From the NCBI GenBank assembly GCA_039619475.1, contig CM077115.1, positions 500,485,352 to 500,549,351 on the forward strand: a stretch of 64,000 nucleotides of DNA, in the 5' to 3' direction. This DNA is from Icerya purchasi (Eukaryota; Arthropoda; Insecta; Hemiptera; Monophlebidae). How positions within the stretch are numbered: the first letter of the stretch is position 1; each line of letters opens with the position of its first letter. Position numbers and translations under genes: made by a program. The notes below the pieces were generated by a model that was given only the letters and a program-made list of their open reading frames with translations, made no database searches and was not told where the DNA came from. Shown piece after piece: positions 1 through 64,000 of this stretch.

Positions 1-362
1 GACGACATGCTCCAAAATAGATTTTCACATATGTCTTTCCTGCATATGAGAGAATGAAATTAGTCAAAAACACAGTAACTTCCGAGGCAGTCTTCAATCG
101 GTTTAGCAAAAAACACACAACATTGGAACTTATATAAGAAATGTATAAATCAATAAAGTATGTTATAATAAACTGTATCTTATTTTGGAGTATTTTAATT
201 CTTTAGTACGGATTTGCATAGTACTTAAAAATTAAGTGATCTGTAAATAAAGCCTTTTTTTAAATAAGCTTTTAATCATTTCGGTTATATATTTATTTAA
301 GTCATTCATTTTATATCAACTTTTTAATATAATACGATTATATATGCGCACACACATATACA

Positions 363-366
<4 letters not shown>

Positions 367-404
<38 letters not shown>
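367..404. repeat. (TA)n microsatellite
   Basis: Uninterrupted alternating TA for about 38 bases, in the intron after FAS exon 6. Confidence 0.95.
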
Positions 405-407
<3 letters not shown>

Positions 408-532
408 TATATATATTCAACTGATCAGCTGCCCCCCTAGGAAAGATTTTTAGCTACACCCATGGGGAGGAAGTGCTACGGAAGACCGCAAAAATAAGCC
501 CAGTCAAGTAATCATTTTCATAGTATACTAAC

Positions 533-763
533 TTTAAGACGACCGTCATGCAATGCTGGAATGTCAGGATTTGGCGTATTGTAATGGAGGTTCGGCGGTA
601 TAATTCCACATTCCATAGCGACGCAGATTTTAATTACCGCTGATAAAGCAGATGCCGGTTCTCCGTGGCCCATATTGGACTTCACTGAACCGGTCCATAA
701 TTCACTATTCCTGCCTTTCACAAATACTTCCGTAACAGCGTTCATTTCTTGCGGATCACCTAC
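533..763 (-). CDS. FASN: FAS-like gene 1, exon 6 (KS, second catalytic His)
   Basis: Acceptor TTTTACCAG before 763 and donor GTTAGT after 533; 77 codons in phase 0. Encodes [14 protein letters not shown], then [18 protein letters not shown] with the conserved KS Lys (codon 682-680) and second His (667-665), then [16 protein letters not shown], the closing part of the KS. FAS usually has GHSEPASGL or GHPEPASGL here. The next exon is beyond the left edge. Confidence 0.92.
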
Positions 764-3700
764 CTGGTAAAACGGAATAGTAAAAAAAAAAATTATTATT
801 AAACATTTATTTACTGATTAATTACACATATAAACATTTTTACGTTACTTCAAAAAATCCACGAAATAAAATTAAAAACCGCAATATTAAGAACATTACT
901 TAAGGTATTCAAAGGCGTTAAATATAAACCAATATGCATATACTGTTAATCGTGAGTAAAATACTAGAAAAATATGTAGCACAAAAATTAATTTAATATA
1001 AAACAGTTAACAACATTATAAATAAAAATCAGTACCAGAGAAATCTGGGAAAGTAAAGTTGAATCTCAAATAGAAAGGAACTGGCTCTCCTACTCTCATT
1101 AGTGTCGTTGGGCTTAGTACATTGTGAACCTTAAAATCACAATCCCCGACGCCCTGCTAAGGGTGTGGGACTTACTTTACTTTACTTTACAGTTTCCAGC
1201 GAGGAGGGAAATAGGTGCTATGTTAAAGATGGATTATGTGAATAATAGTTTAAATGAAGGAAACTGCATAAACATGAAATTGATCCGTCAATAGCTTTTA
1301 ATACTATATATCGATCAAACAAAAAAAAAAATGTTACATAAATTAAAACTGTTTTAGTCTTATTTGACGAAAAAGAAATAAATAGCATGCTGTAACAAAG
1401 ACTATAATGAATCGTAGGAAATATATTGTCTACATTATTACTTATATTATATATTAATATTTTTAAGTTAGACATATGATAAATCAGTGAAGAGTAGAAA
1501 CACGTGTATATAAAAGAAAACAAAAATAAATAAAAATTTATATTATTAATAAGACAAGCTCGTGATGAGAAACGTTATGTCTGGTGCACTATTGATGGCC
1601 AACAGATAATTTCGTCGCAAAAGGGCTCATCTTCAGCGGTGCCATTTCGATAATGGGGATTGAAAAAGAAAGTAACGATTGGATAAAGATTTGGTTTACG
1701 TTTTTCATAATCGCTGGTTAATATTCCAATCAGGTTAAAAATCAGTAGCTAATAAGTTCTCATATATCTTCCGTCTGTCAAGTGTATCATTTCGAGTCAA
1801 AAAGAGAAAGAAATAATCAATAGTCGGAGTTTTCGACGCAAATTAATCGAACCACCCGTGAAGAAAGGCTAACATATTTTCCGTTATTCCGCGATCGTAA
1901 ATAGTGAGTTATTATTTCGCGATTGACATCGATTTGCAAATTTCAACTCTTGAATCTACTGAAATCATCGAAATTACAATGCACCAAGATCATCGGAACA
2001 TCCAACGGCAACAGTAATACGTACAATTTAATGTAGTTATCCGGTAATCATTGTTATATTTGTGTTTTGTATTTAGTTTATTAATGTTGTTTCCAGCGGT
2101 TAGCCGCTAAAGGAAAAATGGTGTACAATTAAATATATAATTAAAAATTTAACGGTCTATTCTATACAATAATAATAATAATAGAAATAATATTTATGAA
2201 TTTTTGTTTTCCGTGGAACTGCCGATTCTGCGATGGCACCTCTGACAGCTACATAAAAATACTTAAAGGGGTTACATTCGGCACGTCTGGCGCAGAGAAT
2301 AAACTATATCGGTAAAAAATAACAGTAATACCGTTTCTGTATATGTGTAAATTAGAAGTCCATCAGCAGTTCTCCAAATCCGATTATAATCTAAGCATTG
2401 ATTAATAGTTATTTTAAATTACCTGTAATGTGTGTGTGTGTGTGTTATCTGTGCATGTATTATGTGTATATAAATGTGAGGGAGAACGAATGTTAATTAT
2501 GATATAGTTAAATTATGGATATCTGCGGATAACTGCTTAGAACCCAAAACATCATAAAATTGTAAATTATTATAAAATTAAATATACAATATATATCTAC
2601 ATGAAAGCGTAAATAAACACGCAGCATGTATATGCGAACGTACTTGCATGCATCCGTATGTGAATTAAAGTCAAAATTATTTAAAATTAAAAGGCCTATT
2701 ATATCTCGTTGTTTTCTCTAATAGCTACGTACCCGTGTGGCTGATCCATGAGCTTCCATAAAATCAATTTGGGCGGGATTTATTCCAGCAATGTCAGCGA
2801 CTTTCCTGAAAAGTACTACTTGTTGCGGTCCAGAGGGGAACGTAATTCCGTCGTCTTTGTAACCGTCACAGTTACTGCCGGCTCCGAGCACTTTGGCATA
2901 GACCCTATGAGCGTTTTTCGCTTTTTGTAGTAAAACCGCTATGGCTCCCTCGCTTCGTACGTAACCGTCACCTATGCACACGGATCGGTGTTACAATAAT
3001 TTTCGTTCGTGAACTCGTGTTCATTAAACGAGTATTGGATATTTTCATCATTAATCATCTACGGCATATTAACTGATTGCTTAGCACAAAAAAATTCAGG
3101 GTTCGTTCTGGGTTATGATAATCCATTTGTGTGAGACGGTGTCCAAATACTCCTAGTAGGGTTGGTTTTGGGAATTTATTATTTTTTTATGACTTTGTCA
3201 ACGAGGACATTAGTCCAAAAAATGGGAAGAATGAGAAAATAACATTATATTCTCAAACGTTTAAGGATAGAGGATAAAAATAATTCAAGGGGAGGAATAA
3301 CAGAAACAGAAGGAAATGAGAGAATGTAAGAAGCACTCTTAAGGAGAGTAGGAATGCCGAGTTTTAATAGAAAAGAGTAGAAGGACGAGTGTACAGCGGA
3401 GAAGAACACACATTTAAATAAAATATGATATCAGGATCAAAAAGTAATTAGAAGGGGTGAAAAAAAAAAAACGTAATCGAAGTAGATGAAAACTGTAAAA
3501 ATGATCCGAGGAGAAGATTATAATTAAAACGAAGGCGACTAATAGCCGAGATTATGGAGCGTTTAAGAAAAGGCAAGTATGTAGAAAACCATGGGTGAGG
3601 AGGAAGAGCTAGCTCTGAATAGAGAGGTAAAAGGAGGCAGGATTAGAAAATGAAGAAGAATAGGAGTTGAACCATAGTTTGCAATGAGCGGCTGAGGAAA

Positions 3701-6700
3701 GAAGAACAATATAAGGAGCGGAAAAAGTGCCTAAATATCTGCTACCGGAAATGGAAGAACAGGCTAATCCACCACCTCATTACCCTTAGTGCTCGAATGG
3801 CCAGCAATCCACAAAAGATCGATCTCGATCGAATGAAGAAAAGAAAAGATCATGAATAATAAAACGTATGAGAAGTATTACATAATCCGAAGAGGTAGCA
3901 ATGCGGATAGCCTATAAAGCACTTTTAGAATCCGAGATTATGAGCACTTTATGGAAAACCAATGATGAGGAAACAAAGAGGATAGTACGTAGAATAGTCT
4001 ATAGATTCCGCATAAAAAATTGAGCAAAAGGAAGGAAGTTTAAAAGATATAGGAGGACAAAAAAAGGCAGAACTAACTCCATTTGGCCTTTGGAACCGTC
4101 GGTATAGATATAGTGGTGTGTGTAGAAAAAAAAGAAAATAGTGCATTGGAAAATTCAATTCTGGCGACATGTTGAGGGACAGATTTAAAACAGAACGGTG
4201 AAAAAAGACATTTAATAGGATGAAGAAAACTGGGGACAAACTGAAAGAGAAATAAGGAAGTTTTTCAGTACTATAAATAAATGGTGAAAATTGAACAGGA
4301 TGAACAGAAATAAGGGAAGCTTGGAGAGGAATTGGAGGAATCGATTAAAGAAAGTTCTAAAAAAGTGAAAGAAAAGATAAGAAAGTGTGAAGAACTAGGA
4401 GCGGGCGGGAAAGGGCAGGATTCCTGGAAGCTAGGAAACTGAAAGCTATAGAATCAATAAACGGTATTACTTTTCCAGAAGGAAAATTATGACTGAAAGG
4501 GCGTTAAGAGAGAGTGGATTTAAAGGTCTTAGCCATTTTCCATACATGAGAATTAGGAGTGGATCGGGATAAAGAGGAGCAGAAGCTGAGTTTTTCTTAA
4601 CTGTTTTAAAAACAAATCTGGCTATTGCCATTTTTAGTTGGAAAAACAAGGAATGAAGCGAAAAGTTCTGTAAGTAGGTGTACTTAAATTAAAAGCCGCC
4701 TTACAGTCTGCATTCCACCACAACGAAGAGGAAGTTCTGGGTTTTTTGTGAGGAGTTAGTCGGATAGGAGGAGAAGAGAATATGTTAAGGGGTGAGTAAG
4801 TTTATTCAATAAAGATGTTATATCGGGAAGATGAGTTTAAATTAAGAAGAATTGAAGAGAGTGAGAAGTCAACCAGAGAGCGGAAGATGGCCCAGTCTAC
4901 TTTAGGAAGGATTCATTTGAAAGATCGAAGAGGTTTACGAGAAGCAGAGGAAGAAAAATCGTTAAAAGAAATGATTATATAGGAATACGTTCACTTTTAA
5001 AAGTGCTGTTTAGAGTTTACCATAAACACTTAACACTAAGATTAGAAGTGAATAACAGGTCAGTAGAGCTGGAAGGCAAAGGATATTTAACGCGAGTAGG
5101 CGAACCATCATTAAGGAGGATTAAGTCATTTTGTAAGATAACATTTTCATGTATGCGGAACCATTACTGCTGTACTCACTACAACCTCAAACAGGCGAGT
5201 GCGCATTCCATCCGCTGGCTATAACAAAAGGCGGAGGAAGAGAATTAATGAATGATTGAAGAGAGAAGTTATATAGATCAAAATTAAGAGGAATGTAAGC
5301 CGAAATGAGGTTAAATGGATTTGAGGAGTTGTTGATTATTGAGATGTGGAGAAAATTAGAATTAATCGGATTAGATGAAACAAGAGGATAGATTGTCGTC
5401 AGTGTTAGAAAATGGATATCATTTCTGATTAAAATAGCTGAACCACCATATCCGTACTGCGATTAGAACTAATTAAAGAATTTATCCAAGTTTATGAGAT
5501 CAGCGCAATACTTATACAAATCCAGTAGGTTCTCAACGGAATTTCTATTCGCTCTGAGGCTAGGACAATTTCACTGTAATATTCTAAGTTGACAAGGCAT
5601 AATGAAGGGAAAAGCGAGAAATATAAGAAATAAGAGAAAGAATAGAACAAGATGAACGTGAGCTAGCAGGATAATAATGGAAAAGCCAAAGGGCGATAAT
5701 ATTCAAGAATCTGAAAGACTCTGATGCAGCCATCCGTACAGTCCAACTTTAGTACAAACTACACAAGGGGATTGAGTAAAGACGGAAAAATATGATTAAT
5801 AGGGGGTTTTTAAATATCATTCGAATAAATCATTGTGCGTATGAGCGCGATGATTTGCTGTTAACGAACTTGATCAAAGCAGCAAGCAGCATCAATGGAA
5901 AGCATTACAGATAACATATATAACGAAATGACAGAAAAGTAAATGTAAAATAATAAGGGAATCGATACAGAGTAGGACTTATTATCCTCCGTACTTCATT
6001 ATATTAATATCTAATCCTTTCAATAGTTCTCTTTGGCATTCCTAACTTATCGTGTCCAATTATTTCCAACAAACTCCTCTCTAAACGAAGAACACGCACT
6101 GATGTTGCAGTTACAGTCACAAACAGGCACAGCTCGCAGTTAATTTTGCGGGCTCGCTGTCGCATTTGCGGCCCTAACGGTAGATAGGTGAACTCCTTGT
6201 CAGTCGGCACTGCGGGCGCTGCTGTTGCAGTGTGGCCATAGTGTTCGGTGAAAATTCTGCTCATTTTCTTTTAACAGAATGGTAGGCGCTGTTTCCGCAG
6301 TCGTCGCCATAAATATGATTAATGTTTCACAATTAAAAACTATAAACTTTGCTTTATAGTGATGGAGAAAGTCATTGAACTTTCGGATAATTGTTTACGG
6401 ACGCTAAGCGCTGTGCTCTATATAGGTTTCGTGCTTGATGGATCTAACTGCTTTTTAAACATCCCGTGTTCCTTCTTCCTTAATTATTTATAGCCAGATT
6501 CCTTTGTCCGTTTGTACTGTGGGCTCTGTAATTGCAGATGTGGCCATGGTATGGGACAGCTAACTCCTTTTGCTCTTACCTTCGTCATTCCTTTTCTTTT
6601 CAGGATGCATACGTTTGGCATTTTTCGACGTCGATTGTTATTGTTTCTCCATCTTTGGTATAGCATTCTTTGTCAGATTCCATTCCTTGTTACTCCTAAT

Positions 6701-9700
6701 TGCTGCTATGTACACATGTTGATGGGTAATCGTCCGTTGCTGACAAGCCCAGGGAAAAACCCAAACAAGAAAAAAAGAAAAAAAAAAAGACTTATTCGGG
6801 AGCAGCAACAGCCACCGCTCAAACAATTCATTAAGTTTGGGTCCCTGTATGCTATCAACGAACCTAATTAAAGGAGGCAGGCAACATCAAGAGAAAGTGC
6901 TGAGGGAAAAAGTAAAAACCCCTATGGAATCACTGCTGATACTGACGAAAGTTGACAGGTGTATAGAAATAATTCGTATAACCAGTTTTAAGAATCCTCA
7001 TACATAAAAACGGGGAAGCCGAGGAAAGATGTAAGATGTAAGAACACGTTATCATTTCCAGTAATCTTAAACTATATTTTTTTTTTTTTTTGGGTGCGCC
7101 AGCGGCATTGACCCAACAACAACAGAAATTAAGGAAAGGGTTAAATAAAGAGACGATTAGAAATAGAGCTTAGGAAAGATTGAAGTACAGGGATTATATC
7201 TGGAGATGGAAAGGAAAGGACAAAGGAAGAATTATACGGAGCAGGAAGACCCAGTGCCAAGATTTTGGAGTACACTATAAATGTTTTCAATTGTTCACAG
7301 TTTTTTTGTTTTAACTTTTAATTCATTGCTCATTTGTTGACTACTCTAATACCACGAATTTGATGAATAGTTAATGAATAAGAATGAGAGCATGCAAAAA
7401 ACGTCATTTCGTGAGTAGATGTAATGTTCATTACTTTCAGTGAGACCGTCTTATTTTATTTTTATCAGCAAGTAAATCGGGAAAATGTATTTTTATGCGA
7501 CAAAAATTAAAATACTACATGACAGAAATATCGCCAGCGCGAAAATAACAGTTGAAATCCTCCATTTCTATTTTTGTTTTGTTGAAATTTTAAAGAGAAT
7601 CATTTTTTTAAATTCTCTTTGTTTAATGTTTTCTCCTGTATTTTAATTAAAATTAAAAACACGAAGTCGCTTCGGATTACTTTCAGCGTTCCAAATTAAT
7701 AATAATAATGAAAAAAAAACAAAAAAAAGAACAAAGTACAAACGATATCCATCGATTGAAACTAAAATTTCATCAGTTATATGCTAAAAATAATGAATGC
7801 TTCTGTCGAAAAATCAAATTTAAAGACGGTTCGTGTATTTTTAAATTTTAAAATCCTCTCTCTCTCTCTATTTTTTAATATTAATCAGCGTAGGTGTAAA
7901 CTTTCAAGAAAAAGGGGGAAGAAAAAGGAACGGAGCAAAATAAATAAATAAAATAAAATAAAAAATAAAAAAATAATAGATTAGCTAAGTTAGAAATAAG
8001 GAAAAATAGGATAAGAGTTTGTAAACAAATGATTTGCGCAGCGATAGATTGTATAGTATATAAGTAGTATAGTGTAGATACATTTAGATGTAAGAAATCT
8101 CGTTAACAATCGCCTAGATTGACGAGGAAATGTGAAAATAATGATAAAAAAAAAAAAGAAAACTATTCTTCATGCAGATTAGAATTTCCGATTGAAATCA
8201 GCTTAATAATTAATAATTTGGGTCAAATTACTGCGTACATTAATCAGGAACATAAATTTCATCGTTTACAACCAAAAACTTTGTAGTTTTACATATATTA
8301 CCACGCCGTTTCATATCGATAGATCGGAGGAAAACAACAGGTGCTAATCGATATCTTTTTCCCCGATAGTTTTCAGTTTATTCCTGTAAAATCTTTCCAT
8401 CGTTGAAAACGTATTCGAAATTTTGCATTTTAAATTTTATTAGCGAAAAAAGATTTTTCGCTATAATTACCAGACGCGTCGAATGCTTTGCATTTTCCTT
8501 CCGGTGACAACATGTTCAAACATTGGAACATTAAACAAACGCACGGATTCAGCACCAAGTCTGTACCGCATACAAAACACGCGTCACAAACGCCGTCTCT
8601 TATTAGATCGTAAGCCTGTTGAAAAGCCACTAGAGTCGTCGAAGAAGCTGTATCAATGGAATAACTGGGTCCTGAAACGAGGGAACAACAAAATACAAAA
8701 TCAAAAATTAAACTAATAAATTTTTCGATTCTTTTTATATTTCGCAATTTGTCTCTACACGATTTAATTACGGTCAATGAACTTTTTTTCCCGCCGTAAC
8801 GGTTTATAAAATCACCTTTTAAATTAAATTTGTACGATAGGCGGTTTGCAAACATGGTTCTTGTACAACCGATATACTCGTAACCATTTATTTTATCCGG
8901 CATCTGAGACCATTTATCTTGGGTTTCGCTCGAAGCAACGCCCACAACTACTCCGGTTTTTGTTCCACTTAGATCGTCCGGATGTAAACCTAGAATTGAT
9001 TCGGATAATTAATACGTCCGCAAAGATATTAACGATAAATAATTTTCACTATTTTCACACCGTTTTATGTTTTAATAACGTCCGGATAGTTGCACTAATT
9101 AAACCAACTGAAAAATGATATAAGTAAAGAAAAACTTCTTTCGTTTTTGTACTTTCCGTGATTTAATATTGGAGTCCCATGACCGCCACCTTTTTTTTTC
9201 TTTTTTTTTTTTCAAAAAAAGTAGTGTATGAAATTGCGAGTTACACGGATTGTGAAATGAACAAAAACCATTATGCACATTTTTCGTGAATTGTACGATA
9301 TCATTATTATCTGCGCGTAAACAAAAAAATATTTCATAATAATCGGAAAAAATTTTTATTATTTTCATTTTTGTAACATTTATATTTAAAAAAAAAAAAG
9401 AAAAAGAAAACAACATTTTTAATAGACATATCAGTCCCTAATGACAGTAATATTAGCCAGAAATATGAAGAAAAAATAAGTAAATACAACAGCTTAACCA
9501 CTGAAATAAAAAAAATATGGAAACAAAAGAATTTTTGACCGGGTTTGTGACAGGCCCATTTTGTAAATACCTTCATAAATTTATTTATACGTATACTTGG
9601 AATTATTTTTTATATTCATACGAACAATCTATAGAATACCTACAATTCGTTTCCAACCCGCGTTTCTTGATTTTTCCTTACTTCGGCGTTTTGCCATCGT

Positions 9701-12700
9701 TCCTATTATTCGCCTACGTTTTAGCCATTTGTTGTTTCCATTTTTCCCTAACATTTTCTGCTCAAATGAACGATCAATTTTTTTATTACTTTCAATTCCT
9801 AGCACTTCACGGTTAACCCGGGACCTTTACCCAGAAACAATTAAAAGGGGAAATAAGTCAATTATATCATGATTTGGTCAGATATTGTTAGTAGGAAAGA
9901 ACAAACAGTGGGAACGATGTATGGGAGGAAAGAAAAGACAGGATAGAAAAGACAAGATAGAAAAGACAGGATAGAAAAAGGGTAATTCGGAGTAGGAAAG
10001 CCAAGTCGCAGCAAACTGGAATAAAAAGCAGAACGCTCAACGGAAAGAGATGAACACATTTAATAAACACATGATCTGCATCGTAAGCAAGCTTTTCATC
10101 TGAGAGGAAAAGACAACATCGAGAGTAAACCAACGAAAAGCGTAAACGGCAGGAAGATAATAAAGTATTGCTTTAAAATGCGGACGAATAATGGAGACAA
10201 CAACAGAACGACGAATTGCAGGAAACCGAGAGAGCCACGGATTGACAGGAAGATTAAGACAGGCAGATAAAAGGAACAATTATTAGAAAAAGAGGAAGCG
10301 TAAATGCCCGTTACCATGATCTAAGGTGAAAACCTTTACACAACGGAAGGGTATTAGAGGATGGAATTTTTCTTAAGAATGGAAGTGGAAAGAAGTAACA
10401 ACTGGAGAACGAAAAAATCCACCGCTTCGTTACAAAAAATGTCCGAATGGCTAAAAATCTACAGCAACTCGAATCGAACGGAGGGAAGAAAGAACGTGAA
10501 TAAGCGAACTGAATAAGTAAACGTATACGGTGAATAATAAAATCACAGGAATGGTCAGGTAGAGTGGAACAGATTCAAGAGCGGTCATAGGGTCGGATAT
10601 AATTAAAAATTTAGAGGAAAGGTGATTAGAGGAAATGAAAATAATGGAACGTAGGCTAGTCATTAATTCGCTTATGAATACTGAGCAGGAAGGAGACAGA
10701 CGAAAAGACTCTAAAAGGTCAAAATCTGGAAGGATAAAAGAGCTATCAACACTAACCGACCTCTTCGAACCATCTGTAAATACGGGGTTACGTGAGATGG
10801 AAATTACGAATTGATAGTACTGTGGAATTCCTCACTCTAATTAGGGCTTGTGGAGGAAAGTTGAAGGACGTAGGTCTAGTAAACATTTTAGGATGATGGC
10901 AGAGATCGGCGAAATTAGAAATAGGGAAGATTGTCAGAGGAATTGTGTAAGAGCAAAACAAACTAAGCCGAAACGAGATGTGGAATAAAATAGGTGTTTT
11001 TCTAGGTATGAAACACCAGCTCCTAGAGATGGAGAAAAGTAAGAATGGATAAGAGTAGAGGAGGTGAGTGGAAGACGCTTAGCAAGAAAACGATGCCAAA
11101 TAGGATCTGCGAATAGAAAGGACTGGCGTATTAGATCCAGTAAGGACTGCTGAGCACCAAGACATAGACGAAGGCAAGAATTTTGGATTACATCTAATTT
11201 AGTGAGTCCGGACTTCGTTGAACAATCGTAGTAGAGAATGAATAGTAATCAAATTTGGAATGGATGATGGATTTGTATAGAAAAATAAGGATGATCACTA
11301 CCCCATTTGATTGGAGATAGGGCCTTCAGCAAGTTTATCCTTTTGACTGCAGAAGAGGAAAGTTTTCAAAAAAAGTAGTGTATGAAATTGCGAGTTACAC
11401 GGATTGTGAAATGAACAAAAACCATTATGCACATTTTTCGTGAATTGTACGATATCATTATTATCTGCGCGTAAACAAAAAAATATTTCATAATAATCGG
11501 AAAAAATTTTTATTATTTTCATTTTTGTAACATTTATATTTAAAAAAAAAAAAGAAAAAGAAAACAACATTTTTAATAGACATATCAGTCCCTAATGACA
11601 GTAATATTAGCCAGAAATATGAAGAAAAAATAAGTAAATACAACAGCTTAACCACTGAAATAAAAAAAATATGGAAACAAAAGAATTTTTGACCGGGTTT
11701 GTGACAGGCCCATTTTGTAAATACCTTCATAAATTTATTTATACGTATACTTGGAATTATTTTTTATATTCATACGAACAATCTATAGAATACCTACAAT
11801 TCGTTTCCAACCCGCGTTTCTTGATTTTTCCTTACTTCGGCGTTTTGCCATCGTTCCTATTATTCGCCTACGTTTTAGCCATTTGTTGTTTCCATTTTTC
11901 CCTAACATTTTCTGCTCAAATGAACGATCAATTTTTTTATTACTTTCAATTCCTAGCACTTCACGGTTAACCCGGGACCTTTACCCAGAAACAATTAAAA
12001 GGGGAAATAAGTCAATTATATCATGATTTGGTCAGATATTGTTAGTAGGAAAGAACAAACAGTGGGAACGATGTATGGGAGGAAAGAAAAGACAGGATAG
12101 AAAAGACAAGATAGAAAAGACAGGATAGAAAAAGGGTAATTCGGAGTAGGAAAGCCAAGTCGCAGCAAACTGGAATAAAAAGCAGAACGCTCAACGGAAA
12201 GAGATGAACACATTTAATAAACACATGATCTGCATCGTAAGCAAGCTTTTCATCTGAGAGGAAAAGACAACATCGAGAGTAAACCAACGAAAAGCGTAAA
12301 CGGCAGGAAGATAATAAAGTATTGCTTTAAAATGCGGACGAATAATGGAGACAACAACAGAACGACGAATTGCAGGAAACCGAGAGAGCCACGGATTGAC
12401 AGGAAGATTAAGACAGGCAGATAAAAGGAACAATTATTAGAAAAAGAGGAAGCGTAAATGCCCGTTACCATGATCTAAGGTGAAAACCTTTACACAACGG
12501 AAGGGTATTAGAGGATGGAATTTTTCTTAAGAATGGAAGTGGAAAGAAGTAACAACTGGAGAACGAAAAAATCCACCGCTTCGTTACAAAAAATGTCCGA
12601 ATGGCTAAAAATCTACAGCAACTCGAATCGAACGGAGGGAAGAAAGAACGTGAATAAGCGAACTGAATAAGTAAACGTATACGGTGAATAATAAAATCAC

Positions 12701-15700
12701 AGGAATGGTCAGGTAGAGTGGAACAGATTCAAGAGCGGTCATAGGGTCGGATATAATTAAAAATTTAGAGGAAAGGTGATTAGAGGAAATGAAAATAATG
12801 GAACGTAGGCTAGTCATTAATTCGCTTATGAATACTGAGCAGGAAGGAGACAGACGAAAAGACTCTAAAAGGTCAAAATCTGGAAGGATAAAAGAGCTAT
12901 CAACACTAACCGACCTCTTCGAACCATCTGTAAATACGGGGTTACGTGAGATGGAAATTACGAATTGATAGTACTGTGGAATTCCTCACTCTAATTAGGG
13001 CTTGTGGAGGAAAGTTGAAGGACGTAGGTCTAGTAAACATTTTAGGATGATGGCAGAGATCGGCGAAATTAGAAATAGGGAAGATTGTCAGAGGAATTGT
13101 GTAAGAGCAAAACAAACTAAGCCGAAACGAGATGTGGAATAAAATAGGTGTTTTTCTAGGTATGAAACACCAGCTCCTAGAGATGGAGAAAAGTAAGAAT
13201 GGATAAGAGTAGAGGAGGTGAGTGGAAGACGCTTAGCAAGAAAACGATGCCAAATAGGATCTGCGAATAGAAAGGACTGGCGTATTAGATCCAGTAAGGA
13301 CTGCTGAGCACCAAGACATAGACGAAGGCAAGAATTTTGGATTACATCTAATTTAGTGAGTCCGGACTTCGTTGAACAATCGTAGTAGAGAATGAATAGT
13401 AATCAAATTTGGAATGGATGATGGATTTGTATAGAAAAATAAGGATGATCACTACCCCATTTGATTGGAGATAGGGCCTTCAGCAAGTTTATCCTTTTGA
13501 CTGCAGAAGAGGAAAGATATTTGATATATTTGAAGAAGGATAACCGACGTCAAGGACGATACTGAGATAACAAAAAAAAATAACGCAAAAGGGAGATATA
13601 TTGGCTCCCTGAACTTGCTTCTGGTTATCTATCCCTATAGATAACCAGAAGCAAGTTCATACATCTTGTCATTCCGTTCTCTTTGTCCGTCATTCCTCTA
13701 CTTAGTTCTTTCATATTATTTATCTCTGACCGAATTTGTCTATTTAACTGTTGATTCTTTCCCTTATCTTTGTTATCGCGTCCAAAAAAAAAAAACAAAA
13801 AAAAAACAAACCATCTCGTTTAGTGCTCTTCAAGCCGATAGCCAGAGGAGGAAGTACGAAATTTGAAACACACCTTTCGAAACTTTTCCGGGAGTATTTT
13901 ACGGAATAAACAAAAAAGTATCCATGGTCTTAACGAAACGAGAAATTCGGAGGTTCACTTTGGCATGTTATCTATTCGGGTTTATAAATTTTTGTTTTTA
14001 TAAAAAATATATAAATGAAGTAAAACATACAAAAAAAATCTTATAGAGTTAATAGCAAACTTTTGGATTACTTGGCAATAAAATGAGTGGTAATATTTAT
14101 AGAGTTGCCAGATTATTAAATTTTTTTTCGCGCCATAAACTATTTATAGGACCATAATCATTTTGCCTTCCAGAGTGCCCGTCCATTGATGTTAATTATG
14201 GCTGTGCACCTGGTATTTTTTGTTTTTTGATTTAATTTCAATCAAGTTTAAGTTCGCTAATTAAATAATTTCTTAATTTTTGGTGAAAAATTGAAACAAT
14301 TAGCAGTCCTACCTGCATCCACAATTGCCTCGTGCGCGACTTCTAGTAAATTCCTAATTTGCGGATCCATCCTTTCTGCTTGCTTGGGACTTATATTGAA
14401 AAATTCAGCATCGAATCGCGACAGATCTTTCAGCATGCCGTATGTGGTTAACGCTCCGTACAGACCTAAATGCGCAATTAAAAAGTATTTTTTTTTTTCG
14501 TTCTATACGCAATACGGTTACATTAAAACACAATATACCGAAATAAAATACGTAGTACATGTTGCACAGGTAAAGCTATTTTGCTATTCTTTTGTCGCCG
14601 TTAAAGACTTCCGTCATAATACTACTGATATAGTATTTTGGTATGTTTTAGAATTTTACAACATCAATAGTTTTCAACGATTTTGTAATTAGCCTTTTTT
14701 AATATGGCAATAATAATAAAACTCGACCTTTCAGTTCCACTGTCGACCTTGGAATTTCTAGAACGTCTCGTATATTTCTTGTAGTATTTTAAACATCGTT
14801 GTTTGTGAAAGTTTCATATTATGATTTTAGATTTTTCAATAAAATTCGGTATAAGAAATTAGATTAAATTAAATTTTTCTAAACATTTTTAGTGATATTT
14901 GGCAGCAGAAGATGCTAAATATTTTTGTTTTTAACACAGCGCCGTATTAATGATTAATTTTATCAGTTTTTCCTTTTCCTAGTGTACTTTTTGATCTGTT
15001 ATTTTTGCATATTGTGTGGGCCTCTCCTTATAGCAAAGAGACATAAGAGTTTTTTCTTTTACTTCTTTTCGTGACGGGATAGATTCAGTAGATGTCAAAA
15101 GGAAAATAGTTGTCTGAGGCTACGGCAGATAGTAGTGTAAAAACCCAATTAAAGCAATATTGACTTCCTTTTTTTTTCTTTTTTTTTTTATGTGCAACAT
15201 CTATACATTTCGTGAACAATTATTACATGTGCGTTAACGATGTAATCAATTTAAACTGGATTGTGATATAGTCCATCGACCACTCTTCCGCTATTGTTCT
15301 TTCAGATGGTCACGTAGAGGTATTTTGTTTTTAATCTTTCTGATCGCTCATCTACATCATGTCATTTTCATAATAATAAGTTTTCGCGATCTTTCGATTT
15401 CATGAAAAACTTACAGCACCTGGTAGTTTTGGCTTCTTTGGTGACCAGAGAAAATCATGATGTGTGTATTACTCAATTCGCGGCAAATCACAAAACCGCT
15501 TTTCACAATATTTTTGACTGTGATGCCTGACACTGTTTCATACGCAGTTCTGCATTTTGATTCCACATGTCCCCATTGGAGGTGGTGGTTTTGACTCGCC
15601 ATTTAGCAATGTTGGTATAATTCCGTATCACCTGACACACGATTAATCGTTATCCAAGCATAATCCGAGATAATAAACAACCATCTTTAGAATAGACGAT

Positions 15701-17496
15701 TTATTTATCGGGAAGTGCTGAACAGTGCAAATGTTACCTTTTTTTTTTTTGCCGTTTATTTCATTTTTTCAATTTTAATTGAAACTTTCTTGCACAACAA
15801 TTGACGTCTGCTTTCCATCTTTATCGCAACATGTTTAATTGCTACACCATCAACAAATGCGAAAAATTTTTTTTTTTTCATCGTGATTAGGTAAATCTGA
15901 TGTAAATAATATGGTATCAGTACGCTTCTTGCAGAATCCCGCCCGATACTAAATAATATGCCGAAGTTAAATCGTCTACAACCACTTGATCGAAACCATC
16001 TATTAGATACGATTTGATAACAAAGTAATCTCACTTTAAAAAGTAAAATTATGAGCCAGACTAGGTCAAAAGCCCGTTCTATACCAAATTTTTCAATGTT
16101 GCGATATTTAAATAACATGTTCCGAATTTATCAAAAGTTTAGATCATCGAAAAAATTCTTCATCTGGGGTCGATCGAATACCCTATAGGTGTTAGTCAAG
16201 GTAGAAAGTATGTTAGTAAAATGTTTTAATAATTAACTAGGGGATGTATTCGGAATGCCTGGAAGGAATATTACGAATTATCCAAAACCGGAGAAAAACA
16301 AGAATGACTATAATTCGTGCAGGCTCGTTTACGTACTCACGTGTATGTGTGTAGGTAAAACGAAAAGAAACATTATAAAATATAGAAGAGAATGGTGGGC
16401 TAACCGTTTTGGAAATAGCATCCAAATTCCAATACGGGCTTAAAAAATCTTTGAGAGCCAAGGATGCTCTCATGGTCTTAATAAACTTTCTACAAAATTA
16501 ATTTTAAAAGCTTCCAAATAAAGGTTACCTTAGTGTGTATAAATGGGGAATACAGTTTTTGTACATAAGTATTTCAACGTCTAGTCGAACCGGCATCAAG
16601 CATTATTTCAAAGCTGTGCAAGTTTGTCAAAAACAAGTGGATGAACAATTAAACAGCAGATCGACAAACATCATGGCAACTGGCAAAAGCCGAGCCGAAA
16701 AAAGTATAAAAGTAGCATAATAAAATTGCTTAAGAATATCCGCACAGTTTTTTATATTTCTCGATGTAACGATGTTTAAATTTATTATTTAAAATAAAAA
16801 TTTTGAAAATAGTTTTTTTCTATTTCTTTCTTAAAATAACCACTCCCTAGAATTTTATGCTCTCCTCTAATTCACCTATTACACCTTACTTCTCTTATCT
16901 ACTTTATCTGTTCTGTATAAAAGAACATTAATGATTAATACCTTTTTACGTTTATAATCGAAAATAAGGAATAATTTTGTCGTTATCGGTCGATGAATTA
17001 AGGTCCCCAAGTAGATGAGCTCAGAAAAATTGTTTTCCTTTCTACGAATTCTTGTCTATACCGGCGCGGAAATTTCAGCTGTCACAAAAATTTTTATTTA
17101 ACAGTCACATTTAGGTTCTTAATTTGCTGCAATTTTCTATCAAAACAATTTATCCGCCAGACTGTACACCAGCACAAGTTCTTATGATTGTTAAATTTTG
17201 TTTTGAAAATAATATAAATAAAATGTTATCGAACATATAAATATGAAAGATGAAATAAAGATACCGAAAGATTATATAATTACTAAGAAACACATTCGAT
17301 ACTAAAATTTACCTGTTTGCCATCTTCTAGGATCGCTGCTGATTAAATTAATTCCAGCTAAAAGTTTATCTTCAAATTCTTGAACGGAGTCGCATTCCGG
17401 GAATCGCCCTGAAATTCCTGAGATCACAATATCTTCATCATCCCACGTTGAACCATCGAGTAAACCAGCAGTACCAGAAACCATTGTTGTTGATAT
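533..17496 (-). CDS. FASN: FAS-like gene 1 (5' part: ketosynthase domain), six exons, continues beyond the left edge
   Basis: Animal type I fatty acid synthase builds fatty acids from malonyl-CoA in the cytosol; this part encodes the beta-ketoacyl synthase. Six minus-strand exons with GT/AG borders join without a phase error (172 coding bases of exon 1, then 153, 174, 201, 239 and 231), giving about 390 residues that align end to end with the animal FAS KS. Seen in order: an N-terminal [15 protein letters not shown] block, [36 protein letters not shown], the nucleophile elbow [17 protein letters not shown] and [12 protein letters not shown]. The second His/Lys set is intact but the nucleophile Cys is Ser. 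No stop or frameshift is present. The malonyl/acetyl transferase and later domains must lie left of base 1. Introns are filled with transposons. A neofunctionalised paralogue or a young pseudogene are both possible. Confidence 0.9.
764..2732. other. FAS intron, no gene recognised
   Basis: AT-rich intron between exons 5 and 6 of FAS-like gene 1. It has short simple repeats (TTTAC at 1,169-1,190; a (TG)n tract near 2,430). The stretch 1,080-1,190 ends in a TTTAC repeat and may be a small retroelement tail, but I cannot assign it. Otherwise nothing recognisable. Confidence 0.7.
2733..2971 (-). CDS. FASN: FAS-like gene 1, exon 5 (KS, first catalytic His)
   Basis: Acceptor GTGCATAG before 2,971 and donor GTACGT after 2,733. 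The 239 bases encode [31 protein letters not shown] and [12 protein letters not shown]. The first catalytic His (codon 2,750-2,748) is present, but the usual EAHGTGT motif reads EAHGSAT. Ends in phase 0, joining VGDPQE in the next exon. Confidence 0.92.
3180..6890 (-). mobile_element. Degenerate I-like LINE (endonuclease, RT remains, RNase H), minus strand
   Basis: Purine-rich on the plus strand, coding remains on the minus strand. Around 5,560-5,350 the minus strand gives an APE endonuclease start ([18 protein letters not shown], then [13 protein letters not shown]). Near 5,130-5,050 come LNDGSP and a following endonuclease block. At 4,090-3,900 lie RNase H pieces ([13 protein letters not shown], then [11 protein letters not shown]). 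Several frameshifts and stops are present, and most of the RT is missing, so it is a dead, internally deleted copy. The segment 6,890-5,990 may be an ORF1-like 5' part. It lies in the intron between FAS exons 4 and 5. The same family recurs throughout the window. Confidence 0.7.
7076..7275 (-). mobile_element. 5'-truncated 3' end of an I-like LINE, minus strand
   Basis: On the minus strand it ends TTGGGTCAATGCCGCTGGCG then CACCCAAAA and a poly(A). The same tail occurs at 36,165-36,200 and, in plus orientation, near 18,550-18,590 and 35,175-35,215. The preceding 180 bases match the same place in the 36-kb copy. Confidence 0.7.
7276..8470. other. Intron, no gene recognised
   Basis: AT-rich intron just after FAS exon 4 (gene orientation), with homopolymers (A-runs at 7,709-7,728 and 8,145-8,158) and a (CT)n tract near 7,860. 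No coding remains or structured element recognised. Confidence 0.7.
8471..8671 (-). CDS. FASN: FAS-like gene 1, exon 4 (KS nucleophile elbow, Cys changed to Ser)
   Basis: Acceptor CGTTTCAG before 8,671 and donor GTAATT after 8,471. It encodes [20 protein letters not shown] and later [17 protein letters not shown]. In animal FAS the elbow reads DTACSS, with the Cys as acyl-carrying nucleophile; here codon 8,645-8,643 is TCT (Ser), one base from TGT (Cys). The flanking DTA and the rest of the exon are well conserved, so the alignment is not in doubt. Ser at this place would not be expected to support normal condensation. Confidence 0.93.
8816..8989 (-). CDS. FASN: FAS-like gene 1, exon 3 (KS)
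   Basis: Acceptor TTCTAG before 8,989 and donor GTGATT after 8,816. The 174 bases encode the [19 protein letters not shown] block and [20 protein letters not shown], matching the FAS region just before the active-site elbow (GCxRxMxANRxSY). Phase 1 at both ends. The reading frame runs open past the donor into the intron, which can mislead ORF calls into a longer product. Confidence 0.92.
9209..11362. repeat. 2,154-bp tandem duplication, copy 1
   Basis: Copy 1 of a direct repeat; every ORF-sized segment reappears exactly 2,154 bases downstream. Contents: a LINE C-terminal scrap on the plus strand (9,410-9,530, [20 protein letters not shown]), a short I-like scrap (9,640-9,800), and a larger minus-strand I-like LINE fragment (9,860-11,362). 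It lies between FAS exons 2 and 3. Confidence 0.95.
9860..11362 (-). mobile_element. I-like LINE fragment (RT end, RNase H), minus strand, within duplication copy 1
   Basis: On the minus strand, from right to left: RT thumb ([20 protein letters not shown]), RNase H ([10 protein letters not shown]; then [15 protein letters not shown]), and C-terminal [14 protein letters not shown]. Many stops and shifts. Also present as 12,014-13,516 in copy 2. Related to the better-preserved copies at 33.6-35.2 kb and 36.2-37.1 kb. Confidence 0.7.
11363..13516. repeat. 2,154-bp tandem duplication, copy 2
   Basis: Starts at TTTTCAAAAAAAGTAG directly after copy 1 and ends in GAGGAAAG before unique sequence. 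I see no difference from copy 1 where I compared them, so the event is very recent, or is an assembly duplicate. Confidence 0.95.
12014..13516 (-). mobile_element. I-like LINE fragment, minus strand, within duplication copy 2
   Basis: Same content as 9,860-11,362, duplicated with its flanks rather than independently transposed, since the surrounding sequence is duplicated too. Confidence 0.7.
13611..13658. repeat. Perfect 22-bp hairpin with 4-base loop
   Basis: Arms 13,611-13,632 and 13,637-13,658 (GAACTTGCTTC... and its exact reverse complement) around the loop CCCT. It lies between purine-rich (minus-oriented LINE) and pyrimidine-rich (plus-oriented LINE-like) sequence that ends in an A-run at 13,784, so it probably marks an inversion or snap-back junction. 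Confidence 0.9.
13800..14312. other. Intron, no gene recognised
   Basis: AT-rich sequence between the retroelement tail at about 13,800 and FAS exon 2. No coding or repeat structure seen. Confidence 0.6.
14313..14465 (-). CDS. FASN: FAS-like gene 1, exon 2 (KS)
   Basis: Acceptor ATTTAG before 14,465 and donor GTAGGA after 14,313. The 153 bases encode [17 protein letters not shown] through [19 protein letters not shown], the conserved KS segment in which the acceptor substrate loop and the MDPQ helix lie. Starts with two bases completing Gly and ends with one base of the next Gly, in phase with both neighbours. Confidence 0.9.
14466..15879. other. Intron, no gene recognised
   Basis: AT-rich. 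A minus-strand open stretch at 15,602-15,411 (63 codons) has no family I recognise and is flanked by stops; it could be a remnant of a mobile element. Confidence 0.5.
15880..16140 (-). mobile_element. LINE reverse transcriptase fragment (Jockey/I type), minus strand
   Basis: Minus-strand reading gives [10 protein letters not shown] (family form DIEKAFDxVW, with the catalytic Asp) and, after about 40 residues, [13 protein letters not shown] (family form GSVLSPxLYxIYxxD). Only this RT core survives. Within the FAS intron between exons 1 and 2. Confidence 0.55.
16141..17312. other. Intron, no gene recognised
   Basis: No recognisable genes. Short open stretches on both strands (16,237-16,473 and 16,535-16,720) lack family features. 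Confidence 0.5.
17313..17496 (-). CDS. FASN: FAS-like gene 1, first coding exon
   Basis: ATG at 17,484-17,482 opens the FAS N-terminus; the sequence [19 protein letters not shown] is the usual opening beta-strand of the KS. The exon appears to start at 17,496 after an acceptor (TTTAAACAG), so at least one 5' untranslated exon should lie further right, now separated by transposons. The donor GTAAAT follows 17,313 and leaves one base (G) of a Gly codon, completed by the next exon. About 57 residues. Confidence 0.9.
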
Positions 17497-17589
17497 CTGT
17501 TTAAAATAAAATAGTAATTCTTATTTAATCGTAGGTCGACGATGGCTATCTCTATAATTTTATGAAGACGGTTGACGGAAAATATTCAA

Positions 17590-18600
17590 CATTAAATTCC
17601 TCTCTATTGTTCCTTTGGAAAATTCGTTATTCTCTCCCCATCTTTCTATTTCCCCTGAAAAGTCTGCATCTATAGTTTTCACATTTCGTCCTTTTAATCG
17701 TTCCTTAGTTAACCTTTTCTTATGTCAACTCCCTATTCCTCTAGTTAACTCCTTCACCTACCTTGGTGTCATTCTCAATAGTGATTTATCTTTTTGCGAT
17801 CATAGCAGCTATCTATGTACATCTGCTCACGAGAGATTCGATTTCTTAATCCTCCTATCGACTCGAAAAGTGTTCTATTAGCCATAAACCCTCGTCAAAT
17901 CCCCTATTATTCGTTATATTCATTCCTTAATTTGTAATTTATTAACATCCAGTTCTATCCTAATTGACCTGCTTTGGATTCCGGGCCACTATGGCATCGT
18001 TGGTAACGATCTTGCCGACTCTTTGGCATGCCTGGCTGCTCTAAATGGTCGTTTCATAATCAGATTCCCTTCCCAAAGTCTTTTTGCCCTCTTTCTTATC
18101 GTTTTCATCATGACTTTTGGACTGATCTCTATCCGTTTTTTCTCTCCAATCCTAACTCCTTTTACCTTGCTCTACAGCCCTCTCTACCTCCTTCTTCCTG
18201 GTTTAATAATTTTCACTGCATCAGCCGTTTTGTTATTTATTCCATAATTCGCCTTCGCTTTAATCATAGTCTGCCTCTCTCTTTCGTTTTGATATTGTTC
18301 ACACTCCCTTGTGTCTCTTTCATCCTCCTATCTTAAATTTGACCTGTGATGTAAATCGAGTTCTATTCGGATGTTCTTGTATTTCTTCGGAAAGCGCAGT
18401 CCTTTATTCCAATTTGCTTGGCCTTGGCCTTCTGATTCCTTACTATGACCACTACATTTTTGCTCTTCCATCTCCTTCTATTGTTCCTGTGTTGGCTATC
18501 TACATTTCTTCTACATTTAATCGCTTCCTGATTCCTGCGATAGTCCTTTGCGTTGGGTAAATGCCCCGTGTGTTGACGCGCCCCCCAAAAAAAAAGAAAG
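17590..18600 (+). mobile_element. I-like LINE fragment with 3' end, plus strand, just upstream of FAS gene 1
   Basis: Plus-strand pieces: LSISPEKSASIVFTFRPFNR and NSFTYLGVILNSDLSFCDH (RT end), IDLLWIPGHYGIVGNDLADS (end of RNase H), IIRLRFNHSL, and a Cys/His C-terminus (CDVNRVLFGCSC...). It ends with the family tail TTGGGTAAATGCC...CGCCCCCC and poly(A). Several frameshifts; most of the RNase H is deleted. It starts only about 100 bases from the first FAS coding exon. Confidence 0.75.
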
Positions 18601-19538
18601 AGGATCGAAAATCTCATTGTTTAATTGAAATAATTCGTGGTTAAAAAATTATTCTCTATGTAAATTTAAAAATTAAATAGACCGTAATTTTAAGCAAAAA
18701 AAAAAATAAAACTGTTCAATGTAATCGAAGAGAATTTTACCATTTAAAAATAAACTCTAAAAAAATTCCGTTGTCTGTACTACGAAAAATACGGTTTTTG
18801 TAACCATTTGAAATAATCAACTGGAAAATATATTCTCATTTTACCTGTTACGTTTGTATATTATACCCGAAAAAAATCGCTTTATTTCTCAAAGTATAAA
18901 AAAACGAAAAATACCTTACCTGAATAGTAATTCTGTATTTTAATTTTTAAAATAACAGTTTAACATTAATATTGTTAATTTTAGAAGGAAAATTTTGCGG
19001 TCCCCAATGTAAACTTGTAGATACGAACGAAAGTTCTGTCAATAACTAAACCGGTGCAAGTACAGGATTAGCTATTGTTATAAATGTTGAATGGGTTATC
19101 GAAAAGAAGATAAAAAAAAACATCAATATCGAAACTATATTTCATTTTAAAATTGATAGAGGAAATTTATTGAACATGGAAAAAAGATAATAAATTATAA
19201 AAAGAAATACACAGATAACCATAGCCGATTATCAGTTGCACACGGAAATAGAAATAACGTATTTTTTAAATTAATGACTGTTTCCATTAGTTCATTTAAA
19301 ACAAAAATTGTGATAAATATTTGAAACCTGTTAAAAAAAAAAAGGTATAATTTAATTGTATTTCTATAATTGTAACATTCGCGAATGGCCAAAAGTCTTT
19401 AAATTGAAACAGAGATTTCTGGAAGTAAACTATGACCATTTCCATTTAACAGAAATTTTTCGTGTGCGTAAATTCAAATCCGAAGGGGGAACAAAAGTTT
19501 AAGACTTTAAAAACTAATTTTATAATTATTATTATTAA

Positions 19539-19539
<1 letters not shown>
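18601..19539. other. Intergenic, no gene recognised
   Basis: Strongly AT-rich with A-runs. No coding remains or repeats that I can assign. Any 5' untranslated exon or promoter of FAS gene 1 could be here or further right, but I cannot point to it. Confidence 0.5.
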
Positions 19540-19575
<36 letters not shown>

Positions 19576-19945
19576 TTCTCGGGTTTACTATATCCCGGTT
19601 ACTATAATTTGTGACGGATTACATCAAGCCACAATTATTTTATTATTTTTAAATGGTTTGAAAAGTTCCTCACTATGTTACAGGTACTTAATATGGCTGC
19701 TTTTTCTGTGTTACTATGTATATATCCTGGAATCTGGAATATTTTAAAACCTTCCATTAATATGTTTGTTGTAATTCCGGTTACTGACATTATAAGTGTT
19801 ATTACTGTGACCTTCTTTTGTTTCCATATTTTTTTTTATTTCAGTGGTTAAGCTATTGTATTTACTTATTTTTTCTTCATATTTCTGGCTAATATTACTG
19901 TCATTAGGGACTGATATGTCTATTAAAAATGTTGTTTTCTTTTTC
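19540..19945 (-). mobile_element. LINE-A, C-terminal segment, minus strand (outer layer of a nest)
   Basis: Reads [20 protein letters not shown] then [15 protein letters not shown] on the minus strand, the C-terminus of the LINE whose upstream part is at 22,240-21,217. A copy of the same segment lies on the plus strand at 9,410-9,530. It is separated from its upstream part by LINE-B and LINE-C. Confidence 0.7.
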
Positions 19946-19949
19946 TTTT

Positions 19950-20389
19950 TTTTTTTAAATGGGCTCGGTGTTAACACTGACCCAACTACATGGACCTAGA
20001 TCACCTACTCAGATTCTGAGGCGATCGGAGATAGAAAGTATAAAGGAAAGAAGGAGGGGAATAACGGCTGGAGATGGGAAGGAAAGGATAAAGGAAGCAT
20101 TGAAAGGGGTAGGAAGATCTAACGCCAAAAGTTCGGCGTATAGATGAGAGCACTGAGGAAAAAGAGCAGAGCATTCGAAAAGGATATGGTTAGGGTCACA
20201 TATAAAGGGAGGATCAGTTGAGTGGAGAGGGCAAAAGGGAGAAGGTGAAAGAGAACGAGAAAAGCGAGAAAAGGGAAGGAGGGAATGGCCAAGTCTCAGT
20301 CTGATTAAAGAAACAATAGCCGAGCGCCGAGAAAAAGGAAGAAATTGGTACCAAGGCTATGTATTCTTTGATGGTGTGTGAATCAAAGT
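19950..20389 (-). mobile_element. LINE-C: I-like LINE 3' fragment, minus strand
   Basis: Purine-rich block with the I-like 3' tail (minus strand GTTGGGTCAGTG...) at its left end and body sequence closely resembling 36,190-36,540. It is inserted into LINE-A between the part reading SDITLIHTPSKN and the part reading KTTFLIDIS. Confidence 0.65.
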
Positions 20390-20401
20390 AATATCAGATC
20401 T

Positions 20402-21216
20402 TCTTCTTCTTTGGTCGTAATCCCTCGAAGGAATGTCGTGACCATTACACTACAGCATCTTCAATTCTTTTTCGCCATTGTGTTCGATCATCCACCATCC
20501 GTTTACATTCGATAATTGATTCCTCCTTTAATAAATTTCTAATTATATCCGTCCATTTAGTGTTTAATCTTCCTCTTGGGCGCGTTCCCTGCACTTTCCC
20601 ATCAATTATTAATTGTAGCATGGAGTGTTCGTTACGCATAGTATGGCCAAAGAACCTCAATATACTTAATGAAACATCGCCGGATAATCTACGCTTAATG
20701 TCGAGTGCGTGTAAAATGGAAGCATTCGTTTGCTTTGCTGTCCAGGGTATCCGTAACATACGTCTCCAAACTCACATTTCGAAGCTATCTATACGTTGTT
20801 TATCTTTTGCCTTTACCGTCCATGTCTCTGCCACGTACATAAATACAGAGAACACCAAACTTCGTACTATCTTCTTTTTCACCGTAATTGTGATAGAAGA
20901 GTCGCGCTATATTCTATTTAACCGACTCATTGTATTCCGGGCTAGTTGTATTCTTCGTTTTATTTCACCCGTTGAAGTGCCTTTGTCTTCAATAAGAGAT
21001 CCCAAATATATATATAGTCATGCACTGTTTCATAATCTTGGATTTGTTTTTCTGATTCCGGTATTAATTTACCTCGATCTATTACCATCAGTTTTGATTT
21101 ACTCTTATTTATCTTTAGTCCGTATTTTGTGCTTATCTTATCTAGTCGGTCCAATAATGTTTTCATATCGTCAACAGTCAGTTATAATCGTTAGGTCGTC
21201 TGCAAAGCGTAAATTA
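20402..21216 (-). mobile_element. LINE-B: RTE-like LINE 3' fragment with 12-bp TSD, minus strand
   Basis: The minus strand starts in the RT active site (NLRFADDLTIIT). It continues through LDRLDKISTKYGLKINKSKS, YLGSLIEDKG and MYVAETWTVKAKD, then WRRMLRIPWTAKQTNASIL and ILRFFGHTMRNEHSM, ending in RPRGRLNTKWTDIIR and a (GAA)n tail. Flanked by the direct repeat AATATCAGATCT (20,390-20,401 and 21,217-21,228). 5'-truncated exactly at the active site and inserted into LINE-A. Several stops. Confidence 0.85.
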
Positions 21217-22240
21217 AATATCAGATCTATTAGCATTTATTTTATGATCTGTATTCCAGTATAATTTTACAGTTTCATTTTCTAGCACTGATTCTGGTTT
21301 ATGCTGGTGTAATATGGTGCTTTCTTGTTTTTCATTATTCCATATTTGTGTGCTATTTCTTGATGTTTTATTTTCGCCATGTTGTTATGCCTATGTATTC
21401 TGTTCCTGCAAGTAATTTACATCCTCCTGTAATATGTTCAATTGTTTCACGGGCTTGATAGCATTTACGGCACAAATCATTCGTTGTATCTTTATCTTTT
21501 ATTATATATTTTTTGTAATTTTTCGTTGATATCACTTGATCTTGGATACTTAATAAGAATCCTTCAGTTTCAGGAAATAATTCGCCTTTTTTTAACCAGT
21601 TATATGTTGACTTTTTATTGACATTTTTGCTGTTCATTACATTGATATGTATTCCATGTAACATTTTATCAGACCATTTTTCTTTTTTCTCATTAATAAT
21701 ATTTCTACTCTGTAGCTCTTCTTTTTTTGATAGGTTAAGCGGTGCGTGGTCTTGATTTGCCTTTATTATCGCTTTATGTAATGGGTGCTTATTTGAATGG
21801 AAATATTTTCTATTTGACTTTGGCGGAGAGATGATACATCTAGGAGGCCTCTTCCTTTGGCAAACTTATTCTTTCGATACATGAATTAGAGTGTAGAAAC
21901 CTGTGGTGAGTTCTCATCGGACTGACCTATTAAGTTTTTCGAGCCCTGTGTGTGACCATTTGATTATTCCAAATGAGTATGACAATATCGGTACTGCATA
22001 TGTGTTTGTATAGCCTTGAACATATTTTTTGAATTAAGGGATGCGCTAAGAATAGCTTTTAATCTCATTTTGAATTTGTTTTTCAGCTGATATTTTATAT
22101 TTATATGATCTATTTTTGTGTTTTGTTGAATTCCTAGGTATTTATATGTTTCCTTTAGGTTTAACGTATGGAGTATTCTGTTGTTAAGTGTCTTTCTCTT
22201 TAAGCTATTCGAGCATTTTCCTCCTTGTATATGCACACTT
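21217..22240 (-). mobile_element. LINE-A, RT end and C-terminal domain, minus strand
   Basis: Minus-strand pieces: LKETYKYLGIQQNTKIDHI and LSASLNSKNMFKAI; KGRGLLDVSSLRQSQIENIS; WLKKGELFPETEGFLLSIQD, KNYKKYIIKD, DLCRKCYQARETIEHITGGC. The Cys/His cluster (CRKC...H...C) is the LINE C-terminal zinc motif. Frameshifts throughout. It continues at 19,945 after the nested insertions. I recognise the family type but not the clade. Confidence 0.75.
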
Positions 22241-22292
22241 TTTCATTTATTTAATTCAAATTCCATTCCTATATCTCTGCTAATTGTTTCCG

Positions 22293-22295
<3 letters not shown>

Positions 22296-22346
<51 letters not shown>

Positions 22347-22350
22347 GTTA
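22296..22350. repeat. (TTA)n microsatellite
   Basis: About 17 consecutive TTA/ATT units ending in TTATTGTTATTGTTA variants. Confidence 0.95.
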
Positions 22351-22379
22351 TTGTTATTTTAATTAATTTTCCATTCCAC

Positions 22380-22879
22380 AACATCGATGTCGTTTTTAAC
22401 AGTTTATTTAATACATTTTAATATTTACGGTGAATTACTAAAAACAATAATGAAACGTGCACTTTTTTTTATTATCAATTTTTTTTTGGAAAATTTAAAC
22501 GTCGGTTTAAATTTTTTTTAATATTAATAATAATGTCGTATCCGGGACGTGGATTAAAACTAGTGTAAATGAATAAAATAACATTAAATTACCAAGTAAA
22601 ATAAAATGGTATAAAGTAAGTTTATGCGCGTTCGGTTCATGCATTTACGATTTTTATGGAGTGGATGCCAAAAATAATAACTATTTCAGGCGTACACGCG
22701 AAAATGCGCAATCGGATGAAAATTTCGATCATCAATGTACTCGAAAAATCTTGTAAAAGTGAATAAATTTAGATGCTGGTCTCAAATTATTCCCTATCGT
22801 ACCCGGGACCGGCTAGGCGGCAGAAAACTCATGTCCCCTTTGGCGTAGCCCAGTAAAAACTCTTAATATATGTGTCCTG
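22380..22879. other. Intergenic, no gene recognised
   Basis: AT-rich, with T-runs and the short segment TCGTACCCGGGACCGG near 22,797-22,812. No coding remains. Confidence 0.5.
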
Positions 22880-23860
22880 GAGGTTGCTCGTAATATAACT
22901 GACGGTTCTAAAAGACCCAATGGAGTTGGCTCAGCCTTCTTTTGTCCTTCCTTAAATTATTCTGAAACCTTCAAACTTCCTTCCTTCTGTTCAGTTTTCT
23001 ATACCGAGTCTACTGCTATCTTGCGTGCCGTTCTTTTCGTTGCTTCTTCCCTAGTTTCGCATGTAGTCCTTATTATTTCAGATTCCCACAGTGTCCTTCA
23101 AGCCATCTCCTCTTCTTTTCCTTCTTCCTCTGTTGATTACGTAATCCTTCTCATACGCTCTCTTATCCATAACATTTTCCTTTCTCACACTCCATCCAAA
23201 TTGACCTACTATGGATTCTTGGACATTCGGGAATCGAAGGTAACGATTCGGCCGATACACTAGCTCGTTCATTCTCTTCTACCGGTGAATTTCTCAACGT
23301 TTGTTCATCTCATAATACTAATCTCCTCTCCATTTCGGCTCATTCCAAACTATGATTAAACTCGTATTCCTCCTCATTCTCAAATCCGGATTGCTTCTAT
23401 CTCTTTATTCACCTAATCTACCGTCTTATCCATGATTTTTCAATTTTCCCTCCATACGGCGTTCAACTCTCTCTGCAATCTGTCGCCTTCGCTTTGGGCA
23501 CAGTTTGCTTCCTGCTTCTTTATTTCGCTTCTGTCTAGTCTCCTCTCCTCTCCTCTCTGCCGCATACACCCTTCCTCTCACAACTTTATAGGTGACTCTA
23601 ATCACATTTTGTTTGAGTGCACCTGTACCGCTTCCGAACGTTTTTCCTTTTACTCTTATCTTCTGTCAATTGCTCTTCCAACTCCGTATTGTGCATATTT
23701 TGTTCTCACCTTGCCATCATCCTCGGTCATTCCAGCGCTTGAGTCTTTCCTATCTTATCTGATCGCATAAACATCTGATTCCGCTTCTCATCTTTTTCCC
23801 TTTTTTTGGGCCAATGTCTTTTTTTTTTGATGAACCCATCAAAATAAAAAAAAATAAGTG
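22880..23860 (+). mobile_element. I-like LINE fragment: RNase H and C-terminal Cys/His domain, plus strand
   Basis: RNase H catalytic residues can be followed: TDGSKRPNGVGSAFF (Asp), FYTESTAILRAVLF (Glu), LIISDSHSVLQAI (Asp). It is followed by a frameshifted WxxGH/NDxAD region and the C-terminal SNHILFECTCTASERFSFY. The 3' end with A-run is at about 23,850. Same family as the copies at 17.6, 33.6 and 36.2 kb. Confidence 0.75.
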
Positions 23861-23879
23861 AACAAAAAAAAAAATGGCT

Positions 23880-24600
23880 TGTAATACACGTCAAAAAACA
23901 CGAAATCTGCGAATGGAAAGGAGTGGTGTATTAGATCCAGCAAGAACTACTGGAACTGAAGAGCGAGAATAATTTTCGATTATAGTAAATTTAAAGAAAC
24001 GAGACTTGGATGCACAACTATAAAGAAAAGAACAGTAATGAACTTTGGAACGGATCAGGGCCGTGCCTAAAATTTTGAAAAGGGGAGGATTTTGAACATT
24101 TTCTTTGCAAATTTATTTTATAAATAACAATACATTGTTCACTAATCTTCGCACTATTAATAATTTCCAAAATTTTGATTTAAATATTAATAACTTACAT
24201 AAATGAATCACCGTATAAAAATTAATAAAAATTACATATGTTATTGATTATACTCGTAATAAAAAATTATGCTTAAAATATTAATGAAATACCTAAAAAT
24301 ATGTAGCATATTTTTTCTTTTTTCTTTTTTTTTAAGATAAGAACATCCAAAAAAACATCAATATTTCTTTTAAATTTTTGATTTTTTTCAGATTTTTGTG
24401 TATTTATAATAATTATTTGGATTTTAATGGGCGGGTTAAATCACCCCTCCGTGGGCACGGCCTTGGAATGAATGTTGGATTTATACAGAGAAACAAGGAT
24501 CTAAGCATCAACACCTCATAGGGCCTCCAGCAAGGTTAGTATTTTGATTAACGAAGAAGAACGATATTTGATATATTCGGTGAAAGACAGACGACTGATA
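23880..24600 (-). mobile_element. I-like LINE fragment, minus strand, interrupted by a MITE
   Basis: The segments 23,885-24,055 and 24,466-24,580 match 11,105-11,362 of the duplicated LINE fragment (CTGCGAATGGAAAGGAGTGG, TAGGGCCTCCAGCAAG). The two halves are separated by the insertion at 24,056-24,465. Confidence 0.65.
24056..24465. mobile_element. hAT-type MITE, 410 bp
   Basis: Ends CAGGGCCGTGCC and, inverted, CAAGGCCGTGCC (11 of 12 identical), flanked by 8-bp diverged duplications GAACGGAT and GAATGAAT. It interrupts LINE sequence whose undisrupted paralogue at 11,250 lacks it. The interior is AT-rich and non-coding. CAGGG-type ends with 8-bp TSDs fit the hAT superfamily. Confidence 0.75.
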
Positions 24601-24653
24601 ACGTTCCCTTGATTTATTATTTTCTTCTTCCACCAATGGCTTTAATCGTAACA

Positions 24654-24665
24654 GGGGGGGGGGGG
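24654..24665. repeat. G12 homopolymer
   Basis: Twelve consecutive G in AT-rich surroundings. Confidence 0.95.
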
Positions 24666-27104
24666 CCTTTTAGATTCATGCGGTAGTAACTGTGTTCCTA
24701 TACAGCTAAATATTTTGTTCTTTTTAGCGGTTTTAAAAAGTGCACCGTTAAAAGTTTACTTAAGTATCCGTTATAAAAAAAATACATCGTTGTTTTTATC
24801 TCAATTTATTGCGTTTCGCCGTCAGCTGTTTAATTAAAATTTCTTTTTTGTATATATTTAATTCGATTCTTTTAAATTTAAATTTATTATCATTTGTCCT
24901 TTTCTTTTCTAAATTTAATGTTCCGTTCATCGTGTATGTGTACATTTTAAGTATCTCTGATTTATTTTATTTCTATATTTAATTAAAACTATTACTTTTT
25001 TTTTTTTTTTTTTATTAAATAACATCTGGAGAACCCACAAGGCAACGTCAGTAGGTTCTCATCACAGTTACAACGTTTATTTGTAATAAAGTTACAATCG
25101 ATCATATACAATTAACCACTTAACTAACAAATGTGTCACAAAACAAAGTAAAAACCAACGTAATATAAATTTCCACTAAAAATAACAGCATAACGCATAA
25201 TTCAAAATCTAAACAAAACAAAACAAAAACATAATAGCAATTCGTATAGAAACCCAATGCAAGAAAAATGTAAAATAAAAATATATATATATATATATAT
25301 TGTAATGTGTCCATTACATGGAACATATAAAAATGTAGAAAAACAAAAGAAATAAATAATAATAAGAATAATTTGGAATGTGTGGAGCGGGGGCGAGTGT
25401 GCGCGTGCATGGAACTGTTGTCGGTGGGACCAGCCAATCAGCATCCTGCTGGAAACAAAAAGGATCTACCTGATTCGGCCAAGTCCAGCGGTCACGATCG
25501 AGTAGGCGGTCGAAATTTTGGAAAATTGAGAAGAAGATTTTAGCGAGAAAGGCAGTGGCAGCCTTATAGAGTTAGTCTCGTTTTTACCTTCGGTCAAGCC
25601 AGTCAGTGGCTGTTTACCGGTTTTTAATTTTGTAGAAATACTTCCGTTTTGATTTCTCGTGGAAAAGTCGCCGTCTTGTTACTACGTACGACATAGGTTA
25701 AATTTATCGATAAATATCGAAGTGGCGCGAGTAGTGATTCTTGCTGTTCGGCAAAGTTTGGATTCGGATATGCAACTGGCCCTCAACGAAAGTGTTCGAT
25801 AAATCTTCCTCGACCGATTCCGATTTCTGCAACGCAACCGACCGCCGAATCGCCATCAATAGATCCAGGATCACCGACAACAGTGATACGTATCATTCAT
25901 ATTCACTTTACATATATATTGTTGTGTATTTATAATTGCGCTATTTTCGGACTAATATTGTTTTTCAGCGGTCGACCGGCAAAGAAAGCTAGGTGTACTT
26001 TTTAATAATATATTGTTCGTTATAAAAGCTCTGAAAGTAATCTGTCCAAAACCTCTTATTTTAATAAATTCGATAAAACTAAAAATAAAGAAATCCACGA
26101 GGATAAAACCTCGTGGTTGGCATCCCTGACAACCAAGTTAACGTCTAGAACCGTTACAATATAAATAACTGGGAAAAGATAAAAAAAAAAAAAAAAAATC
26201 ACTTATCACATACTTCTTCCACCTCTTTTAGTTGCAATCATTGTAGTTGCTCAACAGCCAATTTTTAATTTCTAAGAAGGCTAGCTATTTTAAAGGAGTG
26301 GCGTTGGCTTCTTTTTGGCGTTGTAAGTCACTGTTGCATCGGTCGTTTATATATCGCCTTTTGCGTTTTTGTTAATACCTTTGTTTGTAAAGAAAAATGA
26401 ATTGAGTAGTACTGCTTCTCCGTATATGTTTTCGTTAATTTTGTTTCGGTACACTTCTTTAATGAAACATTTAAGGTACTCTTAAAATTTCCTTGAAAAC
26501 GAAGAGATTACAATGATTATTTTTCTAGCTCACTAATTCATCTAACAACGGGCCCAAAAGATTAAAGTAAATTTAAATCTTTTCAAGCCTTCCAAAATGA
26601 GGATTAATCCCCTGAAAATTTTCTTTTGAAATCATATTTAATAAGGTATTCTTCATATAAAAATTGAAACGGCCTATATTAAAAAAATATTTGAAATTAT
26701 TGTATATTGATGACGATTTTTTGACGTTTTTTATTAAAGTATCGCTCACAGAGGGAAGTATAATTGTAAAGTGTTATTCCGAAATACTACGGTAAAACCG
26801 TTCTGTAAATGTTTCAACGGATGATTTAATTTTTTTAATCATGTCGAATCAATGTGGATGCTGGTTGTAGTTGATAAATTTAATTGTACCAAAGCAATTA
26901 TTACGTTCTCTTCGGTAAAATAGCCTAATATCCAACGTACTAACCTGACTGAACAACAACAATTACACAAATGATAAAAACTAAAATGTTTTTGTAGTTT
27001 TCTTGGAATAATGTTCAACCCCTATGTGTTTTTGTATCTTATGGGGGAAAAAGTATACAACTTCCTTAAGAACCCGAAATATTGCATAATTACATGTACT
27101 TATA
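24666..27104. other. Intergenic; possible unassigned retroelement pieces
   Basis: A T-run at 24,997-25,014 is followed by GGAGAACCCACAAGGCAACG and may be the reversed A-tail of a minus-strand element. A (TA)n tract lies at 25,280-25,301. The block 25,380-25,990 is clearly richer in GC and includes CCAGCCAATCAGC, a CCAAT-box look-alike; it could be an LTR or a promoter, but no LTR partner is seen. 26,000-27,100 holds nothing recognisable. Confidence 0.4.
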
Positions 27105-28734
27105 CAGGGAGTGGCATTAATCTTTGAACAGCGGGGATCGGAATGAAAATACAGAAAAAAATGAAAGAAAAAAAGGTCGATTCTGAATTTTTTAGGCGAA
27201 TAACAAAACGGAAAATCTCTCTTATACATGTGCAGATACAAAAAAGTCAAAAAACAAAAATTAAACACAGCGTCGGTTACGAAAAGCAAAAAAATGGCGA
27301 AATTACGCGTTACATTAATCGCTGAACATATATTTCACATTATGGAAAAAGTCTTCCGTCTAGAACAGCAAGTGGGAATTATTAAATTCGTATAACCCCT
27401 TTGGCCTCCACAACGGCTTTAAGCCTTCGCGGCATGGAAAAAAACCAATTGCTCTAGGTACTGTACCGGAATCTTTGCTCATTCTTCTGGTAGACGATCT
27501 TTCAATTCATGCTTGTTCGAGACCGACCTCTCTCGAACTTTGCGGTCTAAATAATCCCACAGGTGCTCAATATCTGGGGACTGTGGCGGTGTTTCGAGGA
27601 CTTTCGGACAGTTGTATAAGAGTCACTCACGCGTACAATAAGCCGTATACTTCAGGTCGTTGAACAAGCGAAAGGAACTTAGGATTCCCAACTTCTCCGC
27701 ACTGGGGCGTAGATTCTTTTTCACGATCTCTGTGTGCATAGCAGCATCCATATTCCCTGCGATAAACTCCAATGCACTTAGGCGGCAAAACAACCGCATA
27801 CTTTAATATCGCCACTACCGTGTTTTATTGATTTCCAGTGCTGCACTGGGTTTACGTCATACTCTGACTTTCGCAAACTTCGATTCATCCGTAAAAAGGG
27901 CATCACGCCAAAACGTTCCCGGTTCGAACTGGTACCGTTTTTGCAAACTCGAGACGCTTTTGTTTGTTCGCTGCACTAATGTGGAGTTTTTTACGAGCCG
28001 TTCGTGAAAATTAGCCCGTCCTTTTCACTACAGTTACGGCCGAAATTGTTACACCTGCTCTTTCGAGCTAGTACACGACACTTAATTGTGGTGCGTTTAC
28101 CTGCGGATTTTTTGCGATTTGCCGCCTGATGCAGCGTTCATCAGTCTCAGTTCATTTTCTCGGTTGTCCTTCCTGCAAAATGGAATGGATGCGATTATCC
28201 TGCTTGAAGCGTCGTAAAATCACGTATACGGTGGTTCGCCGGACATATTTAGTAACTTCGATATTTGATTTCCTGATGAATCTTCCTCGTAGTTCGAAAT
28301 TACGAATTTACGGACCGCAAGAGGAGTATGTTGGCCTTTACACGGCATTCGTTCGTATATTATGCGCACTTCTCTGAATCGTGATGAATCTACTACACTA
28401 TTTCACGGCGGAATCTGTTCATGCACTGATTGCTACCTAGGTACACTTGCACTGTACGTATCCGACGCACTCCGGCCATTACTTGCTTCGCACTCGATCT
28501 TTCTTACGTGTTCAACGATTAATGTCGCGCGTCATTTCGTCGCACTTTCACACGTGCTATTCTAACTTCTGACCTATTGCATTGAACTTGCTCAAATTTC
28601 GGTAACTCAAATTTCGATATATTCTCTTTCGTTTCACGCAACAGTCGCATATTTCATCCAGCTATTACCAAGGTATAGGATTTCGCCCCAACCCTTATTG
28701 GTGTGTGTTATTCAACGATTAATGTCACGGTATG
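27105..28734 (-). mobile_element. Tc1-family transposon with IR/DR termini, degenerate transposase on the minus strand
   Basis: 1,630 bp between TA dinucleotides. Terminal repeats start CAGGGAGTGGCATTAAT (left) and, inverted, CATACCGTGACATTAAT (right). A second copy of the motif CATTAATCGTTGAA lies about 200 bp inside each end (27,311-27,328 and 28,510-28,527), giving the IR/DR arrangement known from some Tc1-like elements. The minus strand carries Tc1 transposase remains: an HTH part (RRTTVYVILRRFKQD near 28,230), then PPQSPDIEHLWDYLDRKVRE and RLPEEWAKIPVQYLEQLV near the end. Multiple shifts and stops make it inactive. Confidence 0.88.
27390..28380 (-). pseudogene. Tc1-like transposase pseudogene
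   Basis: Cut-and-paste DDE transposase remains. The C-terminal block with the DDE-region landmark (SPDIEHLWDYLDR) lies at about 27,570-27,510, split over two frames; the DNA-binding part lies near 28,350-28,150. No continuous frame. Centred between the IR/DR ends of the element at 27,105-28,734. Confidence 0.75.
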
Positions 28735-28822
28735 TAACTTTCTCAATCAGGTCCATAGGCTGTAGAGAAAAGTAAAAGCTAATACATATTTTTTCTTGAT
28801 TTCTAACTATAAATCTGTACAT

Positions 28823-29206
28823 TCTTCTTCTTATAGTGACATACTTAATTCCTGAGCGTCGGCTACTACCTCTTCGTACATCTCAGTTGTACAGACATAA
28901 GTATTAGTGTTCATAGCAATTGTTTATATACAATACGAATGTGTACACACGCAAGACACTACATTCGGAACTGATTAGTAATCGTTTGATTTATATCGGC
29001 ATATACAAGTGCAGTCCTATTTATGCCTGCTGTGTACTGACCTAGCGCGCATATTATACGTGGTGGTTTGCCATTGCCTTCCACGTGCTTATTAGCGATT
29101 ATTTTATTTTATTTAATTCTTTTGTAATAAGAAGTTCTGTCGTCGCCCGGGATTGAACACCTTCGTAACGGAAGCGAAGCGCTCTAGCAACTAGGCTATT
29201 GCGACG
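28823..29206 (-). mobile_element. tRNA-derived SINE with 12-bp TSD, minus strand
   Basis: The minus strand starts GTCGCAATAGCCTAGTTGCT (A box TAGCCTAGTTG) and has a B box GTTCAATCCC 45 bases on. It is followed by a body containing GGAAGGCAATGGCAAACCAC and a GAAGAAGA tail. Flanking direct repeat AAATCTGTACAT at 28,811-28,822 and 29,207-29,218. 384 bp. Internal polymerase III promoter boxes are intact. Confidence 0.9.
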
Positions 29207-29218
29207 AAATCTGTACAT

Positions 29219-30949
29219 ACATATACCTGGAAAATCGTTTTCACTACCTCATACAATACCTGGTTTCATTCAGAAAAAAACATAAAAAAAGTGAGCAAAC
29301 GTTAAAAATTGTTTACCCATATTGTCAGACGAACACTGAACAGTAATGGTAATTATTAATCAGTTTGTGAAAAATTACCTTTGTAGTTTACGATTAAAGA
29401 ATAACATTTACTTATCGGCTGTATTATTTTATTTTTAATCTCATCCGCATTATTTCCACAAAATTACGGTAGTACGGCTGCGGCTTCTTTTTTTTTCCCA
29501 TATGATGTGCCGGATGAATGAATGAATAAAAGATTTATTCAATAGAAATTGCAACATTGTTATAATTGTACGAGAAAAACGCGTATTATTAAGCTTTTCT
29601 CTAATGATTCTATGTTTTATCGTCATTGAGTTTATAAAAAGTTGTGGTACTAAATTAGACACTTATTACGGGAGAAAAAAGGAGAAATTCTGGTTGCCTT
29701 GAAAATAGAAAAAAATGAAAAAATGAAAAAAAAAAAAAGCGAAATAATTGAAATAAAATAATACAGGTAATAATAGTAATAATGTGACGAGGTGAGTCAT
29801 TGAGTACGGCATGATGCTAATGAATTCTGAATGCGATACTTTTTATATAGTATTCGCGGCGTTGATATTATAGAACTGTTGGCGAACAAATTAGACTTAT
29901 TGAAAAATAACCGATTACATTTTTTAAACTCTGTATTATAATAATAAAAAATAAAAAAAAAAAAAATAAATTCATTTTTTTCAGAGTTGGAGTATATTGG
30001 CCATTTTGAATGCACAACATTTGAACTAGTTTCGAACTTGGCTATTTTACTGGAACTCATAAGTTGCCGTTCGGTTCGCATAAGTTTTTAACCTAAAATT
30101 ATTAGCTTTTTTTTCGGCTAGAAGAAATTGAACGTGCATTTTGGGAGAAACGATGGAAGAGAGAGGGTGTGTTCCTTTGGAAAATACGTACTTGCCGCGT
30201 GAAATTTCAACGTTTCACTGTTCCTACATCTGTACTTTGTAGAGGAATGCATCAAGTACGGTTTCTAAGCATTTATAATGTGCATCTTTTGCAATTTATT
30301 TATAGAGTGGATCTAGGAATATTACACCAGACAGAATAGAGCGTCGTCTCTGTTGAGGAACTTCAACGTATAATACTATAAGAGTTCATTTAATGTTTAA
30401 ACTTTTTATCAAAAGTTTACTAAATGTTGATCCTCTCTGCCCCGTATTACGTTTAAATATTCGATAATATTTTTTTTTCCATTGTACCGACAGCAGGTCG
30501 CCATAAACAACGGTGATATAAGAAAAGAAGGAAAGGGAGGAGAATATTGTGGAAAAGTGGAATGAATAAGAATAGAAAAATAAAAACGAATATTAACCAG
30601 ACAGATGGAGAATTGCCCGATTCAGGTCTTCAAAAAGAGAGTGGTTTATTTATCTTTTCTTTTTCCATAGTACATAACGATTACGCGTAGTGTTCTTGAG
30701 AATAGTACAATAGTACTAAAGTAATCGGAAGTGCATCGCGGCAACATTACTGTTTTTCTTTTCAATCGCCTACTAGATCTGGCTAGAAGATCAACAGTGA
30801 ACATTCGGTATATAAATGCATTCGAGTTGAAGTTTCTCAAAGAACTTTGTGTACTGTGTCACATAAACATCCTGGAACGTTCAAGTCCGCGTGTAATGTA
30901 CAGTTCGATAAAAAATAAGGCGCAGCTACGCCATTGTATATAGAATCTT

Positions 30950-30987
<38 letters not shown>

Positions 30988-31329
30988 GTGTATTTAGAAG
31001 AAGAAAAAAAATGTGTATAAAGGTGCAGGGAACTATCGTGCTTAAATCAGGAGTGAGCACATGCGCGTGTTTAGCTAATATAACGTATTAATAAATATAG
31101 AATCTTGTGTGTGGTAGTTTCCTGCAAAATGTACTTAAACTAAGGTGGTAAAAGGATGAAAAACATAGCCCCTCTACTCACCAAGCGTGTGTGTTGATAG
31201 ATGAGTTTTTCAAAGTATAACTTAAAATAACTTAAAAATATTATGCGCGATGGTTTAATTCTTTTTGAATATTTACAGGAAGTGCATAAGATAGAAAAAC
31301 ACCATGCTACATTTGCGGTTTCACGATTG
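29219..31329. other. Intergenic, no gene recognised
   Basis: AT-rich with A-runs at 29,727-29,738 and 29,945-29,966 and a T31 run at 30,954-30,984. No coding remains recognised; short open stretches at 29,797-30,081 and 30,646-30,943 have no family features. Confidence 0.5.
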
Positions 31330-32730
31330 AATTTGAGTTTAGGGAGTTAATAGTGTATTAGTTTCCGTTTATGAACTTCCTGCGAATCGCAGACTCCATA
31401 TACAACAGGAGATTTGTAGAATTTTCTCTAGTGAGGATTAGAGATTGGGAGCTATTAATGTTATATTTCGATCTAAGATCCTCGAATCTGGAACAGTAAA
31501 AAAGATGTTCAATGTTATCTTCAACACCAGAGGTGCACATGGTGCACCCAGGGCCACCAGAAAGACGTAACCTATGTAAGTAAGAGCCAAACTTTCCGTG
31601 TCCTGAAAGTATCTGCGCATTGTAAAAATTAATGTTTAAGTTTTTTAATTTTGATCTGTCAAAAACTTTCGGGAAGAACATGTATACGTCTTCCGTCCAG
31701 TTTGACAACTGTCCCACCTCTGCTGCCATATTGCAAGGAGTGTGCCATTAATTTAGTTTTTAAGAATTTTGAGACTTGGGAAAAGATCCAAATTGGAAAG
31801 ATCGATATCGAGGAATTGGATATTCTCAACACGAGATATATCTCTAACAACACTGTATTCAGAGATGATGGAGGCAGCCGTGACAAAAAGATCCAGTGGA
31901 AGAATGTTTGATATGACATTAGCAGCAGCCGTAGGGCAGGTTCTGTACAAAGAGGAAATATGGTATTTAGAAGAAATTTCCTCTGGTGTTTGCCAACAGC
32001 ATTTAAGGTTTTGTCATTTATATAAATGATAGATCCATACCTGTAAAGGGACTGAATCAGACTCTTATACAAGATGACCCTCTCCCCATATTTAAGACTG
32101 AAGGTGTTAGGCTGGAGTCTTCTAAGCTTATTGTAAACGTTATCGCATTTCTTGTATAAGTATTCAATATGTGGCAGAAATGTGAGCCGATAATCAATGA
32201 TTATACCAAGGTACTTTAATTGCCTGATGTGCGGAATGGGCTGCCTAGAGATGAGGTTGAGAGATCCAATTTTTTGAACAATTCTCTGATCACCAAATAC
32301 TATAAATTGGCATTTCGCGACAGAGAATGTTAAGCCTAAATTGTTAACGACTTGTTCTAGGTATTGACAAACAACCTCAATTAGTTTGAAGTCATAGTGT
32401 ACCTATCAATACTGAACGAAATACATAACACTAATTCATATTTTTTATTCGAAAAGGACATGAATTCATCCATAAGATAGTGTATTCTAGAATATAGAAT
32501 ATTCCAAAGTGTGGGTCCGAGGACAGAACCCTGGGGAACCCCCCACACTATAATCTCTTGCTGGCGATGGAATCATTGATGTCCAGGACGGCATATCTAT
32601 TTTCGAAGTAATTGATGATTGTATTCATGATATAAGGGTTTACTTGAAAATTCTTGAGAATTTCAATAATAGCAGAACACCTGCAGCTGTCAAAAGCTCC
32701 CTTGATGTGAATCTTGGACTGTTGTTACTG
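31330..32730 (-). mobile_element. R1-like LINE fragment (RT palm to C-terminal zinc motif), minus strand
   Basis: Minus-strand pieces in order: GAFDSCRCSAIIEILKNF (RT motif A), VWGVPQGSVLGPTLWNILYS (motif B), a thumb region (SLYRYGSIIYINDKTLNAV, GKHQRKFLLNTIFPLCTEPA), and a C-terminus LSGHGKFGSYLHRLRLSG followed by CTMCTSGVEDNIEHLFYCSR, a C..C...H...C zinc motif typical of R1-type LINEs. Frame breaks lie between pieces; the catalytic YxDD region is disrupted. Confidence 0.8.
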
Positions 32731-32739
32731 TATTCTGAG

Positions 32740-33130
32740 AAGGTTTCTTCGACATGTTGTTCCATATAAAACTTTAATGCGTATTTCCATACTGGAGCGA
32801 TAACCGATAAATAAACATTTTTACGACCAGATTTAGAACTGATTTTCATCCTGGCAACGGCCATAGCAGTCTAGCCCTAATTGTTACAGATCTAATATTT
32901 TCCACATGATCACGTTACTTTAATCGCTTATGTATGTATTCCAAGGTAGCGCACCGAGTCTGCTTTTGGAATTTCGATATTAAGGGATTTAAAGTGTAAC
33001 AGATCGTTTTGAAGCATAATTTTAGGCTATTGCAAGTGGGCTTTCTTTCAATAAATAAAACTGTTTCCGTTTCGCCTGAATTTATTTTCGTTTTCCATCT
33101 GTTGAGGTATTTTTTAAATAGCATAAAATT
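32740..33130 (-). mobile_element. Jockey-like LINE fragment, minus strand
   Basis: LFKKYLNRWKTKINSGETET then VLFIERKP, and further on SVIAPVWKYA: the region just after the RT active site (family form FxxWxxKINxxKTxxxxF and IxPVWxYA). It abuts the R1-like fragment and is 5'-truncated. Confidence 0.55.
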
Positions 33131-33599
33131 TTATTGTAGTATTTAGGCTAATATACGACAATAAATTAATCGGTGCGCGATGAAATTCTATTTTACTGAA
33201 TGTTTGGCGCAATCATTTATAAATACTAACAATAAGTAAGACTCCGACCCATGGTAAACTTTCCTGCGATAGAGACCGACAGCACTTGTAACCGGCACTG
33301 ACATCGTCAACACTGACAAATGCAGGTCGTTTAAGTAACTAGAAAACATTTAATTAGATACCATTTACCGCCACGTTAGATTAATTAATTGTGTTTTGTT
33401 CAGTTAGAATATCCCGTTGCAGCGAAACTTCTAAGAGTTTCACTTATACTCGATTATAATGTTCATAATTAACGCGCCACCGAAAGAAAAAAAAAAAAAA
33501 GGGCGAGGGGACTTGACCAGCTTGCTTGCTAGTACATTGTACGGTGCGCAATGTTTTCCACAATTAATAGTTCAGTATGTTTGTTTAGATTGTAATTTT
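33131..33599. other. Intergenic, no gene recognised
   Basis: Moderately AT-rich, with an A-run at 33,486-33,500. No feature identified. Confidence 0.5.
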
Positions 33600-35230
33600 A
33601 AACGTAACACTTAGTGTCAATTCTCTACAGCCCCTTCTTCTCAGACTCTACAACGATCTTTCGAGGCCTCCCGCAAGGATCATGTCTTAGCCCTACTCTC
33701 TTTAACACCTATCGTCTACTTCATTATTCTTTGCCGATGATATACTCATATACTCTTCCTCTGTTAATGTTTCTCCTACCATCGAGGAGCTTAACAACTC
33801 TCTTCTGTTTTCCCGATAATGTGCTTTATCTGATCTTCACTTTTCTATTTTTCCTGGGAAATCAGCTGTTATGGTATTCACTTATCGTCCTTATAGTCGT
33901 TCTTCACTTCTACCTTGGCATTATTCTTAACAGTAACTTTTCACAATAACATCAATTATCTTTGTACGCCGGCCCTCAAAAGGGTGTAATTGAGATGAAG
34001 ACCGTTATATCCTTCTGATGCTATATAAGGCTACTATACTTTAAAAATTCGATTATTGCTCGTTCCTTTACGCTAGTGCTCCTAAATATCTTCTTCTCAA
34101 GCTTGATGAAATCCATAACATGTGTCTCCACCTTTCTATCGGTGCTTTGAACTCCTCTCCAATTGCAGCCATTTTGGCAGAAACTGGTTCTTATCCCTTA
34201 TTCATACGGAGACTTTATCTAGATGAAAGATTCCTGATCAAACGTCTTCACATTTCCAATAATTCCTACTTGCTTAATTCCTACTTGTTTATATATATAC
34301 GACAACTGGCGTTTTTTCTCTCCTCGTAAAACTCCAATCTTTTCCTTGATTTCTTCACGTCTCAGGGTCTTCTCTCCTTTTGTTCTTTTTTACAACAAAT
34401 ACCCTTATTTTATCTGTAATTTCCCAGAATTTATTTACTCGCCCCCCAGTTTACTTTTTCTTTCATCGTATGTCAAGTCTCTTCCATCTCCCGCCGCTCA
34501 TAACGAATTTAATTATGTTTTCTCCTCGTTTTTTCCTTCTTATACCTTAATTTTCACAGATGGCTCAAAGTCGGTTTTGGGGATTGGAGCGTCTTTTACT
34601 CTTCCGGACTTCAGCTATTCTGAGACTTCCAAACTTCCCTCCTTCTCCTCCATATTCCTAGCCGAATCTACCGCAATCCTACAAGCAATTCTTTTTATAA
34701 CTTTTACTAGCATTTATTAGCCATTTTCCAGGCCCAAAGGATTCTTCCTCTTTCTTTTCGTTCCTACCGTAACTTCTGATCTCTATCCTTCTTCATTTTC
34801 TAATCTTGCTTCCTTTTATTTAACCATACAACACATTCCTTCTCTTTTCCCTTAGTTCGACAATTTCCCAACCCAAGGCGGTCAACTTTCTCATTTATAA
34901 TTGGATTTCGATTGAATCACAGCCTGCTTCTTACCTATTCTCCAAAACTTAATTTGTGATGTGAATTTTTGCTTGAATGTCCTTTCATTTCGTCAGAACG
35001 CACGATACTGTATTCCCCGGTCTTTTCTGTCTTGGCCTCCCTACACCTTCCAGCGCTCATAGCATCCTTTCTTTTCCTTATCTCTCGCTTATATTCCTTT
35101 GTTAGCTTCATTCATAAAAGCTTCATTTCTAATATTTTTTCTATATAATCATTAATGCTGTCATACCTTTGGATTGGGTAAACGTCCTTAGCCGAGGCAT
35201 GCCCAAAAAAGTAAAAATAAAAAGAGAAAA
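33600..35230 (+). mobile_element. I-like LINE fragment: RT, RNase H, 3' end, plus strand
   Basis: RT motif B FRGLPQGSCLSPTLFNTY at 33,660, RT active site FADDILIYSS just after 33,730 in another frame, thumb LDEIHNMCLHLSIGALNSSP at 34,105. RNase H: FTDGSKSVLGIGASF (34,553), PSFSSIFLAESTAILQAILF (34,640). A damaged C-terminus follows, then the tail TTGGGTAAACGTCC...GCATGCCCAAAAAAG. The most complete copy of this family here, but broken by at least five frame changes. Confidence 0.8.
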
Positions 35231-36164
35231 AAGAGTTTTGAACAATGGTAGTAAGAATCTAAAACTGGTATTTAGAGCGCAGTATTTTCTGAATGCGATT
35301 AGTTTTTCGAAACAATTCTTGTTAGAAATTCGAGAAAAACTGGCTTATAGTCGCAAGCGTTACACCTGTCGCGAACAGTTACGGTTCATTTCAGATACCC
35401 AGCGGTAGTGCAATTAATGAAACGACTTTGCACGATAAGAGTCATTAGAAACCCGAAATTCGAACGTTTTTTACGGCGGTGTCATCAAATGGAGTTTCGA
35501 TGTCGCTTTCGTACTGCATCGCGGATTTTTAAAATCGACGTACGACATATTAGCGTCAAAAGGCACGTTTTAGGCACGCGTGTGATCGGAAATTTTTCAG
35601 TTTTCCTATCCTTCTTTTATGTTTATTAAGGTCATTCTGATTTTTGACTTGGAATAAATTTTTCAAAAACCAAAAAAAAAAAAAAAAATGCAAAGAAACA
35701 ACCGATGTAGATACGTTGAAAAAAATTTTCGACCAAAATTTTTTCAGATTTTAGAATAAGTTTTCTTCCGTAATAAAAATACCTTCCGTTCTCGGACTCG
35801 TTACGAAAACTCCGTACTATTTGAATTTTCGTAGCAGATTTAATCAGCGTGTTTAACATTACAGTAGGCACTAGGCACAAACTTTGAAAGTTTCGTCTAG
35901 CGCTTTACATTTTATTTCATTACGAAATGAAACTAATAATCGCCCGGCTTTTGTTGGACACACTCCGTTACGGTGTTTGTCTTTATCGAACGTTGACTTG
36001 ATTTCATGTAAACTTCTCATCTTTTTTTTTTTTTGTTTTTTTAATCTTTATAATAATTATAACTGGTCTCCCCATAGACCATCAACAATTGTACTGCAAG
36101 GCCACCACTATCAGGGTTCCCAGGAACATCTATTCAAGTTTTAAGTAAAGTATTTTTTCTTTTT
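35231..36164. other. Intergenic, no gene recognised
   Basis: Open stretches at 35,169-35,629 (plus) are short and unrecognised. A-runs at 35,671-35,688 and T-runs near 36,023. A short GC-richer patch at 36,060-36,135 may be a SINE scrap, not provable here. Confidence 0.45.
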
Positions 36165-37115
36165 TTTTCCTACCCTGGGCGCGCCAGTGGCCTTGACCCA
36201 ACAACATGAAAAATTAAGAGTTATAACTAAATAGCCAAGCGGTCAGAAGTGGAAAAAACAAATGACAGCAGCAATGGAATAACTGAAGGCAATGGGAAGG
36301 AAAGAATATAGGTATCGTTAAAGGGAGTAGGAAGACCCAAAACTAGAAGTTGGGCGTAAAGAAAGGAGCGTTCGTTAGAGAGTGTAGAACATTCGAATAG
36401 GATGTGATTTGAGTGTCACAAATACAAGAAGGCTCAGAAGCGTGAAGCGTGCAGAAAGGAGAAGGAGTTAAAGAAAAACGAAAGCGAGAAGATGGGAGTA
36501 GAGAATGATTGATTCTAAGCCTAATTAAGGAAACAACAGTGGAACGACGACAGGTAGGAATAGATTGAAACCCAGGCAGGAAACTAGGAACCGGTTGAAT
36601 AAGACGGCAGTATGAATAATGATTAGAGAATAAATATGGATACATGTCAGAGCAAAGTCTGGAATGATTAGAGCGTGATAGAGAAAGAATGTCTGAAGAA
36701 GGGAAAGAGTTGAGGAAAGGACCAATGCGGGCGGCTGAACGAGCTAAAAAGTCAGCTGGGTCATTGCCCACAATATTGGAATGACTAGGGGGACCCATAG
36801 AAAGACTATGAGAATGGATCGGAACGAGAACAAAGACGAGACAAGAGATCGAATAGAGAGGATGATACCGTCAGAATTATGAGAAGGAGGAGAGGAGATG
36901 GTTTGAAGAACGCCTTTGGAATCAGAAACAATCAGGAATTTGTGAACCCCACTCGTAGAGGATATGAATTGGATTGCACGAAGAATTGAGATCGACTCGG
37001 CTGAGAAGATAGAGCAGAAAGAAGGAAGTCTGAAAGATTCACGAGTGCAGGAATGTAGGAGACGTATACGCGCCACCCACGCCCCCATCACTCTTGGAGC
37101 CATCCGAGAAAATTA
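36165..37115 (-). mobile_element. I-like LINE 3' fragment: RNase H and C-terminal domain, minus strand
   Basis: Minus-strand: [36 protein letters not shown], then (frame change) NIVGNDPADFLARSAARIGP, RRSTVVSLIRLRINHSLLPS and FCTLHASEPSCICDTQITSY. This gives RNase H Glu, Asp and final Asp plus the C-terminal Cys motif. It ends at the family tail with poly(A) (plus-strand T-run 36,158-36,170). Confidence 0.8.
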
Positions 37116-37139
37116 AGGCATGGGAAGGAAAAGCAGAGT

Positions 37140-37660
37140 TCAGCAGCTGAAAAAGTCAAAGACTCTAGAGCGGGTTAGCCGTCGAATTTCTTGGCTGTTG
37201 TCAAGCAGGTTGATATCCAATGGGTTGGAATGGGTTTCTAAGCGACTAGCGTACCGCCGGGAGACAAGTTTTATTTCTTCCTTTACGTAAGGTATGTTAA
37301 AGACCCTATGGAATGTGTCTGTGGAAACGTACCAAGGAGGTGCCACAATAAGTCTAAATATTTTGAAAACCTTATTGATGTGTGTATTTTTAACACAACC
37401 GCGTAAAATCACGCCGTATGTCCATACTGGTTTTAATATTATTTTATATATTAATAATTTGTTTTCGATCGACAATCTCGAATGCTTACCAAGAAGCCAG
37501 TAGAGTTTCCCCAGCTTTATATCCAAACACTTTCTTTTTTGTGAGACGTGCTTATTCCACCTTAATCTACTGTCCAAAGTGGGCTCCAAACGAGGCGTGT
37601 AGTGGGTTTCCGGAGTGAGTAGTTTTTCTTCTACTCTCATACGGGTATGACTCCAGAAGT
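37140..37660 (-). mobile_element. Jockey-like LINE C-terminal fragment, minus strand
   Basis: A 166-codon open stretch: DSRLRWNKHVSQKRKCLDIK, LGKLYWLLGKHSRLSIENKL, LIYKIILKPVWTYGVILRGC, APPWYVSTDTFHRVFNIPYV and KEEIKLVSRRYASRLETHSN. This is the C-terminal third of a Jockey-type ORF2, with few breaks, so it is younger than its neighbours. It is directly adjacent to the I-like fragment on the same strand. Confidence 0.85.
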
Positions 37661-38291
37661 GGTGTCACTCGCCATTTGCACTGCCTAACTCCTATCTGCA
37701 GCCTTCTCGTGGCGGACCTGTTAAGTCAAGCAACATAGTTGGGCGACAACAAATGCGGAAGGAGGCAAGTGGATAACAACCCCACTTGTGCAGGCAATAA
37801 CATTCAAGATATTAACCATTAAATCATCAAATAAATAAATAATCAATAATGTGAAGAAAAAAAAAATATGTATATCAATTTATAAAAAAAAAAAAAAAAA
37901 AAAAACTTCATTACACGATTCGAATTCAACTGTCCTTCTGCCTAGTTGTATCGCGATTGCCCCAATTGTTGTGCTTCGGCATACCATTGGAACTGGCATC
38001 GCTAATACTCGCAGACGTAATTGCGGATGTGCAACCGCTTTCTCGATAACTTTACGCACTGCAAGGTGCACATTTCAAGTCCTGCGGCGATGGAAAGACG
38101 GTGACGGAGGCAGGCCTGGTTAGCTAGAAGCCTCTAGCTGAATTTCTGCACGTAAGGCGGCGTGTGACTTTGGTCGCTTGTCAGCATAGTGGAACCGACG
38201 CTCGACAGCATCATGCGCGACGAAGCAGCCTCTTCAGGAACGCACTGCTTCCCCTACATCAAGGGAAAGGCCTAGAAAAGGTGGCCTAAAC

Positions 38292-41022
38292 AAAGCCCAC
38301 TATTACTACCTGCCTGGAATACCGCGTCCAGGGGGCACCCAACTCGAGCGGTCGAAACAACAGCAAAATAACTACAAATAAATGTAAGATCATAGACCTA
38401 AGAGTAGCCACTTGGAATGTTAGAACCATGTTGGATTCAAATACCAGTTTAGCAGAAAGGCGAACTGCCATCATAGCCCACGAACTAAAGAAATATAATG
38501 TCGACATCGCGGCACTCAGTGAGACTCGACGCGAAGAAGAGGGGCAGCTATCAGAAATGACCGATGAATATACATTCTTCTGGAAAGGAAAAAGTTCAAA
38601 ACAACCCAGAACTCATGGTGTCGGAATCGCTATTAAAACCAATATTTTGAAAAATCTATCTGAGCTCCCAATAGGCATCAATGAACGTCTCATGACTTTG
38701 CGAATACCTCTTGCCCATGGTAAATATGCCACCGTTATATCAGCATATGCTCCTACATTGATAGCTTCGGATAGCGAGAAAGAGAAATTTTACTACGAAC
38801 TCCAATGCATACTGCGTAAAATACCTAAAGCAGATAAGATCATCCTACTCGGTGACTTTAATGCTCGCGTTGGAAACCGTTTTACCATCTGGCCAGAAAC
38901 TGTTGGCAGGTGTGGAATTGGGAAAGCTAACGACAATGGCTTATTGCTCCTTAATTTATGTGCAGAAAACGACCTGGCTATAAAAAACACATACTTTAAA
39001 CTGAAACACAAGTACATCGCAACATGGAAGCACCCACGTTCAAGACATTGGCATCTTATTGACTACATTATAGTTAGAAAGTCGGACATCCGAGACGTCA
39101 AAATAACACGTGTCATGAGAGGAGCGGAAGCCGATACAGACCATCGCATGGTGCTCTCTAAAATGCGAATTCACCTACGGCCGCGCACAATGTATGCTCC
39201 AGCTAGGAGTTGCGCTAGGAAATTAGCTATAAACAATCTTCGTAACCAAGTAATACTGAATAAAACCACGCACGAATTACATAGGGCAATCTCCCAAATA
39301 AACCTGGAAGCACAGAGAACAGTTGAGAACTTTTGGAACATCACCAAGAGTTCTATCTACCAATGCTGCTCGTTATCGCTTGGAAAACAAGTAAATGCAA
39401 AGAATGATTGGTTTTATGATAACCAGCTTGAGATTCAAAGACTCATAGTAGCCAAAAACAAAGCGTACAACAGATATCTGAGCAAGGAATCGGTCGAAAA
39501 TGGAATAAAGCTCAAAGAGGCTAAAGCCACGTTACAAAGAGCAACTAGGCAACTTAAAAACGAATGGTGGACGGAAAAAGCGAACCAAATCCAAAATTTT
39601 ATTAATCAGAACGACCTAAGGAGTTTTTACTCGGCACTCAAGAAAGTCTATGGACCAACCTACGAGAACATTACTCCAATTAAAGATAAAGAAGGTAATC
39701 GCTTAGTTAATCTAAATGACATTACAAACAGGTGGCGGGAATACTATTGTGAACTACTAAATCATGAGCGTCCAACAATGGAAAGTATAACAGACCTTCT
39801 TCCGCCGTACGATGAATATACCAACATGGATTATAAGCCAGAAGTATTCGAAATTAAGAAGGCAATAGACGGACTTAAAAATATGAAAGCACCCGGTCCC
39901 GATGGCATCCCAGCAGAGATCTTGAAAATTGGTGGACTCAATCTTGCAGAACATCTAAGGAAAATGTTTGAAATGATCTGGGATCAAGAAACTGTACCCC
40001 TGGACTTTGGTTTATCAATGATTGTAAACATTTATAAGAAAAAAGGGGAAAAGGAAAATTGCTCAAACTATCGGGGAATATCGCTACTGTCCACAACAGG
40101 TAAGGTGCTAGCTAAGGTCATTTACGACCGAATCGCGCCAATTTTCGAAAGAATTATGCCCGAATCGCAAGCAGGTTTCCGCAACAACCGAAGCTGCATC
40201 GACATGATTTTCACGGCAAGACAATTACAGGAAAAGGCTTTTGAACAACAGACCGGACTCTGCATGGCATTTATAGACTTGACAAAAGCATTCGACTCCG
40301 TCAATCGCAGGACTCTCTTTAATATCCTGATCAAACTTGGATGTCCAAAGAAGATTGTTCGTATAATAATCGCCTTATACTCAAACAATAAAGCAGCAAT
40401 TATGACAGGCGGTAAAATCTCTGACCAGTTTGGCATTGGTACGGGAGTTAAACAAGGCTGTATTTTGGCTCCACTTTTGTTCAACATCTTCATGGCAGCT
40501 TTCATGTTCGTCGTCGATAAACGTCTTCATACCAGAGGCGTCAGCCTTAACTACAGGACGGATGGAGGCTTACTTAATCTGGATAGACTTAAAGCGAAAA
40601 CTAAGGTGTCAAAGTTCAGGGTCATCGAATTGCAATATGCTGACGACTGTGTCATCGTGGCACGTAATAAGACCGATCTACACATGATGCTGGAGGTACT
40701 GAATGAAACATACAAAGATTTTGGCCTTGAAATAAACATCGATAAAACCAAATTACTCAGCAACGAAACCTCACCTACAAATAACATACAGATACGCGGA
40801 AAAATATTAGAGCAGGTAGACACCTTTCAAAATCTCGGTTCGTTCCTAAACCACAAAGGAACAATAGATGACGAAATACAAAATAGAATCAAGTGCGCCG
40901 CTTCAGCCTTCGGCCGGCTAAAGCGCAAGGTGTTTTATAATAAGGATTTGTCGATCGCCACCAAAGCAGCAGTTTATCATGCTATCGTTATCCCGTCTTT
41001 GTTATTTGGAGCCGAAACATGG
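38292..41022 (+). CDS. LINE ORF2: endonuclease/reverse transcriptase, interrupted at its 3' third
   Basis: Encodes the endonuclease-RT of the LINE. About 910 codons are open before the insertion; the reading frame then runs only a few codons into the inserted element (stop at 41,034). Deleting 41,023-53,978 and one copy of the 6-bp duplication puts AETW in frame with TLYRRHIKKLEQF at 53,985. All RT landmarks including YADD are intact, so the copy was probably competent or close to it when hit. Confidence 0.9.
41017..41022. repeat. Target-site duplication ACATGG, left
   Basis: Direct 6-bp repeat flanking the palindromic element; paired with 53,979-53,984. Its removal with the element restores the LINE frame. 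Confidence 0.93.
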
Positions 41023-41079
41023 AGTAGTGTATAAATGGGGCAGCTGGGGACTCTGACGTCACCAACCCCTATTTGTGCC

Positions 41080-41215
41080 CCCGGTGCTCAAAACTCACCC
41101 CAATTTGTTCCCCGGTGCTCAAAACTCACCTCAATTTGTGCCCAGCTGCTCAAAACTCACCCCAATTTGTTCCCCGGTGCTCAAAACTCACCCCAATTTC
41201 TGACTTGGAGCCCAA
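41080..41215 (+). repeat. About 36-bp minisatellite in the left terminus
   Basis: Tandem units of the form GGTGCTCAAAACTCACCCCA plus ATTTGTTCCCC, about four copies, with diverged units continuing to about 41,520 (CCCAAAGTTACCCCAA, GTGCTGAAAGTTCACCCC). Mirrored at 53,786-53,921. Proline-rich ORFs over it are by-products. Confidence 0.9.
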
Positions 41216-43580
41216 AGTTACCCCAAGTTTCCCCCCAGTTCCTCCTAGTTCCCCACAATTTTCCTGGACGGTTGCTGAAATTTCACCCCAAATTCTCATC
41301 AGGGTGCTAAAAATTAACCCCATTTTCTCTTTTAGAGCCCAAAGTTACCCCAATTTATGTCCATGCGATCAATTTTAACCCAAGTCCCCCCCCCCCCCAA
41401 TTTTCCTGGACAGTTCCGCTAATTCGATCCCTAATTCCCATCAAGGTAGACAAAATCCACCCCAATTAGCGTACAGGTGCTGAAAGTTCACCCCAATTTG
41501 TATCCATATGGTTAAAATTCACCCAAGTTTCCCCAAAATTTCTTCAAATTTTTCCGATTCCCCGTTCATACTGCTATCTGTAAATGCGCTCGCACCGTTT
41601 CCACGCATATGTTCAACATAGCCTTAGCAGTGTACTCGCTTTCCCATACCCGCGCCTTCGATCATCATGTGTATGTATTATATATGACTCTGTGTGTAAT
41701 ATATGTAGCATACTTTTTAATTTTAATTTTTCGAGGTTGGGAGGGGTAAAATTTTGCCGGAGTGATAAAAACGTTTGAATCTCAACACTTAGAACCCAAA
41801 ATTTAAAGGAATTTTCCGAGTCGTGCTCTGTTCCGACATTTTTTTTTTTTTTAATTTTATTTTTAAGGAAAATATTTGAACGTTCCATCAGTCGAATGAG
41901 AGCGGGCGAGTGTGCTGCTACGGGATGTATTATGTAAGCGCGAGCGCGGCTGTAATGGAAATATTTAAATGTTCCAGCAACTAGTTGAAACTGTCACCAG
42001 GTGAGGTGAATTCCAGTCGTTCGTTCGAAATTAACTAGCCAATCATCTATGCTCACTCTCACACGCCACCGATAGAAACCTGTTCACGATCGCTACACGT
42101 TCACACACGCACACATATACACCGCCACCTGATATATATTTTTCGTCTTTTTCCGTTTCCGATCTTATACTTAATCCGTTGTAATTTTTTTTATATTTTT
42201 ATGTATTCTCCGTTCATTGCAAAAGCACACCGTCCATTCCTGCACTCATATCAAGCATTGAGTTAACCTGTACAAAGGTACACTGTACTATTCCATGCAC
42301 GCTCCGTCGCCACTGAAATAAACACCGCGATATCACTCCCACACACACACACACACACCAACACTTCGTACATATTTTATTTTCGAGTCAAAATATTAAA
42401 GAATTAGCCTAAGTATATTTTTCTTTTACACTTCTGTTTATTTCTTCCGAACGTTCATAATTTTTATATTTTTTTTTGTTTCTCCGATTCTAAAAATTAA
42501 TCTGTCAATGTATTAGCCACTCTTTCATTCGCATTCATCTGCTACCAGTAGTTCTCTTGTCGTTCGTAATAACTTTTTCAAGTCTAATATTATAGAATCA
42601 GCCTAATTATATTTTTTTTTCGCTGCCAATCATTTCCTCCGTCTGTTGATAATTTTCTTATTTTATTTTTTCTCAGGTTCTAAAAATAAATCCATTGATA
42701 TCTTCACTAGTATGATTGCGTAAACATCTTCTAACGGTATTCCTCATATTGTTCATAATAATTTTTCATGTCTATGTATTATGGAATTAGTCTAAAATAT
42801 ATTTTTTCCCCTCTAAAGTCTTTTTCCAATCGTAAGTATTCAAAAATTAATTCGAGTATATTTTTATTTAACGCTGTTTCATATTTTCCCTCTCCCCTAT
42901 CCACCCTACACAAATTTCAATTCTTTTCTATTATTTTTCATGAGTACCCCCCCCCCCCCCCCCCTGAAACTACAGTGAAACCATACCATTCATTCCCACG
43001 CATCCATTTGCTAACAATGATTTTCTCATCATTCATAATAATTTTTTTCGAATCTGTTAGTTTAAGATTATTTCATTTTTTTCAAACTCTAAATATTTTT
43101 TTTTTTTTCATTATCTTCCATATTTTCCCACAATATGTCCGCATACGCTCATAATGCAAAGGTACTCTACTTATTTCCTTGCATGAATGTTGCTATGTCG
43201 TTGATTTCGATCATGTGTCAAGGTCATCGAGTCTGCCCGGATCTTCTCCTTCATATCTTTTGTAGAAAAACCGGTTGACATGTACACACCTACACATAAA
43301 CACCCATAACCTAAAGATCACCTGTAAATTTCGTTCATTTGCGTATGCAACCAGCTTTCACCAAAGGAATGTGGTTTTTCTGGTGCAACCCGCCCTCTTC
43401 AAAGACATGCATCGAGCTAGAATCTCGAAAGGATCTGTTCAGGCAGTCAGTATTAGTGTTACATTAAACGTGTAGAATTTGTTGAAGCTGTGTTCTTCAC
43501 GCATTAATAAAAGTTTGCTCTAACATTAAAAGTAATAATTTTCTACATTCTTAGTAAAAAGTTAAAAATATTATTCAAAC

Positions 43581-44429
43581 ATGAATAACAATACCGATTC
43601 GATTGATATTAAAGTCGACGAATTTATTCAGAATTCATTTTCGAGTGATAGTGTCTCGCATACAACTTCATCACCTCAATCACAGCAATCAGATGATGGT
43701 TATACAGCAGAAGGATCAACATCTTCTGTACATAATATCATTGGTCCTGTATTATTATCAGAACAAGCAGATATAGCGGAATATTTTGTAGATATCAGCA
43801 TCCATATAGATTGTGATTATGGTTTTCGAGTAACCGAACTAGCAATGATTGATATGTCTGGCGGAAAGTGTTTTCATACACTGTATAAGTCAAGCAGAGC
43901 ATGGCATTCATCAAAAACGCCACATTTACAATGTTCTTCGATGAGTCATCACTTGAAAAATCCTTCATTATTTCCCTGTCGGGAAGAAACATTTATAGCA
44001 CGCGATATATTCACGATAATATCTCAAAAACCGAGAGCTCGCATATATATTTTAACGGTATATGCTAAACTTACACTAATGGAACTTAACGAAAAGTCTG
44101 AATTGTTGAGTGATTTAGACTATGAAATCGTTAATATGGATAAAGTCTTTCGACTACATAGTATTGAGAATCTACATGAAGAGTATTTTGATATAAGCAA
44201 TTTGATAACCTGTAAACATCATAATGAGAATGATAGTTTTCATTGTGCAGCGAAAAACGTTATGGTAATGAAGGCCTGGTACGATCATGTTGTCCATCCG
44301 CTGAAGCTTATGAATAATCTCAATATAAATGATTTAAGTCAGTTGTTCATTACAGCCACCAAAGAAATGATAATTACATTATTTCCAAGTTGTGTTGGAG
44401 ACATTTATGCATTTCTACAGATAGATTAA
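43581..44429 (+). CDS. Unknown 282-aa protein of the palindromic element, left copy
   Basis: The only substantial gene in the arm. Residues 1-50 are Ser/Gln-rich and probably disordered. A folded part follows from about residue 60, including YGFRVTELAMIDMSGGKCFH and a Trp-His pair at 108-109. Residues 211-233 hold CKHH...HC...W, a possible metal site (C211, H213/H214, H221, C222). From memory only, the order (FxVxELAxxD, then C..H....C..K....W) resembles a widespread uncharacterised arthropod protein class linked to selfish elements. After the stop, another frame continues TDRLKPDDMIKSLLPCYEHE then FVYEVC (to 44,508), so the original C-terminus was longer. No signal peptide or membrane helix. 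Role unknown. Confidence 0.8.
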   Translation: MNNNTDSIDIKVDEFIQNSFSSDSVSHTTSSPQSQQSDDGYTAEGSTSSVHNIIGPVLLSEQADIAEYFVDISIHIDCDYGFRVTELAMIDMSGGKCFHTLYKSSRAWHSSKTPHLQCSSMSHHLKNPSLFPCREETFIARDIFTIISQKPRARIYILTVYAKLTLMELNEKSELLSDLDYEIVNMDKVFRLHSIENLHEEYFDISNLITCKHHNENDSFHCAAKNVMVMKAWYDHVVHPLKLMNNLNINDLSQLFITATKEMIITLFPSCVGDIYAFLQID

Positions 44430-44716
44430 AACCGGATGATATGATAAAATCACTTCTACCATGTTACGAGCATGAGCATGATGAAGAATTCGTCTATGAG
44501 GTGTGTTGATCAATAGAGCAACAGGTAGAAAACCTAGTAGTTTACGAGACACAGCATGTTCAAAGAAAAAAAACGAACTAGCACAAGCAGATCAGAGTTG
44601 CAACATACGAGTGGGAGATATATTCTCGAGAACAACAGCTTGATTATAAAAAACGTCGAAGATACATGTATCTATCTGTGAACAATTATCACATCAAACA
44701 TAAAAAGGTTGACTAA
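44399..44716 (+). pseudogene. Frameshifted continuation of the 282-aa gene, left copy
   Basis: One frame off the main ORF. It reads ISTDRLKPDDMIKSLLPCYE through EFVYEVC then a stop, and after two further stops VATYEWEIYSREQQLDYKKR and a basic C-terminus to a stop at 44,716. Coding character and the shared register suggest the lost C-terminal third of the same protein. It has the same stops in the right arm (50,602-50,285). Confidence 0.55.
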
Positions 44717-47462
44717 AAGATTATTATTTTCTTTTTTCGTTCATTCTCGCCACTATTACCACTGGCGCCCCCACTGTCAAGACCTCTAAACATACATTAC
44801 TAACCTCGCCAACACTATAATATTTTTTCTCTGTGTTACTAAATTAACCCAAGTATATTTTTATTCATTTGTTACACAAACATTTGTTCAAATCTTTTGT
44901 AATATATCGTACACACATTTATAGCCCACAGACACTACTTGCTTCATTACCACGAATACATCTCTTTCATTCTCACTTATCATAACATAGTTTTTCCTGA
45001 AATTGTAAAAAAATTCTCTTTGCTCCATTCTTCCAAGTTTTCCAAATTTCAAATCATGCATAATTATTTAAGAATCAAATTAAGTATATTTTATCATTTC
45101 CAAAAAATTAATCATCTCTGTACAAGGCATTAACTCATTTTTCAAAACAAACATATTATTTTTTAATCTATCATACATATCATTTTTATCATTCAAATTT
45201 TTTTCTGAATTCACAAATAGTTAACCTATAGAAAACATATTATTGTAAACATACATGACGAAGTCACTCCTCATAATTACATCATGAATTCATTTTTTTT
45301 TCATTTTTTTTTTTTTTACCATCATGAAATTGTAGTAGTGTTTTTAATTTTTTTATTTTCCATACATGACAAAAGCAATAAAATCACGACATCTATGAAT
45401 ACACACCATATGCTTCCAATAACCTATCATGCATTTTTTTAAATTAGTCCAAGCATACTATTTTTTCAATAACAAAGCCGATCATACATAATTTTTTCTT
45501 CTATATAATCACTAATCTATGAAAACACTTGATTCGTTTTACTCATACTGTAGCAACCACTCCTTTTCCCTCATGCTAACAAACTTCAAAATTTAATAAT
45601 ATAACACGAAATTAATTTAAATATCTGTTCATGCTATTAAAATTAATATATCAATCTTTACATTCCTTTTGTACATTTCTGAAAAAATCCTACAACATGT
45701 TTTAAAATTAATCGAAGTATACTATTTTATTACCTAAAATCAATTATTCTCTCATACAGTTTTTTCCAATCATCCATAATGTTTTTTCTGTATTGTCATT
45801 ATTACAAAGTCATACAAAACAACAACACATTTTTAATCATAATGAATCCTTCATTCCATTCCGTTCATGCTATATACCATTATCATTCAATTCAACGTTA
45901 TGAAATTAGTCTAAATATACATTCATGCTAGCAAAGTTATTATCTCACCCTTTGCATTGTTCCAAGATGATTTATTTGACATTTTTTCTTTAAATTTCCC
46001 TCATACTATTATTTTTGAAATGTAGGATGATGACTATGATTAGAATTCATGATTATGAAGAGAGAGATGCATGGTGAAATTGTATTGTCATTATATGCGA
46101 GATGATGTGTGTTTGTGGGTGAGTATGGATGCATGTAAAATATATGAGTGTGTTAGTAGAAAACATCCGTTCATGCGTGAACAGAAGTACAGATACAGTT
46201 ATAGAATGAGAGAGGTAAAAATATATATTTTGTTATGTTTGATATGTGCATGATAAAGAGGTTAACAAAGAATAATCACATTACCCTCACAACTTAGACA
46301 TTGAGTTTTACCTTTGCAATATTTTAGATGTAAAAGCAGTGACATTGACATGTGGTAAACGTTTTCATCACTTTTGACTAATTATAACCAATTTTCCAAC
46401 ATTTCTCTTCGTTTCTCCTACATTTTAATACTTTTACACCGTTTCAGTCAATTTTTGCTATTTAATGCCATTTTTTCCAGTGTTTTTACCACCTTTCTCA
46501 CAATTTTCATCATTCTTTCATCATCTTTGTTAGGTTTTTTCTTACAACTCTTTAACATTTCGATCGTTGCTAGTGATAACCATCATTATTTATGCTTTCA
46601 ATCCTTCCACTTCAGCAATGCACACATACAGCTTAGCAATCGCCGCAGCCATTGAACGTTGTAGGACAGCAATCATGATCTCCATTTGATTATTGGGATT
46701 TAAAAGTCACATCTTTGAACGCTTGATCTAATGCATCAACATGATTTTTTTTGTATTCGCCCACCCGCTGCTGGAGGTTCCACTTAATATTCTCAACAGA
46801 CTATCATACAGTCGTTTAATAAGAGAATCTGTAAGACCCGAGACATTTACTTAACGTTTTCCCAACACATTTACAGACATACCTTGTACACTAAGGAAAT
46901 CTTTAAACATCTCTGTAACCATTCCTTTTAAGCTGGCGGGAGCAAGGAACTCCTATAAACGTTTATCAATCAGCACTTCATCGTTCATCGCCCTGGTTTC
47001 ACTCGCCGTTGCACAGACATGTAATAAACATTTTCTCCTTTTACAATTTTCTTATGCTATAACACTATTACATCATTTTTCCTCGTTTCTAACTAATTGT
47101 AACCAGTTTTCCATTATTTCTTAGCATGTTCTTCTGTTTAGGACCTTTTGCGCTATTTTTTCATCAATTTATGTTATTTCACATCGTTTTTCTGGTGATT
47201 TTAGTGCCTTTCACACAATTTTACTAATTATTTTCGACTATTTCTTAACATGTTCTTCTGTTTTAGGTCCTTTTTGCACTATTTTTTCATCAATTTATGT
47301 TATTTCACATCGTTTTTCTGGTGATTTTAGTGCCTTTCACACAATTTTACTCAATTTTTCCCCCATCTTTGAAGATTTTTTTTTCATTTATCTCATACAT
47401 TATATCTCCGAATGTGACGATTAGCTATCCTTTAAGTACATTTTTTAATTCAATATAAGTGA

Positions 47463-47850
47463 GGAGTACTTTTCAGGTCGACATGTATACTTCGTGATAT
47501 GACATTCAATTCATTATTAATCTATGTTTCAACAGATTTGTGGTCGGTTGTTGGAGGTTTACAGAACTTTCTGTTGCATTGCTTATAGTATAATGGTTCT
47601 TGTGTGCTAGTAAGATGATGGTGTTTTGTGGGGAATAATAAACATGGGAAAGAGAAGGAGTGCGTCCCATCAAGAAGGGGGAGTGATGCTTTGTAATTAA
47701 CTTGGGTATTGCGCGCATTGCATGGCAGTTATAATATGCTCGAGCAAAAATTAGTCGCTGTACTCGCATGGTGTTCATGTTATTCATTAGATGTTCACAC
47801 TGAGAGATGCAATGGGCTCATCAACAGATGGATCCATGCTATCATTTCGA
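47463..47850 (+). repeat. Diverged direct duplication in the spacer, unit 1
   Basis: Shares GAGTACTTTT...GACATGTATACTTC, TTTACAGAACTTT..., AATAATAAACATGGGAAAGA and TTCACACTGAGA with 48,239-48,622. Each unit has a small ATG frame starting MGKR, 18 codons here, about 50 in unit 2. Whether these are genes is unclear. Confidence 0.75.
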
Positions 47851-48238
47851 TTTTTATAATTGTAATCTGCACTGAGTATGTATGTATTACAACGAACCAA
47901 TCAACTCTGTTACAGATGGTAATGTTTGAGGATAGATAGTGAAACGTTCATTAGAACATGAATGTGTATACAAAGTGTTGTTACATCACATGTATGTCAT
48001 CAAATTAACTAAAATGTTGCGTCTATAGTAAAAAAAAGAAATGAGGGTTTTTCCCTAAGAGGGCGACTATAATAAAATTGATGCGATTTTAGATGGAAAT
48101 GGGAGTATTTTACAGTAAAAACGCTGTTTTGCACCTAAATGGTGAATATTCTAGAGGTTAAACTGCATTTTTCACACAAAATTTGATGTTTTTTATAAAT
48201 GTGGCTATTTTACTCCTACATGGAGTAATTCTGCATGA

Positions 48239-48622
48239 GGAGTACTTTTTGGACTGACATGTATACTTCTTGATGTGGTATTCAATTCATTCTGAAGCTA
48301 TGTTTGAACAGCTTTGTAAATGGTTGGGGGGGGGGAAGTTTACAGAACTTTTCTGCTGCATCAGTTATAGTATAATAGTTTTTATATGCTAGTGAGATGA
48401 AGGTATTTGGTTAGGAATAATAAATATGGGTAAGAGGTGGAGTGCATCCCAATCAAGCATGGGAGAGTATTGTTTGAGAATTAACTCCATTATTTGCACA
48501 CATTGCAATACAATTATAATCAGTTTGGTCAAAATTACTTGTTATATATCGTTCATGTTATACATTAAACATTCACACTGAGAAACGAACTGGACTCTTC
48601 GACATCAAGGTCCATGCGATCA
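48239..48622 (+). repeat. Diverged direct duplication in the spacer, unit 2
   Basis: Second unit, clearly diverged from the first, unlike the near-identical outer arms, so it is much older. Contains the frame MGKRWSASQSSMGEYCLRIN from 48,426 onward. Confidence 0.75.
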
Positions 48623-50284
48623 TTACACTTTTTTTCAACAATTTGTGACGTTTCATACTATTTTTTAATGTTTTGAACGGCTCTTATGATGTATTTCAGC
48701 ACATTTTCACAGGTACAAAGTTCGTAATGCGAAATAATTTGAATTATTTCGACAGTCTTTACACACAAATAAAATACTATACCATTAACACATTCAACAT
48801 GAAACAAATCATTACAAATAGAAATAAACAACGAAATTGCTCAGAAATTTTAATGAAATTCAAGAAGCATAGTGTATATGAAAATGAATATATTCTTTAA
48901 ATCAACACTCCGACAATACAATTTCACCATGCATCTCTCTCTTCATAATCATGAATTCTAATCATAGTCATCATCCTACATTTCAAAAATAATAGTATGA
49001 GGGAAATTTAAAGAAAAAATGTCAAATAAATCATCTTGGAACAATGCAAAGGGTGAGATAATAACTTTGCTAGCATGAATGTATATTTAGACTAATTTCA
49101 TAACGTTGAATTGAATGATAATGGTATATAGCATGAACGGAATGGAATGAAGGATTCATTATGATTAAAAATGTGTTGTTGTTTTGTATGACTTTGTAAT
49201 AATGACAATACAGAAAAAACATTATGGATGATTGGAAAAAACTGTATGAGAGAATAATTGATTTTAGGTAATAAAATAGTATACTTCGATTAATTTTAAA
49301 ACATGTTGTAGGATTTTTTCAGAAATGTACAAAAGGAATGTAAAGATTGATATATTAATTTTAATAGCATGAACAGATATTTAAATTAATTTCGTGTTAT
49401 ATTATTAAATTTTGAAGTTTGTTAGCATGAGGGAAAAGGAGTGGTTGCTACAGTATGAGTAAAACGAATCAAGTGTTTTCATAGATTAGTGATTATATAG
49501 AAGAAAAAATTATGTATGATCGGCTTTGTTATTGAAAAAATAGTATGCTTGGACTAATTTAAAAAAATGCATGATAGGTTATTGGAAGCATATGGTGTGT
49601 ATTCATAGATGTCGTGATTTTATTGCTTTTGTCATGTATGGAAAATAAAAAAATTAAAAACACTACTACAATTTCATGATGGTAAAAAAAAAAAAAATGA
49701 AAAAAAAATGAATTCATGATGTAATTATGAGGAGTGACTTCGTCATGTATGTTTACAATAATATGTTTTCTATAGGTTAACTATTTGTGAATTCAGAAAA
49801 AAATTTGAATGATAAAAATGATATGTATGATAGATTAAAAAATAATATGTTTGTTTTGAAAAATGAGTTAATGCCTTGTACAGAGATGATTAATTTTTTG
49901 GAAATGATAAAATATACTTAATTTGATTCTTAAATAATTATGCATGATTTGAAATTTGGAAAACTTGGAAGAATGGAGCAAAGAGAATTTTTTTACAATT
50001 TCAGGAAAAACTATGTTATGATAAGTGAGAATGAAAGAGATGTATTCGTGGTAATGAAGCAAGTAGTGTCTGTGGGCTATAAATGTGTGTACGATATATT
50101 ACAAAAGATTTGAACAAATGTTTGTGTAACAAATGAATAAAAATATACTTGGGTTAATTTAGTAACACAGAGAAAAAATATTATAGTGTTGGCGAGGTTA
50201 GTAATGTATGTTTAGAGGTCTTGACAGTGGGGGCGCCAGTGGTAATAGTGGCGAGAATGAACGAAAAAAGAAAATAATAATCTT

Positions 50285-50602
50285 TTAGTCAACCTTTTTA
50301 TGTTTGATGTGATAATTGTTCACAGATAGATACATGTATCTTCGACGTTTTTTATAATCAAGCTGTTGTTCTCGAGAATATATCTCCCACTCGTATGTTG
50401 CAACTCTGATCTGCTTGTGCTAGTTCGTTTTTTTTCTTTGAACATGCTGTGTCTCGTAAACTACTAGGTTTTCTACCTGTTGCTCTATTGATCAACACAC
50501 CTCATAGACGAATTCTTCATCATGCTCATGCTCGTAACATGGTAGAAGTGATTTTATCATATCATCCGGTTTTAATCTATCTGTAGAAATGCATAAATGT
50601 CT
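50285..50602 (-). pseudogene. Frameshifted continuation of the 282-aa gene, right copy
   Basis: Mirror image of 44,399-44,716 with the same frame change and stops, showing the lesions predate the duplication or last homogenisation of the arms. Confidence 0.55.
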
Positions 50603-51420
50603 CCAACACAACTTGGAAATAATGTAATTATCATTTCTTTGGTGGCTGTAATGAACAACTGACTTAAATCATTTATATTGAGATTATTCATAAGCTTCAG
50701 CGGATGGACAACATGATCGTACCAGGCCTTCATTACCATAACGTTTTTCGCTGCACAATGAAAACTATCATTCTCATTATGATGTTTACAGGTTATCAAA
50801 TTGCTTATATCAAAATACTCTTCATGTAGATTCTCAATACTATGTAGTCGAAAGACTTTATCCATATTAACGATTTCATAGTCTAAATCACTCAACAATT
50901 CAGACTTTTCGTTAAGTTCCATTAGTGTAAGTTTAGCATATACCGTTAAAATATATATGCGAGCTCTCGGTTTTTGAGATATTATCGTGAATATATCGCG
51001 TGCTATAAATGTTTCTTCCCGACAGGGAAATAATGAAGGATTTTTCAAGTGATGACTCATCGAAGAACATTGTAAATGTGGCGTTTTTGATGAATGCCAT
51101 GCTCTGCTTGACTTATACAGTGTATGAAAACACTTTCCGCCAGACATATCAATCATTGCTAGTTCGGTTACTCGAAAACCATAATCACAATCTATATGGA
51201 TGCTGATATCTACAAAATATTCCGCTATATCTGCTTGTTCTGATAATAATACAGGACCAATGATATTATGTACAGAAGATGTTGATCCTTCTGCTGTATA
51301 ACCATCATCTGATTGCTGTGATTGAGGTGATGAAGTTGTATGCGAGACACTATCACTCGAAAATGAATTCTGAATAAATTCGTCGACTTTAATATCAATC
51401 GAATCGGTATTGTTATTCAT
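50572..51420 (-). CDS. Unknown 282-aa protein of the palindromic element, right copy
   Basis: Encodes the same 282 residues as the left copy with no amino-acid difference, on the opposite strand. The frameshifted C-terminal continuation is also identical (minus strand 50,600-50,493). The two genes face each other across the spacer, 6.1 kb apart. Identity may reflect recent duplication or gene conversion rather than selection on each copy. Confidence 0.8.
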   Translation of the reverse strand: MNNNTDSIDIKVDEFIQNSFSSDSVSHTTSSPQSQQSDDGYTAEGSTSSVHNIIGPVLLSEQADIAEYFVDISIHIDCDYGFRVTELAMIDMSGGKCFHTLYKSSRAWHSSKTPHLQCSSMSHHLKNPSLFPCREETFIARDIFTIISQKPRARIYILTVYAKLTLMELNEKSELLSDLDYEIVNMDKVFRLHSIENLHEEYFDISNLITCKHHNENDSFHCAAKNVMVMKAWYDHVVHPLKLMNNLNINDLSQLFITATKEMIITLFPSCVGDIYAFLQID

Positions 51421-53785
51421 GTTTGAATAATATTTTTAACTTTTTACTAAGAATGTAGAAAATTATTACTTTTAATGTTAGAGCAAACTTTTATTAATGC
51501 GTGAAGAACACAGCTTCAACAAATTCTACACGTTTAATGTAACACTAATACTGACTGCCTGAACAGATCCTTTCGAGATTCTAGCTCGATGCATGTCTTT
51601 GAAGAGGGCGGGTTGCACCAGAAAAACCACATTCCTTTGGTGAAAGCTGGTTGCATACGCAAATGAACGAAATTTACAGGTGATCTTTAGGTTATGGGTG
51701 TTTATGTGTAGGTGTGTACATGTCAACCGGTTTTTCTACAAAAGATATGAAGGAGAAGATCCGGGCAGACTCGATGACCTTGACACATGATCGAAATCAA
51801 CGACATAGCAACATTCATGCAAGGAAATAAGTAGAGTACCTTTGCATTATGAGCGTATGCGGACATATTGTGGGAAAATATGGAAGATAATGAAAAAAAA
51901 AAAAATATTTAGAGTTTGAAAAAAATGAAATAATCTTAAACTAACAGATTCGAAAAAAATTATTATGAATGATGAGAAAATCATTGTTAGCAAATGGATG
52001 CGTGGGAATGAATGGTATGGTTTCACTGTAGTTTCAGGGGGGGGGGGGGGGGGTACTCATGAAAAATAATAGAAAAGAATTGAAATTTGTGTAGGGTGGA
52101 TAGGGGAGAGGGAAAATATGAAACAGCGTTAAATAAAAATATACTCGAATTAATTTTTGAATACTTACGATTGGAAAAAGACTTTAGAGGGGAAAAAATA
52201 TATTTTAGACTAATTCCATAATACATAGACATGAAAAATTATTATGAACAATATGAGGAATACCGTTAGAAGATGTTTACGCAATCATACTAGTGAAGAT
52301 ATCAATGGATTTATTTTTAGAACCTGAGAAAAAATAAAATAAGAAAATTATCAACAGACGGAGGAAATGATTGGCAGCGAAAAAAAAATATAATTAGGCT
52401 GATTCTATAATATTAGACTTGAAAAAGTTATTACGAACGACAAGAGAACTACTGGTAGCAGATGAATGCGAATGAAAGAGTGGCTAATACATTGACAGAT
52501 TAATTTTTAGAATCGGAGAAACAAAAAAAAATATAAAAATTATGAACGTTCGGAAGAAATAAACAGAAGTGTAAAAGAAAAATATACTTAGGCTAATTCT
52601 TTAATATTTTGACTCGAAAATAAAATATGTACGAAGTGTTGGTGTGTGTGTGTGTGTGTGGGAGTGATATCGCGGTGTTTATTTCAGTGGCGACGGAGCG
52701 TGCATGGAATAGTACAGTGTACCTTTGTACAGGTTAACTCAATGCTTGATATGAGTGCAGGAATGGACGGTGTGCTTTTGCAATGAACGGAGAATACATA
52801 AAAATATAAAAAAAATTACAACGGATTAAGTATAAGATCGGAAACGGAAAAAGACGAAAAATATATATCAGGTGGCGGTGTATATGTGTGCGTGTGTGAA
52901 CGTGTAGCGATCGTGAACAGGTTTCTATCGGTGGCGTGTGAGAGTGAGCATAGATGATTGGCTAGTTAATTTCGAACGAACGACTGGAATTCACCTCACC
53001 TGGTGACAGTTTCAACTAGTTGCTGGAACATTTAAATATTTCCATTACAGCCGCGCTCGCGCTTACATAATACATCCCGTAGCAGCACACTCGCCCGCTC
53101 TCATTCGACTGATGGAACGTTCAAATATTTTCCTTAAAAATAAAATTAAAAAAAAAAAAAATGTCGGAACAGAGCACGACTCGGAAAATTCCTTTAAATT
53201 TTGGGTTCTAAGTGTTGAGATTCAAACGTTTTTATCACTCCGGCAAAATTTTACCCCTCCCAACCTCGAAAAATTAAAATTAAAAAGTATGCTACATATA
53301 TTACACACAGAGTCATATATAATACATACACATGATGATCGAAGGCGCGGGTATGGGAAAGCGAGTACACTGCTAAGGCTATGTTGAACATATGCGTGGA
53401 AACGGTGCGAGCGCATTTACAGATAGCAGTATGAACGGGGAATCGGAAAAATTTGAAGAAATTTTGGGGAAACTTGGGTGAATTTTAACCATATGGATAC
53501 AAATTGGGGTGAACTTTCAGCACCTGTACGCTAATTGGGGTGGATTTTGTCTACCTTGATGGGAATTAGGGATCGAATTAGCGGAACTGTCCAGGAAAAT
53601 TGGGGGGGGGGGGGGACTTGGGTTAAAATTGATCGCATGGACATAAATTGGGGTAACTTTGGGCTCTAAAAGAGAAAATGGGGTTAATTTTTAGCACCCT
53701 GATGAGAATTTGGGGTGAAATTTCAGCAACCGTCCAGGAAAATTGTGGGGAACTAGGAGGAACTGGGGGGAAACTTGGGGTAACT

Positions 53786-53921
53786 TTGGGCTCCAAGTCA
53801 GAAATTGGGGTGAGTTTTGAGCACCGGGGAACAAATTGGGGTGAGTTTTGAGCAGCTGGACACAAGTTGGGGTGAGTTTTGAGCACCGGGGAACAAATTG
53901 GGGTGAGTTTTGAGCACCGGG
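53786..53921 (-). repeat. About 36-bp minisatellite in the right terminus
   Basis: Mirror of 41,080-41,215. One unit differs (ACACAAGTTGGGG where the left has the complement of GCACAAATTGAGG), the clearest place where the two arms have diverged. Confidence 0.9.
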
Positions 53922-53978
53922 GGCACAAATAGGGGTTGGTGACGTCAGAGTCCCCAGCTGCCCCATTTATACACTACT

Positions 53979-53984
53979 ACATGG
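53979..53984. repeat. Target-site duplication ACATGG, right
   Basis: Right partner of the 6-bp duplication at 41,017-41,022. Confidence 0.93.
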
Positions 53985-54504
53985 ACGCTATACAGGCGCC
54001 ACATCAAAAAATTGGAGCAGTTTCAACAACGGGTCTTGCGAGCGATACTGAAAATCAGATGGGACGACTTTGTTACGAACGAAGAGGTATTGCGTCGGTT
54101 TAACTCAGAACGAATAGAATCGCTGACCACACGTGCTCAACTACGGTGGACGGGACATGTTTATAAGAATAGAGGATTCCAGGTTACCAAAGCGAATGCT
54201 GTATGGCGAATTAGAAGAAGGAACTAGAAAACGGGGTGGACCTAGGAAGCGTTACAAGGACCATATTGCGTCGCTGTTAAGGAATGCAAATTACTTAGAA
54301 GCTTGGGAAACCGCCGCCTGCGATCGTGTAAAGTGGAGAAGAGTAGTTGAAGCAGTGTCCTTAACTACTGGACCATTAAAAAGAAGAAGAACAGTCAACG
54401 ACAGCTCTAGTCCACCTAACGTTTTCGAATGTCATCATTGTGGTCGCATTTGCTATTCCAAGATTGGTATCATCAGTCATCTCCGCACCCACCCTCAGCA
54501 GTAG
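53979..54504 (+). pseudogene. LINE ORF2, 3' part with C-terminal C2H2 zinc finger and one frameshift
   Basis: Continuation of the ORF split at 41,022: TLYRRHIKKLEQFQQRVLRA, RFNSERIESLTTRAQLRWTG then, after a one-base shift near 54,159 (apparently one extra T in GTTTATAAG), RLPKRMLYGELEEGTRKRGG, KDHIASLLRNANY, and a terminal FECHHCGRICYSKIGIISHL ending HPQQ and a stop at 54,504. The final C-x2-C-x12-H-x3-H is a C2H2 finger, seen at the end of many arthropod LINEs of this type. Confidence 0.9.
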
Positions 54505-55224
54505 ATACGAATGTGCAACCAGTTCACTCGGACACGACTTTCAGCAGAAGACTGTCCAAAGTGCAACCCGACGTATTTTACTTCATTCCTAATCGTAATT
54601 GTTTTGCCATTAATTTTAGTTGGTGGGCAGGCTATATTTCGTAGTGTGAATGTAACCTGCGTACACTTTTTCTCATTGACTTTTTTTCTTCCGAATCGAG
54701 AATAAGTTTGTAACGTAACGTCGTTATAACAATCCCTAACTAAAGCTGGTTTATGAATTTTCGATAGTTTCTTATTCACTGGAACATTTCCTGCAATCTG
54801 AAATGCTGTTCAACGACAAATTAGCTATTACCCGATTGTAAAACAGCTACTTTCCGATTGTTTCTGTACGATTTCCAAACTTGAAATTACACCCACATCT
54901 AAGTAAATAAAATGACAAAGAAAAATCCGAAAAACCAATAAAAATGTGTCAATTTTACCGGGTACGTAAGCGCTTTTCCCACTAAAATTTACAATACCGG
55001 AAGTAGAGTTTTTTCCCCCTCCTTTTTTCTAAAATCGTATTTGCCGATTTTAAACATCGGATCGATAAATAATTTAATACTTTTGCGATGCGGAATTACT
55101 ACTTTCATGTACGTTTCTAATACGAGAGGAGTCTTTTTTTTTTTTTTTTTTTTACCTATCGTAAGTGTAGAATCAATTTGAACTAATATCATCGACTTTT
55201 TCTCCATTACCAAGGGCAGTTTCT
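54505..55224. other. LINE 3' region and intergenic, no gene recognised
   Basis: Presumably begins with the 3' untranslated part of the LINE, but its end is not marked by a clear tail or TSD. A T-run at 55,133-55,153. Nothing else recognised. Confidence 0.5.
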
Positions 55225-56150
55225 CTGTATTCGGTGATCGTAGCACTGTTGATCAGGTTGCTGCACTTGCTCTCATTTCAGGCTCAACAATTACTTATAC
55301 ATCTTGTCTGATATATCTGGGAGTCCATTTGTCCCTCGTTATTATATGATAACTGACAAATGTGATAAACTGTTTAACAAACTTGTCCGATTACAACCTA
55401 ATGCTTGGGGATTAGCTTTCAGAGTACGGCTCATTCTATACAAGGGCCTTATACAGTTCTTTTGTATGGTTATGGCGCTGCGACTTACGTCGTTCGCAGA
55501 TTCCTAAATCGCATCAACAAGCAGCAGAGGAAGTTCTTATTACGGATTTCTTCCCTGTATAAAACCTCGCCAACATCTGTAGCCTGCGTGATCTGTGGGG
55601 TTCTCCTGCTGAATTTATATCTAGTAGGTAGGGCTATGGTTAGTGAGCATAGGCTCGTTGGCGAGGTTTCTTCCATGAGATCGTTAAAGCTTTTAGATAA
55701 TGTCTTGATACTAGCACTAACATTACTAATGAAATTTTCCAAAAACATTTCAACGAACTGATTGTCCATTCTTGGCAGGAGAGGTGAGATAGGGATGCTA
55801 CCGGAAGGAAAACGTATGGTTTCTTGCCGAACGTGTCCTTAAGACTAAAAATTAAATGTATGAAAATAAATTTTTTTAATTCGCAAGGCTTTCTGGACAC
55901 GGTTTGTTTCAATGCTACTTGTTTAGGTTTAAACTTTCTAGTGCCCCCGCAGTAGTGTACTTTATGCTCCTCCGATGCAATTGGTCATTAAAAACATTTC
56001 ATTTTTCAGTGTCCCGCCTTCTCTCTCTGCGCGAGACTTTCAGGATAGACCAGTACCTGAAACCAATCGTTCTGCACAAGAATAATCATGTTGCCTTTCT
56101 TGAATTCGCGGAAAGAGCAATGCACCAGAAATTCACTCTAAAAAATTCAT
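55225..56150 (+). mobile_element. R1-like LINE C-terminal fragment, plus strand
   Basis: Plus-strand pieces: YLGVHLS-like segment (55,310-55,330), CDKLFNKLVRLQPNAWGLAF, VLLYGYGAATYVVRRFLNRI, NKQQRKFLLRISSLYKTSPT, HFNELIVHSWQERW, then GHGCFNAYLFRFKLSSAPA and a damaged zinc motif (CTLCSSDAIGHLKHFIFQCP). Multiple frame changes. It is a different copy from the R1-like fragment at 31.3-32.7 kb. Confidence 0.75.
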
Positions 56151-56710
56151 GACCTCAAACTATTTATTCAACCGTGAACCCGTGACATCGATTGCTTCAA
56201 GCGGCGTGGTCTGCATCACTATTACGTATATTTATATCTATAGCATCTAATAATTATATTACTCATTTGCATATTGTACAAACACCATTACACACGCACA
56301 CACTTTCCCGGTTGAAGGGGCTATGTTTTCATCCTGTCATCAATTTCAAGTTTAAGCACGCACACAGAGTTCTACCACATACACAAAATATTTCTGTTAC
56401 TTGTCTGCGGCTACTTCTCACTTACACACACCTTTCACTTTAGTACGCTAGTCTTCTGCTTTTTTATACATCAATTATTTTAAATACAGCTGCCCACCCT
56501 CCATGTCGGGAATTTGATAAAGCAAAAAAAAAAATATCATCGTTGTATCGACCCGGTACATATATTGATAATAAGCTTAAAGGGGAATATTTTTATGTAT
56601 TCGAATTTCTGATAAATCCGCTAGTAGCTTTTTAAACTATAAACTGGAAAAAAGGAAACCTTTAGTCTTAATGAAAAAAACGTCGTAAACTTTAAATATT
56701 GTCGAAACTT
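56151..56710. other. Intergenic, no gene recognised
   Basis: Downstream flank of FAS-like gene 2, with CA-rich stretches (56,288-56,302). No feature recognised. Confidence 0.5.
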
Positions 56711-56716
56711 TTTATT
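56711..56716 (-). promoter_or_regulatory. Polyadenylation signal AATAAA of FAS-like gene 2
   Basis: The minus strand reads TTAAATAAAAAG 45-50 bases after the gene 2 stop, a well-placed AATAAA hexamer for a short 3' UTR. Confidence 0.6.
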
Positions 56717-56760
56717 TAAAACATCCAACTGTAAAATGTACGCGATAAAATTAACTTCGC

Positions 56761-56930
56761 TCATCGCTGGCAAATACTTTTAATATCGTTAAACGAAATT
56801 GCCGCTATACTTTCTTCGCTGACCTTTACTTCGTATTTTGCAAATATTTTGACGATTTCATTCAACGAAACCGGCTCCACACCCAATTCTTGAAATGATT
56901 TGAAGGATACGTTTTTCGAATCTCGAATCG
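56761..56930 (-). CDS. FASN: FAS-like gene 2, last exon: ACP without the phosphopantetheine serine
   Basis: Acceptor ATGTTTAG before 56,930. After joining, the frame reads VLAIRDSKNVSFKSFQELGV then EPVSLNEIVKIFAKYEVKVS and stops with TGA at 56,763-56,761. Animal FAS has LGIRD, a SLxxLGxDSL motif and a following helix (VExKQxLE); here DSL is EPV, with Pro codon 56,874-56,872 at the Ser position. The helix after it (LNEIVKIFAKYEVKVSEE) keeps the ACP pattern. Stop directly after the domain. Confidence 0.85.
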
Positions 56931-59900
56931 CTAAACATACATAAACAATAGCGGCGTTAATAGTACACGTTAGTTGTTTTTTTTTTGTTCAATTTCTAAT
57001 ATTTATGTTTTCGCGAATAGATCCGGATGGAACGAAAAATAATGTCCTACCTAAGACTCTGCAGATATCTTTTACTATTAGGTCGGCTTTATTCTTCGTC
57101 GGCGTCTGTTTATTGTCGATCGATACGGCCGTGATAACTCCGCTGGAAGAAGCTTGTACCGCTGCCGGAATGACATCAAAGTACGATGAAAATTTTTGTG
57201 AGATAAAACCTTCAACGTCAGATTGGCCTCCAGTTCCTTCTTGATTCGTCGGTCCGAGCTGAATGACGGTCTAAGTGAATATTCAAACGGAATAAAGGCT
57301 ATATTTTTATATTTGAAAAATGTTTTCGCGGTTAAATAAATACAGGAAAAAAGAAGTTTTCTTAAAATTTTTCTTAAAAATTCCCACACTTCAGGTAAAG
57401 AAGCAGTGGAAATAAATAATTTTTCTTTTTTTTTTCTGCTTTCCGTTTAAATCCCTTAGAAGCGTATACGATTGAAACAGTGTTTACGCCGATTTCACAA
57501 TGTTCTCGAGTAAGATGTAATATATAATTAATATACGGTTGAGGTCACGAGCACTGTTTTGGTTTTACCAGCACAGTGGAAAAGAAAGAAAAACAGCTGC
57601 AGAGAATTATTATTTTTTTTTTGCGTAATAAAACGCGTTTTTTTTTTAATTTTTCTTAATATCTTAATATGTATTATGACACGATATTTTTTATTTATTT
57701 ATTTTTTTTTTTTAAATTAATTAAATGAAACAAATTTCCAAAATCAAACATTTTGAAATTAAGTCCCTAAATTTGAAGAAGATAAAAAGCGGCTGTGTTC
57801 ATTCGGCCGTTCTACCCAAACCGGTGTGGAATTATAGTGTACAAACTCTTTAAATTGTCTGGAATTGTTTTGAATTGTTTGGAATTATCCGGAATTATCT
57901 GGAATTATCTGGAATTATCTGGAATTATCCGGAATTATCCGGAAGTATCCGGAAGTATCCGGAATTATCCGGAAGTATCCGGAATTATCCGGAAGTATCC
58001 GGAATTATCCGGAATTATCCGGAATCATCCGGAATTATCCGGAATTATCCGGAATTATCTGGAATTTCGGCATTGTGATGTACAGATTTTCTCAACCGGT
58101 CTTGGTTCTATCCTTTCGAATTTATTCTTTGAAGACTGAGAACCCCGAGGAATGAGGGGAATCCCTAGTTTGATTAATATTGAGGCCGCATAAAATTATG
58201 TATATTTTACTGCTGCGAGGAATAATGTCGCGACACAAATATGTTTAGCGATGCTTCGCTTATTTTCAATTCAAACGAAACAGACAATTTACAATAAAAC
58301 ACGGGGAATTAATTACCTACGTATATAATTTCTTTATTTTAAGGATATATCTTTCTGTAAAGTTGGCGGCTAAATATAAAAGAAAACTTTTTGTTTTTGG
58401 CAACATTTGGAGATGAATTTAACCGAAAACAGGTGTATGCGCGGTGAGTTTTTACGATTTTTAAAATGTTTTTCATATCGCTGGAGCTACTGGGGGAAAA
58501 ATAACGAGAAAAAGAGCATTGCAAAATTTCGTCATACCTACTTGTATGCGCCCACGACTTTGCAATTAACTTGATACTCTAAATATACTGTATTGATGAA
58601 AATAAATCAATAATTTGTACCGATGATTGGTCTCCGAATGTATTATACATGCGCCGCACTCTAGAAATTGCAAGATAAGCCGATTCTTTTGTGACGTATA
58701 AATAGGCAAAAATCAAAGCATACCGCCCTCACTGTGTAACGAAATTTCATTCACGCGCTCATCATCTATTCATTCGGCCATTGAGGGCAACGAGGTGACA
58801 AATTAGCCCGTTCTTCCCCATCCGCAGTGGCACATTTCAGTTCCTAATATTGCTCTCTTCATTCCTTAAATGATTCATTCCAGACTATTATTCTTCTTCA
58901 TTTTCTAATCGTGTTTTACCTCTCTATTCAGCCACCTCTTTCTATGGTGTTTTGTAAATACTTGCCCTCCTCTCTTAAGCGCTCGACAATCTCGGCCATT
59001 TTTCGCCTTAATCATAGAGTCTCCTTCTTGCATTATTCTCTCGCTTTTCATCTGCTTCTATTCCATTTTGTCCACCTCCTTCTAATTGCTTTCTTTGTGA
59101 TCCTGACATCCTGTTTTATTCGAATGTTCGACCTTTCCTGTTAATTAATCGTCCTTCTACTTTACCTAAAACTCGGTTTTATCCCTACTTCCCCCTTATC
59201 GGTGCTTCCTATATTTTCTCATTTCCTTCTACTTTTGTTATTCAGTGCCCTCGAATTTATCTTCCATCTTTAAACGTTTAAGAATATACAACTTTATTTC
59301 CTCCCTCTTCTCACTTCTGCTAATGTCCTCGTCGACAAACCTATAAAAAAGGAGAAAAACATTTGAGACCTACCGTGCACGATGTTTTTGGCAGCAGTGT
59401 CGTTCGAAAAATGACAATAGAGGGAAAAAACGGAAAAGTTGTACTGAATTATAAAATTCTGAACAAAATGTTGTACTCTTATGTTAACTCCACATTAAGA
59501 TTAACAGAAAAATTTCTACGCGTGTGTTATTATATAAATGTATACGTATAAAAATAATAATTTAGCAACCTGCGTAATAAATCGTAATAATAATAATAAT
59601 CCATGTAATTTATCGTAAGACACAATTTCAGAAATTATAATTAAGCAATGCCGTGAAAACTTAATTGCTCGGTTTGGTTTTGCAACTATTGAATATATCC
59701 TGCTACTTCGACTCTTGATATTTTTTTAAAATACAATTTGAAATTTAATAAAATCCTTCGACATATCTATTAAGGATGATAGTCCTTTTTTGAAATTTGT
59801 TTAATTGTTGTTTTTTTTTAAACTTAAAGACGATTAATCAAGCTAAAAGAATTATCCGTTCGTTTTATCGAAAATGTAGAAAAGAATTAAGCATCGCGCT

Positions 59901-60415
59901 AGTAAAAGTCTAAATCGTTTAACCGGGGGAGGGGGCTTTGCTAATTCCGAAAAGAGGACGGACTTTAAAAATATTAGAAATAAAATCATTTTCGCCAAAG
60001 CTGTGTTAATCAAATTGCTTGCTTTCACATTTCCGGTAGCCTGACCATGATCAAAATCGACTAAACTAATTTTCATTTGCTGCTCTATACATCGATAAAA
60101 CTACCTCGTTCGGAGGATAAAAGAAAATTAATAAAGCGCATCGAAATGTAAAAATTAAATTCTCAGTACCGCTAAGAAACCTTCTTTTCGTAATTTCGTA
60201 AACAGTTCGTTCAATGCCGAGCAAGCGTAGGCGACATTAGAGAATTCCTTCGCACCATATGTACCGGATGCATGCGAGAATGCAATAAAATATTTTAACG
60301 AAGGACACAATTTTTTGCAGGCTTCATTCAGGTATCTCGCGGCCTCTACCTTGGCGTTCCACGGTAGCTGAAAGTGGTTCACGGTGCTGTTCATGAACGG
60401 TGTATGACAATCGAC
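56761..60415 (-). CDS. FASN: FAS-like gene 2 (3' part: KR and ACP), continues beyond the right edge
   Basis: The 3' end of a second FAS-like gene, upstream of gene 1 on the same strand. Three exons are clear: KR 60,415-60,170, linker plus ACP start 57,270-57,051, and ACP end 56,930-56,761 with TGA stop. A fourth (60,079-59,964) is doubtful. The KR aligns over the region normally reading YFVVFSSVSCGRGNAGQ; the catalytic Ser is His, Tyr is Val and Asn is Cys, while the KR Lys is kept. The ACP keeps the IRD and LG landmarks, but the GxDSL phosphopantetheine motif reads GVEPV. The protein stops about 40 residues after that motif, so there is no thioesterase domain. A polyadenylation signal follows. 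Exons are open, so this may be an expressed pseudoenzyme; decay is the alternative. Confidence 0.82.
57051..57270 (-). CDS. FASN: FAS-like gene 2, linker and start of ACP
   Basis: Acceptor TTCACTTAG before 57,270, donor GTAGGA after 57,051. It encodes a low-conservation linker (TVIQLGPTNQEGTGGQSDVE onward) and ends with ADLIVKDICRVL, the first ACP helix (family form: xxVAHILGIRD). 73 codons plus one base, completed by the first two bases of the last exon. Confidence 0.8.
57861..58060. repeat. 10-bp minisatellite (GGAATTATCC)n
   Basis: Twenty consecutive 10-bp units, mainly GGAATTATCC with GGAAGTATCC and GGAATTATCT variants, in the FAS-like gene 2 intron. Variants alternate in an irregular order, a sign of slippage or unequal exchange. 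Open frames over it (ELSGIIRNYP repeats) are artefacts. Confidence 0.97.
58770..59330 (+). mobile_element. I-like LINE fragment (C-terminal region), plus strand
   Basis: Pyrimidine-rich. Reads CLPSSLKRSTISAIFRLNHR then VSFLHYSLAF in the plus strand, matching the RRSTVVSxIRLRxNHSLLPS segment of the other copies, followed by a worn C-terminus. Heavily decayed. Confidence 0.6.
59964..60079 (-). CDS. Possible FAS-like gene 2 linker exon (KR end), doubtful
   Basis: An open stretch after an AGCAG acceptor reads QMKISLVDFDHGQ then KASNLINTALAKMILF. It lies where the end of the KR is expected, and its position and hydrophobic helix fit loosely, but I could not match it residue by residue. The only nearby donor (GTCCGT) leaves a phase that does not fit the next exon. 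It may be real with another donor, or chance. Confidence 0.3.
60170..60415 (-). CDS. FASN: FAS-like gene 2, ketoreductase exon with lost catalytic residues
   Basis: 82 codons between an acceptor (GTTAAAG, weak pyrimidine tract) and donor GTACTG. The segment KVEAARYLNEACKKLCPSL then YFIAFSHASGTYGAKEF then SNVAYACSALNEL aligns with the KR core of animal FAS. Relative to it, the catalytic Ser, Tyr and Asn positions hold His, Val and Cys; the Lys before the helix (AKVEAA) is retained. Reduction by this domain is therefore unlikely. Confidence 0.8.
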
Positions 60416-60784
60416 CTTTAACACATCATTAACAATTCAAATGCGTTAGACCATTATTTACATATTATATATAATCGATGCATTTTCATCATTCGACGCT
60501 GTAGATTGAATTTAAAAATTGTTTTCTAGTGATCAATATCCTCTGTAAGATTCAGCTAAATAAAAAAAAAAAAGAAAAAGAAAAAGAAACGCAGGATTAA
60601 CAATTTTAGTTAATTCTTTCTTCTTTTTTTTTTAATAGCTTCTTTTCTTGCTTTTGTACGGAGCAGTGTAACAAAAAAAAAAAATATGGTCCGCATAGGT
60701 ACGAAATATATGCGCAACTCTATGAGTGAAGGTGGGTCCGACACCCTTGGAAAGGTATCGGAAATTGTAAAATGAAAATGTTTA
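60416..60784. other. Intron, no gene recognised
   Basis: AT-rich, with an A-rich tract at 60,560-60,590. The next upstream KR exon of gene 2 is not visible here or further right in the window. Confidence 0.5.
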
Positions 60785-61200
60785 CAAAGTACATCTATCG
60801 AAGAGGCGATAAATGAAGTTAAGAATAATACAAAATCCGGTATCAAGCGAAATAATAGGTAAGATTTGCCGATGGCATCGTTATGATGGCGGAGACTGAA
60901 GAAAATTTTTAAAAGAGTCGTTAAGGAAGATGGAGGAAAATCTACTGAAACAAAGTTATGGAATGAAACTGAATATCAAAAAGTCGAAAATGACGGTGTG
61001 TAATGAAAGAGCAGATCAAACTGAATTCGGTGAAATTACATAACTGAAAAAGAAACAAGTACTAAGGATATGAAATATCACAGGCGAAAACAGCATTTAC
61101 TAACAAGGAAAGTACACGAGTTGTCAGACGCCGATTTTGATGAAATTTGGATATGCTGTAGAGTACAAAAAAAAAAATTAGACCCGTGTTTTTTTTTTTT
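60785..61200 (+). mobile_element. RTE-like LINE RT fragment, plus strand
   Basis: EAINEVKNNTKSGIK, then VRFADGIVMMAETEENF (active site FADD altered to FADG), then LLKQSYGMKLNIKKSKMTVC. These are the RT palm and following segment of an RTE-like LINE. Frameshifts; inactive. Confidence 0.75.
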
Positions 61201-61338
61201 TTTATCGGCCCATATGCAGTTTCAAGGGGTGAAAACCACCCCTAAAGTTCACCCCCAAAAATCGTTTTTCCTAAATATCTCGTCTTCAACTCGGTATTTT
61301 TTTATGAAACAAAATGGAAATTATTTCTCGCGCAAAGG

Positions 61339-63448
61339 ACAAGTAATCCACAGTGATTTAAATAGTGGGGTTGCATCCCCTATTTTCTAGGGAGTGAAAA
61401 TACTTTTTTTTTGGTCATAATTATGGAATAAAAAATTATAAAATAACATAGAAAAATAATAAAACTTTTTTTAACACACACAATTAAAAAATAAAGTTGA
61501 CGTGTTTCGGCATTTTCATGAATTTCACCCGTAAAGGAGGTAAACCACCCCTTACAAGAAAAATCAATAAATACATGTATTAAGTGTAATCAAATTTCGT
61601 AAATAATTTGTATGTAAGGGTTTTTGAAGTCGCTGATTACGAATCCATCATCAGATTTTCTTAATTCAAAATGGAGGATCCAATATGGCGGGCAAAAAAG
61701 TCAAAAAAGCTTTAATTTTAATGACAAATTGTATACGAGGATTTTTATGGTCGCTGATTACAAATCTGTTATCAAGTTCTGAAAATTCAAATTATCCTGT
61801 GCTTTATAACCATACAGCCCCAAACCCCTAAAACCCAGACAGGCATTTAGTCTGTGTTTTTTTAAGTCAACAAACCGCAAACTCCTAAACCTCAGACAGG
61901 TCAGAGGCCTGTGCGTTATAACCATACAGCTTCAAACCTCTAAACATCAAACACATACTTTTGCCGATACCGTCTTGCTCTTAAACAAAGATGTTAATTT
62001 ACATGATAGAAACAACATTATTAAAATGCAATCACTTACACATAACCAACTATCAAGTCCCAGATTCAAAAATTCATCCTTATATGCTTGGTATGCAGCA
62101 GGTAACATTAACAAACGGCCAGAGAAAGGGCCGAACTCAAAAGAATTTTGTTTTAACTCTGATAACGTAAATTGCGATATCTGTTGTAAAAGGGCTATTA
62201 TAACGTGCTCGTGGTGCAAAAACACATTATGCTTAACCCACTCCTTTCATTCATTATCATTACTGCAAATCGCATAATAAGTAATTTTATTATAATGAGT
62301 AATACAATTTATATAGTATTAAATACACATTATACAAACAATTAAATCAGAAGCATTATTAAGTTGTGGTGTATTTATATAAATCTACGAAACAATTAAT
62401 ACAGTTAAATACATGATAACATTTAATGATGTGTTGATTTATAAAAATGTTGATAATTATATTTCAGATTCTAGTAATAAATGTTTTGATTTACTCATTG
62501 AATGTAATTCTCCTAACGTATTAAAGTTTATTCTAAAGAAAAATTTATTGTATTACTAATTAACCTTGGCTACTTATTAATTTATTTTTGTTATTATTTG
62601 CAGAATGATTATCGTTAATAAATAGATAAAGAAATAAATAAATACATAAGTTGAACTGTATCAGTAATTTTTTAAATAAGTTAATTATAAGAACGGTTTT
62701 CCAGTATACCACAATGAATAGACCTTTCATCTGCCTGCAGTTTAGGAGTTGTGCGGTTTTAATCATAGGCAATCGGCCTGTATGATGTTTAAAGGTTTGC
62801 GGCTGTATGGTTACAATGCACAGGTCTCTGGCCTGTCTGGAGTTTAGGAGTTTCGAGTTTACCGGTCTAAAAATACAGGCCTCTGGCATGACTAAGGTTA
62901 GGAGTTTAGGGTTTGTTGATTTAGAAAAATACAGGCTAAATGCCTGTCTGGGTTTTAGGGGTTTGGGGCTGTACGGTTATAAAGCACAGGATAATTTGAA
63001 TTTTCAGAACTTGATAACAGATTTGTAATCAGCGACCATAAAAATCCTCGTATACAATTTGTCATTAAAATTAAAGCTTTTTTGACTTTTTTGCCCGCCA
63101 TATTGGATCCTCCATTTTGAATTAAGAAAATCTGATGATGGATTCGTAATCAGCGACTTCAAAAACCCTTACATACAAATTATTTACGAAATTTGATTAC
63201 ACTTAATACATGTATTTATTGATTTTTCTTGTAAGGGGTGGTTTACCTCCTTTACGGGTGAAATTCATGAAAATGCCGAAACACGTCAACTTTATTTTTT
63301 AATTGTGTGTGTTAAAAAAAGTTTTATTATTTTTCTATGTTATTTTATAATTTTTTATTCCATAATTATGACCAAAAAAAAAAGTATTTTCACTCCCTAG
63401 AAAATAGGGGATGCAACCCCACTATTTAAATCACTGTGGATTACTTGT
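61339..63448. mobile_element. Foldback element with 0.6-kb inverted arms
   Basis: Left arm 61,339-61,950 and right arm 62,781-63,448 are inverted copies (ACAAGTAATCCACAGTGATT at the outer ends), around an 830-bp spacer. The inner arms contain a worn minisatellite built on CAGGCCTCTGGCCTGTCTG plus TTTAGGAGTTTG. The left side may extend to about 61,190; the right end is cut by a LINE. The spacer holds a piggyBac-like zinc motif. Confidence 0.85.
61975..62277 (+). pseudogene. Possible piggyBac-like transposase C-terminus in the foldback spacer
   Basis: 100 codons open, ending FCFNSDNVNCDICCKRAIIT then CSWCKNTLCLTHSFH: C-x2-C, C-x2-C-x4-C-x2-H spacing like the Cys-rich C-terminus of piggyBac-type transposases. 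No catalytic domain remains. The assignment rests on this motif alone. Confidence 0.35.
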
Positions 63449-64000
63449 GGCCTGCGGGGCACAGACTAAAATTGAATATACTTGGCCTCAGCGGGGTAAG
63501 ATGGCCTGGAAATGGAAAGATCGCAATAGGGAATATGACAGTGTATTATTCAGGTGACAAAAATGGAAATCATCATAGAGGAGTTGCTATAATAATCGAT
63601 AAAGAATGGGATAAAAACGTTATATCTTGTGTTCCTTAAAATGATCGAATAATAGCACTTAAGATAAAAGCACAGCCAGTGAACATAAACATTATACAAA
63701 TATGTATATGCACCTACAACTGAAGCAACTATGGAAGAGCTTGAAGAATTTTACGTGGATATTGAAGCAGTACTAAAAAGCTGTAAAAAACAAGAAGCCA
63801 TATACATCATAGGGGATTTCAATGCCAAAGTGGGAAATGCAATTACAAAAGAGATAACGGGACCATTTGGATTGGGAGCCAGAAACGACAGAGAGGATGT
63901 CTTAGTACAGTTTTGCCAACAAAATGACTTAACTATTATGAACACATACTTCAAGTTACCACCGAGAAGGCTATATACATGGAAATCTCCAGCCGATGCA
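63449..64000 (+). mobile_element. RTE-like LINE endonuclease, plus strand, runs off the right edge
   Basis: KLNILGLSGVRWPGNGKIAI (the usual SEVRW reads SGVRW), RGVAIIIDKEWDKNV, after a stop NDRIIALKIKAQPVNINII and QIYAPTTEATMEELEEFY (one frame change), EAIYIIGDFNAKVGN, LTIMNTYFKLPPRRLYTWKS. APE endonuclease with GDFNAKVG intact. It starts directly at the foldback arm end, so it is truncated at 5'. Possibly the same family as 60,785-61,200. Confidence 0.85.

Follow-up and report, generated by a model that had tools for sequence, protein, structure and literature searches.

The window analysed here, a 64,000-nucleotide stretch of the Icerya purchasi genome, carries a giant palindromic element at positions 41023 to 53978. 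Its ends are of the Polinton type, its TSD is 6 bp long, its terminal ~1.1 kb is common with complete Polintons, and it is part of a TSD-flanked palindrome family in which the two arms are kept alike. The element probably derives from an adintovirus-type Polinton (Maverick) as a non-autonomous palindrome, which was formed by copy-back, had its arms homogenised by snap-back, and was moved in trans. No paper on palindromic Polintons was found in the open-licence PMC literature.

The window element and its insertion site

The element has two inverted arms of 5,067 bp each, at 41023–46089 (plus strand) and 48912–53978 (minus strand). The alignment of one arm with the other covers 5,073 bp, as it extends a few bases into the TSD, and shows 99.882% identity, with 4 mismatches and 2 gap openings. 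Arms of such length and identity cannot have arisen by chance. The termini read AGTAGTGTATAAAT and ATTTATACACTACT, corresponding to AGTAGT//ACTACT, and sequence comparison placed the TSD ACATGG at 41017–41022 and 53979–53984. Two claims of the initial annotation, equal and near-perfect arms (99.88% identical as measured) and a 6-bp TSD with Polinton-type ends, were thereby borne out. The insertion cuts the ORF of a host LINE, encoding an endonuclease and a reverse transcriptase (38290–41022, plus strand), which continues at 53985–54227 on the same strand. Joining the LINE flanks with a single copy of the TSD restored the frame (991 codons versus 914, GAETW|TLYRRHIKKLEQFQQ); the insertion in the window was therefore precise.

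The outer ~1.09 kb of the arm (41023–42108, plus strand) is 87.9% identical to the TIR of the 18-kb Polinton represented by loci L023 and L024. Within this terminal repeat lie 4.3 copies of a 31-bp tandem repeat (41065–41199, plus strand; mirror copy at 53802–53936, minus strand). The sole ORF of the arm encodes 282 aa (43581–44429, plus strand; mirror copy at 50572–51420, minus strand); its product is remotely related to a Polinton accessory protein, matching the accessory gene of the full Polinton at 24% over 217 aa (E 2e-15, for one pairwise comparison). Among the palindromes, this ORF has accumulated 19 nonsynonymous versus 6 synonymous changes, where 2.77:1 is expected (p = 1). It shows no sign of selection, which is consistent with mobility in trans.

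No similarity to PolB was detected with tblastn in 41023–48911, and neither an integrase (rve) nor genes for a capsid, packaging ATPase, or protease were found in the window arm. Six scanned proteins, three of them from the element, contained no transposase domain. The initial description of an element lacking Polinton genes thus holds for polymerase, integrase, and capsid, and is qualified by the 282-aa ORF. Direct links between the window class and Polintons are limited to the terminal repeat, the 24% ORF, and short stretches, which tells against derivation from a Polinton. The inner arm (5–8 kb from the end) and the arm between 1.1 and 5 kb lie outside the main Polinton similarity.

Between the arms lie 2,822 bp (46090–48911, plus strand), which had been described as a 2.8-kb spacer. 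The size was correct; comparison with less deleted relatives, which have arms of ~8–9 kb, identified this stretch as the inner part of the left arm, whose mirror was lost together with the AT-rich centre. It contains a 126-bp tandem repeat (47107–47356, plus strand), which related copies have in both arms, and a direct duplication of ~400 bp (47460–47855 and 48236–48633, both plus strand, 73.6% to each other). Compared with the 16.3–16.8 kb copies, ~3.3–3.8 kb is gone, comprising the AT-rich centre and the right inner arm, and an asymmetric central deletion junction was located at 48911–48912. Judged by these comparisons, the palindromes form a multicopy family of 15–19 kb elements, of which the window copy is a member with a central deletion.

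Palindromes and full Polintons in the I. purchasi genome

At least 38 distinct mirrored loci were found in the genome, 16 of which were read to both ends. The copy numbers are lower bounds, with 40 of 804, 40 of 1413, 100 of 800 (MCP), and 40 of 131 (PolB) candidates scored in the genome searches, and an unpaired match among the scored candidates, such as the 14 unpaired ends in the search of 804, does not prove a missing mirror. Eight of the 16 palindromes were read over arms and centre (the window copy, E335, E366, E417, E56, E374, E129, and E58), and in three (E331, E7, and E140) the reading covered the outer 3.7 kb of each arm, extending in E140 to the interior, which has a gap. For the other five, only ~0.7 kb per end and a mirrored PolB piece were read. 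In E366 and E129, palindromy continues through the AT-rich centre.

Exact 6-bp TSDs flank all 16 palindromes, and all of these TSDs are different. Related copies with another TSD length, named in the initial annotation as a refutation, were looked for and numbered 0 of 16. The termini read AGTAGT in 12 palindromes and AGTAGC in four (E58 and three palindromes with PolB). Past the TSD, the flanks are unlike in 15 of the 16, the exception being E140, which is nested in another palindrome. Loci L001–L043 were screened for N gaps: among the 37 loci L001–L037 there is one, in L037 at copy E140, and L038–L043 are free of them. This gap is a 100-N scaffold join in the middle of E140, with the same stretch on either side. 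E140 had been read as a 28-kb element, and later as a mirrored nested insertion; because of the gap, only the ends of this copy were counted. The outer palindrome around E140, the TSD of which agrees at 5 of 6 bases, was excluded from the 16.

An autonomous-looking relative, of the kind that the initial annotation had suggested looking for, could indeed be found. Non-palindromic 18-kb Polintons in the same genome have ends in common with the palindromes, and both full Polintons with two ends read have a 6-bp TSD. The Polinton that was read through encodes an integrase, a packaging ATPase, a protease-like protein, a capsid protein, and PolB. Specifically, an rve domain was matched in L023 (3.4e-12), and DJR (1.1e-75), Pox_A32 (1.7e-9), and Peptidase_C5 (7.6e-4, just below the curated cut-off) in L023/L024. 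Residues 480–1060 of the Polinton PolB match PolB of a Ladona dragonfly adintovirus at 49%, with 100% query coverage. The full Polinton, known here from sequence alone, thus combines the adintovirus-like PolB and retrovirus-like integrase by which adintoviruses are recognised. The window element has the same end sequence and TSD length as this autonomous-looking Polinton.

A second class of palindromes is made from the PolB end of the Polinton. At least 13 mirrored PolB pairs were present among 40 scored of 131 candidates; the 6 PolB palindromes checked are TSD-flanked, including 5 further ones that all had mirrored ends and exact TSDs (5/5). In E374, each arm carries a PolB ORF of 1,240 aa; the arm follows the PolB end of the Polinton colinearly for 5.35 kb (96.6%) and then passes into the same inner arm as in the window. 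Compared with the window class, the entire outer 6.5 kb of E374 differs as a block, alike in both arms. No capsid match was found near PolB-class palindromes among the 100 scored of 800 capsid candidates. The loss of the polymerase suggested earlier does not extend to this sister class, which carries it twice.

Palindromes with capsid genes also exist, with at least five mirrored MCP pairs among 100 scored of 800 candidates, and both centres that were fetched are mirrored (2/2). At two loci, these palindromes turn elsewhere, in or just past the accessory gene. One that was traced is asymmetric: on its left side, mirror symmetry breaks off close to where the p311 gene ends, and Polinton similarity extends on the right only. 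Neither element ends nor a TSD were found for this palindrome, and probes at predicted end pairs of three capsid loci yielded mirrored ends in 0 of 3. As a transposing class, the capsid-gene palindromes are a candidate only. A supposed element end in L040 was rejected as a chance motif.

Likeness of the arms and origin of the palindromes

As a rule, an arm has its nearest relative in the opposite arm of the same copy. The arms were mutually closest in 8/8, 6/6, and 7/7 elements, and in 9/13 and 7/9 in a wider set. Across 9 elements, 134 private substitutions occur in both arms, versus 34 sites at which the arms differ. Private mutations, frameshifts, and deletions are likewise found in both arms of copies, and all three window-class copies with a broken ORF have the identical lesion in both arms. 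E129 and E7, which are independent insertions, have three arm asymmetries in common; the arms are therefore not remade at each transposition.

We infer that the palindromes formed by copy-back and were homogenised by snap-back. Protein-primed synthesis from one Polinton end would fold back and copy itself, yielding the same end twice. The palindrome would then replicate from its ends with a Polinton PolB, which the second class brings itself, twice, and a displaced strand could snap back over the whole arm, so that one arm corrects the other. Insertion of the linear palindrome would be carried out in trans by a Polinton integrase. From the window copy, a deletion removed the centre together with one inner arm. 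The initial annotation had proposed a head-to-head or hairpin product, or an element moved in trans; as far as sequence goes, the TSD-flanked multicopy family agrees with this, while the dimer or hairpin origin is what we infer.

Chromosomal gene conversion could also homogenise the arms. Under a rather unlikely alternative, an inverted duplication formed the core once, gene conversion alone kept the arms alike, and the Polinton integrase moved the element, without snap-back. The asymmetries of E129 and E7, which passed through transposition, fit this scenario, as do the 0–9 substitutions per 6.6 kb between the arms of all 7 copies measured; moreover, the window class and E374 have one inner arm, so that the core may have a single origin. 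However, the differing turning points of the capsid palindromes at two loci suggest that formation recurs, and the blockwise difference of the outer 6.5 kb in both arms of E374 is as copy-back predicts. Quite conceivable, though less likely than not, is that the PolB palindromes are a distinct self-complementary replicon: one Polinton end doubled, with a polymerase that it encodes itself in a pair of inverted genes and a hairpin as working form. It would parasitise the integrase, and perhaps the capsids, of full Polintons, and the gene-poor palindromes of the window type would be its satellites.

That an assembler mirrored a single copy is very improbable. Palindromes are difficult for assemblers, and the scaffold join in E140 has the same stretch on both sides; however, the exact TSDs (16/16), the unlike flanks in 15 copies, the restored LINE site, and genuine differences between arms all speak against an artefact, as does the assembly from HiFi reads with hifiasm given in an excerpt of its description (PMC11183206). 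Scarcely more credible is a Foldback-type element of another superfamily (Galileo- or FB-like, P or MULE) that resembles Polintons at its ends only. Such elements, in the excerpt of PMC3573991, have long inverted repeats holding tandem repeats, as here. The present results already contradict this reading, as the TSDs are 6 bp, a Polinton of the same genome matches the element over its terminal 1.1 kb at 88% identity, and palindromes with PolB have the same end type.

Comparison with known systems

According to the excerpt of PMC3573991, Galileo of Drosophila belongs to the P superfamily, with 7-bp flanking sequences and TIRs of up to ~1.26 kb. Like Foldback and Galileo, the Icerya palindromes consist nearly entirely of inverted repeat with tandem repeats inside; they differ in their 6-bp TSDs and arms of up to ~9 kb. 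Vertebrate Mavericks have (AGT)2//(ACT)2 ends and 6-bp TSDs, as stated in the excerpt of PMC8097293, and the window element agrees in both, its terminal ~1.1 kb being common with a full Polinton. The palindromes differ from Polintons in having mirrored arms of 5–9 kb versus a TIR of ~1.2 kb, and in gene content, as the window class is without PolB, integrase, and capsid, and in the PolB class the polymerase gene is present in duplicate.

Large palindromes with near-perfect symmetry are usually regarded as unstable. Here, an insect genome holds dozens of mirrored loci as mobile elements, with arms of 5–9 kb. If our reading is correct, they are a natural record of a protein-primed, virus-like replicon yielding persistent symmetric defective genomes, and homogenisation of arms during replication versus in the chromosome becomes testable. 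With two inverted PolB copies in one element, it may also be asked whether long double-stranded RNA and silencing come into play.

In self-complementary parvovirus and AAV genomes, a single strand folds into its own duplex; no parvoviral gene was recognised in the palindromes, however, and their ends are those of Polintons. Symmetric defective adenovirus genomes from incomplete particles were reportedly described by Daniell in 1976, and are said to have one end of a protein-primed replicon in inverted duplication. The Icerya palindromes resemble them in this arrangement, and differ in being heritable, TSD-inserted, and multiplied as transposons. The PolB palindromes, if they are indeed a replicon of their own, would be the heritable, transposing counterpart of such symmetric defective viral genomes.

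Structure and insertion site of the window element

The window that holds the element spans C1:500485352-500549351 in a 1,103,370,081-base genome, which was assembled from HiFi reads with hifiasm (PMC11183206). The structure proposed in the initial annotation proved exact to the base. A left arm (41023-46089) and an inverted right arm (48912-53978), both 5,067 bp long and 99.88% identical, enclose a spacer of 2,822 bp, and the Polinton-type termini (AGTAGT...ACTACT) are flanked by the 6-bp target site duplication (TSD) ACATGG. Polintons are characterized by 6-bp TSDs and (AGT)2//(ACT)2 ends (PMC8097293). The insertion interrupts a LINE ORF encoding both an endonuclease and an RT domain, and the frame of that ORF is restored once the element and one TSD copy are removed (991 codons versus 914).

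While the length of the spacer was confirmed, its status as a separate part was not, as related copies carry the same sequence inside both arms. It matches their inner arm in both orientations there (in the palindrome E374, the inner 1.8 kb only), and the window copy therefore lacks its centre and inner right arm; E56 shows a similar one-sided loss. A search with an 811-bp piece of this sequence (46090-46900) gave 1,413 candidates, of which 40 were scored, with printed identities of 99-100%. These comprised 15 inverted pairs with a spacing below 7 kb, a further inverted pair spaced by 23 kb, and 8 singles, one of which was the window copy.

Two other repeats were seen in the window. At 9209-13516, two adjoining 2,154-bp direct tandem units (9209-11362 and 11363-13516) are 100% identical, representing either a very recent duplication or an assembly repeat. 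At 61339-63448, inverted repeats of approximately 575 bp (97.7% identical, about 1 kb apart) overlap an ORF (61810-62277) with what we take to be a cysteine-rich piggyBac-like tail; this is probably another DNA transposon.

Palindromes and full Polintons with shared ends

Searching the genome with the element terminus, as the initial annotation had advised, returned further palindromic copies and a full Polinton. With the terminal 378 bp as query, 804 candidates were found; all 40 that were scored were full-length matches (89-100% identity), forming 13 inverted pairs, window included, and 14 unpaired ends. The halves of eight paired loci were retrieved, and seven were palindromes (E335, E366, E417, E56, E374, E129, and E58), the eighth being non-palindromic. 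End pieces were also taken for the palindromes E331, E7, and E140, and for a second non-palindrome. All 11 palindromes of this set, counting the window copy, had exact 6-bp TSDs, each different. Over the outer 6.6 kb, the two arms differed by 0-9 substitutions (99.86-99.99% identity) in all seven copies measured. Several versions of the terminal 30 bp occurred, with both ends of any one copy carrying the same version. E366 and E129 remain palindromic without a break across a centre of AT microsatellite, the middle 3.3 kb showing 98.3-98.4% identity. E140, which has a 100-N gap in its middle, appears to be nested at a GAATTC within an outer palindrome that belongs to a divergent subfamily and whose arms are 99.93% identical to each other and 72-75% identical to the window arm over matching stretches.

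The non-palindromic locus L023/L024 (C1:136212850-136230828; 17,979 bp; TSD GATTGC) shares 88% identity with the window element over the terminal 1.1 kb or so. Judged by its predicted genes, it is a Polinton, with matches to an integrase (rve, 3.4e-12), a packaging ATPase (Pox_A32, 1.7e-9), a PLA2-like protein (3.9e-12), a double-jelly-roll capsid protein (1.1e-75), and an adenain-like protease (7.6e-4, slightly short of the curated cut-off). A Pfam scan of its 1,242-aa ORF returned no DNA polymerase domain. Residues 480-1060 were 43-52% identical to the 120 relatives listed, including the Ladona dragonfly adintovirus PolB and proteins named DNA polymerase; on the strength of this identity, and of what we take to be polymerase motifs, the ORF was identified as PolB. 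A second Polinton (C2:225564919-225582893), whose ends were read, has the TSD GACTAT, with capsid and PolB matches in place.

This genome holds very many Polinton capsid genes: a search with the capsid protein yielded 800 candidates, and the 100 scored had 87-100% identity. Of those 100, 72 have no internal stop, and many have identical scores, suggesting recent activity.

The Polinton accessory protein (L024:2453-3379) and its palindrome relative, the 282-aa product of the sole ORF of the window arm (43581-44429 and its mirror), share invariant E, C, H, and C residues (E28, C152, H155, and C163 in the former; pattern C-x2-H-x7-C). This set is reminiscent of the ECHC site in the Maelstrom domain, which belongs to the piRNA pathway. 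One of the Foldseek matches is chain F of a SIWI-GTSF1-Maelstrom complex, with a poor query model; the possible likeness is a lead only.

Palindromes carrying PolB or capsid genes

E374 (17,473 bp; TSD CATGTG) contains an intact 1,240-aa PolB ORF in each arm. This arm aligns colinearly over 5.35 kb (96.6%) with the Polinton's PolB end and then switches, inside the accessory gene, to the same inner arm as the window copy. A search with part of PolB returned 131 candidates; of the 40 scored, 26 formed 13 mirrored pairs, one was a third copy at a paired locus, and 13 were single. Of the 13 single PolB matches, 11 had a capsid match nearby (ten at distances up to about 5 kb, the other at 13 kb), and none of the 13 mirrored pairs had one among the 100 capsid matches scored. 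Five further PolB pairs whose ends were read were all mirrored over the terminal 0.6-0.7 kb, with exact TSDs and lengths of 17.8-18.6 kb. Capsid-gene palindromes were also present: two centres that were read (L038 and L041) consist of mirrored Polinton fragments with other, differing turning points. Neither outward tracing of one locus nor end probes at three loci found ends of such elements.

Homogeneity of the arms and a proposed copy-back model

In three arm-segment trees, the arms of one element were sisters in 8/8, 6/6, and 7/7 elements. Trees of wider sets gave sister arms in 9/13 elements (two Polintons included) and 7/9, the exceptions being two near-identical pairs, E129/E7 and the two Polintons. 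Nine palindromes were compared over their first 3.6 kb (3,476 gap-free columns): 134 substitutions are private to one element and sit in both its arms, against 34 sites differing between arms. All three copies with broken ORFs (E56, E140, and E58) carry the same lesion in both arms. In the seven copies with an unbroken 282-aa ORF, 19 nonsynonymous and 6 synonymous changes were counted, as expected without selection.

Polintons encode a protein-primed PolB and a DDE integrase (PMC6431247). Copy-back from one Polinton end would yield a molecule with two like ends, which PolB could replicate from those ends and the integrase could insert. As the displaced strand of such a molecule would be self-complementary along its full length, heteroduplex repair could make the arms alike. 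Alternatively, chromosomal gene conversion may homogenise the arms. The arms are not necessarily remade, since E129 and E7, which have different TSDs, share three asymmetric sites. The copy-back model fits the sister arms, the mirrored mutations, an outer 6.5-kb block difference present in both E374 arms, and the existence of multiple turning points.

No description of palindromic Polinton families was found in the open-licence papers searched. For copy-back palindromes, possible analogies may be drawn with the symmetric defective genomes of adenoviruses and with panhandle repair.
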